The notes under the pieces: model-generated
Told to the model about the DNA's origin: nothing
The model's input: the letters and a program-made list of their open reading frames with translations, nothing else
Databases searched by the model: none
Position numbers and translations under genes: made by a program
In this document: positions 1 through 64,000 of the stretch, piece after piece
Position numbering within the stretch: position 1 is the stretch's first letter
Layout of the letters: the number at the start of each line of letters is the position of its first letter
From: Zasmidium citrigriseum
Lineage: Eukaryota > Ascomycota > Dothideomycetes > Mycosphaerellales > Mycosphaerellaceae
DNA length: 64,000 nucleotides
Direction of reading: 5' to 3'
NCBI GenBank assembly: GCA_002786025.1
Contig: NHNW01000001.1
Coordinates: 248,001 to 312,000 of the forward strand

Positions 1-2
1 AG

Positions 3-122
3 GCGGAGTTTGAGTGTTTGAGGAAAGGATGGGGACATGAGCCGCATTTGTTGTGGAATGCGTTTGATATGCATAGGCATTTGAATGAGCATGGGACTAT
101 GAAGATTCCTAAGTGGGGATGA
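3..122 (+). CDS. 3' end of an unidentified protein-coding gene (partial)
   Basis: An open frame enters from the left edge and ends at TGA (120-122), giving 39 residues with tryptophan- and histidine-rich composition (for example GWGHEPHLLWNAFDMHRH). That composition and the clean stop look like a real C-terminus, but I do not recognise the family. It converges on the thiolase gene, whose stop lies about 410 bp away. The upstream part is outside the window. Confidence 0.45.
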   Translation, partial: AEFECLRKGWGHEPHLLWNAFDMHRHLNEHGTMKIPKWG

Positions 123-531
123 TCGTCTGTATAGTATGTTTCCTGGGGTGTGTAGATTTAGCGTGGAGTATGGTAGAGATAGATGATCAAAGTGGACGAT
201 GGCCCCAGCGATCCCCAGATTTGTCGCCAAAGACAACTAGGCTTATTACCCTTTGCATATCGTGGACGCTAGCATTGCTTCCCCGAGAGCTCATGTACCA
301 GTTTGAGTGACACAGGGAGTATGAACAAGAAGCAGCCCGCTGTGGACCAAATGGCGACATGTGATGAGGCTGAACGGATGGCATGGGTAGCGCCAAGCCT
401 CAGCCGTGACAACGCTTACGCTAATCAAATATTGATTGAGACTTTGATGGGTCACCTAATTTGGAAGGTATAGATGGAAAATGGACAAAAAATATTCATT
501 GCAACGCCGGGAATGAATATTTCATGATCTA
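123..531. other. Convergent intergenic region, no gene seen
   Basis: This is the 3' flank between the partial left-edge gene and the thiolase stop. Short overlapping frames exist on both strands, but none has convincing codon use or a recognisable domain. I see no repeat or RNA gene. Confidence 0.5.
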
Positions 532-1881
532 TTACACTTGTTCGCATACAAAGAGGCCCGCCATGCCTTGTCCAGTACCGATACACATCGTCGTGCAAAG
601 GATCTTCTTCTTTTGCCTTCTGCATTCGCTCAAGCCGGTGACAATCTGTCGTGCTCCAGTGCAGCCCAATGGATGTCCAAGGGCGATAGCACCTCCTCTG
701 GGGTTCATCTTCTGCCAGTCGAGCTTGAGTGTATCGCGGCAGTAGCAGGCCATACTGGCGAAGGCTTCGTTCAGCTCGAAGATGTCGATATCGTCAACGG
801 TCAGACCGTACTTGCCCAGTAGCTTGGGCACGGCGATCGATGGACCAATACCCATGATACGAGGTGCCAGACCAGCAACGGTAGCACCGACGTACTTGGC
901 CAGAATGGGCTGGCCAAGCTCGAGCGCCTTGCTGCGCTTCATGAGCATAATGGCGGCAGCACCATCCGTGACCTGGGAAGAGTTTCCACCCGTCGACTTG
1001 TCTCCAAAGTCCGGGAAGGCAGGTCGGATTTTGTTCAAACCCTCAAAGGTCGTTCCCCATCTTGGTCCCTCATCTTTCGTGAGAGTCACATCCTTTCCAT
1101 CGAGCTTGACGGTAATGGGTGTGATCTCATCATCAAACCAGCCCGCCTTCTGCGCAACCTCCGCTCGTCGGTACGACTCGGCGGCATAGCGATCCTGCAT
1201 CTCACGGGAGATGTTGAAGTCCTTGCCGACGTTTTCAGAAGTCTGACCCATGGGCTGCATGCAGTCCCGGGCGTCTTGGTTGGCGTTCATGATATCGTCG
1301 ACGAAAGGACGGGTGAGGGCATCGCCGCCGGCGGTCATGGATTCGGCGCCGACGGCTACACCAATCTCGATGTCTCCGTGGATGATTTGGTTGGCGATAT
1401 CTTGGACGGCTTTGAGGCCCGAGGAGCAGAAGCGGTTGACGGAGGAGCCGGCGGTGGTGACGGGGAAGCCGGCGGCGAGGAGGGCGGCGCGGCAGTAGTA
1501 GGCGGCTTTGGCGTCGGAGACCTGGATTCACATCTATATCAGCATGACTGAGCATATATTGGAAGGTATGTTGTTTCTCACATTTCCAAGACAGACATCC
1601 TCGACCATCTGCGGGTCTATCCTCGACTTCTCGACCACCTTCTCCAGGATCTTGAAGACGATGCCATCGAGCGGTGTGTCCTTGAGGCCTCCCTTGCGGC
1701 CCTTGGCGAGCGGTGTGCGAATGGCGAGGGTGATGACGATGTCGTCGGGGTTTTGCTGTGTGCTACAGAGACACCGTTAGCATGTGAAAGTGAGATTGAG
1801 CGCGGTTGCTTACATCTTATCCAGCGGCTTCTGGCCGGGCAGGAGCTGGGAGGCAAAGTCGGAGAGTCTTTGAGCGGCCAT
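532..1881 (-). CDS. Peroxisomal 3-ketoacyl-CoA thiolase (acetyl-CoA acyltransferase)
   Basis: It catalyses the last step of peroxisomal beta-oxidation, cleaving 3-ketoacyl-CoA with CoA to acetyl-CoA and a shortened acyl-CoA. Three exons: 1814-1881, 1582-1762 and 532-1521, with GT-AG introns of 51 and 60 bp, giving 412 residues, usual for the family. The acylated nucleophile is Cys115 (NRFCSSG), the base His366 (ALGHPLG), and the second catalytic Cys396 (CIGTGQG); the thiolase NEAFA motif is also present. Residues 5-13 read RLSDFASQL, an exact PTS2 peroxisomal import signal (R-L-x5-Q-L), which fixes both the start codon and the location. It shares a divergent promoter with the cupin gene to its right; that spacer has two CCTCGG sites typical of fatty-acid regulators. 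The gene looks intact. The function is near certain; the exact chain-length preference is not. Confidence 0.95.
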
Positions 1882-1981
1882 TTTGAAGTATGGGATGTGT
1901 GTGGAGAGGAGATGGAGAACAAGACGATATACAAGAGATATACAATGGATTACAGCCACGAGGTCGATATCGAGCTATCTG

Positions 1982-1987
1982 CCTCGG
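1982..1987 (+). promoter_or_regulatory. CCTCGG motif, candidate FarA/FarB site (1)
   Basis: CCTCGG lies 101 bp upstream of the thiolase start. CCTCGG is the known core of FarA/FarB-type Zn2Cys6 regulators that induce fatty-acid catabolism genes in filamentous ascomycetes. The motif is seen; the binding is inferred from the motif and the adjacent beta-oxidation gene. Confidence 0.4.
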
Positions 1988-2050
1988 CATCTGCACTTGT
2001 CCAACCGATTTGCCGCCCGTCTTGTGCCGCGCCGCCACCCCGGTCCAGCG

Positions 2051-2056
2051 CCTCGG
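2051..2056 (+). promoter_or_regulatory. CCTCGG motif, candidate FarA/FarB site (2)
   Basis: This is the second CCTCGG in the same 228-bp divergent spacer, 170 bp from the thiolase ATG and 54 bp from the cupin ATG. Two copies in so short a region make fatty-acid control of the thiolase, and perhaps the cupin gene, plausible. Confidence 0.4.
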
Positions 2057-2109
2057 CCTAAACTTCGACGGCACTTGACTTGAAACACGACATCTCACCA
2101 CCCTTCAAC

Positions 2110-2691
2110 ATGACAGGTGTGACTTTCCATCATGGCTGCCGCATCACCCACGGCGATGCCGCCAATATCAAGAAACCCTTCGACGATGTGGACCTCGAGA
2201 TGCACGAGCTCTCCCCGTCGAATGAGAAAGGTTTCAAAGGCCAGCTGGGTTTCATCGAGTTCAACACCGAGTACCGTCTGCCAAGACACATCCACATGAG
2301 CAGCGACAGGACGCGGCTCGTCGATGAGAGGATCATGATCTTGAACGGCGTTGCCCTGGTCGAACTCGCCGGAGAGTATTTCGCTGTTGCTCCAGGGAGT
2401 CTAGTCGAGACGGTCGGTGGCGTGCCGCATACGTTTACCGCTTGTCCGGCCGGGGTGAAGCTGCCGGATGGGAATGTGAGTACGGGGACGTTTACGATGG
2501 TGTATGAGTATGAGGAGCCCACGAGTTTCTTTCCGACCATGTCGACCAAGGTGGTCAACAATTCTGCCGAGTACGTGGCCTGGGAGGGCAGGCTGGATGA
2601 GATTAAGTTTCCGAAAATGACGGCTGAGCAGGTCGTTGCGAAGGCCAAGGTTGTATTTCATCGGGAGGTATGCAATTTGACATTGGCTTGA
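2110..2691 (+). CDS. Cupin-domain protein, function unknown
   Basis: A single-exon frame of 193 residues from ATG 2110 (context caacATGac); an in-frame ATG at 2080 would add ten residues but has poorer context. A cupin motif 1 is visible (HIH followed by a Glu and Gly) and a motif-2-like segment around PGSLVETVGGVPHTF, so a metal-binding beta-barrel is likely. Metal, substrate and reaction cannot be told. It is divergent from the peroxisomal thiolase and could be co-regulated, but it has no peroxisomal C-terminal tripeptide (it ends LTLA). An alternative splice (GTATGC at about 2668 to TTGAAG before 2716) would run the frame into a 12-bp minisatellite encoding LLPS repeats; I think that is less likely. 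Confidence 0.75.
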   Translation: MTGVTFHHGCRITHGDAANIKKPFDDVDLEMHELSPSNEKGFKGQLGFIEFNTEYRLPRHIHMSSDRTRLVDERIMILNGVALVELAGEYFAVAPGSLVETVGGVPHTFTACPAGVKLPDGNVSTGTFTMVYEYEEPTSFFPTMSTKVVNNSAEYVAWEGRLDEIKFPKMTAEQVVAKAKVVFHREVCNLTLA

Positions 2692-2723
2692 GTACATAGC
2701 TGACTACTTTCTCCCTTGAAGTT

Positions 2724-2850
2724 TCACTCTCCTTTACTTCTGCCTTCACTTCTGCCTTCACTTCTGCCTTCACTTCTACCTTCACTTCTACCTTTACTTC
2801 TACCTTTGGCTCCCTTTACTTCTGGCTTCACTCCTGGCCTCAGTTATACC
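2724..2850. repeat. 12-bp minisatellite (TTCACTTCTGCC-like)
   Basis: About nine degenerate tandem copies of TCACTTCTGCCT sit just 3' of the cupin gene. Related sequence occurs at 13,700-13,810 and 18,775-18,885, again in intergenic positions. The tract is open in one + frame (LLPS repeats) and one - frame (EVKA repeats), but neither looks like a real gene. Confidence 0.8.
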
Positions 2851-2899
2851 CTTGGCCCTAATGCAGAGGGTTCACGGATCTATGCACTCGATGTACAGA

Positions 2900-3824
2900 T
2901 CATTCGACCGCCGGACCCGTCTGCCGGTTCATCGCTTGCTTCCGCAGTTGATACGAGAGCCGGTACATAGCCATCAGGACCATATCTATGCCGCTGGCAA
3001 GCGCAATTAGTCCCCATTGATTGCCTTGGAGTATCAGGATGTCGACGGCGACGATGGCGACGAGGACCGGTACTAGCAAGAGGAGTTCGGGAAAGATATC
3101 CAGGTCTCGGGATGACTGAACCGGCTCTGGGGACTCGTCTGGATTTCTCGATGCGCTGTCGAGGCTCGATGAGGATAGCGCTGGCTTCGAACTTATGTCG
3201 CCGAGTTAGCAGGGATGCTTCATCCCGATGGAGGAGCACTGACGACATACTCTTCTTCCATAGCTCTTAGTCTCTTGTGGGATGTGAGAAGCTTCAGGAG
3301 ATGTGTCTGTTTCGTTGACATTTCTGCATTGAAGTTTGCCAATGACTCTGGAGGTTTGCGGCACAGCACCTCCAAGCGCCGGTATTCTTCAATGGCGTTG
3401 AGAAGGTGGATACAACTCGAGTGGAGCGTCAACGCTCCGCGGCCACTGCTGCAGCCTCGCATACCGCGATGCACATCTTGGCAAACAAAGTAGGCTCCAT
3501 CCGTGGCTTGACTCGTCCCCCAATAATTGTGATGCCCAGAATGCACAGCATCGTGACGACAAGCGCAATCCGAGCTGACTTCGATCCCGCCTCAAAACCC
3601 TGAACTTGCAAAGTCCCAATCCCGAAGCCGCCTCCAATAGTAATGGCCAAGAGCGATAGAAGGTATGCAGCCAGCAGACCATATCGCTGAGATTTTCCGT
3701 GGAAACGCGACCGTTCGATCCAGCTGGCGTAAAGCAGTCTCATCTCGTCGTTTCCACTCGCTGTCTGGTATGCGGCGAAGGACATCCAGGCGCCGACGTA
3801 GCTGAATTTGAGTCCTGGCGACAT
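2900..3824 (-). CDS. Small multi-pass membrane protein, unknown family
   Basis: Reconstructed as exons 3475-3824, 3251-3415 and 2900-3191 (268 residues). Intron 2 (3192-3250) is strong: GTATGT donor, GCTAAC branch site. Intron 1 (3416-3474) keeps the frame but uses a weak GTGCAT donor, so that junction is uncertain. Two hydrophobic segments lie in exon 1 (around GLLAAYLLSLLAITI and IALVVTMLCILGITII). A soluble, charged middle follows (IEEYRRLEVLCRKP), and two more helices lie near the C-terminus (ELLLLVPVLVAIVAVDILIL and the next stretch). An in-frame upstream ATG at 3863 is possible. I do not recognise the family. Confidence 0.6.
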
Positions 3825-4578
3825 TGTGAGAATGTGGTGTTGTGAGAGGAGAGAAGGAGGCACAGCGAGGGAGATGAAGTCGGGAGAGTTTCACATGAAA
3901 CTTGGAATTAGTGCGCTTGCCGGATCTGCATAAGCACTCCCATCTCTCGCAGATGCCGCCGTGCCACTTAGCTCAGCCTAGGCTGCACATGAATCAGGCC
4001 ATCGACGGAGAAAGTTGAACGCTGCTTGAACGCAAGTACTTAAGCTACGCTGCCTTACATTATACTGTATTGCAGGGTTGCAAGCCCGACCAAAGTGATG
4101 AATTCGCTCTTCCTAGCACTCATTTCGCTCGGCAGAGACGCAAAGACGCTCGGCTGCTCTTTCTGCTCAGCCTTATCATCCCCATAATGCTTTCTATTAG
4201 ACAACTCGTCGCTTCGTTTTGCAAGTATGTAGGATCATCGCCTCACCGAGAAGAAGACATACCAGGTTCGACGTTTTACCCCGCGGCATTCTGTCATTGG
4301 CGTCGCATGTGATTCTTGGCGTTTTGTCTCCATTTACGGTTCTACGTGTTTACTCCACCTTTCGTTCACTACTTCTCACCCTTTCCAGCGTAGCACTAGT
4401 CGAGCGACTGTTTTAATTTCACTCTGCCAACGAGTAAGTTAAGATGAGATACGAGGACCGGGAAATATCTTAATTTCATCCATTCCCACCTTCCGGTCCT
4501 TCGGCAACGCCGACATGTTCTCCGAAAGCCAATCGTTGTTTCGCCTCATCTGTTCAAACTATCTCGTATCAAGTAAAT
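3825..4578. other. Intergenic region containing repeat copy A
   Basis: This lies between the membrane-protein start and the 3' end of the second cupin-like gene. Apart from the dispersed repeat (4006-4320) I see no gene. The short plus frames at 4070-4416 fall inside the repeat and have no domain. Confidence 0.5.
4006..4320 (+). repeat. Dispersed ~310-bp repeat, copy A
   Basis: It shares ordered similarity blocks with 11,232-11,535. Both begin with CGGAGAAAGTTGAACGCTGC and end with a 26-bp block starting CATTGGCGTCGCATGTG (4295-4320). The middle parts are diverged but collinear. Each copy ends a short distance downstream of a minus-strand gene's stop. The copies show no heavy RIP. They may be old solo LTRs, MITEs or a duplicated gene flank. 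Confidence 0.7.
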
Positions 4579-5380
4579 TCAATCGCCCTTCCCAACTGTG
4601 TCTGGGGCGTACTCCGCATATTCCGCTTTCATTCCGAAGAGGAGTCTCCCCGCCCAGTGACTACTGGCCATAACTAGCCTGGATATCAAAAATTCGCTTC
4701 GTCTCTCCAAGCGCTTTGCCCACATCGGTGCTTGATCTCCGAATGGCCAGATAGACCACGGGAGAGTGAATTCAATCCTTCCATATGGGAGATGATAGTC
4801 ATGCCCATAGTAAATTGTCTGAAGTTGGACCCAAACCATCCAGGAAAGTAGTTTCTGCCGTGCCGATGGCCATACCTCTGCTATTCTGAACAGAGCCTTG
4901 ATCCACAATGGTGTCGAATCCAATCGAGGATAGACATCACTGTCAAGTATGGCGCTACAAATGTTGCGGTGAAGAACCTCTCGGGCAACGATCTTAACTG
5001 TGAGCGTTTCGTCTGCATCGGAGCACCACGAGACAAGTTGGTCTTTCTCGAAGGAAAATTGCATGCCCGGACCGCCGGCATATACACCTACAAGCAAACA
5101 TAAACATCATTTGCGAGGAAATAAAATGTCACGGGATGCTTCGGTTCAACTCACAATCTCGATGCGGAAGGGGGTCCACAATATAGACCTTGGCTCTGCC
5201 AGTCCAACACATGAAGTTGCTGGCGTCGATGGTGTGGTAATGCCAATGGAGCCCCATCTCCCATTTGCTCTCGGGCGGGACTGTGATTTGCAGGAGCGGG
5301 GTTTCGGAGAAGTCGAAGATAGCGGCGTTGGGAAGAGGAAGCTCAAGGACAGTCTGCCGGCCAGTGCTGGTGCGTCGCAT
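4579..5380 (-). CDS. Cupin-like (RmlC-fold) protein, function unknown
   Basis: Two exons, 5155-5380 and 4579-5087, are joined by a 67-bp intron with GTGAGT donor and TTGTAG acceptor, giving 244 residues. The N-terminal half has a cupin-like metal-site signature (WEMGLHWHYHT, then a Gly-rich turn, then SFEKDQLVSWCSDADE where motif 2 would lie). The C-terminal half is tryptophan- and aromatic-rich with an amphipathic segment (ALFRIAEVWPSARQKLLSW). The start at 5380 is preferred because the upstream in-frame extension to 5596 is low-quality, basic, UTR-like sequence. Such stand-alone cupins are common near fungal secondary-metabolism genes, but nothing here shows a substrate. Confidence 0.7.
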
Positions 5381-7248
5381 CGTGCGTGGGTGGGAGGTGC
5401 ACGAAAGTGTGTTTGTTTGTTGCAGGAGAGGCGAGGTCTGCTCGAGAGATGTTCTTCCCGACAGCCAAGCCAAAACGCGGGGCAACTGTGCCTCGTGGCC
5501 AGCTAAACCTATCCAACAGTGTCGTCTTTCTTCAAGTCGTCTTTGCCTACATATGGTGGAAAATTTGGACCTTCCCGTGTCCCGCCATGTGGACACATGC
5601 TTGTTCGTGGCTGCATTGGCCGACCAGTGACAATATCCATATCAAGCCAGATTGGAATCTTTCATCGCATGACCATCGAACAAGCCCACTAGCTTGCGTT
5701 CAACATGGTGATCTTGGTAGAAAATGGCAGTTGTGGAGCACGTGAAAGGCACAGCATCCGTGTCCCAGGGCTGCCAAGGCAGACAGTGGCAGCCTTGGAT
5801 TGAGCTAGATTCTTGGCCAAAGTCGTTCTGCCAAATTCTGACATTTGCGATCGCCTCAAGAAGTGTTGGTGTCGTTGAGGGACAAGGTTGCCTTGCTGTG
5901 CCATCCGCACACGTCGCAAAGCCGCTAGGCTGTTCGCCAAGCTCAGCCTCGCCGTCTCTCTGCTCCCTCTTTCGGACATGCCATCGCTTGTTTTGCCTTA
6001 TTTTCAAGACATGTAGAGACGCTTGCTTGTTCGGGTCGCTTGCGCAAAGAAGAGGATTCAGATCGGAACGCCGTTCATGAGGCATTCAGTGCATATGTAC
6101 TGTGATGGTGGCGTGCATTGGTACGAGACTGTGCCGCCCGCCTGCAGAAATGACCAAATCTCGTCGCAGTTGCAACGTATAACCAGTAATGGCTCTGCTG
6201 TGCACTGAAAGTGGGGGGAAAAAAAAGATATACTGGGCTCGGGGGCCCTCAGCGGTAGTGGAGTACCGGAACATTCTCCCACCCAAAATCAGTGCGGTCA
6301 ATTAGACACCACACTGGTGGACCCGACGCACGGAAGACAGTTCACGCTATTGAGTAGCTCAGCTCTACAGGCTAACTTCAAGTGGAGTCAATCTTGAGCG
6401 GCGTGGCTCTTGTCACGAGGCATACATGCAGCAAGGCGAGTTGGTTCATATGGCTTGGCTCAATGCCAAGAGAGCGCATCGCCCCTTAACTGCGGCACGA
6501 CCATGATGTTCACTTCACTGTGTGCTAGCAAGACGACTCACATGAAAGTCTTTCATCAAAGAATGTACGAACAGCCTTGTGTGCGGCAATTATCATCAAG
6601 TAGCAAGTGCGTTCTGCAGACAAGTCACTCCACGGCCGGGTCGATCCATTCTAAAGGAGCCTCATGGCACAATCTTGCGGCATGGTCCATCATCCATCGA
6701 CCAATCAACCCTGCCACCCGAACGGCGACCAATGTCTCAGATACTGAATAACAGCTGCTTCCATGTCGGTATGGATCAGCTCGGTCCCGAATCAATGAAC
6801 GTGATACCCAAAGTTGGAAGGTGCCATCAAAGATGTAATTGGCCTGCCCACTAGCTGCGGCGTGAACATGTCGGCGTCGAACAGCTGGTTGCGGAAGCAG
6901 CTTTTAAAACTATTGAGGCAGGAGACATCGCATGCCCCTTGGCACGGTCTAGATCTCAAGTTCATGGCCACCTTTCGTGTGAGATGGCGCTGCCTGCCAA
7001 GTATATCATGCATCTTACGGCTTCATCTTGGATGCATTGAGGGTGTAATTGACTTGGCAATGACTTGGCAATGACTTGGCAATGATTCAAACTGCTTTCA
7101 ATTCTTTTTTATGACACTGTGCCGGCGAGGAAAGGAGTTATAAAGACTGACAGCCAGGAGCGAACGACGAAAATGCTCCTTAACACAAACTTTGCTCGTC
7201 CTCGCCTCAATGGCCCAATCCCCAGTGGACCAGGTGAGATTGAGTACA
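5381..7248. other. Long intergenic region, no convincing gene
   Basis: Several frames of 60-120 codons overlap on both strands (the longest at 5724-6080, +). None has a domain, a supported splice structure or consistent codon use. It includes the promoter of the SGNH gene and a small tandem repeat at 7051-7083. Confidence 0.5.
7051..7083 (+). repeat. 11-bp tandem repeat, three perfect units
   Basis: GACTTGGCAAT is repeated three times exactly, about 170 bp upstream of the SGNH hydrolase start. It may be a simple slippage product or a clustered regulatory site. Confidence 0.9.
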
Positions 7249-10200
7249 ATGTTGTCTTTTCTGATACTCTTGTTGCCGCTCGCATGTGCAAGAGCCATTG
7301 ACACTGGAAACATGGATGTTGAACCGCCCAGCTCAAGACCCACCAAGAGGCAGGCTGCAACTGGCATGATCAGCTTTGAAGATGCAGTTCTTCTGGAAGC
7401 TGCAATAAAGCCAGAGATGCTTTTATCCAACGCTTCCGATCCAATCCCCTTGCCAGAAAACATTACAGACCTCAGTACGCTCGAATTGAAGGCGGTCCGA
7501 CAGCTCGCTAGCCTATTCCCACCGGTGCCCGACTTCGTATCGCAGGCCAACTTGGCGGATGCCTTGAACACAATCACTCCGCCTGAGGCTAAGAGCTCAG
7601 ACGAACCAAACACCAGACGCCAAAATGGTCTGCGAATCCTGGCGGTCGGTGATTCTATGACGCACTGTAACGAAGGTCAGATGAATTCCACCAAGCATGT
7701 GTTCTTCCGCTAATAAAATGGCGTAGGTGACTTCACTTGGAGGTACAGACTATGGCAATGGTTTCGCAGCCAGAACATCGCAATGACCTACGTTGGACCA
7801 TATCGTGGAACCTCTGCACCACCTGCCCCTGGACCGCCAGAGCCCCCCGCAATATATGGTTCCAATGTTCCACCCCCAGCGTTTAACACGGACGGCCAGT
7901 ACGCTGCAGAGGCTATGGCGGCTGGCTTTGTCGGGTGAGTGGCAGCAGTCTGTGTCTCTGGCATGTGCTGATCGGGGATAGCAATCACTTTGCTGTTAGC
8001 GGAAGATCAGCAGCTGTCGACAAGGGCCTTATCGAAGGCGTCGTCAGGGACTATCCCGCTGATATCATGGTGAGCTACTGTTCTATTCAAGATTGAGAAC
8101 AATCACTGAGTTTCAAAGTTGGTCATGCTGGGCTTCAATGACCTAGGATGGTTCTTCAGCGACGATGACGGCCTCCTTGCCAACATGAAAGCCTTGATCG
8201 ACAACGCTCGGCGGGCAAACCCAAATCTTAAGATAGTCATCGGCACAGTACCACACAGAACCTTCATTCCTGGGAGAGACGATCTTGTTTACAATACAGA
8301 TTCTTACAATCGTATGCTGAAAGATAATATCGGCAGCTGGAGCACCCAAACATCGCCCGTAGGTAGCGATGTAGTATCCTATGACGGACCGCCCAGCTGA
8401 TACTTCATTAGATTACCTGGGCACCTATTCGCGAAGAGTACGAATGTGAGAAGTGCCCTGCTTGCTGTCAAGAGAGTGAAGCTTACGTGCACTGTTAGGT
8501 GGCCCATCGTATGGAACAGTGGCGTGTCCAGCAGCCTACGACGGATTACATCCCAATGAACTGGGTGAATACCAGGCGAGTCCTATTCTTCCCCGGGTGC
8601 AGGAAATCATACTTACGCTCAGCTTCTCAGATTGCACGGGCATTCAGTCGTGGCCTCGTCAGCGGGCTTCGCATTGGCAGCTCGCCTCTCTCGGTTCCCA
8701 GTCAAATCCCGGCACGGCCACTTCCAGTGCCTACAGGTGTCTACCTCAGATCATCTGATCTTGGGGTCACAGCCGACTGGGACAAAGGCATGTTCAACAG
8801 GCGACATGAACAACTTGAGTGGACTGACGATCATTAAGTAATCGGGGCGTACGAGTATGACGTCGAATACGTTATCAACGGAGGAGCCATATTCAATTTC
8901 TCTCCTGGCCAAGTCAAAACCGCTAGATGGGACTCAAGATGGGCTCAGGATGGTTGGACGTAAGTTTGATCTCACACTGCCACACTCTGCGCTTAAAGCT
9001 GATGACGCCCCAAACAGATACGAGATTCGTGTGCGTGCCAGTGCGGGCAATCGAAAGGGTGACTGGACATACAACTACAAAGATGTCGCGCATCCCAAGA
9101 CTGCAGGCGCGCCTCCCAACATTCGAACAGGCCCTTCCGACTATGGAGTAGACATTGCATGGGATCCGCCCACTGGTCCTTACAGCGACACCATCTCACA
9201 ATTCAATGTCTACTGGTGGGATCTAACAGATCCATGTACATTTCTCCTGGTCGGTGGTTTCAAGCCGGACGGAGGCGGCGCCAGAATCAGGAACCTCTTA
9301 CCCGGCCACAAGTACCTCATCGCTGTGGAAAGCTTCAACGCTGCCGGTGCTGGCTTTCCCTTCGTGGCACGAAAAGTCGTCGTCGGCAAAGGTGTTCCGA
9401 ACAAGCCCGCAAATCTAAAGGCCGTCCCAGTCAACGCAGGAGTTGTGCATATTTCCTGGGATGGTGTACCTGATGCTGGTGGGTATCAGTTGTATAGGTA
9501 ATTCGATCCAACTTGCAAATGACAGCGTTCACTGACGCCAGGCCGTTGCAGGCGCAACATCAACACGAAGGACAGTAAGCTTGCCAGAATCGACGGAACA
9601 GCAGACAACGCGTGCGCCGATGTAGGGTTTCAGTTTCCAGGAGTGCACAACTATGAGTGCGTACTATCTTGCTCTTCGACAAATTTCCCCGTACTAACAT
9701 TGGTAGATGGGCCGTCGCGGCCTACAACGGCCTTGCAGAGAGCGGTTTGAGCAACACAGCCATACCAGCGAAAGCACAGGATGGCCAACAGGGGCCGACT
9801 TGTCCGGTCGTCACGTCAGTCTGCCAGCCAGGGTCAGGCTCTCCGCCTCCTACCGACGACGTCGACGGAGGCGATCCTCCACAGGTTCCCATCCCTGGTG
9901 ATCCACCGTGGAGCTGGGCCGCTCTAGGCGATTCCTTCGCGGCAGGACCTGGAGCGGGCGGCCTCTACGACGGTGACAGGGGCCAGTGCCGTCGCAGAAA
10001 CGGCTCATACGCAGTTCAACTAAGTCAAGATACTCGCTTCCCGTTCCCGAACAACATGCTACAGTTCCTAGCCTGCACCGGCGAAAAAACACCCAAGATG
10101 ATCAATGAGCAAGTACGGGTCCTGAGAGAAGACTCGCATATTGTGACCGTCTCCATTGGGGGGAACGATGTCGGATTCTCCAAGCTTTTGAAGAATTGTG

Positions 10201-10958
10201 TCTACTATCCCTCCCTCATTGCAAACTGCGATGAAGCCATGGCCAACACTACACGGCGGATCAACGAACTGCCGCCGAAGCTAGAAGCCGCATACGATGC
10301 CTTGTATGCTCGACTTGGCGGCGATTCCAGGAAGAAAGTCATCGTCACTCTGTACCCCAACTTCTTTGCGACCCAGGACAAATGGTGTGATGAGCAGAGA
10401 ATCGATCTACTCGGGCTCGGAGTCGGCAAGGGGCAGAAGCTCACGGTAGCACGACGAACGGATCTCAACAATCTCGCAATCAAACTTCGGAATACGATGA
10501 AGAACTTTCTGGTGGAGTATCAACGGGACGCGATCACGCGAGGTCGATGGTCCGAGAGAAGACTCTTCTGGATCGACGGAGACGATGACGCTGTCTACCC
10601 CGGTCATCGATTCTGCGAAAACGGTGTCAGAGACCTCAATGACGCCAGCGTCTGGTTCTTCACACCCCGAGGCCCCGACACGGGGCCGACCATGTCTGCA
10701 CGGGAGATTACCACACAATATAATGCACAGACGTGTGAGGACGACGCACGAAACGAAGACGACTCGGTGTTTTCCTACGGCTGTATGCAATCTCGCATCC
10801 TCGCGCAATACCCAGAAACCGCCTCATCGGATGACGTACGGATCTTGATTCCAGAGAAGCTTCAAAAGGGTTTCCATCCCAAAACTGCTGCTTTTCAACG
10901 GATCAAAGACTTCCTGAGGAACGGCTTCAGGGATGTCAATACCTTGGAGTCAGGGTAG
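7249..10958 (+). CDS. Secreted two-domain SGNH (GDSL) hydrolase with fibronectin-III-like middle
   Basis: Eleven exons: 7249-7675, 7727-7934, 8000-8069, 8119-8358, 8412-8445, 8499-8575, 8631-8787, 8839-8959, 9018-9497, 9552-9656 and 9707-10958. They give 1,056 residues and every junction keeps frame. The start at 7249 gives a signal peptide (MLSFLILLLPLACARA). Dibasic KR and RR sites before the first domain suggest Kex2-type processing. Domain 1 has block I GDSMTH (Ser136), a GFND block and YDGLHPN. The middle (about residues 370-690) reads as FnIII-like beta-sandwich repeats. Domain 2 has GDSFAAG (Ser716), GGND (791-794) and a terminal GFHP His (about 1030). It probably acts on extracellular esters, for example acetylated cell-wall polysaccharide; the substrate is unknown. 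Introns 6 (8576-8630) and 7 (8788-8838) use GC donors. An upstream in-frame ATG (7210) is possible but would bury the signal peptide. Confidence 0.88.
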
Positions 10959-11563
10959 TATGAGGGGTGAGAATACGAGCTGTCAAAGGCAATGTGAAGG
11001 GTGAGGGAAAGCCGGAGGGTAATTGGACGTGAACAGAGCTCAAAGTCCTAGAGATAACGTCGTTCCGTGACATACAGCTCGCAAGACTGCTTGAGGATTG
11101 ATAAAGTCCATAGTCCATCAAGCGCTGCCCGGCCACCGAATTCGAGTAAGCGCTCTGATTTCTCACGGTAAGCTAACTGCCGCTGTGGCACCAATGTCAA
11201 ACTCGTCCGCACACAAATTACAGGCGATTATCGGAGAAAGTTGAACGCTGCTCGAAAGCGACGACTCAGGCTACGCTACTTTGCCTCCGACTTTCCATTG
11301 CAAGGTCGCCTCCTTAGCGATGTACTAGCACTCATCTAATCGGCAAAGTCTCGGCTGATCTCTATACTTGGCTTTGAAGTCCCCCCTGCGGCCTTTTTCG
11401 AGCATGCTATCGCTTCATTTCGCAGGGATATATATATCAACGCCTCGCCGAGAGGAACACCTACTGTATCAAATATGATATTAAGCGGCCGTTTGTCCAC
11501 CTCCCTCAGCATTGGCGTCGCATGTGATTCTTGGCATTCCGACTCCATCTCTTGTTGTACGGA
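10959..11563. other. Convergent intergenic region holding repeat copy B
   Basis: This lies between the converging 3' ends of the SGNH hydrolase and the DHA2 transporter. The right half is occupied by the dispersed repeat (11,232-11,535). No gene is seen. Confidence 0.55.
11232..11535 (+). repeat. Dispersed ~310-bp repeat, copy B
   Basis: Collinear with copy A at 4006-4320: a 5' block of 21 identical bases and a 3' block of 26 nearly identical bases enclose diverged but alignable sequence. It ends 29 bp from the transporter stop codon. It contains a short TATATATAT run not in copy A. Confidence 0.7.
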
Positions 11564-13410
11564 CTATGTAGTACCAACTCGCTGATTCATACTCTGAATT
11601 CCGGTTTTGGTCTCTGTGTGCTCTTTGCTCAACTTCGACTGGCGTATAAACACACTGGCGATCAGACCAACGCCAGCAATAGCCGTATAGAAGATCCAGA
11701 GGCTGCGGAGACTGGAAGCAAAAGCGCTTTTTACCACCGATTGCTGGACTTGGTCGCCAACATTGCCGATGAGCTCAACACTTGCGGCTGCCTGGCTACC
11801 AGAAAAGACGTCGACAAGTGTAGAGTTGAGTCCGCTCATCCGTAGCTCAGATTCGTGGCTGTCCATTCTGTTTTGAAAGATGACTCCGCCAATGACGATC
11901 GAGACAGACGTTGCGATGTTTCTGAGGAATCCATACGTTGCTGTCGCCGTAGCTGTGTCAGCCTGATTGACTGTGTTCTGCAGGGCGATGATGGGTGCTA
12001 AGAACAACAAGCCATAGCCTGAGCCGCCGAGAATCTCGAACCCAATGATGTTGGCCATCGAAGTGGACGTCTTGAATGAAATGAGGAGGCCAGTGCCCAG
12101 TGTTGTGATCAATGCTCCGGCCCAGATGATCTCTCGGTAACGCCCGGTCTGGTGCATGATCACGCTCGCCACCAGAGCGACCAATGCCTCTGAGAGAGTG
12201 ATAGGTAGGATGAGAACTCCGCTTCGCAACGGAGATGCCTGCTTGACGGACTGCCTAGAAGTAAAGGGTAGGAAGTCAGCAGATGTCTCAGACATGCATT
12301 CGCATGGCTTGGGCCCTTGAGTCTACGAACAAATATAGAGGTAAATAGTACTCGGCAGCAATGAATATCATGGCCTGTGAGGTTCCTAAGACGATAGTCG
12401 CCACATTTGAGACATTCTTAAAAATGTCCAGGGGCATCAGTGGATACTTGGCCAGTCTCTTCTCGCTGAAGACGAAGAAGCCGAGCATCAGAGTGCCGAA
12501 GACGATCAAGCAGATGACCTTGGCGCTGCTCCAAGGAAATACTGTGCCGCCAAAATCAAGGCCCAGGAGAAGCATCAGTGTCATGGCGAGAACAGACAAA
12601 GCTCCCAGCCAATCGATGGCGACTATGCCATCAATGAGCCTCGTCCGGGGGTTATGGACGTCGAGATAAGCGAGAAGCAGGATAAAGCTAGTGCAGCTGA
12701 CTGGTAGGTTGATCCAGAAACACCAACGCCAGGACGCCAGCTGAGTGAATGCGCCTCCAATGAGAGGCCCGGCGCCACCAGCAACGGCCCACATGACTTC
12801 GAGAAGTCCCAGATATAAAGTACGTCGCCTCATACTGAAGAGATCGCTAATTGTCACAGTCACGAGTTGCAGCAGGCCACCTCCGCCAGTACCTTGCAAG
12901 GCTCGAGCGATGATAAGCATCTCAATGCTTGTACTCAAAGCTGCGATGATACTTGCAATGGCAAACAAGGCTGTAGCGGCGAGGAGCGTCGGCTTGCGGC
13001 CCCAGATGTCGGAGCATTTGACCCAGATTGGAGAGGCAGCAGCATTTGCTAGAAGGTAGGCACCGCCAATCCAGAAGTAGCCTGCTGCGCTGTGAAGCAG
13101 TGCGGATATGGTTGGAATTGCAGTCGCTACGATCGTTTGGTCTAAGGCAGCGACAAAGAGGGCGAGCTTTCTGCTATCAGCTCATGCTCGAGACGAGAAA
13201 CTTGACTCTTACATATAGGGCAATGAGAATAGCAGTGATACGTATCTTCGATCGAGGGTTGATGCTCTCCTCTATATCCAGCGCTACGGCAGGGACTTCG
13301 TCGTGTAGATCGCGGCGGTGAGCGTCTCCGGGGTTGATTTGATCGTCCATGCTTTCGAAGTATTGAGCAGTCTTTGAGATGTGCTGAGTCCCATGGAGGG
13401 AGTGGCTCAT
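11564..13410 (-). CDS. MFS transporter, DHA2 family (14-helix drug:H+ antiporter)
   Basis: Three exons, 13213-13410, 12331-13166 and 11564-12254, with introns of 46 and 76 bp (donors GTAAGA and GTTCGT), give 574 residues, normal for the family. A soluble N-terminus of about 55 residues precedes TM1. Family motifs are visible: ALDQTIVATAIPTI at TM1, a G-x-L-A-D-like loop (WGRKPTLL), and the antiporter motif region (GPLIGGAFTQLASWRWCFW, with WRWCFWINLP). A short basic tail follows the last helix. These pumps export drugs or secondary metabolites across the plasma membrane. The substrate cannot be told here. It sits 3' to 5' with the ACS symporter and the Zn2Cys6 factor on the same strand. Confidence 0.9.
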
Positions 13411-13823
13411 GAAGGATATATGAGAATGCGAAAAGTGCTATGAGTCAACGGAATAACGCTACCCGAAGACATTATCCCGACCCCGAATTCCGCATTTCTG
13501 CAGCTCCATGCGCCACACACTCGGTCTGACGATCAAGTACTGAAGTGCGAATAGGCATACAGATTGACGCCGTTCGGTGCGACAAAACCTGTAAGAACAG
13601 CTAAGGGTGGACGAAGTGTTCAGAGTTCATCGGAAGCTGCTTAGACATGGCACGGCGTTTGACCTGGAAGTCTCCCCTTCAGCCTCGATTCTACACTAAG
13701 CTTAGGTGTCATGTCTGGCTTCACTTCTGGTTTCAGTTTTGGCCTTATTGCCCTCATTTCTGGCCTCATTTGTAACTTCACTTCTGCCTTTACCTCTGGC
13801 TTCACTCATAGGTATCTATCACC
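13411..13823. other. Promoter of the DHA2 gene plus degenerate minisatellite
   Basis: This is the upstream region of the DHA2 transporter. Its right part (13,700-13,810) is a degenerate tract of TTCACTTCTG(C/G)CTTCA-type units, related to the minisatellite at 2724-2850. No gene is seen. Confidence 0.5.
13700..13810. repeat. Degenerate TTCACTTCTGCC-type minisatellite (second locus)
   Basis: Irregular units such as CTTCACTTCTGGTTTCAG, TTCACTTCTGCCTTTACC and CTCTGGCTTCACTC lie just 3' of the ACS transporter stop. They are same-strand relatives of the cleaner array at 2724-2850. Confidence 0.6.
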
Positions 13824-15566
13824 TTAAGCGATGTACCTGAAGGCGGTCCTCCTCTCAATCCTCTCTTCCTCTGAGATACCCTCAATCTCTTTTACAACCT
13901 CACCCTTCATGACACTAGAGACAGCTTCACCACGATCCAACCTCTTGTTCTCGCGGAGAAGCACGAGACGCATGAAAAAGGCCAACAGAATTCCACCAAG
14001 AGCAAAGCCGGAGTTGACAGACATGGCCAGAACATAGCGTGGTGCGGCGTCGTTTGTGTACATGTAGGATGGGAAGATCTGGATCCTATCAGTCATGATT
14101 TTGGTAGATGGATCTGGGGATGACTCACCTGAGCGGCATTACCAGTAGCGTTGACGAAAGCCACCGCAGCAGCACGCTTGATACGCGGACGAAGCATCGT
14201 CTTCTGTGCCCAAGCAACCACAACAGCGTTGGCTCCATGCCCTCCAGCAATCATCAAGATCATGGCAAAATATCTGGCCCCGGTGTTGAGAGTCGCTGCT
14301 CCAATCACGAAGCCACAGATGGCTACTGCAAGCGGCCACATGATGTGGAAAGAAGAGTTCCGTACTCTATCGGCGTTCAGGTTGTTGCAAATGCAGACGA
14401 TGGCTCCGACGGCGTATGGTGGGACAGTCAGAAGCAACGTCTCAATCTTTCCGAAGCCCAGAGTTTGAACGACGGCCGGGAAGAAGTTCTGTGTCGAGGT
14501 CGTGACGAGCACGCAGAAGAACATGGAGGCGAATACGTAGAGTCTCCAATCGGCGAAGGCGGCTTTGAATCCAGCGCTCCAGCTTCCTTGGTCCTCATCG
14601 ACCTGGCCGGCGTCTTTGATCAAGCGCCATTCGGCGACCGCTCGCTCCTGAGGTGTCAGCCAGCGGGTGGTGCTGGGGAAGTCAGGCAGAACGAAGAAGG
14701 CGAGGAGCGCGATGAAGACGGTGATGGACCCTTCGATCTGGCAGGAAATCAGCAGACTGTCAAAAGTGTTGTAATAGATTCGCGTACGATGAAGATCCAC
14801 CTCCATGCTGCCAGTCCCATAGCACCATCCAATCCCTCGGTGATACCAGCCGCAATGAGACCAGAGAACGCAGACCCGATCTGTGAGCCAGAGTAGAGAA
14901 TCGCACATCGTAGACCAAGCTCGGATCGTTTGTACCACGAGCTGAGCAAGAAAAGGCAACCTGGGTAGAAGGCCGCCTCCACGACACCGAGGAAGAAGCG
15001 AGCAGCGTAGAGGCCTCCAGCACTCTGCGTCGCACCAGTGCAGGTCGAGATAATGCCCCACACAATCATGCAGGCTGGCAGATAGATCGATGGCCGAACT
15101 TGGGCGAGGAACATGTTTGACGGAACTTGCATCAAGACGTAGCCGGCAAAGAGGAGAGAGACGGCCGAGGAATATTGTGTGTCTGTAAGGCCCAGGCTCT
15201 TCTCAATGCCGGCGACTTTGGCAGCGGCGATGTTGTTCTAGGCGATATGTCAGCTCCTGCCACTTCTGGAGAGTCCAGCGTGCTCACCCTATCGAGATAC
15301 TACACATTCAAGTCAGCGAAGTCTCTTTTCGACACAACAAATGTTATAGGACTTACGTTGAGAATGTAGATGATCCATATCGCCGCCATGAGTCTCAGGT
15401 CCAGCTTTCGCTTCAGCTTCTTCTCAGCATCCAGATACTCCTCATCAGACATGCGTTGGGCCTGAGCAAGACGATTCCCCAACGTCGAGACATCGTCGGC
15501 ATCCTCGATACGCTGCTCGGCGGCCTTCTCGTCCATAACGTTGGGTACAATCTTGTCCGAGTCCAT
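13824..15566 (-). CDS. MFS transporter, ACS family (anion:cation symporter)
   Basis: Five exons, 15357-15566, 15288-15299, 14788-15237, 14129-14737 and 13824-14078, give 511 residues. All four introns are phase 0 and 50-57 bp. Exon 2 is only 12 nt and encodes YLDR, completing the family hallmark ILNYLDRNNIAAAK in TM1. Other marks are SWYKRSELGLRCAILYSGSQ after TM4 and GLAAWRWIFIIEGSITVF leading into TM6, with a large central loop and a charged C-tail. Fungal ACS members carry vitamins or carboxylates (nicotinate, pantothenate, allantoate, tartrate); which one is not visible. An in-frame ATG at 15626 would add 20 residues. The neighbouring Zn2Cys6 gene on the same strand is a plausible local regulator. 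Confidence 0.88.
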
Positions 15567-16013
15567 GTTGTTCGATTCAAGGCGATGGTCGTTCCAGGTG
15601 ATCAGCGTTGTAAAGAGTTCAACCAAGCCCTCGAGCGTTGAGCTTGTTCATATACACACTCGTGGGTGCCACATGAGCCAAGACGAACCAATGTCGCCGG
15701 GTCTTGCGGAGTACATGGCTTGGCCCTCTGACCCCGTGGGGATAGTTTCTCAGCCACTGAGGAGGTCTGGATGTATCCGGTCAACGCCCTCGGTCGATTT
15801 CCGTGTGAGAGTCTGTGCGGCCCAGACGCACGTTGTATCCACCTGAAAGCCAACAGATCTTACCACATCTACTGGAGATGTTTCATTGGCGTTGCCTTGT
15901 GGTCCACAGGCAGGACACTTTCCGCGCAATGTCTCCAGACGAACTTGCTTCGGCGCTTTTCCTCGCAAGGTCAAGTTGACAAGTCAGGTCTATAACAGAC
16001 ATCAAGTGTCATC
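15567..16013. other. Intergenic: ACS promoter / regulator 3' flank
   Basis: 447 bp between the transcription-factor stop and the ACS start. No gene or repeat is recognised. Confidence 0.5.
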
Positions 16014-18162
16014 TTAGAAGCCTGTCGAAGTATCCTGCTGTGAAGTGGTCAGGAAGTCGTCGAACGTGTCCATGGGGATTTGGGACCACTGATGAGTGAA
16101 GTCAGCAGAATGCTCATTCATAGGCGTTGGATGGTTATACGAACTTCCATGGCGAATGGGTCCAGCCCTCCAAACGGGACAACTGACATAGCCCCTCCAT
16201 CTTCTGCAGACCATCCGTAGCCATTGAAGCACTCTTGCTGGTCTGATACGAAAGCCGGCAAGACAGTCGATTCGTTGGGATAGCTCAGCTCGGCCGAAGA
16301 TATCGACTGCTGCCCAACGGCCGGTGGCTGTACTGGGGCCTCGGGTCTCCTATGAAAGCCGTCCACAATGATATCAATGCTCCGTTGTATTCCAGGACAG
16401 CTGTATCGCGCACCATATAGAGCCCGTAAGTAGGTATTGACTCGCCCTTGAGATCCTTCCACGCCGTCGGCCATCTCCAAGATGCCGACGGTGGCGGCTG
16501 TGTATGCGCAGTACGCCATCATGTATGTCACATGCGACAGTCCTAGGCCTTCCTCTAGCAAGAGAAAGAGATGAGCAATGGAGTCTGCGGCAGACCGGCA
16601 AATGGATCGGCAGCTCTTGCTCGAACGGAACGGCCGGTGGAGCAAGATGGTTGCAGCATAGTAGAGCAGACTGTCGAATTGGTCAGCAGGTCATCCACGC
16701 GGTCAGTGGGTCAAGCGTTCTCACTTGGCATGCAGTTGATGGGGCGGAGGGCAGACCGTGGCATCGGGCGAGACCAGGAGGTGGGTCGGGGTGCTGGCAC
16801 GCCAGTCTTCCAACTTTTGCCGGGCTTCCTTCACGAACGGTAGAGGATCCGCATGGCTGTTTTTGGTATAGACGGTAAGAAGGATGTCGTTGACGATCGT
16901 GGTTAGCTTGCAGAAGTTGAAGAAACAGGACATGGTGTGAGATCGCTGGGCCAATGGGTGGTCGCTGGGTCCTGCATCGCCGAAGTATGGGGTCCATATG
17001 GAATGTTCTGCCGCCTCATCCAGACAGGGCGGTTCGAAATTGGGTGCGTCTGAAAGGGAGGGTGCTCTGCCAAGGTAGAGTGAGATGGCCTTGTCCCAGA
17101 GATAGCATGACCAAGCGAGTTGTTCTCGAACTCCTTGTGCTAGGACGTCTTTGACAGCAGCTGGTCGTGTGAATATGCCCAAATGTACAGCCATTCGGAA
17201 TGCCAGGCCGCTGTAGAGCCACGCCTGAGACACTTCTCCAGCGCCAATCGTTTTCGCACTAAGTTGCAGGAGAGCCTGGATGGTGGGTACGCTTGGTTCT
17301 TTGGAAAGCTCTTGACCGAGAAGGAGTTGGACTCTAGCCTGCAGGTCCCTAGCCAAGCCGTGTTCTGTGAATCTCGTTGAATGCAGGCATATCACGCAGA
17401 GTAGAAGCAGGGAGAAGTGCTCGCCACCTGTAGCTGCATCTCGTAGGAAAGCTGGCCTCGAAACGAAGATGAAGCATGGATGTACCCAAGTCCAGTGCGT
17501 TCGGAAGAGATGTCTGACCTTGTCGATAGGTAGATGGAGCTGGGTGGCAGACGTATGCAGCATTGTTTCTTCCCAGAACTGCAGCTGCGATTCATCCATG
17601 GACGGAACTGATGTTGCAGGTGTGGTAACGTGAGATGTCGAGCTTCCTTCTCCATTTGCGGTAGGCTCCTGGATGGCGGATGTTGATGAATATATTGGAC
17701 TCTCGTAGTCAGCACCCAGATGCTCTCGTATTACAATGGGCGATCCACGATGCTCGGAGTGATTCGTATGCTGCTGATCACTCATGCCAGACTTTACATG
17801 AGTTGTCGTGTGATGTACAATGGTCTGCTGCTGGCCGGACTCCTTCGCGGATGCTAATGCCTTCTCCAATTCTTCAATCTTATGAGCCATGGCAAGAACC
17901 TGCGACATTGGCGGCGGCTTGTCATAGTGACATCGCTCGCCATATGCCAGACATATTCGACATTCTGGCTGGTCGCCATCGCATCTATCCAAGGGTGTGG
18001 TTGTTAGCGGGCATCCTTGACCGTCTCGCACATGGCAATCCTTCCGACTTACTTCACTTTTCTGGATCGGCAATTGGAGCATGTCAGCCGGTAGGCCTTG
18101 CTTTCACGGTGCTTCGAACGTCGCCCTTTTTCTGCGCCGGGAGTGGAACTGGATGCGGGCAT
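16014..18162 (-). CDS. Zn2Cys6 transcription factor with fungal-specific middle homology region
   Basis: Four exons, 18053-18162, 16725-17984, 16145-16670 and 16014-16088, give 656 residues; introns are 68, 54 and 56 bp. The binuclear zinc cluster is Cys28, 31, 38, 45, 48 and 55 (C-x2-C-x6-C-x6-C-x2-C-x6-C) and is split by intron 1 right after the RSRKVK basic stretch. A coiled-coil dimerisation segment follows (AHKIEELEKALASAKES). The middle homology region is recognisable (HPCFIFVSRPAFL; YSGLAFRMAVHLGIF; SCYLWDKAISLYLGRAPSL), and after it ANLLYYAATILLHRPF. The C-terminus is Gln/Thr/Ser-rich and acidic (PMDTFDDFLTTSQQDT), suiting an activation domain. It probably binds CGG-triplet sites in the nucleus. 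The adjacent transporters are the obvious candidate targets, by inference only. Confidence 0.92.
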
Positions 18163-19170
18163 GGTTGCTACGATGAAATTGTTGATTCACCTGAGAAAAT
18201 GTTGATTTTTTGGTGGGATTGAGGCATATGTGAAGTCGGAATGGAAGTACCCGGTACCTGTCGATCCTCCCTTCCGTCATCGCCCTGGAGTCGTTAGCCC
18301 ACGGTACCCGAGTTTATGATTCAGCCGAACCTTAGATCCAACCAGCCAACAGTAAACCACCAATTCCGGGAGACATTCAAATGTACTCTTCTACGTCGTT
18401 GAACTTGTATCCGTCTCAGGCCGTTCTCACTTCAACCGTCGATGTTTCTCTGCCGCACTTCCTACCTTAGTGGCCCGGACATAGTCTCGGCCGGGCTGTT
18501 TCAACTTTTTGCCCGGGTTCCTTGAAGGAACGACCCGATCTCTCTGCATCGACCGCAAGCGATCCCTAGCGCCGCGCACTGGTCGTTAGGACTCACAGAT
18601 TTCAGTTGGTGAACGCAGGTTAGAATCGCTCGCCACAAGCTCAAGACGAAAAAAGCGGTCAAATTTGCGGGCTCTGGGACAACCCAGAGCTGCGTTTTGG
18701 CGATTGCCAGCTAACCAAAGCATTCTCAGTTTCTCGCTTCAGATGTTGAGTATACCCTTCTCACTTGTCACCTGAGATTTCGGACTCTCGGCATTCCTGG
18801 CCTGGGACTTGAGGCTGCTCTCTTCACCTCCGCCTTCAGATTCTGAGGCTGCTCTCTTCACTTCTGGCTTCAGGTGTTGAGGCCTGGACCCATCAGCAAA
18901 ATCTTTTGTTGCATTTCGTTCACGCGAAGCAAGATCAGATTGTTCTGGAGCCACTCAACTAAGGATGTCCTTCCGCAGGTCGATAAAGAGGTCGTCATTG
19001 GCCTGGTCACTAGTCAAGGTCGACGAGATAGATCAGCTGGCGATGTAGCCAGTAAAGCAACACTGTATAGCGACCAATGGCTTCGTTCCCGCGGAGCAGT
19101 CGTCTGAAAGACATGCAATGATGAACGGCAAGCCTAACCGGACAGCCTTGGCCGGAACTTGTCCTCGGAA
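18163..19170. other. Intergenic region upstream of the Zn2Cys6 gene
   Basis: The promoter of the transcription factor occupies the left part. 18,775-18,885 is a minisatellite-like tract. A 71-codon minus frame at 18,739-18,954 runs through that tract and is not convincing. Nothing else is recognised. Confidence 0.5.
18810..18877. repeat. 34-bp tandem duplication containing TTCACTTCTGGCTTCA (third minisatellite locus)
   Basis: Two adjacent 34-bp units begin GAGGCTGCTCTCTTCAC (18,810 and 18,844) and differ at a few bases. The inner TTCACTTCTGGCTTCAG matches the motif at 2724-2850 and 13,700-13,810. Confidence 0.7.
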
Positions 19171-19179
19171 TCTCGCCGA

Positions 19180-21080
19180 GGAACTTTTCCATGGACTCAA
19201 CGGTCGATGTCGTGCTTTGCTTCAACTCTCTCGCATTCGTAGGGATTCAACGTCTTGTGGATACATCCGAGTGCTGTGGCGAGAATCGATCTTCGTACGA
19301 AGGAAAACATTCGATACAGCTACGTTTGGCAAGAGTCTCGGTCTTGCGAGAGAGGCACGGCATTTCCAAATGTGTCGCTGCCGGGAACGGTGATGTGGAT
19401 GGGCAGTTGTCCTATATATATCCATTCGAGCGAAGGGAGTGCTTTCGCATATGTCTCGGCCTCGTTCGAAGTACAGTTTCGATGCATGAGTTCCTACTGC
19501 TCGGCTGTCTAAATGTCAGTATAGTTTTTCCTGTACGAAGATCGCGTCTTTGAATTGGGCATTCGCTTACATTTCGGCAGATGGTAGTAACGGTCATGTT
19601 TTGCAGGCCAGTTTGGGTTGCCGTCCTGATTATAATAGTCGCCCCACCGCCGCTGGTGCTCGGCTATGCGCCTTTTGGCTGCTATGGAACAAGCGTCGTC
19701 GATTCCAAGATCCATGCGGGCAGAGACCAATTCGTAGGGAAAGTCCTATCCTCTCTTTGTAGTACTCTCCAGTTGCATACTCTTCGAGGAATGCGTAAGC
19801 TTACAGTCTCTGCAGAAAGCCAGGCGGCTCTGTCGTAATCGATGTCCCGTTGAGTCTTTAAGCAGTGGTCCAGGCCTGCACCAAGACGAAGTTGTTGCAG
19901 CGTTACGATTGAGCCGATGGCGACAAGGGCATGTTCGGGGATCTTGAGTCCGGTTCCTTGCCAGTGAAGCGATAGGGAGGTCAGGTCATTGAAGTTCTAG
20001 CTGCTTAGCACTAGCAAGATCTTGTCTAGGACATGTGCAGGAGTGTGCTCGATTGAGACAGTCTTCAACTGCGCATGTCTGTCGAGGAAGGTCACAATGT
20101 TGTCCACACAGTCGTCGGCAACTGCAGCCTTGGCAAGGCATTCAGCAATTCTGTCCCGTGGTAGGCTAGCCCACAGATCGAGTTCCCGTAAGGGCGCCTG
20201 GAGAATCGCCGAGAGGGTTTCCGGGGCGATCTCGACAAGGAAGGCTCGCAATCGGCGAAGGACCGGGAGATGCGGGGATCCAACTAAGATGCGCCTGTCG
20301 GAGAGATATCTGCCCAAGCACAAGCGTTCAAGCGTTGGGCCGCACTTTTTGAGCATTTACTCGATGAACCGGCAAAGCTCTTGTTGCTTGAGACCTTCAT
20401 CATCGCAGTCATCACCCGCAATGTACTTATACCCTCCCTCGTCATTATCACACTCTTCCTTAATGCGTGCATCAACCTCCAAGTGCAACGATCGTAGAGG
20501 CCGCGGATCGTCGTTCATGTCCACAGTACTAAGACTGCCACTTTGGCCAGTCGCAGCAGCCAGCTGTGTTTCACGCATTTCATAGTAGTTACTAGTATTC
20601 CAGGTAATCGTTCCCCTTATCACTATGAACGATATCCGGTATTGGGCGTACAGCATGTTCTGGCTCCTGTTCTTCGTGTCGTAATCTTGATTGTCGGTCT
20701 AAGAGCGCGGCCATCAGCTAGTGTAGGCTAACCTTCAATCGCCGGATACATGTCCCTATCGGCGGCGCTGGATTTTTGGTCTTTCTCACACGCCGATTAA
20801 GACCTTCGTTAGAGATGTGCCCGATCTCAGGTGGTCCGTAGTGAAAGTTAGCCTCGTGAAATTAAGCAGTCCAGGCCAGCTGTCGGCATTTACTGTTCAC
20901 CAAAGCAAAGTTAGCCAACGTACGACGGTCTTCAATCAAGAGCTCGACGATTCCAGCAAGAATGTCCGTAGGTAGCTAGAGGAAAAGGCTCAATGCATTT
21001 GCTAAGTAGAATCCGTCCTACGTCCGATCGACACGAAGAACTGTTTTCGGCGGTCTATTGTGGTCGGCGAACATAATCAT
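19180..21080 (-). pseudogene. Decayed F-box protein gene (RIP-disabled)
   Basis: The F-box is still readable at 20,865-20,975 (LPTDILAGIVELLIED, then FALVNSKCRQLA). Downstream come leucine-rich segments (ERLCLGRYLSDRRIL; LRRLRAFLVEIAPETL; DLTSLSLHWQGTGLKIPEHA). The end has the usual tail of fungal F-box proteins (KALPSLEWIYIGQLP). The frame is broken by stops at 20,976-20,978 (could instead be a splice acceptor), 20,862-20,864, 20,357-20,359 (TAA), 19,997-19,999 (TAG) and 19,494-19,496 (TAG). Each fits a single C-to-T or G-to-A change of CAA, CAG or TGG. At least one intron is retained (near 19,515-19,572). An F-box protein would recruit substrates to an SCF ubiquitin ligase; this copy is surely dead. 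Confidence 0.65.
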
Positions 21081-21249
21081 CTCGCTCTTTATATAGCTCG
21101 TTCCCACTAACCGAGCAAAGTATTAACGGCGTGTTACGCTGTTTGTATAGAGACGTGAAAGTGGTTACATTAGTTAGAAGTCGAATTGCTATATAATCTT
21201 GCGAGCCCCTAGATACCAAGACAAGAAAATTAAGCGGAGGGACGTGTTA

Positions 21250-23700
21250 TAAGTTGAGGCTGTCAAACTCTATAAAAGACCCTCGTCGTAATGCTAATCG
21301 TGAAGTACTTTCCGTTTAGACTATTAAATCGTCGAGGTAGCTAGACAAACTAGCTTTCACGCCTCTATAGGTACGACTATTGGGTACCGTATACTCCTAT
21401 AAGGCTGCCTATATACTTTCCCGCGGTTTGTAGGGTCTTAGTCTTTAAACCCGTAAGGCTACTCTATGTATATTTCTTTATCTATAGGCGAGTTAGGAAA
21501 CGCTAGTATTACTAAATTTCCAAATCTTTAAGAGCCGCCTTATAGAATAGAGCACGCTACGTTTTAAGTCTATAAGTATAACCAAACGTTTAATCGTAGT
21601 CTCCTCCTTCTACTTATCTAAAGCCTATTAACAACTTACCGCGATTTTAGCTTTATAAGCTTTCTTTAGGGATTCCTTATAGACCTAACGCCCTTTTAGG
21701 ACTTTTTAATCTTTAGGTAGGTCTACTAGATCCTAAGTCCTTAGTTTGTTTAAATCGTCGATTTTGCTTTGCATCGACTTAGTCTAGCCTTCTTTATCTA
21801 GGCGTATAGCGTCTTCGAAGGTAATAGGATCCTCTAGGTTAGACGCGTTAGCTAGAAGAGCTAGTTCATTAATTTCGCTATCGTCTTCTAGGGTCCTTAT
21901 ATTAGGCTATACGGCTTATTGTGCATGTCTTAATTTATTCTATAGTTAATTCTCTGGATTTTTAGAATGTCTAGAATGTTCTTCGCCAAGACTGCCTAAT
22001 CGGGCATAGCGTGGTCCCGATTTGGCCGGCGCTAGGCCCAATTGGGACGGTTGAGCTTCAAAGTTTCTAGCACCTTCGATTCTAACTTATAATGGTTCCT
22101 CGTCTTTATACTCGACTCTAGTAGGTGTTATATCTCGTAGAAACACACTCTCTAGTATAGTAATGTCTCGTGCCTAAACTAGCTTCTTTGTTTCTAGATC
22201 TAGAAGCTTGTACTAGTTTTACCCAAAACCTACTAATATAGCTTTCCTAGCTCTAGAGTCGAGTTTCTTTACCTTATAATATCGATAGTAGGCGATAGAA
22301 CTAAAGATTCTAAGGTGCGATATGTCTGGCTTTTGGCCGTATTTAACTTTAAAAGGCGATTTCATTCCTAGACTAGAATGTAGGGTTCTATTATAGATAT
22401 ATACGGCTATGTTAAGAGCCTCTCCCTAAAACCACTTAGGCAATCCAGATTCGACTAACATAGCCCGTACTTTGTTTAAGAGTGTCCTATTAGGACGCTC
22501 TATTAGTCTATTTTGCTCGGGAGTATACGGTGCACTAGTTTTATGGATTACACCGTCTTTATTAAATAGATTCTTAACTTTCTTAGAGATTAACTCCTTT
22601 GCATTGTCGGACTTAAATATCTTTATTCTTAGACGCTTTAGGTTGTTACTATACGTGTTTTCGGAACGGGTCTTATATAACGAAATGGCATTAAAAGCTT
22701 CCGACTTATTAGACATTAAATTTGCTTCTATATACCTAGACTAATTATCGATAAACGAGATAAAATAACGATATCCTTTATGCGTTTTAGGCTCTATAGG
22801 CCCGCATATATCGCAGCTCGTCTTGTCTAGGAAAGCGTTAGCTTTAGTCGTTGCTTTATAGCTTATAGTACGAGTTTTGTTTGCTTGTATATATACCTCG
22901 CAATTTTCACACCCTTTTAGGCCTAGGGATTCTAATACCTTAGGTCCCGCGTGTGCTAGCCTCTTATACTAGACCTCGTTCCTTCTTAAAGACGCTTTAG
23001 AGGCGTCTTCTAAAGGCACTTTAGAGGTGCCTTCTAAGGACGCTTTATAGGCGTCCTCTAAGGACACTTTAGAGGTGTCCTCTAAGGGCGTTTTAGACGC
23101 GCCCTCTAAGGGAGATTTAGCTCCCTCTAAAGGAGCTTTAGGCGCTCCTTCTAACGAGTCTTTAGACTCGCTAAATAGCAGGCTATTAGACCCGCTTTTT
23201 CTGGTAGGAATAGAAATGTCTAGGCGATATAAAGAACCTTTCCTTAATGCCTTAGCTAGGGGTTCTTCGCCTAAATACATCTCTATCTTTCCGGATTTTA
23301 GCTAGGCATAGACGCCTTTAGAGTCTAATTATGCTAGAGATACTATATTAGTTATGAATTTAGGCATAAATAGGCAACGCTCTAGTACAACGACCTTATT
23401 AGTATCGTTGAACCGGATTTTAACGTTTACTATAGTCCCGGCATTTGCCCACCTTATAGTTGTGGGACTATTAATAAACGAGTCGTTTATAAAGTACTCT
23501 CGCTTATTAACTATATACCGCGTTATACCCGAATCTAGGATAAATTCAGGCTTTAGATTTAGGGACGCGGGACAAAGATTAAACGTATTAACATTAAGAA
23601 CGTCGACTATAGAATCGCTATCTCTATCTATGTCTAGATCTCTATCGTCCCGGATTGCACTACTAGCCGTAAAGAGCGTATTCTCGTTTTGCTCTCTCTC
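21250..23700 (-). pseudogene. copia pol: protease, integrase, start of reverse transcriptase
   Basis: The protease active site DSG is at about 23,535. An insert of repeated LEGA/LEDASKA units at 22,985-23,190 is encoded by a hairpin array. The integrase follows: an HHCC-like part (HAGPKVLESLGLKGCENC), then DDE residues in CDICGPI, FKSDNAKE and PYTPEQN. The integrase core is an unbroken frame at 22,426-22,716. Then come a copia-typical linker and the RT start (DPITFEDAIRLDKEG; RTWDLVDLPKD where the Trp is now a stop; FLNSPIDKEIYIE). The YVDD-containing half of RT and RNase H are missing. Confidence 0.85.
22991..23171. repeat. Array of eight tandem hairpins with covarying stems inside copia pol
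   Basis: Units of about 22-24 bp each consist of a 5-6 bp stem, a TTTA-containing loop and the complementary stem, separated by TTCTAA or TCTAA. Stem pairs in order: GACGC/GCGTC, GGCAC/GTGCC, GGACGC/GCGTCC, GGACAC/GTGTCC, GGGCG/CGCCC, GGGAG/CTCCC, AGGAGC/GCTCCT, CGAGTC/GACTCG. The stems differ between units yet stay complementary within each. On the minus strand the array encodes degenerate SLEDASKA-like repeats. Confidence 0.85.
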
Positions 23701-23749
23701 TTTCTTATTCTTATTTTCTAGCCTAGTAGGCTTCTACTACTTAGGAGCC

Positions 23750-24520
23750 TTGTCGGGGAACTTATTAAAGTAGTTTGCTTCCCGATGTCCTTCTTTATCG
23801 CAATAGGTGTAATGCGGCTTAGGACCCTTATCCCCTAGACGCTTAGGCTTATTATTGTTCTTAGGAAGCTAATCTCGAATCTATAGAGCTAGATTTTGCT
23901 CCTTAGATTCATGCCTTCGCGATTCGTCTAGAAGATTTGAAAAGAGGCTTTCGATAGAGTACGCGTCCTTATTTACTCGATAGGCTTGTAAAATCATAGT
24001 TACAAAGCCGTCGTACTCTTCGGTTAGGTTATTTAGGGTCTATACGATTATAACTTGCTTAGGGATCTCTATTCCCTTAGCCTTAAGTTAGTCGTAGAGC
24101 CTACGGATCGTGTTTAGATACGATTCTATTCCGCTGCTAGATTTAAGCGTAGTTTGAAAGAGTTCTTTACATATTAAGAACTTGGAAGCGAAACCTCTAG
24201 ACGAATAGAGAGATCTAAGATTCTCCTACGCGTCTTTAGCGTTAGTAACGCCTTAAATTTGAAGTAGAGGTCCGTCTTCTAAGGCTAGGCGGATAGCCGC
24301 GAGAGCACGCTTGTTTATAGTCTCGTTAGCGTCGCCGTCTTCTAGCGTAGCGTATAGGCTCTTCTCGATAAGATAGGATTCTATTCTTAGAGCCCAAATC
24401 TCGTAGTTCTCTTATCCCTTTAGGCGCGAGAACGAGAAGGTCTTATTAGTTAGAGATATTGCGAAAGGATTCGCGTCTCTTAAAGCAGAAGAATAGGCGT
24501 AATAACAGGCTTACTTAATC
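23750..24520 (-). pseudogene. copia gag (UBN2 type) with degraded zinc knuckle
   Basis: Reading through RIP stops gives a typical copia gag: ENYEIWALRIESYLIEKS, then ETINKRALAAIRLALEDG, then ENLRSLYSSRGFASKF, then NNLTEEYDGFVTMIL. The zinc knuckle near 23,760-23,820 reads HYTYCDKEGHREANYF. Two of its cysteines appear as Tyr, as expected if TGC became TAC. Stops sit at expected Gln and Trp positions. Gag forms the virus-like particle and binds the RNA. Confidence 0.8.
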
Positions 24521-25054
24521 GGTCTCCACCCTCTTTCAGCCTCTCTCGGTCCTAACCTATAAGTTTGTCGCTTCGTTAGTAGGTCCCGTTACGGGTTTTA
24601 TACTACTAAGAAACCGTCTAGTTCCTAGTCTCCTAGGGACGGCGCGGCAGGGACTATAAAGGCTACGGGTCTTCTGCTTTGAAAGCTGTTTATTAGTAGT
24701 CGAATACTTTTCGAACTTCCACCCCTTCTAGCGTAAGCTAGAAACACTCCCTTACTACGAAAGCTAGCTAAATCGAAAGCCCTCGTAGAGACGAGTAAAA
24801 CAAGCCGTATATAAAGTTGTCGCGACTAGTATTCGTCGCGGAATCGCTGTCGAAAGGTGTTGTTATCGAATGTCGAAATTGCGACCGTAGGAACTTTAGG
24901 GAAGGTTTGCTAAATATTGGATTGTCGCAGTCGTACGGCGCGGGGTGTTCGATTCCTAGTGTCGTCGATAGGTGAATTTAATAGCTAGGTGTCTAGGCTA
25001 GAGCACCCGGGCTTATAACCTATTAAAACGAGTAGTAGAAGTAGTAGAAGGTCG

Positions 25055-25475
25055 TATAGAGTAGAAGAGAAATACTTGGATTCCTTCTATCTAGCGAGAC
25101 TATTTACACCCTTATATATACGACGATATCGTATCTAGAATCTTCTATAGCGTATATGTATTACTAATGCTTACGCCTAATAGAATCTTATAGAATACAG
25201 TCGACACATTGATTAGGAATTAATTGGTAGTTAATTAGAAATTAACTAGAATAAATTCCGGTAGCTGCTAGAAGGTTCCACGCTAAGCATCCCAATCGGG
25301 TATAGCGCCTTCCCGATTAGGTCTAGCCTACAGGGGGACAAACCATCTAGAAAGTTCCAGATGATTACGTAAGCCGTCACGTGACTTCCTAACGCCCATA
25401 GCCTTGCTTAGTAAGCAAGGCTATAGGCGTTAGATCCGTATAGGCGTTAGATCCCTATAGCCTTCTAATAGTGTT
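25055..25475 (+). repeat. LTR-like direct repeat, copy 1 (~420 bp)
   Basis: It matches 27,372-27,810 at high identity along its whole length. Shared parts include CACCCTTATATATACGACG near the start, ATACAGTCGACACATTGATT in the middle and a 45-bp palindrome near the end. More diverged relatives occur in the minus orientation (28,790-28,990; 35,270-35,570; 37,480-37,690) and plus orientation (38,690-39,270). It is best explained as an LTR or solo LTR family of one of the retroelements here. Confidence 0.75.
25389..25433. repeat. 45-bp near-perfect palindrome (copy 1)
   Basis: The arms CTAACGCCCATAGCCTTGCT and their complement surround a GCTTAGTAAGC centre, with one mismatch. This is the same structure as the perfect copy at 27,713-27,757. 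Confidence 0.9.
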
Positions 25476-25655
25476 CTATTACGTAGAAACATACTCTCTA
25501 GTATTATAATATCTCGTACCTATACTAGCTTCTTTATTTCTAAATCTAGAAGCTTATATACGTTTTAGCTAAAACCTACTAAGATAGCTTTCCTAGCTCT
25601 ATAGTCTAGTTTCTTTACCTTATAATATCGATAGTAGGCGATAGAACACTCTATA
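25475..25655 (-). mobile_element. Copia pol fragment (integrase/RT junction)
   Basis: A 180-bp stretch closely resembles 22,125-22,290 of the larger copia relic (shared AGAAGCTTRTA, CTTATAATATCGATAGTAGG). It is more heavily RIP-mutated, sits directly against the LTR-like repeat copy 1, and shows that at least two copia copies existed here. Confidence 0.75.
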
Positions 25656-25699
25656 TAAGAGTCTAGTCTATAACTAATCCGCGATAGAATCCGTCCTAT

Positions 25700-27350
25700 A
25701 CGGCTACTACGACGTAGATTAAGGGGGTAACTATATATAGGGGTCTATAGTAAGAAAAAGGAGCTTCTCTCTTTAGTATAATACTTATACCTCTTTATCT
25801 ACCTCCTACTATCGGTTATAAGCAGTTAGAGCGCGCTACTATTAAGGAACTATATTGTTATTCTAGGCGGGTAACCTACGGGTGTCCGCCTACCTCTACT
25901 ATAAATAGCTACCCTAAGGGAAGGTAGGCGTAGTAAGGGTACTATAGCCCGTACTCCCTAGTTGCAAAAGCGCGCGCGCTACTATAATAAGGACAATAAC
26001 GACGACGACGACCTTATATAAGACTATATAGTATCCGCTTTATCTACTACTTTATTATAGGAAACGTAAGGGCAAGATATAGACTTACGTAGTCTTTTAA
26101 ACCCGCCTATAACGTAGGCTTAAGCACTAGTAGCGAATACTACCGCTAGCGCGCTAGCAACGCTAGATTAAGGTCTATATAGACTAATACTACCTCCGCC
26201 GAATGCTTGCCTATCTAAGAATAAGATCGCTTCCTACTTGCCTTTTAATAGTAAGTATATATCTATAACGAAAACTACTTGCTATTTAGACTACGTACTA
26301 CGCTATTCCTCTTTTACGTCTTCTTCGAAGCTTTATACTAGCTAATAGAGACTAGATTAACCTAACTTGAAGCGAGTATCTACTACTTCCTTTACTACTA
26401 CCTAGACGACTTTATCTTTATTATTCCGCTAAGTTATGCCTACTAAAGCGACGATATTGTATATCTCTAGAATCGTACTATAGAAGAGCTTAGAGTACTA
26501 CGGAATAATAAGAAGGACGTAGAAGGTGTAGTTAAAGAGCTATTAGGTATCGAGGTTATTACGACGTAAATAGTCGCTTAGTTGTCGTAGGAGAAGTTAT
26601 AAAGGACAATATCTAAGGTGTTATAAACGCTAGAGGCTACTAGTATACGCCTTAACGAGGTAAGGTTACTAGCTAGCCTTCTTTTATAGGTAGCTAGAGT
26701 TGTTAATATTAGACGAGTATATAATACTACTCTCTTTTACTATATCGCGGCGTTTACTTTATAAAGTAGACATTACCTAATCTATTACTTTATAAAGTAG
26801 GTATTATCTAATCTATTACTTTCTAGCAAAGGAAGACTTATAATAGTAGCTCTTAGTACTTAATAATAACGATAGTATTAGGCTACTAGATTCTAGTACC
26901 TTACCGTCTATATACCTTTTTACTAATACGTCTAACATTAGTATAGGCGTACTCTAGTATAAGGGCGACTCTTCGTTTTGGCGCGAATACCTTTATCTTA
27001 TCTATAACGAGGATACCTTCTCCTACTAACGGATAGAAAACGCTTACATTAACACTACTAAAGTAATAGTAATCTTTTAAGCATTCTAGCGGTAGGCACT
27101 ATAATAGTACGACTACTACCTTATCGTTTATACTAATAATACTACTACTCTCGTAGCCTATAATTAGTCGCGCGTACATAGACCTATAAACGAGCTACTT
27201 CGAGTACTTCTTCTAGTAGGTGTTAGAAACCAAGTCGTAGTATTAATTAGCTAGCTATCTTTAGAGGACAACGCGCTCGCTAATACTATTTCTCCTCTAT
27301 AACCTTATGCTTTAGCTACCTTTCGTAGTTAAGAGGTAATAGTCTTTTAT
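25700..27350 (+). pseudogene. Tyrosine-recombinase (DIRS-like) retroelement fragment: RT and RNase H
   Basis: The plus strand, read through RIP stops, has the RT catalytic motif YYLDDFIFI near 26,395. It is followed by NNKKDVEGVVKELLGIEV and the thumb-like LEATSIRLNEVRLLASLL. Then comes an RNase H domain (FTNTSNISIGVL at about 26,925; VYTNNTTTLVAYN; ALANTISPL). This order and these motifs match the minus-strand element at 30.9-34.5 kb, but no recombinase follows. The fragment is flanked by the two LTR-like repeats. Confidence 0.7.
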
Positions 27351-27371
27351 TAAAAGTATAGCGGAAGTAGG

Positions 27372-27810
27372 ACAGTCGTATAGAGTAGAAGAGAAGTGCT
27401 TAGATTCCCTCTAACTAGCGAGACTATTTACACCCTTATATATACGACGATATCGTATCTAGAATCTTCTATAGCGTATATGTATTACTAATGCTTACGC
27501 CTAATAGAATCTTATAGAATACAGTCGACACATTGATTAGAAATCGATTAGCAATTAATTAGAAATCAACTGCAATGAATTCTAGTAGCTGCTAGAAGGT
27601 TCCACGCCAAGCATCCCAATCGGGTATAGCTCCTTCCCGATTAGGTCTAGCCTACGGGGGGACGAACCATCCAGAAGGTTCTAGATGATTACGTAAGCTG
27701 TCACGTGACTTCCTAACGCCTATAGCCTTGCTTAGTAAGCAAGGCTATAGGCGTTAGATCCTATATAGGCGTTAGATTACTATGGGCGTTGGATCCCTTT
27801 AGCCTTCTAA
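27372..27810 (+). repeat. LTR-like direct repeat, copy 2
   Basis: A near-identical partner of 25,055-25,475 in the same orientation. The two copies enclose 1.9 kb holding the copia and DIRS-like fragments, so they are not simply the two LTRs of one intact element. It contains a TCACGTGAC site and the perfect 45-bp palindrome. Confidence 0.75.
27713..27757. repeat. Perfect 45-bp palindrome
   Basis: It runs from CTAACGCCTATAGCC through a GCTTAGTAAGC centre to GGCTATAGGCGTTAG, with every base matched. Half-site derivatives (TAAGCAAGGCTATAGGCGTT) are scattered at 27,950-27,990, 35,300-35,370, 37,100-37,160 and 39,195-39,235. Confidence 0.95.
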
Positions 27811-27904
27811 TATCTTTAAAGATAGACGCACCTTCTAACGAAATCGTAATCCTCTTATAGAATAGCTTATCGCTAGTAATATAGAGAACCTACGCTTTAG
27901 CGAT

Positions 27905-28257
27905 TTATATTAAATATATAAGCTATATATATCTAACGCCCTTATAGGCTATAGGCGTTGTGTTGATTACTAAGCGAGGCTATAGGCGTTAGGACTAGCC
28001 CGATTAGGAAAGTGTAGCTGTTCTTTATCTAATATAAAGAACTCTTTATACCCTTTATCCCTAATAAAGATATACGCAATCCTATAGCTTTGAAACGTAA
28101 TAAAGACATAATAAAGACACGGAAATTGCGTAATCTTAGCTCTAGATAAAGAGGAAGGAAAGATAAGAATATACGCTCCCTAGGGGCTTAGATAGGTTAA
28201 GCAACTTAGCTAAGACATTTATAATACTTCCGCTTACCTCTATAACTAATTTCAACA
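27905..28257 (+). repeat. ~350-bp direct repeat, copy 1
   Basis: Collinear with 37,085-37,418: shared TAAGCTATATATATCTAACG, CTAGCCCGATTAGGAAAGT, AAAGAACTCTTTATACCCTT and AAGAATATACGCTCCCTAGG. The divergence between copies is mostly C/T and G/A. The right end falls at CTATAACTAATTTCAA in both. The pair may be LTRs or two independent solo elements 9 kb apart. Confidence 0.8.
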
Positions 28258-29560
28258 ATTTAATAGTATAAACTATTCGTAGTAAGAAGGCTAATAACGC
28301 CTTAGCTAGTAAAGGAGCTACTAACACCCTCCCTCCCTCGAATCTAGGTCCCTTTTATCGTACTAGCGCCTAATTAGGCCGCTTAGCGTAGAAAGCTTCT
28401 AGTAGGTACTAGAAACTAGTATAGAGAAGACTATAATTAAGCTAGTTATGTTAGAGTTAGCTACAATATAATTATACGATACTAGAAAATTTAGGTATAT
28501 CTTTCCTAATTAGGAAGGAGGTTATATGTACCTACCTAAGTTTACGCGTATATATACTAGTTAGGCCCGCTAGCCTACGCTTACGTAGGGCGACCTATAC
28601 CCCCTCTCGCTCCTTACTTATTTAAAGACTCTACTACTATATATATAAGGCTTATATAGAAGAGCGCTTTACTAATAGAAGGAGTAACGTAAGCTTAAAA
28701 GAAGTTACGCGACGTAAATAGAACTATAAAATAGAAATAGACAACGTAATATAAAGAGAATAACGCCTATATATATTTAACGCCTATAGCTCTATTTAGT
28801 TAATAATACTATACGCATTATAAAGATAGATAATAGCCTACCTACCTTCTAGAACCTTCTTATAAATTTGTTCTCCTATCGTTTAGACTAAATTAGGAAG
28901 GCACTATACCTAATTAAGAAGCTTAGCATAACCCTTTCTAGTAGCTTCTAGAATCTATTAGCTTTAACTTCTAGCTAACCTAATTCTTATTTCTAAATTA
29001 ATATGTCTTCTATATTATTATATTCTATTATATATATATATATTAGTAACTATTCTCTAAGACATAATTAAGTCGTCGAGTTTCTACTAGACGCTTTAAT
29101 AGTAATAATCTACTTAACTTAAACTAGCGCTTTCTAGACCTATAGCTAAGTTTTACTAGATAGTAGTCTTTATATAGTAAAGCTAGATATAAATAGTAAT
29201 ATAAACTTCTAGCTATCTGTACTCTATAGCTAGTATTTTAAGTAATAATAGAGAAGGGAGTTATTAGGGCGTAGGTATAGTATAGGTAGGCTTTACTACT
29301 ATCGTATAGCCTATAGCGTTATATTACGGACTTATACCTCCTAAGGTAGGTAGGCGAGTAATTTACCCTTAATAACGCGTTTACGCTTTTAATACAATAA
29401 AGCTAGTAGTAGTAGCGCGAGGGTTAAAATAAGACTTAGGCTATTAGCTAAAAGGTTTAGCTAATATTTATGTCTTTAGGTATAGACCTATCTAATCTAT
29501 TCTTATTAGGTAGAGTGTTAGTAAGTAACATACCTATATATATATTATTACGCGCTAGGT
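28258..29560. other. RIP-degraded sequence, no identifiable element besides the LTR-family fragment
   Basis: AT-rich, stop-filled sequence with no reading frame or motif I can assign. It includes a TATATATATATATAT run near 29,030. A 61-codon minus frame at 28,142-28,327 overlapping its left end is hydrophobic by composition only. Confidence 0.5.
28790..28990 (-). repeat. Diverged LTR-family fragment
   Basis: The reverse complement aligns with the TAGAAGGTTCCACGCTAAGC-ATCGGGTATAG part of the LTR-like repeats at 25.1 and 27.4 kb. It is heavily RIP-mutated. Confidence 0.5.
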
Positions 29561-29564
29561 ATTC

Positions 29565-30070
29565 CTTAAATAGCTAGAATATAGACAATACGGAGAATAC
29601 GGCGCGAGTTACGCGACTTATATAGGAGGGCGTAACGCGACTTAAGGAAGGAGATACAAATAAAAGTACGCGACGTAATAACGATAGCGCGACGTAAAGA
29701 ACACAACGCAATAATAGTAGAGCGACGTAATATAAGGACTAGAGTACCCTAGGAAGAGTAACGGGACGTAGCTAGACGACGCGACGTAGGTACTTCTAAA
29801 GACACGACGCGACTAGAAGGAGCGACGTAAGAACTACGTAACGGAAGTACGACTACGCGATACAAATAAGACTATACGACGTATATAAGACTACGCGACC
29901 TAGATAGACGACGTAACGTAAGGAGACTAACGCGACGTAAACGGATAACACGACGTGAAAAACGACGCGACGCGGAAAACGACGCGACGCAAATAAACAA
30001 CGCGACGTAAGCAAACAATACGACGTAAGAAACGACGCGACGCAAATAAACGACGAGACACAAGTTAAAA
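29565..30070. repeat. CpG-rich degenerate satellite array, core ACGCGACGTAA (array 1)
   Basis: More than 20 occurrences of CGCGACG or its one-base variants occur at irregular 14-25 bp spacing. The last units (about 29,940-30,060) are least mutated and read as AACGACGCGACGCAAATAAAC. The GTAA of most units is therefore RIP-converted GCAA. The intact CpG sites show that CpG is not a RIP target here. Confidence 0.8.
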
Positions 30071-30649
30071 TAGAGTAGAGGAAACGATTATTAGCCTATT
30101 ATTTAGTCGTATTCTACCGTTTTAGTAGGTCGACTCTAAGGTTAACTCTATTGTTAACTTTATAAAGAGTGCCTACTAGTATTTAGCTATAGCCGAAGTC
30201 GCGATAGATAGCTAATGAAATATTAGTCGATTCGGAGTTACGCTAAAACACTACTTATTTCAATTCTATCGACTTTAAGAAGGAGTCGTTATAGTTAAGT
30301 ATTAGCGTAGTCCTATTCCTCTAAGAGGTATAGATATTACGGAGTATAGCCTAGGCAATTTTACTATAGATACTTACCTAAAGAGTAAAGCTAGGACTAC
30401 TATAAGACAAATTTCTCTCCCTACGAGCTAGTAGAGGAAAATCTAAAGAAGGTAGGGAATTAGTAGAGAACAATAGAATTAAAAGATAGAATCTAAGTTA
30501 CTAAAACAGTAGATTATTCTTCTATCTTATTATTTTTCAGACTTATAACTATAAAGCAATACGAATGTATAGGTCTTACTATATAGAAGAACAATTAGTA
30601 ATTTAAGAAGCAGTTTCTACGTATATAAGCTAACTAAATAGGGTGGGTG
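30071..30649. other. RIP-degraded sequence between satellite array 1 and the YR element
   Basis: No frame is recognised. 30,540-30,610 resembles 39,250-39,320, marking an older dispersed repeat interrupted by the tyrosine-recombinase element. Confidence 0.45.
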
Positions 30650-30959
30650 GGTAGGTAATCGCTCTTAATAGCCGTTAACTATAGAGGGGTAAGGTAGTAG
30701 AAAGGAGTTAGGCTGTTAGACGAAGGGCTAAGTAGATATCCCCTCTTTACGTATGGACCGAGCTATCCGTACTCTTATAGATAGTATATTAATTAAGAAG
30801 GAAGTTAAGTAATTAATTAGGGGCGCAGGCGTAGTACTAATACGTTAGTACCGCCTAACGTAGCTAGGCTAGCCCCTAGACTTAGCGAAGCGCCGAACTA
30901 GCTACTAGATCGCTAGTCGTCTTATAAAGGTTCGCCCTATTTGTGCTCTTAAAGATAAC

Positions 30960-31660
30960 TCTAGTATCGCTTCGTAGTTTAAAGAGAGCTTAATATATCT
31001 CTTAAAGGCGTCCGATTTCTATCTTCTAAGGCATTGTAACTTATAATCCGAAACGCTATTTATTCTTATATATTAGGCTCCTCCGTGCCTTAACGAGTGT
31101 CCGCTATACCTAGCTACTGCGACTCTATACTCTTTTAAACGTTCTTACAGCCTTACGATTATAGCCTTCTTAGAGTAATAGCTAGCCGAGAGGTTAAAAA
31201 GCGGCGCTATTAGCGGTTTACGGTAGAAGTAGAAGAGCGCTCGTATTTACGACACTACGTAGGTGTCTTCGTCTTCTAGTACCGCTATAATCCTTATAAT
31301 TACTCCTTAGTAATTAATATCCGTCTTAGAGCGCTTTAATCTAATCGTAATTTAGTCCTATAGTTCCTCTAAGAAAGTAATATCTAATCTTATTATATAC
31401 TCTATAAGCTAGCGTAGGTTACTAACGGACGTAGAAGGCTTATATATTAGTTCGCCTAAGCGGAATAGGCCTCTAAAAGCTAACACCTATAGAGTATTAA
31501 GGTTAGCCTCGTCGACATTCGTTAGCGGTTTAAAGAGGACTATCTTAAGTGTACTAATTAAGATTAGTTGTCTTTCGCGCGTTGCGCTAACTAGGTTAAT
31601 AGATATCGCGCCCTTAACGAGTCGCTTTGTTAAGGGGTCTTCGAATGCTTATAGTAGAAG
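30960..31660 (-). pseudogene. Tyrosine recombinase of the DIRS-like element
   Basis: The catalytic signatures are still legible: FRLGEL (first Arg) near 31,465; the RLKRSKTD strand with Lys; GHSLRHGGA (H-x-x-R box) at about 31,081-31,102; and CLRR-stop-KSDAFKRYI, whose last Tyr would be the nucleophile, at about 30,990. The middle Trp appears as a stop. No histone, RT or Starship-captain-type context surrounds it other than its own RT. Confidence 0.8.
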
Positions 31661-32199
31661 GTTAAGGTCGATATATATTAATCTAATCGTATCTACGTAC
31701 TTTGCGAGAGTTTAACCCTTTACCTTCTACGGGCTAAAGGACTTAAACTTAAGGAAATCGTAAAGGAGCTCCTTTGTATAAGGCTAAGGTAGGTGCTTAA
31801 CACTTACTATATATATAATATACTACTTTACGGCAGAGTTGTAGCTACGTCTTATATTATCTAAAAGGCCCTTCTAAACTAGTAAGGCTTTCTTCTAGGG
31901 TAGCTTTACTTCTTAAAGCTACTACTCGGGGACTAGGCTAGTTATAGAGTTATCGATAACTATAACAAGTTAGCGACTATAACGAAGTTATATCTTAAAA
32001 GCGTATCTATAAGTATATTCTCTTCTAACGGAAGCCACTCTACTTTAATAGCGATTTAGTGCTCTAGCGCGATTAAGAGAGCTTGTCTTAGTAATTCAAG
32101 TCCCTCTATAGACGTAGTTGTCTTTTTAGAGAAGGTACTAAAAGCTATAACATTATTAGTATAGACGTAGAGTCTATAAGACTTCTACTTCTATACCTA

Positions 32200-33450
32200 C
32201 TTCTCGAAGGAAGCGACGATAGCCTAAAGTTCTACTACCTAGATATAGTTCTGCTTTTGTAAGTAAGTAGCGAAGGTATTAGTCTTTATAAGCTTATAGA
32301 TATTGTCGCGCTAGTTTAAGTCTTAGCCGACTATTACTCTATACTAAAATTCTTCTATACTATAATCGTAGGCGTTAGTAAATAGGTGCAGGACTAGCTA
32401 CTTGTCGGTATCGATAATCCTTATACAGTTTAATTTTTCGAGTACTTATAACTACTATCTTAAGTCGGATCGTACTACGTCTAGTAATCGACGTAGTATA
32501 TTAACCCTTCCTTTAAACGTCGCGATAAAAGGCTATAGCCTTACTATAAAGTATTTGCCTAGTAGTAACACTCGCGCCGCCTAGACGAGGTAGCTAGCTA
32601 GTTTCCTTATATCGTCTAAAGTAACTACGCTTAAGAGCGCTTTTGTAATAATGTCCTTAACCCTTATTCGCCTCTCTTGCGACAAGCCTACTATTATATC
32701 GATAGTATTAATTTTAACTCTAAGAACCTCTACTACTAATCCTTCTTTATCCTTACTATTATTACGCGGAATACCTAGCTCTTTAGTTAACTATTTCTAA
32801 GCCTCTTAAACCGCACCTTTCCTATTTAGGCTAGAGTATATTAAATCTTCTAGTAGGAAGATAAAATTATCGAGGTAGTAGAAGGTGTTAGTATCGTCTT
32901 ATCGGAGGCGTTAGTAGAGTAGCTAGTAAAGTACTTCTACGAAGAGGTTAAATATATAGGGCGCGGTACGTAGGCTAAAGGGGAGGTAGTTTTCTTAATA
33001 GTATATACCCTACTATTCGATACTAAGGAGGAAGCGTTATATTATTATAACTAGAATGTTGCGAAACGCGCTCTTAATGTCGCGTTTAATAATAAAGTAG
33101 CGTTTGCCTTTCCTACGGACCGCGTTAATAATATCTTTAAACTAAATATATAAGATAGCTCTATATTACTTTAGTATCCAATCGTTAACTAAATTACCTT
33201 CTAGGTTTAAAAGGTCGTGGATCCGTCTTATACTACCGTCGTACTTTAGTACTAAACCTTAAGGGGATATAATAAGGCTATCTATATTAGAAACCTTTAA
33301 GATCTAGCCTCTTACGAGCTCGCTATCTAGCTAGTTTAATATTTCTTAAGGATTAAGCGTTATAGAGCCGTAATTAAGTTTCTTACGCCTACTAGAAACT
33401 AGGTAGTTACGTAGACCTACCCCTTTATAGCTAATATCCGCGCTAAAGCG
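32200..33450 (-). pseudogene. Reverse transcriptase-RNase H of the DIRS-like element
   Basis: The minus-strand reading has RT palm motifs: KRDIKSAFRNI near 33,070, then LPFSLRTAPYIFNLFVE, then the catalytic box YYLDNFIFL near 32,885 (expected YLDDF, so one Asp reads Asn, a G-to-A change). Downstream are ELGIPRNNSKDKEGLVVEVL, LDDIRKLASYLV and an RNase H-like LFTNAYDYSIEEF near 32,370. Stops occur at expected Gln and Trp codons. Confidence 0.75.
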
Positions 33451-34499
33451 AATAATATTATAAAGTAGTTTTATAAACTTAGTATCTAGGTATTGTCGTA
33501 ATAGGCGGAGCTATACGTTAGCTTTAAGAGGAGTTTTAGATAGTAAGATTAGAACTAAGGAAGAGCAAACGGTATAGTTAAGTAACGTGTTAGGGTAGTA
33601 GTCGCTTCGCCCTAGGCGCAATTTAGCCTCTAGGCGCAATTTAGCTTTATCGTCTTAAAACGCCGTAACGTCGTCGAGTAATAGCGGCTCTTCTTGTCTA
33701 AACACCGCCGTTACTAATTGTAATTGTTACTTAATCTTCTTCTTTAGGCAATCGATCTATTTGTAATCTACAATCTTATATATTTAGTAAACGTGTTTAT
33801 AGAAACACTAGCCTCTGTCTCTTCGTATACCTCTATACTAGTAGTTGCCCTAATTCTAAGACGGGTAAGGAGTTCTACGATACTCTTCCTTAAGCTCTTT
33901 TAAGTCCTTCTTTAGCTTCTTTAAACTTAAGCCTAGCGTTAGTAGAGGTAAACTCGTACGTTTAGCTTAGTTTAGTGTTTACGGTGCTTTAAAGTTTTGT
34001 TCTACGAAAGCTGCTACTATTACTACGTTACTACGTATATACTACGGTAGAAAACGGGTCTTTATAAGTCTATCTAGAATGTCCTATACTTCTAGAGAGA
34101 GGTAGCCTTTAGAGCGTACTTGTTTATAAACGTTAAGCGCTAGTTCCCTTACTACCTCCTATATATAGTCCTCGTAGTAAAAGAAGATCTATTAGACGTA
34201 CAAACTTATTACGCGGAGTAGCATTACTAGTAATTGTGCTTCCGCTTTTGTCGAATACATAATAAACAGGTAATAGCGGAAGATTTCGAAGCAGCGTACC
34301 TAGATAGTAATAGTCTTAAGTAAGGTAAGTAGTATTAGTACCTTTACGACTTTATACTCTCTTAACTCGAAGTTAAATACCTGTTAGTATAACTACGTTA
34401 TGTCTTAGGCTCTATAAGCCTTCGGAAGTAGCTTTACTAAATCGCGACCGTCGAAGTTAAGCGACTAGATACTATTAATATACGAGTCTTCTATAGAGC

Positions 34500-35111
34500 T
34501 GTCCTTATCCTCCTTTATCTATTAACGAGTAGGTATTAGAATCTTACCTAATAGTTTATACGTAATCTACGCTACTTGTTACTAGACTTACTACTACGCC
34601 TACTAAAGAGGTTATTACGCGATAGTAATAGCGTTTAATGTCTCGTAGGTAGTACGCTAATTGTTCTAAATATACTAAGGAGCGTCTAATAGAGGTTAAG
34701 GAGGGTATCTAGGAGGTATATAAGCGGCACCTAGCTAAGCGCCTTACGCGACGCCTTAAGGTAGTACTAGCGCTCTCGCCGGGCTAGCTCTAGCTCTAGC
34801 TCCTTATCTAAACTAACCTAGATTACCTTCTATAAGTAGATCTTTGTCGTCTTCTTCTTACTCTTAATAATTCGTTCGACTAAGAGTCTCTTACGAAGAA
34901 TCTATAGCGTTTAAAACGCGTACGCGATAAGGCGGCCGCCCTCTACCCTTACTTATACCCCGCGGTAGTATAATAACGAGTAAGCGAGTTACGTATTAAA
35001 GCCTTTAGACTAGCGGAAGCTATAGTCGACGCTACTACTTTAAAATAGCGATAGAAACAATAAAGAAGGCAGACATAATAGACATAAGGGCTGCAAAGTA
35101 ATAACGGATAT
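34500..35111 (-). other. Leader / gag-like part of the DIRS-like element, unresolved
   Basis: This lies upstream of the RT on the minus strand and inside the terminal direct repeats, so it should hold the leader or gag. RIP is too heavy for me to read a protein. Confidence 0.4.
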
Positions 35112-35269
35112 CTTAATCGCTCTTAATAGCCGTTAACTATAGAGGGGTAAGGTAGTAGAAAGGAGTTAGGCTATTAGACGAAGGGCTAAGTAGATATCCC
35201 CTCTTTACGTACGGACTAAGCTAAGAACAATTAGTAATTTAAGATTTCGAATAATAGTTAGAAGGCTAT

Positions 35270-35570
35270 AGGACTTTAACGCCTACCTATATAGGATCTA
35301 ATACCTATAGCCTTACTTACTAAGTAGCCTTACTTACTAAATAGCCTTCCTTAGTAAGTAAGGCTATAAGTAGTAGAATATTACGTAACTATTTATAGAG
35401 CCTTCTAGATCTTCTAGAAAATTTATACTTACGTAGGCTAGACTTTATTAGGAACGTTCTATACCCGATTAGGACGCTTAGTATAGAGGCTTCTAGTAGC
35501 TAATAGAATTAACTATAGTTAACTCCTAATTAATTTATATATTAATTCCTATATAATAGAGCGTATAATA
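35270..35570 (-). repeat. Diverged LTR-family copy with half-palindromes
   Basis: The reverse complement follows the order of the 25.1/27.4-kb LTR-like repeats: GCTACTAGAAGCCTC, TAATCGGGTATAGAACG and GTCTAGCCTACGTAAG. The palindrome remnant (CTATAGCCTTACTTACTAAG, repeated twice) is at 35,310-35,370. Confidence 0.6.
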
Positions 35571-37080
35571 CGTTAGTATTACGCGCTAGATATACTTAAG
35601 TAGATAAGTATAAGACGTAATAGTAGTTAAGTCTAACGACGTAACTAAGTAAGAGGAGTAGAAAAGCTTATTAGAAGTAGTAGTACGCGACGCGATAAGA
35701 TAGAACGACTCGAGACAGGTAGAGTATAAAAGGACATTAAACTATATCTACTACCTTAAATTTAAGAACTCGATTCGCTTAGTAGTAGCGGGAAGAGGGC
35801 GCCTTATAACGCCGTTAAAACTTAGATTTTAGAAGCTAATAGAATCCGAGTATTAGTAAGAGGGCGGGCCGTATTAGCGAGAAGAGAGTTCGCCTTAGTT
35901 AAGAAGCGATCGAGTCGGAGTAAAGAATAAGAGGAGAATGGTAGCTAACCGTAAGAAACAAAGAAAAGAACTTAATATCTTAGACTAGCCTAGTCTAAGA
36001 TATTCGACTTCGAAATTTAATAGCTAGCGACTATGCCCTTCTTAGACGATATAAATAAACGTATAGATCTCGTAATATTTTAGCGTGTTATAATAGGAAC
36101 GTTTTCACCGTATCCTCTACGTACGCTAGCCTTTCCTAATCGAATACTAAACGAAGGAAAAAGAGCTAGTAGATATACTCTATTAGGACGTATAAATGTA
36201 ATAGCGTAACGTAAGGAAACTAAATAGAGCGACGCGACGTAGGTATAGGACGCGACGTAGATAGCGGATAGAGCGTATATAGATAATATACTATTAGTAG
36301 AAGAGTATAACGTAAATAGAATAACAAAGTATTATTATCTTATTCTTTAGTCGTATTATTTTCTTACTATATAGTCTATTCTATACTTTATTAAAATTCT
36401 TACGCCTAGATATACTTAACGGTTATGTCTCTTAGGGCTCTTTTAGTAGCTACTAGATACTCTCGTAAGGAGGTACCTACTTTAGACTAGTACACTCCAA
36501 ATTTGCATTCTAGCTCTATTCTCTACGACAATATTATATATTGTCTACTAAAGTTAATTCTAGAAATTAAAGATAATATTCTAGAGAAGTATAAAGACGT
36601 AGAAGATAATATTTAGAAGACTATAAAAAGAATTTGACCTAGAACGTAAGCTACTAGAAGAAGTACTTAAGAGCTTAGATATCTAAAGAGTTTAATAAAT
36701 ATTACCTTAATAAAGTAATAGCTACGAAGTAAGTATATATAGGACGTTAAAAATCTATAGTTGAAACTCGGTAGTATTAAAACGTAGTACTAAATGTTAA
36801 AATCGACGTTAAGATAATATACTAGAAAGCTATATTAGGAGTCTAAAGTAAGAAGCGAGATCGTATTAAAGGGTATTACTAAACGCGCTTTAATCTATCG
36901 CGTATCTCTACGAAAGTATAATTGGCTCGGCTAATAAGTATAAGAAAGAGATATTTAAAAACAAGAGAATTATAGAGATTATACTAAAGTATATTAGTCT
37001 CTATAGTATTTGCTTTATCTATAGTACTAATCGACTAATTATAGTATTTAAGCTTTAGATATTAGGAAGATATAATTAAA
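35571..37080. other. RIP-degraded sequence, unassigned
   Basis: No frame or motif is recognised except the CGCGACGTA cluster. A short open frame near 36,424 (MSLRALLVATRYSRKEVPTL) is followed by lysine-rich, stop-broken sequence and may be a DNA-transposon remnant, but I cannot support a family. Confidence 0.4.
36190..36290. repeat. Small CGCGACGTA cluster
   Basis: Three to five units of the ACGCGACGTAA core (GAGCGACGCGACGTAGG, GGACGCGACGTAGA) are related to the arrays at 29.6 and 37.9 kb. Confidence 0.6.
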
Positions 37081-37084
37081 TAAA

Positions 37085-37418
37085 TAAGCTATATATATCT
37101 AACGTACTATGGGCGTTGGGTTGATTACTAAGCAAGGCTATAGGCGTTGGGACTAGCCCGATTAGGAAAGTACAGCTATTCCTTATCTAGTATAAAGAAC
37201 TCTTTATACCCTTTGTCTCTAATAAAGATATACGTAATCCTATAGCTTTATAACTAAATAAAAACATAATGAAGACACGAAAATTACGTAATCTTAGCTC
37301 TAGATAAAGAGGAAGGAAAGATAAGAATATACGCTCCCTAGGGATTTAGATAGGTTAAGTAACTTAGCTAAGACATTTATAATACTTCTACTTACTTCTA
37401 TAACTAATTTCAATAGAT
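37085..37418 (+). repeat. ~350-bp direct repeat, copy 2
   Basis: Partner of 27,905-28,257, same orientation, same end points, distinguished mainly by transition differences. Copy 1 retains slightly more CA/TG in its right part. Confidence 0.8.
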
Positions 37419-37479
37419 ATATAGTCTAATAGCTAGCTACGTAGATAGGTCTAAAGTAACTATATCCTAATTATTAGTA

Positions 37480-37690
37480 TTAGAAGGCTATAGGGATATA
37501 ATACGGAGGTTAAATAGCTAGTTATATAATCTCCTAGAATTTTCTAGATAACTTTACTTCTTATAGGCTAGACGTAATCGAGAAGGTCTTATACCTAATT
37601 AGGATGCTAGGCGTGAAACCTTCTAGTAGCTACTAGAATTCAATACGATTAATCTCTAATTAATATATAGACTATATAGACTACTTTCTA
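37480..37690 (-). repeat. Diverged LTR-family fragment
   Basis: The reverse complement contains TAGTAGCTACTAGAAGGTTT, CACGCCTAGCATCCTAATTA and GTCTAGCCTATAAG, matching the LTR-like family in order. Confidence 0.55.
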
Positions 37691-37939
37691 GAAGATTTTA
37701 GTTAGACGTACGTATTAGTAAAACGAACGTTCTAGATACAATATCTTTATAGATATAAGGGTGTAAGCAGTCTTACTATATATATTATATAGGATAGTAC
37801 TACCTCGACGCGTATATAAGATATACTACCTACTATAGCGACGCGAAAACGTAACTACGACGCGCTATTTACTAGTCTATATTATAATTATATAGAATAC
37901 CTAATATTATAGTAGAAAGTCGTACTAATAAAACGTAAT

Positions 37940-38680
37940 AGAAGTTAGGGAAGTCGACGCGACGTAATTAGGATTTATATAAAGATCCGACGCGATTAGA
38001 AAGACGTAACGCGACTAGAGAGACGTAACGCGACTTAAAAGACGTAACGTAAGTAGAGGGACGCGACAATAATAGTATAACGCGACGTAAATAGTAGAAC
38101 TCTACGTAACCTAGATATAGTAACGCGACGTAAAGAGAAAGAGAATACTATAATATAGCGAGACTTCGTAAGATAGGTAGACTAGATAACGAAGGTAGAG
38201 ATATATTAGGACGTAAGGAGTAGGACTTAACGCGAGTAAAGAGAATTATACAATATAAATAGAACAACGTATTATAACGAGATTAGAGTAACCTAGAAAA
38301 AGTAGCGCGACGTAGGTAGATAACGCGACGTAGGTATACGCCGTAATCCGAGTAGAATAGCGCGACGCGTATTATAGACGCGTTATAGAAGGAGCGACGC
38401 GATGTAAAAGAATAACGCGACGTAAAAGAAAAACGCGATATTTAAGAATAACGCGACGTAAAGAAATAGCGCGACGTCGACGCGACGTAGAAAAAGACAC
38501 GTACTGTAAATAAAAGAACGCGATATATCTAGGAAAATTTAACGTATATTAATTAACGTAACGTAGAAAAGCTAGCGTAGTATAAGTAGAACGACGTAGT
38601 AAATAGAGAACTACGTAACGCGGGCTAAGAATAGGCGTAACGTAAATAGAACATAACGTGAATAGAATAAAATATAAAGG
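37940..38680. repeat. CpG-rich degenerate satellite array, core ACGCGACGTAA (array 2)
   Basis: About 25 scattered cores such as GACGTAACGCGACTAGA, ATAACGCGACGTAAA and AGCGCGACGTCGACGCG occur over 740 bp, with irregular spacing. It is the same family as 29,565-30,070. Both arrays directly adjoin LTR-family copies, so they may belong to the internal leader of that retroelement. Confidence 0.8.
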
Positions 38681-38689
38681 GAAATTAAC

Positions 38690-39270
38690 TTTAACAAGTT
38701 CTAGGAGCTACTAGAAAGCTTCACGCTAAGCGTCCTAATCGGGTATAGTCTCTTTATTGTTATTAGAGATAGTCTCTAGTAGGGGTGTTAAAGTATTAGT
38801 AATAGATTTGTTACTAATAGTTACTAATATATTAGGTGTAATATTAGATAGCCTTCCTTACTATTAGTAACAATCCGTTATATAATATACCTAATAATCT
38901 CTAAAGGGAGTAGATTTCGATACGTAGTTAAGGATATATAGTTTCTAGAGGTAATAATAGCAGTACGTACGTTATTACTCGCCTTTAATATCTTTTATTC
39001 CTTTTCTTAGATACTATTAAACGTCGAGTTAATACTCTATCGAGGGAGGATCTACTTCCTACAATCTTAGATTAGCCTCGTTACGTACTAATATTCTATT
39101 ACTAATAGGGATATCGTTAGTAAAAGTATAAGGAAGCTATCTTACTATTACTAATAATAACCCTAGTCTCTAGAAACTTTCTAGTTACGTAATACCTAGC
39201 GCCTAAAGCCTTACTTACTATATATTACTATAGGCGTTAGATCCTAATCGTCTTCTAGTATATAACTTTA
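38690..39270 (+). repeat. LTR-family copy split by a MITE-like insertion
   Basis: The left piece (38,690-38,755) matches the TAGAAGGTTCCACGCTAAGC-to-ATCGGGTATAG part of the LTR. The right piece (39,170-39,270) matches the later part (AAACTTTCTAG, GATTACGTAA-like, GGCGTTAGATCC). About 400 bp of unrelated sequence lies between. Confidence 0.6.
38781..39164. mobile_element. MITE-like element with terminal inverted repeats (~384 bp)
   Basis: The left end AGGGGTGTTAAAGTATTAGT is complementary, with mismatches, to the right end (reverse complement AGGGTTATTATTAGTAATAG). Internal GTTACTAATAG and CTATTAGTAAC words form further inverted pairs. The sequence AGTCTCTAG lies on both flanks. No coding capacity. 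Its position inside an LTR copy shows nesting. Confidence 0.55.
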
Positions 39271-39649
39271 ATATAATACGAATATATAGGAGCTACTATA
39301 TAGAAGATACGATTAAAAATATTATACCTTAACTATAGATAATAAGCTTCTAGAAAGCGTCGTTAAGAGCTATTCTATATTCTATAGTTATAGCTAGGTA
39401 GTATAAGATATAGTTATAAAGGGTAGTATTAAGAAAGTAGTAGAAAAAAGTAATATTAGAAAATAAAACTAAGTAGTAAAGTTGTACTAAAAGGCGTTAT
39501 ACTATTAAAAGACAGTCTATATACGCGCTATCTCGTACCTACGTATATTTATAGCGAGCTTTTAAAGATATTAATTTTACGAATAGCGCTCTAATAAAGC
39601 GTACCTATCTATAAGACTACAATTAGCTAGGCTAAAGAGTATAGGAAGT

Positions 39650-39830
39650 AGACGTTACTTTAGGTAGACTAAGTTAGGTTAGGTATATATTATAGGCGGG
39701 TACTTAGTATATACCTAGAAACCTAGGGATATAGTTTAGGTAAATTAGTCGAAATACCTAACTATAGAGAATATTAGGTAACACTAAATATAACGGGTTA
39801 CTATATACGAAATATAGGTATAATTCAATT
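39650..39830 (+). repeat. Left member of a diverged inverted repeat pair
   Basis: Two words, ACTTTAGGTAGACTAAGTTA and ACGGGTTACTATATACGAAA, about 140 bp apart, recur in the same order and similar spacing on the opposite strand at 63,240-63,440. The sequence is low-complexity, so similarity by chance cannot be excluded. Confidence 0.4.
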
Positions 39831-40829
39831 ATAAGTATCGAAATATTAGGGTAAAAACACCTGCCCTAGTCGTGCACTAGCTAAATAAGTATACCTAGGT
39901 ATATAAGAGGACGGTAAAAGCTATCTATAGGTCCTAACTACGGGGGGTCTAGTATTACGTAACTATATAGTACTAAATAAATATAGCTAGTAGATAAGTA
40001 ATATAGGTAATATAAAGATAACTAGTATATCTCTATATACTAAAGAAGGTATAGAGGCTTAGTATAACGTTAAATAGAGATAATAAAAATACCTATCCTT
40101 ATAGTATTATATACTAACTACGGCTACTAACTATAGCTATAAAAAAAGGGTCCTTTTTCCTATAGGGATACCTTAGCTTAATAGGATACTAGGAGGCTAA
40201 AAAAAGATCTATACTAGTAGCGTAGTAGTAGTTTAATAAAAAGTCTTAATTAGATATACTAGTAGAAATACTTAAATATCTAAATAGATACTTCTAGTAT
40301 ATAAGCTCGTCTCCTACAGAAGGTGAATCTATTTAAAGATAAGCTACTTGTATACGCTTAATAGACCTAAACGTCCTTTTAGAGGCGTAGCTATAGCGTA
40401 GCTTTAAGTAGATCTACTTTCTATAGAAGAGGAGTAGTAGGAACTACTTAGCTAACCCGCCTAAATACTTACACGAGTATATCTACTACTAGATCTAATT
40501 GGACGACGATAATTCTAATATATATAAATAGCCTAATATAGTATAGTTATAATAGGCTATATAGCCTAACTTTAAGCTAAATCGTTCTATTAATCGATTT
40601 AATAGGGCGTTATTACGTTATCGAGTCCGTTTCGCTTTTAGAGTAGATAATATTATTATAGTAAGAGCGTTAGAAGTAGTCGTCCAAGACGTAGGAGTAG
40701 ATACGATAGAGTTAGGTACGCTATTAGGTAAAGATAATAGTACTACGTAATAAGTTATAACTTTAAATACCCTAGTACTAAACTAGACTAATAGTAATTC
40801 TACGCTTAAGTTTACTTTAAATAAAGTAG
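39831..40829. other. RIP-degraded sequence, unassigned
   Basis: Contains one doubled TACTAACTACGG-type motif (40,110-40,138). No protein motif is recognised. Confidence 0.4.
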
Positions 40830-43800
40830 TATATATTATATACTAGTACTAGTATTAAGAAAAGTAAGAGCCCTAAACGTAGCTCTAAGCGTATAAAAAG
40901 CGTAGTTTTCGAATCGTAGAAGTATATATACTATAGAGGAACTAAAAAAACGCGTATTTTAGCGCGTTTAGGGCGCCTATATAGTACTATACGGCTAGGT
41001 AGTCGTCGACGGTCGACGTACGTCTCTAGGAGGTTACCTTCGTTAAGAGTAATAGGCTCTCCCTTTACCCTTAGTATTAGAGGAAGGGAAGAAAGTATAT
41101 CCTTACTAGAAGAAAAGGTAGCTAGTAAGAGGGTAGGAGCTAAGCTCTAAAAGAGGAAGGTACGCTAGGTAATATACTGTTTTAACGTTATTACTTAGTC
41201 GTTTTAGTTTCTAGTATACTATATAGAGCTATTTACGCCGCTAGCTATAGCTACTAACTACGGGTTAGGTTATATTCGTAGGAAAGCTCTACTATATATA
41301 AGGTATACTCCTAACTACGTAAGAGCGCCTACTATTTTTCTAAGGCCTTACTAAGAGGATCTTTAAGGCTAAGGATTAAGTCTAGGGCCCCTATAGCGCT
41401 AGAAAGCGCGTACTAAGCGTATTATTCTACCTACTACTTTTACGTTAGCCTAAATATACGTATCCTAAGCGCTAATAGGCGTAGAAAGGGCGCTTTAAGA
41501 GCTTAGCGTAGTAGTAGTAGTTAGTTAGAAGGTAGCCCTTATTAGGGCAATTTCTATAAGCTCTTCGTCCTTACCCTTATATTTATCGAGACTAAAGATC
41601 TTTAATATATACCCTAAACTAGAGGCACTAGTCCTAAATCTAACTAGTAGCAATTCCTTACTTACGTCTACTAACTCTACTTAAATAAAATAGTATATAT
41701 ATAATATACTAGTACTAGGGAAGGTAAGAGCCCTAAACGTACCTCTAAGTATATAAAAAGCGTAGTTTCTAAATCGTAGAAGCTTATATAGTATAAAAGA
41801 ACTAAGAAAACGCGCGAATAAGCGCGTTTAGGGCGCTTATATAGTACTAGGTGGTAACTAGCAGTCGTCTACGTACGTCTAGAGTAGGTTACCGTCGTCG
41901 TCGAGCGTAATAGGCTCTCGCTTCACCCTAGGTATTAGAGAAAGGGAAGAAAGCGTGTCCTTACTAGGAGAAATATTAGGAGGTAGGGAAGAATATCCGA
42001 AAGAGGAAGGTACGCTTAGTAATAATAGTAATAGCTAACGTTATAATATAGTACTTTAGCTTTTAGTAGCTAGTATAGAGCTATTTACGCCGCTAGCTAT
42101 AGCTACTAACTATAGGTAAGCTATATTTATACTTAGTAGATATAGTGTACTATATATATTCTTTAGTAGTTAAGCTAGATCTTACTTCTATATAGCGCTA
42201 TTCTAGGCGTTTTTAGTAAGATTATACGCCCTATATATAATCCTAAGCGTATACGAAGCGTATTAATAGACTCGCTATAGCTATTTTATATATAAAATAC
42301 TATTATAGCGTACAATTAAGCGTAGTAAGCGCGCTTATCTAGGACCTATATACGTAAAGGGGTAGTAGGTAGTAGCTTTTATAGGTGCGATTCCTATTAG
42401 CTCTTCGTCCTTACTATACTCTTCTTATTAAGATTAAGCTCTAAATTAAGGCGAGCTAAGATATATACCCTTAGGAAGGCACTAGTCCTAAAGCGGACTA
42501 GTTGTAATTAAACGCTTACTTACTATTTACGCTTAGAATAAAGTACTATATATAGTACTAATATTAGAAAAGGTAAGAGCTCTAGATACGCTCCTAAGCG
42601 CGTATAAAGCGCAAAATTCTACCCGCGTATCCTATTATAGTTAAAAACTATCTAAGCTAAGCGCTAATAAGCGTAGAAAGGGCGCTTCTAAGGCTTAATC
42701 TAGCGGCCGTAGCTAGTTAGGAAGTAGCGGCTACTAGCTAGACTTATAAGGTCCTTATTTTCGCTCTAGTTAACTCTCTTATTAAAGCTAAGCTCTTAAA
42801 TATATACCCTAGTCTAAGAATCCTAATCCTAATTTAGATTAGCGTTAATTAAACGTCTACCGTCGCTTAAAACAAAGTAGTCTATAGTAATAAACGAGAA
42901 CTAAATTTAGAAAAGTAAGAGCCCTAAACGTACCTCTAAGCGTACGAAAAGCGTAGTTTTCGAATTATAGAAGCTTATATAGTATAGAGGATCTAGGAAA
43001 ACGCGTATTTAAGCGCGTTTAGGGCGCCTATATAGTAATATACGGCTAGGCGGTCGTAACGGGTTATCTACGTACGTCTATAGAAGGTCGCTATCGTCGT
43101 CGAGAGAGATAGGCTCTCTCTTTACCCTTAGTATTAAAGGAAAGGAAGCGATCTTTTACTCGATAGAAGAAAAGATAAGTATACTAGAAGGGCTCCTAAA
43201 TAGGAAGGTACGCTAGGCGGTAATAGGAGGAGTATAACGTTATATATTACCGTATTTAGTTACTAGCGGCTTATATAGAGCTATTCGCGCTACTAGCTAT
43301 AGCTACTAACTATAGGTAAGCGTAGTTAACTTCCTAGAAGATATTACCCCCTTAGTAAGCTAAACGCCTCTTAGTTCGTATTAAGCGTATATTAAGCGCG
43401 TATTCCGTTATATAGTATCGATAGAGGTAGGACCTTACGCTAAAGAAGCGCTTAGGAGGTAGCTTAGGGCGTTTTTAATATTATTAGGGGCGATACTAAG
43501 GCTTCGTTACCTACGTAGTCGCCGAGTTAGCGCGAGCTATTATATACGACGTTATCGCTATCGTCGTTAAGTAGATTAAACTAGCTTCGATAATCTTTAA
43601 TATAAGTTTTAAGGAACGGATACGAAAGGTACTAGTTAGAAATAGGACTAGCGCTCTCGCTTAGCTCGCCTAGCCTTAAAACATATATAGCTATTTATTA
43701 GTACTAATCTTCCGCCTAACTTCCTTTCTTCTACTAGGTCCCTAATAACACCTTAAAGCCGACTACGAGACTACCGCGTCTACGTACGGACTACTATATA

Positions 43801-46800
43801 TACTAGACTTAAAGCCTCCTAACGAAGTAGAAGCCCTAAACACGTTATTTACGTACTAAAAGTATTAAAGTTTAACTTATAGTAGTACTACGGCTTTAAA
43901 ACTACGCTTTCTATACGCTTACGATAGCGTTTAGAGTACTAACTCTAGAAAGAGTATATAGGTAGCTATAGTAAGGTACTATATATAGCTATTACTATAT
44001 ATAGTATATACTAAGTAAGGCTACGAGTAAGCTCTACGTATCGTACCGCTAGCTACGGCTACTAACTACGGTAAAGTAAACTCTACTTAATATACTCTAT
44101 AGATTATATCTATTACTAGCGCGCCCCTAATATTCTCCTAAGCGTATAAGAAGCGTATTACTACTCTTCCTATAATACTACGAGTATAAATCTACGCTTA
44201 CTTTCCGCTTCTAACCGCGTAGAGGGCGTATCTAGGGCTAAGCGTAAGAGTAGTAGTAGTAGTAGAGGCGGAGTATAATAGCGTCCTTATAGAGCTACTA
44301 CCTACTAAGCGTCTATATCTTCTTCGTCCTCGCTCTTATCTATAAAAATAACCTTAGTACTCGAGAAGAAATAATAGTAGATAGATCTAAATTAGGACTA
44401 GCGTAATAAACTTAATCTAGAGATAGTATATAGTATATAGTAAAAAGCTATTATATATATAATAAACGTAAGTAGGAAGAAGAGAAGTAGAAGGTTAGAT
44501 TCTTACTAAATATAGTAGACGACGGCTACTACTAGCCCGCGGATATATTAGATAGTAGATACTATAGCGCCTTTAACGCGCGAAGTAAGTACTAGAGTTA
44601 GTATAAATAAACTCGCTAATAAAGCCTAGTCTAAAAGATACGCTTTCTACGCGCGTAAGTTAACGTATAGAGTACTCGCGCTCTAAGGAGTACTACTATA
44701 GCTATATATATAGACTAGTAAATATCGGTACTATATATAACGCGCCTAAGTTAAGTTTCTAAAAGGCCGTTTTAACGTTAGGTCCTACTAGCTACTCCTA
44801 CTAACTATAGGTAAGTAAAGTCTACTCCGCTAATCCTAGTTCCTAAGTAGTACCTATACGCCCTAAACTATACTCTAGGCGTATAAAAAGCGTATTCTTC
44901 TACTCCTATAAGGATTAAAATCTCCTAGTAAAGTAGAAGCCCTAAACGTATTATATATATACTAAAAATATTTTAGTTTAACTTATAATAGTACTACGGT
45001 TTTGAAAATACGCTTTCTATACGCTTAGGATAGCGTATAGGGTATTAACTCTTAAAAGAGCCCTTAAGTAGCGATAAAAAAGTACTATATATAGCTATTA
45101 CTAGATATAGTAGTTACTATATAAGGCTACGGGTATACTTTACCTACCGCCCTACTAGCTACGGCTACTAACTATAGTAAGGCTAGTTATACCTAATATA
45201 CTCTACTAATTATATCTATTACTAGGGCGCCCCTAACCTTCTCCTAAGCGTACGAGAAGCGTATAGTTATACCCGTACGAGAAAGATAAGTTAAAGTACG
45301 CGCTTTTTATACGCTAAGAAGTTTATTTAGGGCTCTTCTAACTACGTTAAGCGCGTAGTACCGTAGGTAACGCGAGCCGCTATAGACTATCTAGTCTTAA
45401 TCGTCTTCTTCGTCTTCGTTAAAGCTAGATTCGTTACTATAAAACTAAATTAAATATAGGTTAGGAGTAGCTTCTTACTATAGCCGCTAGTATAAACGAA
45501 GCTTAGCGCTAACGATTTACCTACTAACGCTCCCTATATACTACTATATAATAGTACTAATAACGATTTATCTCCCTCTAGCTAATATAACCTCTAGTAC
45601 TCCCTTTATAGACTACTAGCTCTATATATAGACTATTCTTAGTTCCTAAGTAGTACCTCTACGCCCTAGACTATACTCTAAGCGTATAAAAAGCGTATTA
45701 TTCTACTCCTACGAGAAAGACGAGTAGAAGTATACGCTTTTTACACGCTAAGAAGTTTATTTAGGGCTCTTCTAACTACTTTAAGCGCGTAGTACCGTAG
45801 GTAACGCGAGCCGCTATAGACTATCTAGTCTTCGTCTCTATTCTCGTTCTTCGTTAAAGCTAGTTTTATTACTATAAAATTAACTTAAATATAGGTTAGA
45901 GTAGTTTCTTACTATCGCCTCTAGTATAAACGAAGTTTAGCGCTAACATTTTACCCGCTAACGCTCCCTATATACTACTATAAGACTATTTTTACGTCGC
46001 GTCTTACTAGCTACTACTACTAACTATAGATTAGTAAAGTATACCTAGCTAATCCTAGCCCCTAAGTAGTACCTATACGCCCTAAACTATACTCTAAGCG
46101 TATAAAAAGCGTAATCTTCTACTCCTACGAGGTTTAAATTCTCCTAGTAAAGTAGAAGCCCTAAACGCGTTATATACGTACTAAAGATATTTTAGTTTAA
46201 CTTGTAATAGTACTACGGTTTTGAAAATACGCTTTCTATACGCTTAGGATAGCGTATAGGGTATTAACTCTTAAAAGAGCCCTTAAGTAGCGATAATAAA
46301 GTACTATATATAGCTATTACTAGATATAGTAGTTACTATATAAGGCTACGAGTATACTTTACCTACCGCCCTACTAGCTACAGCTACTAACTACGGTAAG
46401 GTAAACTATACCTAATATACTCTATTTATTATATCTATTACTAGAGAGCCTCAAACGTTCTCCTAAGCGTACGTAAAGCGTATAGTTATACCTATACGAG
46501 AAAGATAAGTTAAAGTACGCGCTTTTTATATACTAAGAAGTTTATTTAGGGCTCTTCTAACTATATTAAGCGCGTAGTACCGTAGGTAACGCGGGCCGCT
46601 AAAGACTATCTAGTCTTTACCGTCGTCCTCGTTCTTCGTTAAAGCTAGTTTCTTTACTATAGAATTAGATTAAATATAGGTTAGGAGTAGCTTCTCGCTA
46701 TAGTAGCTAGTATAAACGAAGTTTAGCGTTATCGCTTAACCCGCTAACGCTCCCTATATACTACTATATAATAGTACTAATTACTATTTATCTTCCTCTA

Positions 46801-49800
46801 GCTAATATAACTACTAGTACTCGCTTTATAACCTACTAGCTCTATATACGGACTATCGTAATACTTTACTCTACTACTTTAAAACGAGGTAAGAGCCTTA
46901 AACGTCTTATAAGTAAATAAAGAGTAGTATCTTTTCCCTAGTCCCTATAGCGCGGTTTTGAAAATACGCTTTCTATACGCTTAGGACGGTATATAGCGTA
47001 TTAACTTTAGAAAAAGCACTTAGATAGCTATAATAAAGTACCCTATAAAGCTATTACTAGAGATAGTATATACTATATAAGGCTACGAGTATACTTTACC
47101 TATCGCCCCGCTAGCTACGGCTACTAACTATAGTAAGGGAAACTCTACTTAATACGCTCTATAGATTATATCTATTACTAGCGCGCCCCTAATATTCTCC
47201 TAAGCGTATAAGAAGCGTATTACTACTCTTCCTACGATACTACGAGTGTAAATCTACGCTTACTTTCCGCTTCTAAGCGCGTAGAGGGCGTATCTAGGGC
47301 TAAGCTTAAGGATAGCGGTAGTAGTAGAGGCGGAGTATAATAGCGTCCTCGTAGAGCTACCGCCCGCTAAGCGTTTAGATCGTCTTCGTCTTCGCTATTA
47401 TCTACTAAAACGACCGCGGTACTTAAGAAGAAATAGTAGTAGATAGATCTAAATTAGGACTAGCGTAATAAACCTAATCTAGAGATAGTATATAGTATAT
47501 AGTAAAAAGCTATTATATATACAAGTAACGTAAGTAAGAAGAGGAGAAGTAGAAGGTTAGCTTCTCGCTAAATATAGTAGACGACGGGTACTACTAGCTT
47601 AGCTAGATAGTAGATACTATAGCGCCTTAAACGCGCGAAGTAAGTACTAGAGTTAGTATAAATTAACTTGCTAATAAAGCCTAGTCTAAAAGATACGCTT
47701 TCTACGCGCGTAAGTTAACGTATAGGGCACTCGCGCTTTAAGGAGTACTACTATAGCTATAGATATAGACTAGTAAATATTAGTACTATATATAACGCGC
47801 CTAAATTAAGTTTATAGTAGGCTATTTTAACGTCGAGTCCTACTAGCTACTACTACTAACTATAGGTAAGTAAAGTCTACCCTACTAATTCTAGTTCCTA
47901 GGTAGTACCTATACGCCCTAAACTATACTCTAAGCGCGTAAAAAGCGCATTATTCTACCTATCTTTCTCGTATAGGAAGAAAGATACGCTTTTTATACGC
48001 TAATAAGTTACTTTAGGGCTCTTTAAACTACGTTAAGCGCGTAGTACTATACTTAACGTAAGCTAGTATAGACTATCTAGTCTTTATTGCCGTCCTCGTT
48101 CGTTATTAAAGCTCGTTTCGTTACTATAAAATCAAATTAAATATAGGCTAGGAGTAGTAGCCGCTAGTATAAACGAAGCTTAGCGCTATCGTTTATTCCG
48201 CTTACGCTCCCTATATATAATAGTACTAATAACGATTTCTCTCTCTCTAGCTAGTACGACTACTAGTACTCTCTCTATAAACTACTAGCTCTATATACGG
48301 ACTATCGCGTATACTTTACTCTACTACTTTAAAATAAAGTAAGAGCCTTAAACGTCTTATTAGTAAGTAAAGAGTATTATCCTTTTCCTCGTCCCTATTA
48401 CGCGGTTCTAAAAATACGCTTTCTATACGTATACGATAGCGTATAGGGTATTAAGTCTAGAAATAGCACTTAGGTAGCTATTATAAAGAACTATAGATAG
48501 CTATTACTAGATATAGTATATATAATATAAGGCTATAAGTATACTTTACCTATCGCCTAGCTAGCTACGGTTACTAACTACGGTAAGGTAAACTATACCT
48601 AATATACTCTATTTATTATATCTATTACTAGAGAGCCTCGAACGTTCTCCTAAGTATATAGTAAGCGTATTATTACTCTTCTTACTATACTAGAGTATAA
48701 CCCTACGCTTACTTTACGCTTCTTACTATATAGGGGGCGTATCTAAGGCTAAGTATAGAGCTAGCGGTCGCTAAGGTAGAGCTCTATAGAGTCTTTAGAG
48801 AGATACCGTCCGCTAAGCGCTAAGATCTTCCTTATCTTCGCTATTGTCTACTAGAAGAGCCGCGGTACTTACGAGGAAGTAGTAGATATATCTAAATTAA
48901 GACTAGCGCGGACTAGCGTAATAAGTATAATCTAGAGATAGTATATAGTATACTATAAGAAGCTACTATATATACTATAAACGTAAGTAGGAGGAAGAGA
49001 AGTAGAAGGTTAGATTCTCGCTAAATATAGTAGACGACGAGTGCTACTAGCCTAGCTAGATAGTAGATACTATAGCGCCTTAAACGCGCGAAGTAAGTAC
49101 TAGAGTTAGTATAAATTAACTCGCTAATAAAGCCTAGTCTAAAAGATACGCTTTCTACGCGCGTACGTTAATATATAGGGTACTCGCGCTTTAAGGAGTA
49201 CTACTATAGCTATAGATATAGACTAGTAAATATTAGTACTATATATAACGCGCCTAAATTAAGTTTATAGTAGGCTGTTTTAACGTCGGGTCCTACTAGC
49301 TACTACTACTAACTATAGGTAAGTAAAGTCTACCCCGCTAATTCTAGTTCCTAGGTAGTACCTATACGCCCTAAACTATACTCTAAGCACGTAAAAAGCG
49401 TATTATTCTACCTATCTTTCTCGTACGGGAAGAAAGATACGCTTTTTATACGCTAATAAGTTACTTTAGGGCTCTTTAAACTACGTTAAGCGCGCGTATA
49501 AAGCGCGCCTCTAAGGCTAGGCTAGTAGCTTAATCTATATATTAAGTTATTAAGCTCCTATATCTAGCTACTAAGAGTTAATAACGCCGTACGAATACCG
49601 TTTATAGAATTATAGCCTAGTTAAGCTACGAATAGGCGCTAGTCCGAACGGAGACTAGCGCCCTTTTAGACCTACTTAATCGAGAAGAATAGTACTATAT
49701 ATAATATAAAAGCCCTTTTAAAAGTCGGAATAGCGCGCTAAATAATATCTAGAGCGCGTAGGAAGTATACTTTCTTACTCCTAATACCCTAAAAAGAGCT

Positions 49801-50400
49801 AGGATATAGTTTCACGCGTATAAGAGCGCTTTAAGGGCTCTACTAGGTACTACTATATAAGAAGGGGGCTTATAGCCGTACAGGTTAATTTTGTAGGTAG
49901 TGTTATAAGTATACTCTTCTAAGCTATACTATATAGAAGCTTAATAAATAGTTATAGTATAAGTATCTAGAACGTTCTATTAGCGTAGAAGCTAGTATAA
50001 CGGGTATACTCGCCTCTACGGCGGTACTCTTACTAGTAGATACTATAAAAGCTAACGATCGATCGAGACTCTAACGTTAATATAATTAAGAAGCGTATCG
50101 AGAGCTTAATCGAGAGAGAGTATATAGAGCGGATAGACGATACGCTAATACCTACGTATAAGATTCGAGAGCCTAGTATACCCTAGACCCGCTATAAAGG
50201 TAGTAAATACTAACTCGTTAGAGTATAAGGATTCTAAAGATACGCTTTATACGCGCGTAATACGACGTTAAGGGCGCGTATAAGTACCGCGAGGCGACGC
50301 TTAATAGAGCTACCCCTCGTCTAAAGATACGTCGAGTATAGAGAACTTATATAGAGTAGCGTACTAACTATAGGTACTAACTACGGGTAGGTAAAATCTA
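40830..50400. repeat. Higher-order repeat array (~9.6 kb), RIP-degraded
   Basis: Built from recurring blocks in the same orientation. A ~430-bp block is present at 40,840-41,270, 41,705-42,125 and 42,890-43,320. A ~190-bp block ending in the TACTAACTA motif is near 43,910, 45,000, 46,220, 46,950 and 48,410. A ~790-bp block lies at 44,090-44,880, 47,155-47,940 and 48,600-49,380. The last two copies form a 1.45-kb tandem duplication. Repeated short words include AGCGTATAAAAAGCGTA and its complement. Almost every block ends in a doubled CTACTAACTA motif. I recognise no protein. Confidence 0.7.
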
Positions 50401-52599
50401 TCTACTCGACTATCTTTATTAGTTATACTACCCTAGCGCCTTATTCTCTACTCTAAGCGTATAAAAAGCGTATTATTCGACGTCTAGCGATAAGGGGAGT
50501 ACGAATAAGCGTATACGCTATATATAGAGCTACGTAAAGGGCGCTTCTAAGGCTAGTAACTAATAGGCTAGTAAGGGGGGGGACGGAGGGGTATAAGATA
50601 CTTAGCTAGTAGTATCCTACCTTCGTATACTAAGAGTAGAAAGTTAGTCCTAGAGAGCTAACTTATAATTATAGTTTAGTACTACTATATTAATAGGCGG
50701 AAGACTCGCTAAGTAGGCGTTAAGCCCTAAACCTTATACGAAGCGTATTATTAGCGTATCTTCGCGATTATCGCTATAAGGTAAGTATATATCTATACTT
50801 ACTATACGCTTATAGGTTACTATAGTACTCGGACTACTAGGGTTAGTAGTATCTAGTTTATAATCTATATAGCGGGCTAGCGTATAGGTACTTTAAGTAT
50901 ACTTAATAATATCGAGTTAACTTTATACGCTAGCTATAGGCGCTAACTACGGGGAATAAGGGTTATATTACTTAGATATAGTTAGAGTACCGTATAGGCG
51001 TTAGGTTCGATAGGGTCGCCCCCCCTTCGTCGAGGCGGAATATCTAGTTATTAAATAGTTATTAATAGTTATTTAACGCCTAAGACGCTTAACTAAACTA
51101 ATAGTCTTATAGGTAGTAGACGCTAGGCTAGCGGCTAAGAGCGGCTTAGTAAGTTATATATCTAGAGTAGCTAGCCGTATATAGACTAGTATACCCCTTT
51201 TTATAGCGTTAACGCGACTATTTCTATAAATATCCTATCCTAACCTAGACGCGTTACTACTTATTATTATACGACTAACCTTTTAACTTCTATTATATTA
51301 AGTAGTCTAGCCGATATTAAACGACTTACTAGGGATAGATAAGCGTACTCTACGTCTCCGATTACTACCTCTAAAACTAAAGCCTAAAATACTTCTACCG
51401 TAGAAGCTAATTAGAAGAGTAGCTACGACGCCCTTAATACGGAACCTATATACTAATATTACTCGCCTAGTTAAGATAATAGTAGGGAGAACTTAGGCTC
51501 TATAAGACTTATAAATATACGAGCCTAACTCGTTATACTAATACTAGCTCTAGATACGTATAGAGTCTAGCGTTAACCTACCCTCGTCTTTACGAGAAGA
51601 GTTCCTTAGTATAATACGCGTTAGTACTATTAGATAGTAAGATTAGAGAGTAGAACTCTACTACTATAAAGTCGCCGCCTCGGATTAGGTACGTATACTA
51701 CGCGTTTTAATAATAATATACTAATTTGTCGTAGATCTATAAAGGTCTAATATAGGTTTAAGATAATAGAAGATTAGTATTCCTAGAGCTAGACCTAGTC
51801 TATCTCTCTACTAAAGTTAAGCTTAGTAGGGCGATCGCGAGTATAATATTCTTCGATAGATATATTCCGCTTAGTAAGGCCTTCCTCGACTAGTCTAAGA
51901 TAATAGAGATTATAGGTAGCGATTAGGATATTATAAATAAGCGGTTAGACTCTACGAAAACGAGGAGGGCGGATATTTAGCTTAAGGTAGACGACGATAG
52001 GATAGTCGCGTAATATCGTATCTCTATAAGCTTTAGTATTCGACTATTATCTAGTCTACTACGTAAAACGTCTTCTTTCCCGTAGTTAGTACCTATAGTT
52101 AGTAATATATTATACGCCTTCGTCGAGACTAGTACCTATATCTAGTCTCCGCCTCTTCGCTCGGGCTTCCTTAGTTAGTCGACTCTTCCTCCTAAGACTA
52201 ATCTAAGTCGAGCGTAGCCGTCTACTACCGTTACCGTCGTCTTCGTCGTTACTAATCCCCTCTAATCGAGTTATCGCTTAAACTTCCGTTACCCGCTCCT
52301 ATAGCTTAGTAAGAGCCTACTTAGTATTTAGTAATCTATTAAGACGAGACTCTACTACGAGGCGGTCTATCTCTTCGTCCCGCTAGCGATATCTTACTAT
52401 TATTATTATTAATAATATACGAGGATAGTATACTCGGTTATACTATAACTAGTATCGCGTAATACTAAAATCCCTCTTATATCCTATACCTACTACTAGA
52501 ATAGCTAGAATATCTCGCGCTATACGAGTAATATCTAGATAGTCTCCTTCGATCTTCGCCTACTAAGCTAGAGGGTTACCTCTAACTATAGGGTTATTT
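50401..52599. other. RIP-degraded sequence between array and hAT relic
   Basis: A plus-strand stretch at 51,300-51,560 reads as a low-complexity Ser/Thr-rich peptide if RIP stops are ignored. The sense-oriented GTAGTTAGTA motif occurs at 52,081 and 52,641. The minus strand may hold the C-terminal dimerisation part of the hAT transposase. None can be assigned with confidence. Confidence 0.35.
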
Positions 52600-54800
52600 T
52601 ATAGATACGTGAAATCTAAATATATATATTAGCTAGAGTAATAGTAGTTAGTAGGCGTAGTTAGTAGAGGTCGCTAGCTAGTATAGTAGGGGTCTATATA
52701 CCTTAATCTTGATATAACCGTAGTTATCTAAGTAGAATATCGCGGCTATTCTAAGGAGTCGTTTATAAGTACTCTTTATCGCTTTTATTATTAATACTAT
52801 AGCCTATAGCGAAATTAAAGGACGCGTTACGGGTTTATCGAGCCTACTAGCTATCTATTATAGTAACTATCGAGGAATAGTACTTAAGGAGATTATCTTC
52901 TATAACCTTCTAGTACTACTCTTCTAGGCCGTTAGCTTTAAACGCGGAGCGCTCCTAGATACGAGCCTTTATAGAGGGGTACAAAAGTATAGTAAGGCTA
53001 TAGATATCGCTAAAACGTTCCTAGGTCTTCGAGTAGTATTCGCTTAGCTTGTCCTAGGCCGCCTAGAAGGCGTCGTAGAGTGTTTTCTACTATTAGTACT
53101 ATATCTTCTTCTTTAGCTTACGATTAGCTAACTCTAGTATATTAAAGAGGGTGTTATAGAATCCGAGGACAAGATATAGAGTAGCGCCTTTAGTAGACCT
53201 AATTATAGTCGTTACGTATACGAAGGGCTACGTAAGATCGATAAGGTATTCTAGAATTCTCTACTTAGTTACTAGTAGCTAAAAGTCTACCTTATCCTAT
53301 TTAGTAAAGAAGTTATATAATATATACTATAGACGACTATACTAGACGAGTATATTAGTAGTAGAGCTAAACCTTATCTTAACGTCCTAGATTATACGTA
53401 GCGGCTTTACTTACTTTGTCTTTCTCTAGCGCTTATATACGCGATATAAGGGCTCTATAGACTCGAGCCGCTTCGTCTAGGTAGTTATAAAGGTTTTAAA
53501 CCTTTATAACGAGCTATTAACTTAGATAGCGCCCTTTTGCACCTAAAGACTAATAGTAAGCGAAGTAGCTAAACGTATAATAATATATACTAACTATAGC
53601 TACTAACTACGAGGGCTCGTACCTTCTAGATCGTCCGTCTAATACCCTATAACTTCTTATCCTTCTCGGCTAGCCTAATAGCTAGCCGCTCTACGACCTA
53701 AGCTCTCTAGTTATCTATCTATATCTCTACCTTATTATTTATTAGCGATAGATATAGGTAGGAAAAAAAAGCCTTCTCTACGAGTTATACTATATAGGTA
53801 AAGTAGGGGAATCGTTCTAGTATATTTAGAATATCCTCCTCCTATAATTCGCTGTTTAGGTTTATACTAGCGCTCGTATTTACCTCTTTAGGTAGTATAG
53901 GAGGATAAGAGTTACTCTCGAGTATTTCTAAGGGGCGTTAAATATTATTTAGATAGTCTTCGCGAAACTTCTCGATCGAATCTACGCTATTAAGAATTAG
54001 CCTTAACGCGATTATAAGAGTCGTAGAATAGGCCTATATAGTAGTATAGAGCGTTCCGTTATTAGCGGCGTTATTAGTAGTAAGTAATATTAGCTTCTAG
54101 GAGAGGTCGAACTTGTCTAGTGCTCCTATAAGGTACGTTACGAGATATAAGCCTATATAGGCTCCTTCGATAATAGGGAAATTAAGTATTACTTTATAGT
54201 ATTTCTACTATCTATCGATCTAGTAGGCGCGAATAGTTATAAAGGACGACCGTAACGTACTATAGTACTATCCGTCGAGCGCGATAGATACCTATAGTAT
54301 AGACTATAATATAGCCTTAAGCCGCGTAGTAGAATTAGTAATAAAGGTCTAAATATCGTTTTTAATAGTAGTAGCTAAGTAGAAGGACGCCTCTCTATTA
54401 TAATATAGGTAACTCTATCGAACGACCTTAGACTCGAAGAAGTTTAGTAGTAGACCGTACGCTATAATAACTTAGGCCTAGAGCTTAGCGAAGTCCTCTA
54501 TCTTAAGGTCCTCGTAGCTATCGACGTAGGAACGCTTTCGTTTTTTCTAAAGTTAATCTTTTAGCGAATAGTCTTAAATAATAAATAGATAAGTTAAGAA
54601 CGTAGTTAGTAGCTATAGTTAGCTAGCGTAGTTAGCTTAGATAGTCTATCGACGTAGTTAGTAGCCGTAGTTAGTAGTCGTAGATAGTAATATTAATATA
54701 TATAGATATAAGGCGGTAAGACTTATAGCTTCTACCTTAACGGCTACTATCGCCTTCTTTAACTATTAGGGACCCTTTTTAGCGGAGAGTTCTAGGTAGG
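52600..54800 (-). pseudogene. hAT-superfamily transposase relic
   Basis: Minus-strand translation through RIP stops gives hAT landmarks in order. They are SIALDG followed by stop and YY (catalytic Asp region) at about 54,270; IIEGAYIGLYLVTYLIGALD, then LLTTNNAANNGTLYTTI (second catalytic region) at about 54,090; and RILEYLIDLT, then STKGATLYLVLGFYNTLFNI, then KLSEYYSKT-stop-ERFSDIY near 53,020-53,250. These match the conserved core of fungal hAT transposases, which cut and paste DNA with 8-bp target duplications. The BED finger and terminal repeats were not found. A possible motif-bearing intron lies near 53,580. Confidence 0.7.
54601..54690 (+). repeat. Cluster of four GTAGTTAGTAGC motif copies
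   Basis: Two doublets of the 13-bp motif, in the orientation opposite to most of the island, are separated by about 30 bp (CGTAGTTAGTAGCTATAGTT and CGTAGTTAGTAGCCGTAGTT). This is the densest occurrence in the window, near the 5' end of the hAT relic. Confidence 0.8.
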
Positions 54801-55699
54801 ACTTCGATTCTATAAGGTGTAGAGCTATTATATAGGGTCTATCCCCGAGAGACGGATATTTTAAAGCTTTATCGTAGCCGCGGTAGACTACCTAGGTAGT
54901 ATAGTCGAATATCCTAAGCGCTTCTATAAAGAAGGGCTAAGCGAATAACTTATAGACGCTATTACCCTAGCGGATTAGACTCTTACTCTTACGCTTCTTA
55001 AACTCTTCTAGGTACTTTCTAATAGGAGTCTACTATTATTACTAGAACTATTAGTCGAAGTCGGCGTAGTACTAAGAGTTATATATATAATATTCGCCTA
55101 CGATACTCTAGTATAGTAGCGAGGCTAGTAGTAGTATCGACGTTAGCCTCCGACGCGGCCGTTCTCGGATTAGCGAGCTAGCCTTAAAATTAGAGGAGTC
55201 CTAGCCTCTTAGTCGCTAAGCTATAGACTAGGTAATACGACTACTACTCTAAGGTTCGCGAGAGGGTTAACGAGGTATTATATAGATACTCGAAGACGGA
55301 AAAGCCGATTAGCTAGACGAAGGCTCTATAATAAGAGGAAGAATCGAGATTAAGCGTAGAAATAGAAGTTAAGTAGTAGTACGAAAGAATAGGTTTAGAC
55401 TTTAGGTACCTAGGAAAAATCGTAGGTATTTAATACTTACGCTACGCTAAACGACTCGAGGCGTATAATATCGACTCCCTAGAGCCTACCTCTACCTAAG
55501 ACACTAGTAAAATAAATCGATAGGGTTTACTTCTATATTAAGGAGCGCTACTAAAGCGCTAGGTGTTAGTAATTTTACTAAGAGTAGGCTAGATAGTTAG
55601 CTAGAGAAGATAATTTAACGTATATAAATCGTAAACGGGGCTATAGTAGGAGAGTATAATATATAATTTCTAATTACTCTCTAACTCGCCTACTCGCTA

Positions 55700-57135
55700 T
55701 TAGTCGCGAACTTTAACGTACGCGACGAAATAGAAACCCGCTAACTAAAAGCTAGTACTCTAGGTATAGCGGGGATACTACTATCTAGATAGGCCTCGAA
55801 AATCTTCTATTAGCCTAGCTTATATAATATCCTTATACCTTAAACGCGAGCCTAGGTAGGCTACCTTATAGCGCGGAACAATCGGTTACTATAGCCTATA
55901 ACGGTCTTCGACTATAGCTCGCGGATAGTAAGGTCTTATATAAAGAAGTTATAGAGGACTTTAGCCTCTACGCGATCTTACTAAAGGTTACTATAAAAGC
56001 TATACGCTAGCTAGTCGTAATTAGGTAAAAAGAGCTACGATAGGAAGGCGAATAGGACCTCTCGTCTAGCCTCGACGATAGGCTAGAGCTCCTTATCCTA
56101 TAATCGGATATTCTAGTAGATAGCCCGCTTACTAATATTAAAGATCTTATACGGCTTTAGTAGACGACTAGTAGTAACGAAGTCCTACGAACAAATTAGC
56201 GACTACTAACTATAGCTACTAACTACGCCTACTTACTAAGAGTCGAGTATTAGGAATAAGCCTACGTATTAGCTCTAGTCTATAACGCTAACTAGCGAAG
56301 GTGCCTATAAAAGCGTTATCTAACTAATACCTTATAGCGTAGAGGATCCTAATCTTATCCTAGAAGGATATAATTACTAAATTCTATTGTTTATAGATAG
56401 TAGCTACCTCCGCTATCGTAAGGTTAACCCGAAGTAGTTATTTTAACTTAAAGCGAGCTCGCTCGTATTCCTAAACGAGTTCTACGTTAGATAGCGGCTA
56501 CGCGAGTAGAAAATTCTAAAACAAGTACTCGCTAGGCTACTCGGACCCTTAGGCTATTATATAATTACTATCCTCGTATTTAATATACTCCTAGGCGTTA
56601 TCCTCGAAGTCTTTGTACTCCGCTTTATCGTTAGTAATAGTAGTCGTAGTAGAGAGGCGCTTATCGTAGAGGGTAGTATCGTAGGTTATCTTACTACTAA
56701 TAGTAGCGCTAGTAGGTAGCTAGACCTCTATACCCTTTTCTTTACTATATAAGGTAAGTCTATACTAGCTATAGATACTAACTATAGACTTACTAGAATT
56801 ACTAGCGTACGAGATTAAAGTTTGCCTACTACTATTCTATAAGCGTATTCTAGTCTACTCTAGCTATCTTTACCTACCTAGGAATACTCCTTTTACTAGT
56901 CGACTCTTTATATCTAAGCTAGGCCTCGTTATAGGCTTTTATCCGAAGCCGAAGTGCCTTCTATTCGTCTAAGAGCTTCTCGATCCGCTTCCGCTTACGG
57001 ACTACGTTAAGATCTATCGAGTAGGTATATAGGCTTTTATTATTACTACTAGCCTTTACGCGCTTTATTACGAGTAATTTAGCTATTAACGCTTTACGTT
57101 TCGTTATAGTAAGGATCTTAGGTAATACGTAGACG
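55700..57135 (-). pseudogene. ORF X copy 1: unrecognised coiled-coil, acidic protein
   Basis: Reading through RIP stops: a basic N-terminus (ITKRKALIAKLLVIKRVKAS), a charged coiled-coil stretch (RKRKRIEKLLDE; YNEA, then RYKESTSKRSIPR), and after an intron KEKGIEV and an acidic part (KAEYKDFEDNA). The C-terminal region has RVNLTIAEVATIYKQ and NAFIGTFAS. It has introns near 56,745-56,800 and 56,175-56,235 whose sense strand carries GTAAGT and the GTAGTTAGTA motif. Homologous to 59,250-60,735 in the same orientation. Divergent from the H3-like copy 1. I do not recognise the family and assign no function. Confidence 0.55.
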
Positions 57136-57669
57136 TATACTATAGATTTAAGGATATAGTCCTAATAGGAACCTAAAGAGGTTAATTATAGTAGTAGAAA
57201 GAGATTATAAGGTAGCTTAGCGGAGAAAAGGAGTAATCGAGTAATTTTAATTCGGGATTAGTAAGAATATTAAGGACTAACTAGAAGCGGTATAGCTAGT
57301 ATTAGTGTTTAGTATAATACTAGTCCTAATAGAGTTTATTAAACGAGGTTTACTAACTATAGATCCTAACTACGCCCCTACTAATTAATAAACTATAACT
57401 CGTTTTAGGTAAGACACCCTATATTACGTAAGTTTTCGCTTATATCTTCGAACTCTAATTTAAATTCTTTCCTATACTTAATTCCTCTACTAGGCTAGAT
57501 TCTACTATTTCTCTACCTTAACGAAGAACTACGAGATAAAGTTATATCCTCGAAAGACGTTATATCTAATATATATTATAAGACTTTTACTATAGTATAG
57601 CGCTTAAGCGTAAGTATACTAAGTAGAATAGCGGGTATAGTATATACTAAGATTTAATATAGAGTACTA

Positions 57670-58188
57670 CTAATAAGGCCGAGAAAGCTAGAACTCGTTA
57701 CCGTTTACGTCGTAATAAGGGTACTAAGATAGTCCCTAGCGCTAAAGCTACTACTCGGAGGAAGAGGTACCGCTTTAAGCTAGGTAGTAAGTTACCTATA
57801 GCTAGTAGCCGTAGTTAGTATATTTACCTCTATATAGCTATAGCTCTACGGGAAATCTAGCGATATTAAATACGTACTAAGCTACTTCTACCTCGACTAC
57901 CCTTTTCGCGCCTCGTTCGAGAGGTTATATAGGTAGTAGGTTAGGTACCTACTAGTAGAGAATAGCGCTTCTAAAGCTCTACTATTAGTACGCTTTAAGA
58001 AGCGACGGAAGCCGCTCTTATTAATCTCTTCGAATATAAGTAGCTTAGTTAGAAAGATAGAATAAGGATACTAATATACCTTAGTAACGTAGTTAGCCGC
58101 TATCTATATAAAGCGCGTAACGATTTAATAGAAAGATATATAGTTTATCTGTAGGATAATAGAGGATTGTAGAATTAAGGCCTTTTAG
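57670..58188 (+). pseudogene. Histone H3-like gene, copy 1 (RIP-degraded)
   Basis: Three exons with 51- and 49-bp introns (57,787-57,837 and 58,036-58,084). A basic tail (KARTRYRLRRNKGTK; VPSAKATTRRKRYRFKLG) leads into TIALREI-stop-RY. Then come the alpha-N/alpha-1 (LPFSRLVREV), a loop 1 about five residues longer than canonical H3, alpha-2 (RF-stop-SSTISTL-stop-EATEAALINLFE) and, after intron 2, AAIYIKRVTI and KDI. All stops fall at expected Gln or Met-Gln codons. Intron 1 falls inside the Thr codon of the G-T-V/I-A-L motif (phase 1), exactly as in copy 2. The longer loop 1 and diverged tail point to an H3 variant (CenH3-like) rather than canonical H3, by inference. Confidence 0.8.
57787..57837 (+). 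other. Intron 1 of H3-like copy 1 with doubled 13-bp core
   Basis: GTAAGT donor, TATATAG end, 51 bp. It contains ATAGCTAGTAGCCGTAGTTA, a doublet of the window-wide motif. Same position, phase and length as the intron at 62,500-62,550. Confidence 0.75.
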
Positions 58189-59249
58189 CCCTAGTAATAT
58201 ATAGAATTTATAGGTATACGTAGTATATATTATTCTATTTTAGTATTATATAATCTAGTAATACATTTACGAGATAGTAAATAGACGTAGAGCGTATCTA
58301 GACCCTAGAGACTATAGTACTATTAATATTATAATAGAATCTCGAAGCTTAGATAGAGAAGTAATAATAGTATAAGACGAAATAGATATAGCTTTTATAA
58401 ACTATTCTACGCTTATAAGTTTTAATTTTATAGAAGTTAGCGCTTTAGTTATAGGTTATTACTTATAAGTACTTTAGGATACTAATAAGTAGACTATAGG
58501 TCCTAGGAGCTATTAGTAGATCTTTATAATATCGATTATATAAGGTAGAGCTAAGTTACGGATATTAGATATAGTTAGTATAAATAAGAGAAGTTCTAGG
58601 TTTATTCCTAGAGAGGTCCTATAGTAGATAGCCTTATAGTACTAGGAATATCTAAGGCTAATACTTTTTACTTAAATTTTATATATATATAAGATACTAA
58701 TCGTAAATATAGCTTTAACTAGTAATAGCTAAGCCTATAGATATCCGTTTTTTTTAATTTTTATATTATAAGAAAGCTCTTACTTTCTAGTATAAGTATT
58801 TATTTAAATCTAGCTTATATAAATTAGTTGTATTAATTAAAATCTAAGAAGAGTGTTAAAGTTTGGAATGTAAACCTTATTCTAGAATCGCTCCGCGATT
58901 CTACTATCTAATTAGAAGCTTTCGCGAGGGTCCGAGAATTGCCCGTAACCCTAAGGGTTATAGCTTACCCTAAGTACTAAGAAGCTAACTAATATACTAA
59001 TTTGTCTAGAGTAACTCTATACGTTAATAGTATAGTATAATATTAATATATATATATAACGATAGACTAATAGAAAGTTATAGAGACTATCTATCTTCCT
59101 ATAATCTTAAATCTCGATACTAATATAGTAGTAACGCTCTTTCTATAGAGTACTAGTAATAGTATTAGCTATATTTAAGAATATAGGATTAGTAGCTTAA
59201 CTCTATTATATATTCCCTATCTTAACGCTTAATTATCGTATCTTATGTT
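58189..59249. other. RIP-degraded spacer between the two ORF X/H3-like units
   Basis: No protein is recognised. It includes a short perfect hairpin around 58,890 (AGAATCGC/GCGATTCT with a 3-base loop) and a patch near 58,850-58,930 that keeps some CA/TG. Confidence 0.4.
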
Positions 59250-60735
59250 CGCTAATTCTATAACGTTCTAGGCGCCCCGAATTTTAAAGTACCTATAATA
59301 GAGGATACTCGTATACTAGCTCTTAACTTCTTAGGTATAACGAACTTACTATAGTTTATTAATCCCTTAAATATAGCCTAACTACCTATATTATAGAGAG
59401 TCCTTATACTCTTCGAGAGGAAGCGATACATATACCTCGTCTTATAATAGCTACGATTTCTATAGCTAGTAGCGATCTTCTTCTAAAGCTCTAGAATAGT
59501 AAGAGGCTTAGAGAAGTAGTCGAAGAGGAACTCTACCTTCTTCTTACTCTACTAAAGGTTACCGTAGAATCCGTACGCTTCCTAGTTATAGTCTAGAGGA
59601 ATAAGCTAGCCTAGATAGGCGAGTCTAACCTCTTTACCTACTTAAAGGATACCGTTAAGCTCCTTAGACTAGACTCGAATATTCCGATATATAGCTCGCT
59701 CGCTAGGCGTAAAGATCTTATCTAGCGTAGAAAGCTAACTAGTAGCGATAAACCTCTAGGATTATATTAGTAAGTACTAACTATAGGTACTAACTACGGG
59801 GGTATACCTTTAGAATTACTCGCGGTACTAACCGACGAAGAGCGTCCTTCTTTCGACGCTAGCTAATAAGGGTACTACTAAACTCCCGCTTCGTCTAAGA
59901 TTTAATACTAAGTAGGATATTTCTTTTTATTATAAAGCTTTATATATTATTCTACTATTTCTTATAAAGGGCCCTAACTTAGGTAAAGGCGAGGTTAACG
60001 TTAAGTATATACTAAGATTTAAGCTTCTCTTAGCGCTCGGTAGCGTCGATATTAGCTTCTTCTTAGGCGGAGAGTAGCTATACTATTAGAAACTCCCTAA
60101 AAAGCTCTTCTAATAGCTATTTAGAACTATAGGCCGTTATACGATTACCCTCTATATATAGCTTATACTCCTATTTAACATTATCGTAGTCCTTATAGTC
60201 GCTATCGTTATTTACGACTTTAGTTCTAGTTAAGAGCGTCTCGTTACGTAGAGTAGTATTAAAAGTACTCTTCGCGGATACTATAGCGCTAGCTAGTAGC
60301 TATAGCTCGGTACCCTTCTCCTTACTATAAATTATTAGTATTTACTAACTACGTCTACTAACTACGGTCTTACTAATACTTAATACGCTCTAGATTAAAG
60401 TTAGCCCGCTACAACTCTATAAGCTTAATTTTGTCCGCGCTCTTTATTACTTACTAGCTAGGAATATCTCGCTTACCCCTAGAGTTCTTATATCTTCCCT
60501 AAGCCTTATTATAGGCTCTTATAAGATTCCGCTACGCTAACTGCTCTTCTAATAGCTTCGCAATTCTATTCTACTCGCGTACTATACTATAGCCTATCGA
60601 AAGTATCTCTAAGCTCTCGTCGTCGCTATTAGCCTTTACGCGCTTTACGTCGAGCGACTTAGTAGTAGTAGCTTTGCGCTTCGCTATAATAGAGGTAGAG
60701 GTGTTTAGGCGGCCTAACGATAGGTATTTAGTAGC
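59250..60735 (-). pseudogene. ORF X copy 2: unrecognised coiled-coil, acidic protein
   Basis: Homolog of 55,700-57,135. Matching segments in order: AKRKATTTKSLDVKRVKANS, REQNRIAKLLEEQ-like coiled coil, RAYNKA then RYKNSRGKRDIPS, RANFNLER, an intron, KEKGTEL, and SDYKDYDNVK. The intron before KEKG is at the same position as in copy 1, and its sense strand starts GTAAGACCGTAGTTAGTAG. The divergence between copies exceeds what RIP transitions alone would give. Function unknown. Confidence 0.55.
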
Positions 60736-62393
60736 CGTAAGTATAGGAATACGATAGTAGTAGTAATTAAGGGCGTATAGATAAGCGAAGGCGAGAACGG
60801 AAGACGAGTAATAGTAAGGAAGAGGGTATACGAGTTTAGAGTAAACTTAGAGTAGATAAGAGGAAGAAAGTAAGATAGTAGTTATATAATAATAGTTACT
60901 AGGGGTAACGGTAAGATCCGACGTAGAGTAAGGAAGGTACGACCTTCCTTTAAGATAAGAATATTAGAGTTACTTATAAATTAATCTTTAGACGCGTAGT
61001 TAGCTACTATAGTTAGTATTACCCTAGCTTCCTCGTAAATTAGGTGTTCTGGAAGTTTATACTATTTATAGTATAGCGTACGTTTTAGTAATATTTTAAG
61101 CCGCGGATCTTTAGAATATCTCCTTTTCTCTTTTCCCTCTACCCTACTATACTCTTTCGTTCCCTAACGAGCCTATTCTACTACTTAGATACTCTATTAA
61201 CCCTAAGTACTAGTCTAGACGGTTCCCTTCCTCCTTTAAACCCTCCCTTACTATCTACCTATAAAAGTATAGTATCTATAAATACTAAAGCCGAAATAGT
61301 ATAGTCTACGTAGTACGAAGATAGTCTATAGGATTAAAATAACGATATTTAAGACGACTAGGCTAATATAGGTACTACTAATATTAAGGGGGAAAAGAGT
61401 AGGACTTAGGATAGCTAATCTAAAGGTTCTTCCTTAATACTAGTATCTCGGCGAGGTCGTCGATCTAATATAAAGTCTCCTATTATACTAAAGAGAGTAG
61501 GAAAACGTATTAAAGTAATAGCCGCTAAGTCTAGTCGTCCGTATAGATCGTTACGCTCTAGACTCGTAGGAAAGGTTCCCTAAAAAGAGACGCTAAAGAA
61601 TAAACTAAAGCGGAAAGGGAAAAGCCGTATAGGGATAGTAGTATTATAGGAAATAAAGAAGTATTAGAAGGGAACTAAGCTACTAATCCGTAAGACGCCT
61701 TTCTAGCGACTAGTTTAGGAGATCGCTCTTACTTTTTATATAGGACTACGATTCTAAAGCTAGGCGATTCAAGCGCTATAGGAAGCCGCTAAGGCGTTTC
61801 TAGTAAACGAACTAGAAATATCGAACCTCCTAGCTATCTATACGAAACGGGTAACGATTTAAGTAAAGGATATATAATTAGTACGGAAATTTAGGGAGTA
61901 TTATATAATTTAGCGGTAGTACGATATACTAACTACGGATAATAACTACAGTCCTTTAAATAATAACGACTATATCTTTATTACGTATATTACCCTATAT
62001 TAATATTCTAGCGCGCCTTCCTAACTAATAGTAAAGGTTACCGCGGCGACTAGATAACGTTACAGTTACTAAAATTTACTCCGTTTACTACTACTACCTC
62101 GCGCGCCCTTCCTCTCGACGTCTATATACTATTACTTCTTCGTATCGCCGCCTCTTCGTATTACTACTTCTTCGTATCGCCGCTTCTTCGTATTACTACT
62201 TCTTCGTATCGCCGCTTATTCGTATCGCCGCGTCCTTATTACTACTTTACGTTAATACTATATAACGCTTACTAACGCTCGCGCGTCTACCTTACTCTTA
62301 TTATAGTACTAGTATATATACTAAGCTTAAGATAGTAAATACTTTAATCGCTAATATTTTAAATAGACTATAGCGTAGAGAGCTACTTACTAT
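60736..62393. other. Divergent spacer between ORF X copy 2 and H3-like copy 2
   Basis: About 1.65 kb, compared with about 0.5 kb in unit 1. It holds a motif doublet near 61,000, another near 61,925 and a ~33-bp minisatellite at 62,115-62,240. It may contain an insertion, but no frame is recognised. Confidence 0.4.
62115..62240. repeat. ~33-bp minisatellite
   Basis: Three to four units alternate ATTACTACTTCTTCGTATCG with CCGCTTCTTCGT-type halves. It sits in the presumed promoter of H3-like copy 2. Confidence 0.85.
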
Positions 62394-62908
62394 AAGGTAC
62401 GTTAGACTAGCCTTAGGCGTAAGACTACTAGCGGTAAGTCTATAAGCGGTAAGACCGTTATTTAGCCTACTAGGAAGAAGTATCGCTATAAGCTAGGTAG
62501 TAAGTAACCCGTAGTTAGTAGCCGTAGTTAGTAAGACTAATATATTCTAGCGGTAGCTCTACGCGAGATTCGGAAGTACTAGAAGGAGTACTAGCTACTT
62601 CTTCGTAAGCTTCTATTTATACGTCTTTACTAAGAGATTACGTATAATATAGGTACACCTCTAGGTAGTAGGGAGTAGCGCTTTCAAGCCTCTACTATTT
62701 AGGCTCTTTAAGAGATAACTAAGGCGGCTATAGTTAACCTAATAGAGCGTATATTATACCTTTATAGTTTTAATATTATATACTAACCTAATCTAGTTAC
62801 TAACCTCGCCGCTATCTACGCTAAGCGTATTACTATCTAGTAGAAGGATATATAACTCGTTCGGCGAATTATAGAAAGCGTTAGCTATAATACCTTCTAC
62901 TTACCTTA
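62394..62908 (+). pseudogene. Histone H3-like gene, copy 2 (RIP-degraded, best preserved)
   Basis: Exons 62,394-62,499, 62,551-62,748 and 62,797-62,908 with introns of 51 and 48 bp. The tail resembles an H3 tail (KVR-stop-TSLRRKTTSGK, then SISGK). Then RKKYRYKLG, intron, TVALREIRKY, LLLRKLL, alpha-2 after a lengthened loop 1 (GTPLGSRE-stop-RFQAST, ITKAAIVNLIE), intron, TNLAAIYAKRITI, two stops, KDI-stop-LVRRIIES. This follows the histone fold from alpha-N to the C-terminus with no gap. Loop 1 has about 13 residues between the REI/QEI and RFQ motifs against 8 in canonical H3. Splice phases (1 and 1) match copy 1. Stops replace expected Gln and Met-Gln or Trp codons, as RIP would cause. Confidence 0.85.
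62500..62550 (+). other. Intron 1 of H3-like copy 2 with doubled 13-bp core
   Basis: GTAAGT donor, CTAAT branch-like site, TTCTAG acceptor, 51 bp. The middle is CCGTAGTTAGTAGCCGTAGT followed by TAGTA, the clearest doublet of the motif. Confidence 0.85.
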
Positions 62909-63239
62909 AACTACTAGAGGAAAGCTAGTAGTAGCTTTATTATCTAGAAATTAGCCTATATACGAGTATTAGGGCGTTTTAGACAATACCCCTATTTTAA
63001 GAGCTTTTAGCGTTCGTGTTTATAGAGTATAAACACTATAGAATAATACGCGTAGCTACGTATTATAATATAAATCTACTATTTTATACTATTTAACCTA
63101 CTCCGTAAATCGTAGTTAGCACCCGTAGCTAGTCCTAAGGCGTTATTACTAGTTAATTTACGTATATCTTCTACTCTTACCGTCTAATTACGCTATTTCT
63201 ATGTTTTATATTTTTTGAAATATTAAAATTTCTAAGCTA
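62909..63239. other. RIP-degraded sequence 3' of H3-like copy 2
   Basis: One motif doublet is present at 63,110-63,140. No protein is recognised. Confidence 0.4.
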
Positions 63240-63440
63240 CGATACCTATCGTTCTTAGTTAGTAACCCGTAATTTTGTTCTATATACCTACCTAACTACT
63301 TATCGATTTAGGTATACCTAACGTCTACTAGGTATAAATAGGTATTCTAGTATACCTAGAAATATTATACGTATACCTACTTCCTTAGGTACTATATAAA
63401 AAAATACCTAACTACTACCCTACCTAACCTAAGGTAATAT
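63240..63440 (-). repeat. Right member of a diverged inverted repeat pair
   Basis: The reverse complement contains TTACCTTAGGTTAGG followed about 165 bp later by ACGGGTTACTAACTAAGAAC, the order seen at 39,650-39,830. Together they bracket the 23.6 kb that hold the array, hAT relic and both H3-like units. Confidence 0.4.
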
Positions 63441-63569
63441 CTAATAGAAAGAAATATTCTAAAAAAAACGTAGAATTGTAGGGTTTGTATTTAGCTATAC
63501 TTAACTAGATAATATTACTAGAGCTCCTTTAATATATATATTTAAGGTAGCCGTTAACCTTTTCTAAGC

Positions 63570-63842
63570 TAATCTCTATAGCGTTTACTAAATCCGTAGT
63601 ACTAAGCGACTAATAAACGGATTAGATAGCTAAGGTATTATCGAGATTTATACTATAGCCTACTCTTTTTAAACTTAAGATAAAATAATCGATAGCTACG
63701 CCGACGAAAAACTATCTCTATAGCGTCTACTTAATCCGTAGCACTAAGCGACGGCCGACGTACTAACGAGATATATACTATAGCCTCCTTTTCTTAATCT
63801 TAAGGAAAAACGATCGATAGCTACGCAAACGAAAAAGTTAGT
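63570..63842. repeat. ~137-bp tandem duplication at the island edge
   Basis: Two consecutive units share CTATAGCGTCTACTTAATCC / CTATAGCGTTTACTAAATCC, GTACTAAGCGAC-type words and GATCGATAGCTACGC-like ends. They end exactly where normal base composition resumes. Confidence 0.75.
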
Positions 63843-63849
63843 CGTAAAA

Positions 63850-64000
63850 AAGCAACTGCATCCCGATTGTCTAGAAGCCGTTCGATTATACGAACCATAA
63901 TTCTCTGGAAATAGGGAGTTATCTCTTCATACTAATAACCATCTGTGCCACTAAGCAAGCTTTTAGCCCTCCGAGCTGAAGGGTTTCCTCGGGGATGATT
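63850..64000. other. Return to unmutated sequence
   Basis: CA and TG dinucleotides are again frequent (AACTGCATCCCGATTGTC, CATCTGTGCCACTAAGCAAG). No gene can be called in 150 bp. Confidence 0.7.

What the first reader, a model, noticed from the sequence alone, without database searches (positions are those of the whole stretch)
57670..62908. Two RIP-degraded histone H3-variant genes inside a repeat island
Seen: copies at 57,670-58,188 and 62,394-62,908 translate, through RIP stops, to a full histone fold (ALREIRKY; LPFSRLVREV; RFQAST; AKRITI; LVRRI) with two introns at identical positions and phases. Known: fungal genomes hold few H3-family genes, and CenH3 differs from H3 by a longer loop 1 and a diverged tail. 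Here loop 1 is ~13 versus 8 residues. Inference: an H3 variant, perhaps CenH3-derived, was amplified or carried by a repeat unit and then silenced. A mobile unit encoding its own nucleosome protein could influence the chromatin of its insertion site. I know of no described fungal transposon that does this.
Basis: partly seen in the sequence, partly recalled or inferred. Interest (0 to 1): 0.92.

Follow-up and report, generated by a model that had tools for sequence, protein, structure and literature searches.

The report
Jumping genes carrying own histone genes
The sequence holds three mutated histone H3-like genes in the wreck of a fungal jumping gene; such elements have been reported before, but here the histone genes look like long-kept parts of the element, which would mean some jumping genes make their own DNA-packaging proteins.

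Summary
A and C share two introns in position and phase. The genome (probably Mycosphaerellaceae) holds at least 38 such copies in several families. Family F1 is a 9-kb hAT transposon: inverted repeats, exact 8-bp target duplications in 2 of 2 elements checked, hAT transposase. CenH3 origin is not supported, though not excluded. New here: (1) a second histone gene with two conserved introns in F1, F4 and the window, which bears on the published retrocopy claim; (2) between families, transversions favour third codon positions (19 of 28 pairs at p<0.05), while copies within a family differ almost only by transitions, so the proteins were probably constrained while carried; (3) family-specific 9-12-bp iterons in non-coding DNA, including introns, in the five units examined. 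The layout resembles Arabidopsis VANDAL/VANC anti-silencing. Function is inferred, not shown.

The parts
39900..62600 (.). AT-rich unit marked by a 12-13-bp iteron TACTAACTAYRG, often in tandem pairs 13 bp apart
   Evidence: 31 exact copies against 0.27 expected, all between 40,112 and 62,533; 37 with a looser motif, 10 of 36 neighbour distances are 13 bp; 5 of the 6 exact tandem pairs found in the genome lie here
52437..54525 (-). hAT transposase remnant
   Evidence: protein-level matches to the F1 and F4 transposases, 31-51% identity, best E 4e-22
55682..57250 (-). X1, degraded paralogue of X2, unknown
   Evidence: 37% over 548 residues to X2, E 4e-37; no Pfam match; no codon-phase signal in the 408-bp stretch tested
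57670..58172 (+). H3L-A, H3-like pseudogene (exons 57670-57786, 57838-58035, 58085-58172)
57787..57837 (+). intron 1 of H3L-A, holds two iterons
58036..58084 (+). intron 2 of H3L-A (loop 2)
59253..60887 (-). X2, degraded paralogue of X1
61433..61898 (+).
62394..62900 (+). H3L-C, H3-like pseudogene (exons 62394-62499, 62551-62748, 62797-62900)
62500..62550 (+). intron 1 of H3L-C, holds two iterons
62749..62796 (+). intron 2 of H3L-C (loop 2), 48 nt

Best explanation
A, B and C are RIP-killed remnants of genes carried by large hAT-superfamily DNA transposons. These elements encode a hAT transposase and H3-like histones; in F1, F4 and the window there is a pair: H3L-1 without introns and H3L-2 with two introns. 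The genes derive from a canonical-type H3 (likely, not certain) and were kept under protein-level selection while the element families diverged; each family then amplified and was silenced by RIP. Mechanism committed to: the element uses its own H3 variants, with an element-encoded factor that reads the family-specific iterons in its non-coding DNA, to build chromatin on itself that resists silencing. Shown: hAT association, gene pair, shared introns, third-position bias between families, iterons. Inferred: expression, deposition, iteron binding, anti-silencing. Identity about 0.9; constraint while carried about 0.65; this mechanism about 0.25-0.3.
For: 38 of 49 Histone hits in the genome carry two or more TAA/TAG stops (a lower bound). 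F1: inverted repeats (17 of 22 bases) and 8-bp duplications CTTCTACT and GAGAGGAC on both sides of 2 of 2 elements checked, 9,056 and 8,950 bp; hAT dimerisation domain 0.8 kb from H3L-1. 3 of the 11 genome hits of that domain lie within 7 kb of an H3-like copy. Transposase pieces also in F4, F2 and the window. H3L-2 with a phase-1 loop-2 intron in F1 (52 nt), F4 (52), A (49), C (48), and a phase-1 intron 1 of 51 nt in all four; host H3 has no loop-2 intron. Transversion excess at third positions: F1-F5 p 0.0003, F4-F5 0.0002, F1-F4 0.002, F2-F3 0.0003; within families 0 to 2 transversions; the transposase shows the same pattern, 25/15/47. Iterons.
Against: No convincing inverted-repeat/TSD pair encloses A-C, so the window unit is assigned by content. 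The window hAT points away from the histone genes, and A-C have no close DNA copies elsewhere. 9 of 28 H3L pairs miss p 0.05 in the codon-position test, all of them pairs with C, F2 or F3, and pairs are not independent. The F1/F4/F5 clade is 100/97 unmasked but only 87/88 with RIP-alterable codons masked. H3L-2 was not found in the 5 of 7 F2 and 2 of 2 F3 loci searched. A hAT piece met nothing at 1e-6 in public proteins. Iteron words were picked after looking; in a de novo scan 3 of 12 H3L segments did not exceed their shuffles and 4 of 13 controls did; one window word with up to 1 mismatch is also found at 32 places outside the window, about the reversed-pattern background of 31. No expression or binding evidence exists here.
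Confidence: 0.7

Rival explanations
1. Passive transduplication, as published: a host H3 was captured once by a hAT, hitchhiked without function and decayed by RIP.
For: Published reading for Mycosphaerellaceae (PMC6710886); every element copy of which I read sequence carries stops; intron 1 of A and C lies within 3 nt of a host H3 intron, in the same phase.
Against: Third-position transversion excess between families, similar in form to the transposase; a loop-2 intron absent from host H3 and a gene pair shared by F1, F4 and the window.
Confidence: 0.2
2. Independent late captures of different host H3 genes by different elements; the constraint is that of the host genes before capture.
For: H3L-1 families are very divergent; B is close to host H3 at positions 1-2 (Tv 12/9/43); in the RIP-masked 12-row set the H3-like genes are not one clade.
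Against: One clade at 97/90 in the unmasked 8-row set and not rejected when masked, p-AU 0.41; F1/F4/F5 one clade 100/97 unmasked, 87/88 masked; F2 and F3 share similar termini; the loop-2 intron is absent from host H3.
Confidence: 0.15
3. CenH3-derived histones that could seed centromere-like chromatin.
For: Longer loop 1 in A, C, F1, F4 and an EAAEAFLV-like helix 2 in several; RIP-masked A and C beside CenH3 at 82/74; CenH3 plus all H3L not rejected, p-AU 0.13 in both sets; CenH3 plus F1, F4, F5 not rejected, p-AU 0.145 and 0.36.
Against: CenH3 clade 97/81 unmasked and 98/97 masked excludes all 12 H3L rows; H3+H3L against Cen 100/98 unmasked, 92/76 masked; B, F2, F3 have H3-length loops; H3-type tail of F1 H3L-2; intron 1 lies near a host H3 intron, and host CenH3 has none at that place.
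Confidence: 0.08

Closest known systems
H3-carrying hAT family of Pseudocercospora fijiensis, Cercospora zeae-maydis and others (Dhillon 2019, PMC6710886)
   Same: hAT, 8-bp TSD, TIRs, about 9.5 kb there and 9 kb in F1 here, one or two H3-like copies per element, all RIP-inactivated, probably the same fungal family; their second copy differs by a 16-residue (48-nt) insertion, the length of intron 2 of C
   Different: They infer an intronless retrocopy and inactive cargo; here H3L-2 has two introns and the histones show third-position bias between families. Their carrier has DUF659 and no dimerisation domain; F1 the reverse. Iterons are not mentioned in the sections I read
H3L hAT element of Pyrenophora tritici-repentis (Manning 2013, PMC3538342)
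   Same: hAT transposase plus an ORF of unknown function plus an H3-like gene that fits neither H3 nor CenH3
   Different: 5.6-kb and 2.3-kb forms, one H3L, 26 nearly identical copies of which two have frameshifts, ESTs reported
Repeat family R25 of Stagonospora nodorum (Hane and Oliver 2010, PMC3017866)
   Same: RIP-degraded repeat with an H3 match
   Different: classified there as from a presumably endogenous gene region
VANDAL21 and VANC21 anti-silencing (PMC5735166)
   Same: short motifs in tandem repeats in introns, intergenic and terminal non-coding DNA, differing between related element families
   Different: plant element (MULE type, recalled) with a dedicated binding protein; no histone gene mentioned in the passages seen

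Membership tests
hAT superfamily | 8-bp target site duplication and terminal inverted repeats | tested here: met
   F1: 2 of 2 elements checked. Window unit itself: none found.
hAT superfamily | transposase with hAT C-terminal dimerisation domain | tested here: met
   F1 over cut-off; window only through homology to the F1/F4 transposases
Mycosphaerellaceae H3-carrying hAT (PMC6710886) | H3-like gene(s) inside the element | tested here: met
   F1 between its ends
Mycosphaerellaceae H3-carrying hAT (PMC6710886) | DUF659 in the carrier, as in P. fijiensis | tested here: not met
   none in the 7.8 kb of F1 scanned; 0 of 7 genome hits lie near an H3-like copy
Mycosphaerellaceae H3-carrying hAT (PMC6710886) | H3 copies lack introns (retrocopy) | tested here: not met
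   H3L-1 intronless, but H3L-2 has two introns in F1, F4, A and C
Mycosphaerellaceae H3-carrying hAT (PMC6710886) | DNA similarity to the published consensus | not testable with these tools
CenH3 | groups with CenH3 in a tree | tested here: inconclusive
   outside a supported Cen clade, but a tie is not rejected and one masked set placed A and C weakly with CenH3
VANDAL/VANC-type anti-silencing | family-specific tandem motifs in non-coding DNA | tested here: met
   not clear of shuffles in every segment of a de novo scan
VANDAL/VANC-type anti-silencing | element-encoded protein binding the motif and removing silent marks | not testable with these tools
   no candidate identified

The most novel reading that the evidence does not exclude
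A lineage of fungal hAT transposons encodes its own pair of H3 variants as a functional part of the element and tags its whole length, even the introns of its genes, with family-specific iterons: a self-chromatinising, VANDAL-like anti-silencing transposon.
Probability: 0.25. Interest if true: 0.88.

Novelty: new variant of a known kind. Interest (0 to 1): 0.62.

Why it matters
In Mycosphaerellaceae, transposon-borne H3 genes have been read as captured cargo that RIP then killed. Codon-level bias between element families, a conserved two-intron gene in a pair, and element-wide iterons instead suggest that a mobile element has long kept nucleosome proteins for its own use. That sharpens Manning et al.'s open question (do these histones change chromatin?) and offers a possible fungal counterpart to plant anti-silencing systems.

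Tried and rejected
No convincing inverted-repeat/TSD pair was found around A-C (one weak AT-rich pair, 51,045-60,460, cuts across X2 and leaves B and C out). DNA searches of the window pieces found no copies of A-C elsewhere; the one match outside the window, on C111, is not a histone. Public protein searches: F1 H3L-1 met only 34 assorted H3 proteins, a mixed profile gave 7,991 hits of which the best 120 are listed, H3 and CenH3, and the hAT piece found nothing. Pfam found no domain in the minus-strand frames with X1/X2 or in 39-49 kb. X was not found in the other families by a two-sequence profile, though X1 had a weak match in F4 (E 2.6e-4). Loop-1 length as a CenH3 marker was rejected: it is 9 to 15 residues among the element histones. 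The de novo scan for iterons is a weak test; I rest on the motif counts.

Odds changed on recheck: 'constraint while carried' from 0.8 to 0.65 and overall confidence from 0.8 to 0.7, because the F1/F4/F5 clade weakens to 87/88 in the masked tree and all nine failing pairs involve C, F2 or F3; the two rival odds were lowered to make the set coherent.

Literature searches. Papers seen: PMC6710886 (abstract, background, results, part 1 of 2 of the discussion), PMC3538342 (passages, and part 1 of 2 of the transduplication section), PMC3017866 (passages), PMC5735166 (passages), PMC10398659 (abstract and outline only). In what I read I saw no mention of iterons or of an intron-bearing second histone in these fungal elements; supplements were not seen.
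Full report
What is there. The forward frame through 54,501-64,000, stops read through, matches the Pfam Histone family at E 1.1e-49 with four stretches. It holds three genes: A (57,670-58,172), B (61,433-61,898) and C (62,394-62,900). A and C have two introns each: 51 and 49 nt in A, 51 and 48 nt in C. Leaving them out makes both genes colinear with H3. Intron 1 splits the codon next to the one split in a host H3 intron (L001), in the same phase, a 3-nt offset. Intron 2, in loop 2, is absent from host H3, whose last 92 residues are one exon. Loop 1 is five residues longer than in H3 in A and C, but not in B.

How many, and where. The genome held for the window (44.4 Mb, 148 contigs) has 49 Histone matches; 38 carry two or more TAA/TAG stops by my count of the list, a lower bound. 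The host also has canonical H3 (L001), CenH3 (L003) and an intact diverged H3 (L002). The core of host CenH3 is 93% identical to Zasmidium cellare, 91% to Neohortaea acidophila and 89% to Cercospora, Zymoseptoria and Ramularia (best 120 of 7,991 listed), so Mycosphaerellaceae is probable and the genus unknown. Of the 38 degraded copies I saw 30: long stretches around 20, short ones around 7 and the 3 of the window. By DNA similarity the 20 form families F1 (8 loci), F2 (7), F3 (2) and F4 (3); by protein similarity the short loci fall to F3 (4), F4 (1), F1 (1) and a divergent F5 (1).

The carrier. F1 has sharp ends. For two elements I had both ends, and both have exact 8-bp duplications (CTTCTACT; GAGAGGAC) and inverted repeats (17 of 22 bases in the one compared); lengths 9,056 and 8,950 bp. 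A hAT dimerisation domain lies 0.8 kb from H3L-1. Of 11 genome hits of that domain, 3 lie within 7 kb of an H3-like copy: C120 (F1), and C133 and C70 (F3 copies). DUF659, which Dhillon et al. found in their carrier, was not found in the 7.8 kb of F1 scanned, and 0 of its 7 genome hits lie near an H3-like copy. Transposase pieces are also in F4, at the edge of F2 loci and in the window at 52,437-54,525 on the minus strand. In F1 and F4 the transposase and H3L-1 are on one strand; in F2 and the window they point apart. I found no convincing inverted-repeat/TSD pair enclosing A-C, and A-C have no close DNA copies elsewhere, so the window unit is an old, low-copy relative assigned by gene content.

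A second histone gene. Inside F1, after H3L-1, lies a second gene that starts MARIKRPTAQAKALAAKAPRRxLSTKA, an H3-type tail, and carries both introns (51 and 52 nt) at the A/C positions. F4 has it too, inverted: introns of 51 and 52 nt, both phase 1 in one continuous frame; its intron 2 is at the same codon as in A, C and F1, its intron 1 aligns to within one residue by eye. I call the intronless gene H3L-1 and this one H3L-2; the window has H3L-1 (B) and H3L-2 (A, C). It was not found in 5 of 7 F2 and 2 of 2 F3 loci searched; F5 is known only from its H3L-1. Dhillon et al. describe one or two H3 copies per element in P. fijiensis, the second with a 16-residue insertion, and conclude that a transcript or retrocopy was captured. 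Sixteen residues are 48 nt, exactly intron 2 of C. I suggest, without having tested their sequence, that their insertion is this intron.

Origin. CenH3 proteins form a clade that excludes all 12 H3L rows, 97/81 with stops masked and 98/97 with every RIP-alterable codon masked. With 8 H3L rows, H3 plus H3L against CenH3 has 100/98 unmasked and 92/76 masked; H3L is one clade at 97/90 unmasked (90/93 with 12 rows), and is not one clade but not rejected when masked (p-AU 0.41). Against this reading: CenH3 plus all H3L is not rejected (p-AU 0.13 in both sets), nor CenH3 plus F1, F4, F5 (0.145; 0.36), and in the masked set A and C joined CenH3 at 82/74. With about 110 columns and long branches the origin is probable, not settled.

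Constraint. RIP makes transitions only, so transversions show what happened otherwise. Within families there are almost none in the histone gene (F1, 4 copies: 0; F2, 3 copies: 2; F3, 3 copies: 0; F4, 2 copies: 1), while transitions are many and roughly even over codon positions in F1 (84/78/66). Between families, on DNA alignments not guided by protein, transversions favour third positions: F1-F5 16/15/37, F4-F5 15/5/29, F1-F4 17/10/30, F2-F3 17/10/34, B-host H3 12/9/43. 19 of 28 H3L pairs reach p 0.05; the 9 that do not all involve C, F2 or F3; pairs are not independent. The transposase shows the same pattern (F1-F4 25/15/47). The X1-X2 paralogues of the window do not (24/19/22), but their frame is not established, so they are a loose control. 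F1, F4 and F5 are one H3L clade (100/97 unmasked, 87/88 masked), F1 and F4 share transposase and gene pair, and F2 and F3 have similar ends, so the constraint most simply acted while the genes were carried.

Iterons. TACTAACTAYRG occurs 31 times in the window against 0.27 expected, only between 40,112 and 62,533; of 36 neighbour distances of the looser motif 10 are 13 bp, and 5 of the 6 exact tandem pairs in the genome are here. A single 14-base word with one mismatch allowed is not exclusive: 13 of 45 places are in the window and 32 elsewhere, about the 31 of the reversed control. The other families have their own words: F1 GTAGCTAGC (10 exact, 0.40 in shuffles), F2 CTACTACGG (10, 0.53), F4 TACTAGCTATA (16, 0.50), F3 GACTAGTACG (4, 0.03). 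The commonest neighbour distance is 13 bp in F1 (7 of 31) and F4 (9 of 28), 10-11 in F2 (5 of 21) and 9-12 in F3 (6 of 13). They sit in introns: 4 of 11 in the two H3L-2 introns of F1 (circular-shift p 0.003), 7 of 11 if two proposed transposase introns are added, 4 of 37 in the A and C introns (p 0.001), none by the strict motif in 1,276 nt of window histone exons or 926 nt of F1 histone exons; allowing one mismatch, one falls in F1 H3L-1. In F4 one exact copy lies in intron 2 and one with a mismatch in intron 1 of H3L-2, none in the histone exons. The words were chosen after looking. A blind 9-mer scan on 3.2-4.7-kb segments gave weaker contrast: 9 of 12 H3L segments exceeded their shuffles, three of these nine with another word than the iteron, and 3 did not; 4 of 13 controls exceeded theirs, two of which (L030, L034) carry the F3 word and may belong to F3.

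Reading. The known part: these are H3-carrying hAT elements (PMC3538342, PMC6710886). The new part is that the histones look like kept genes of the element. The layout of family-specific tandem motifs in introns, intergenic and terminal non-coding DNA is that reported for VANDAL21, where VANC21 binds a 9-bp motif and DNA methylation is lost (PMC5735166). I infer that these hAT elements use iterons and their own H3 variants to keep their chromatin open. No binding protein is identified, and no expression or deposition is shown; I put this mechanism at 0.25 to 0.3.

Noticed in passing
window 27,593-37,625: A 10,033-bp unit with 25-bp inverted ends (22 of 25 bases) and an 8-bp near-duplication (GTAGCTGC/GTAGCTAC), hAT-like, without a detectable histone gene; a second possible left end at 25,269.
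   Followed up: partly
L002 (G000:C69, about 454,895-455,365): An unRIPped, strongly diverged H3 gene with an intron near that of canonical H3; in the unmasked tree it groups with H3, on a long branch, not with the element histones.
   Followed up: partly
window 40,764-43,344 and 43,770-49,494: Two arrays of repeated units of about 0.7-1.5 kb inside the iteron-marked unit, with no Pfam match up to 49,000 in any frame.
   Followed up: partly
window 62,080-62,320: Short tandem repeat of TTCGTATCGCCGC-like units between B and C.
   Followed up: no
window 63,635-63,836: A 77-bp word repeated at 125-bp spacing at the right edge of the AT-rich island.
   Followed up: no
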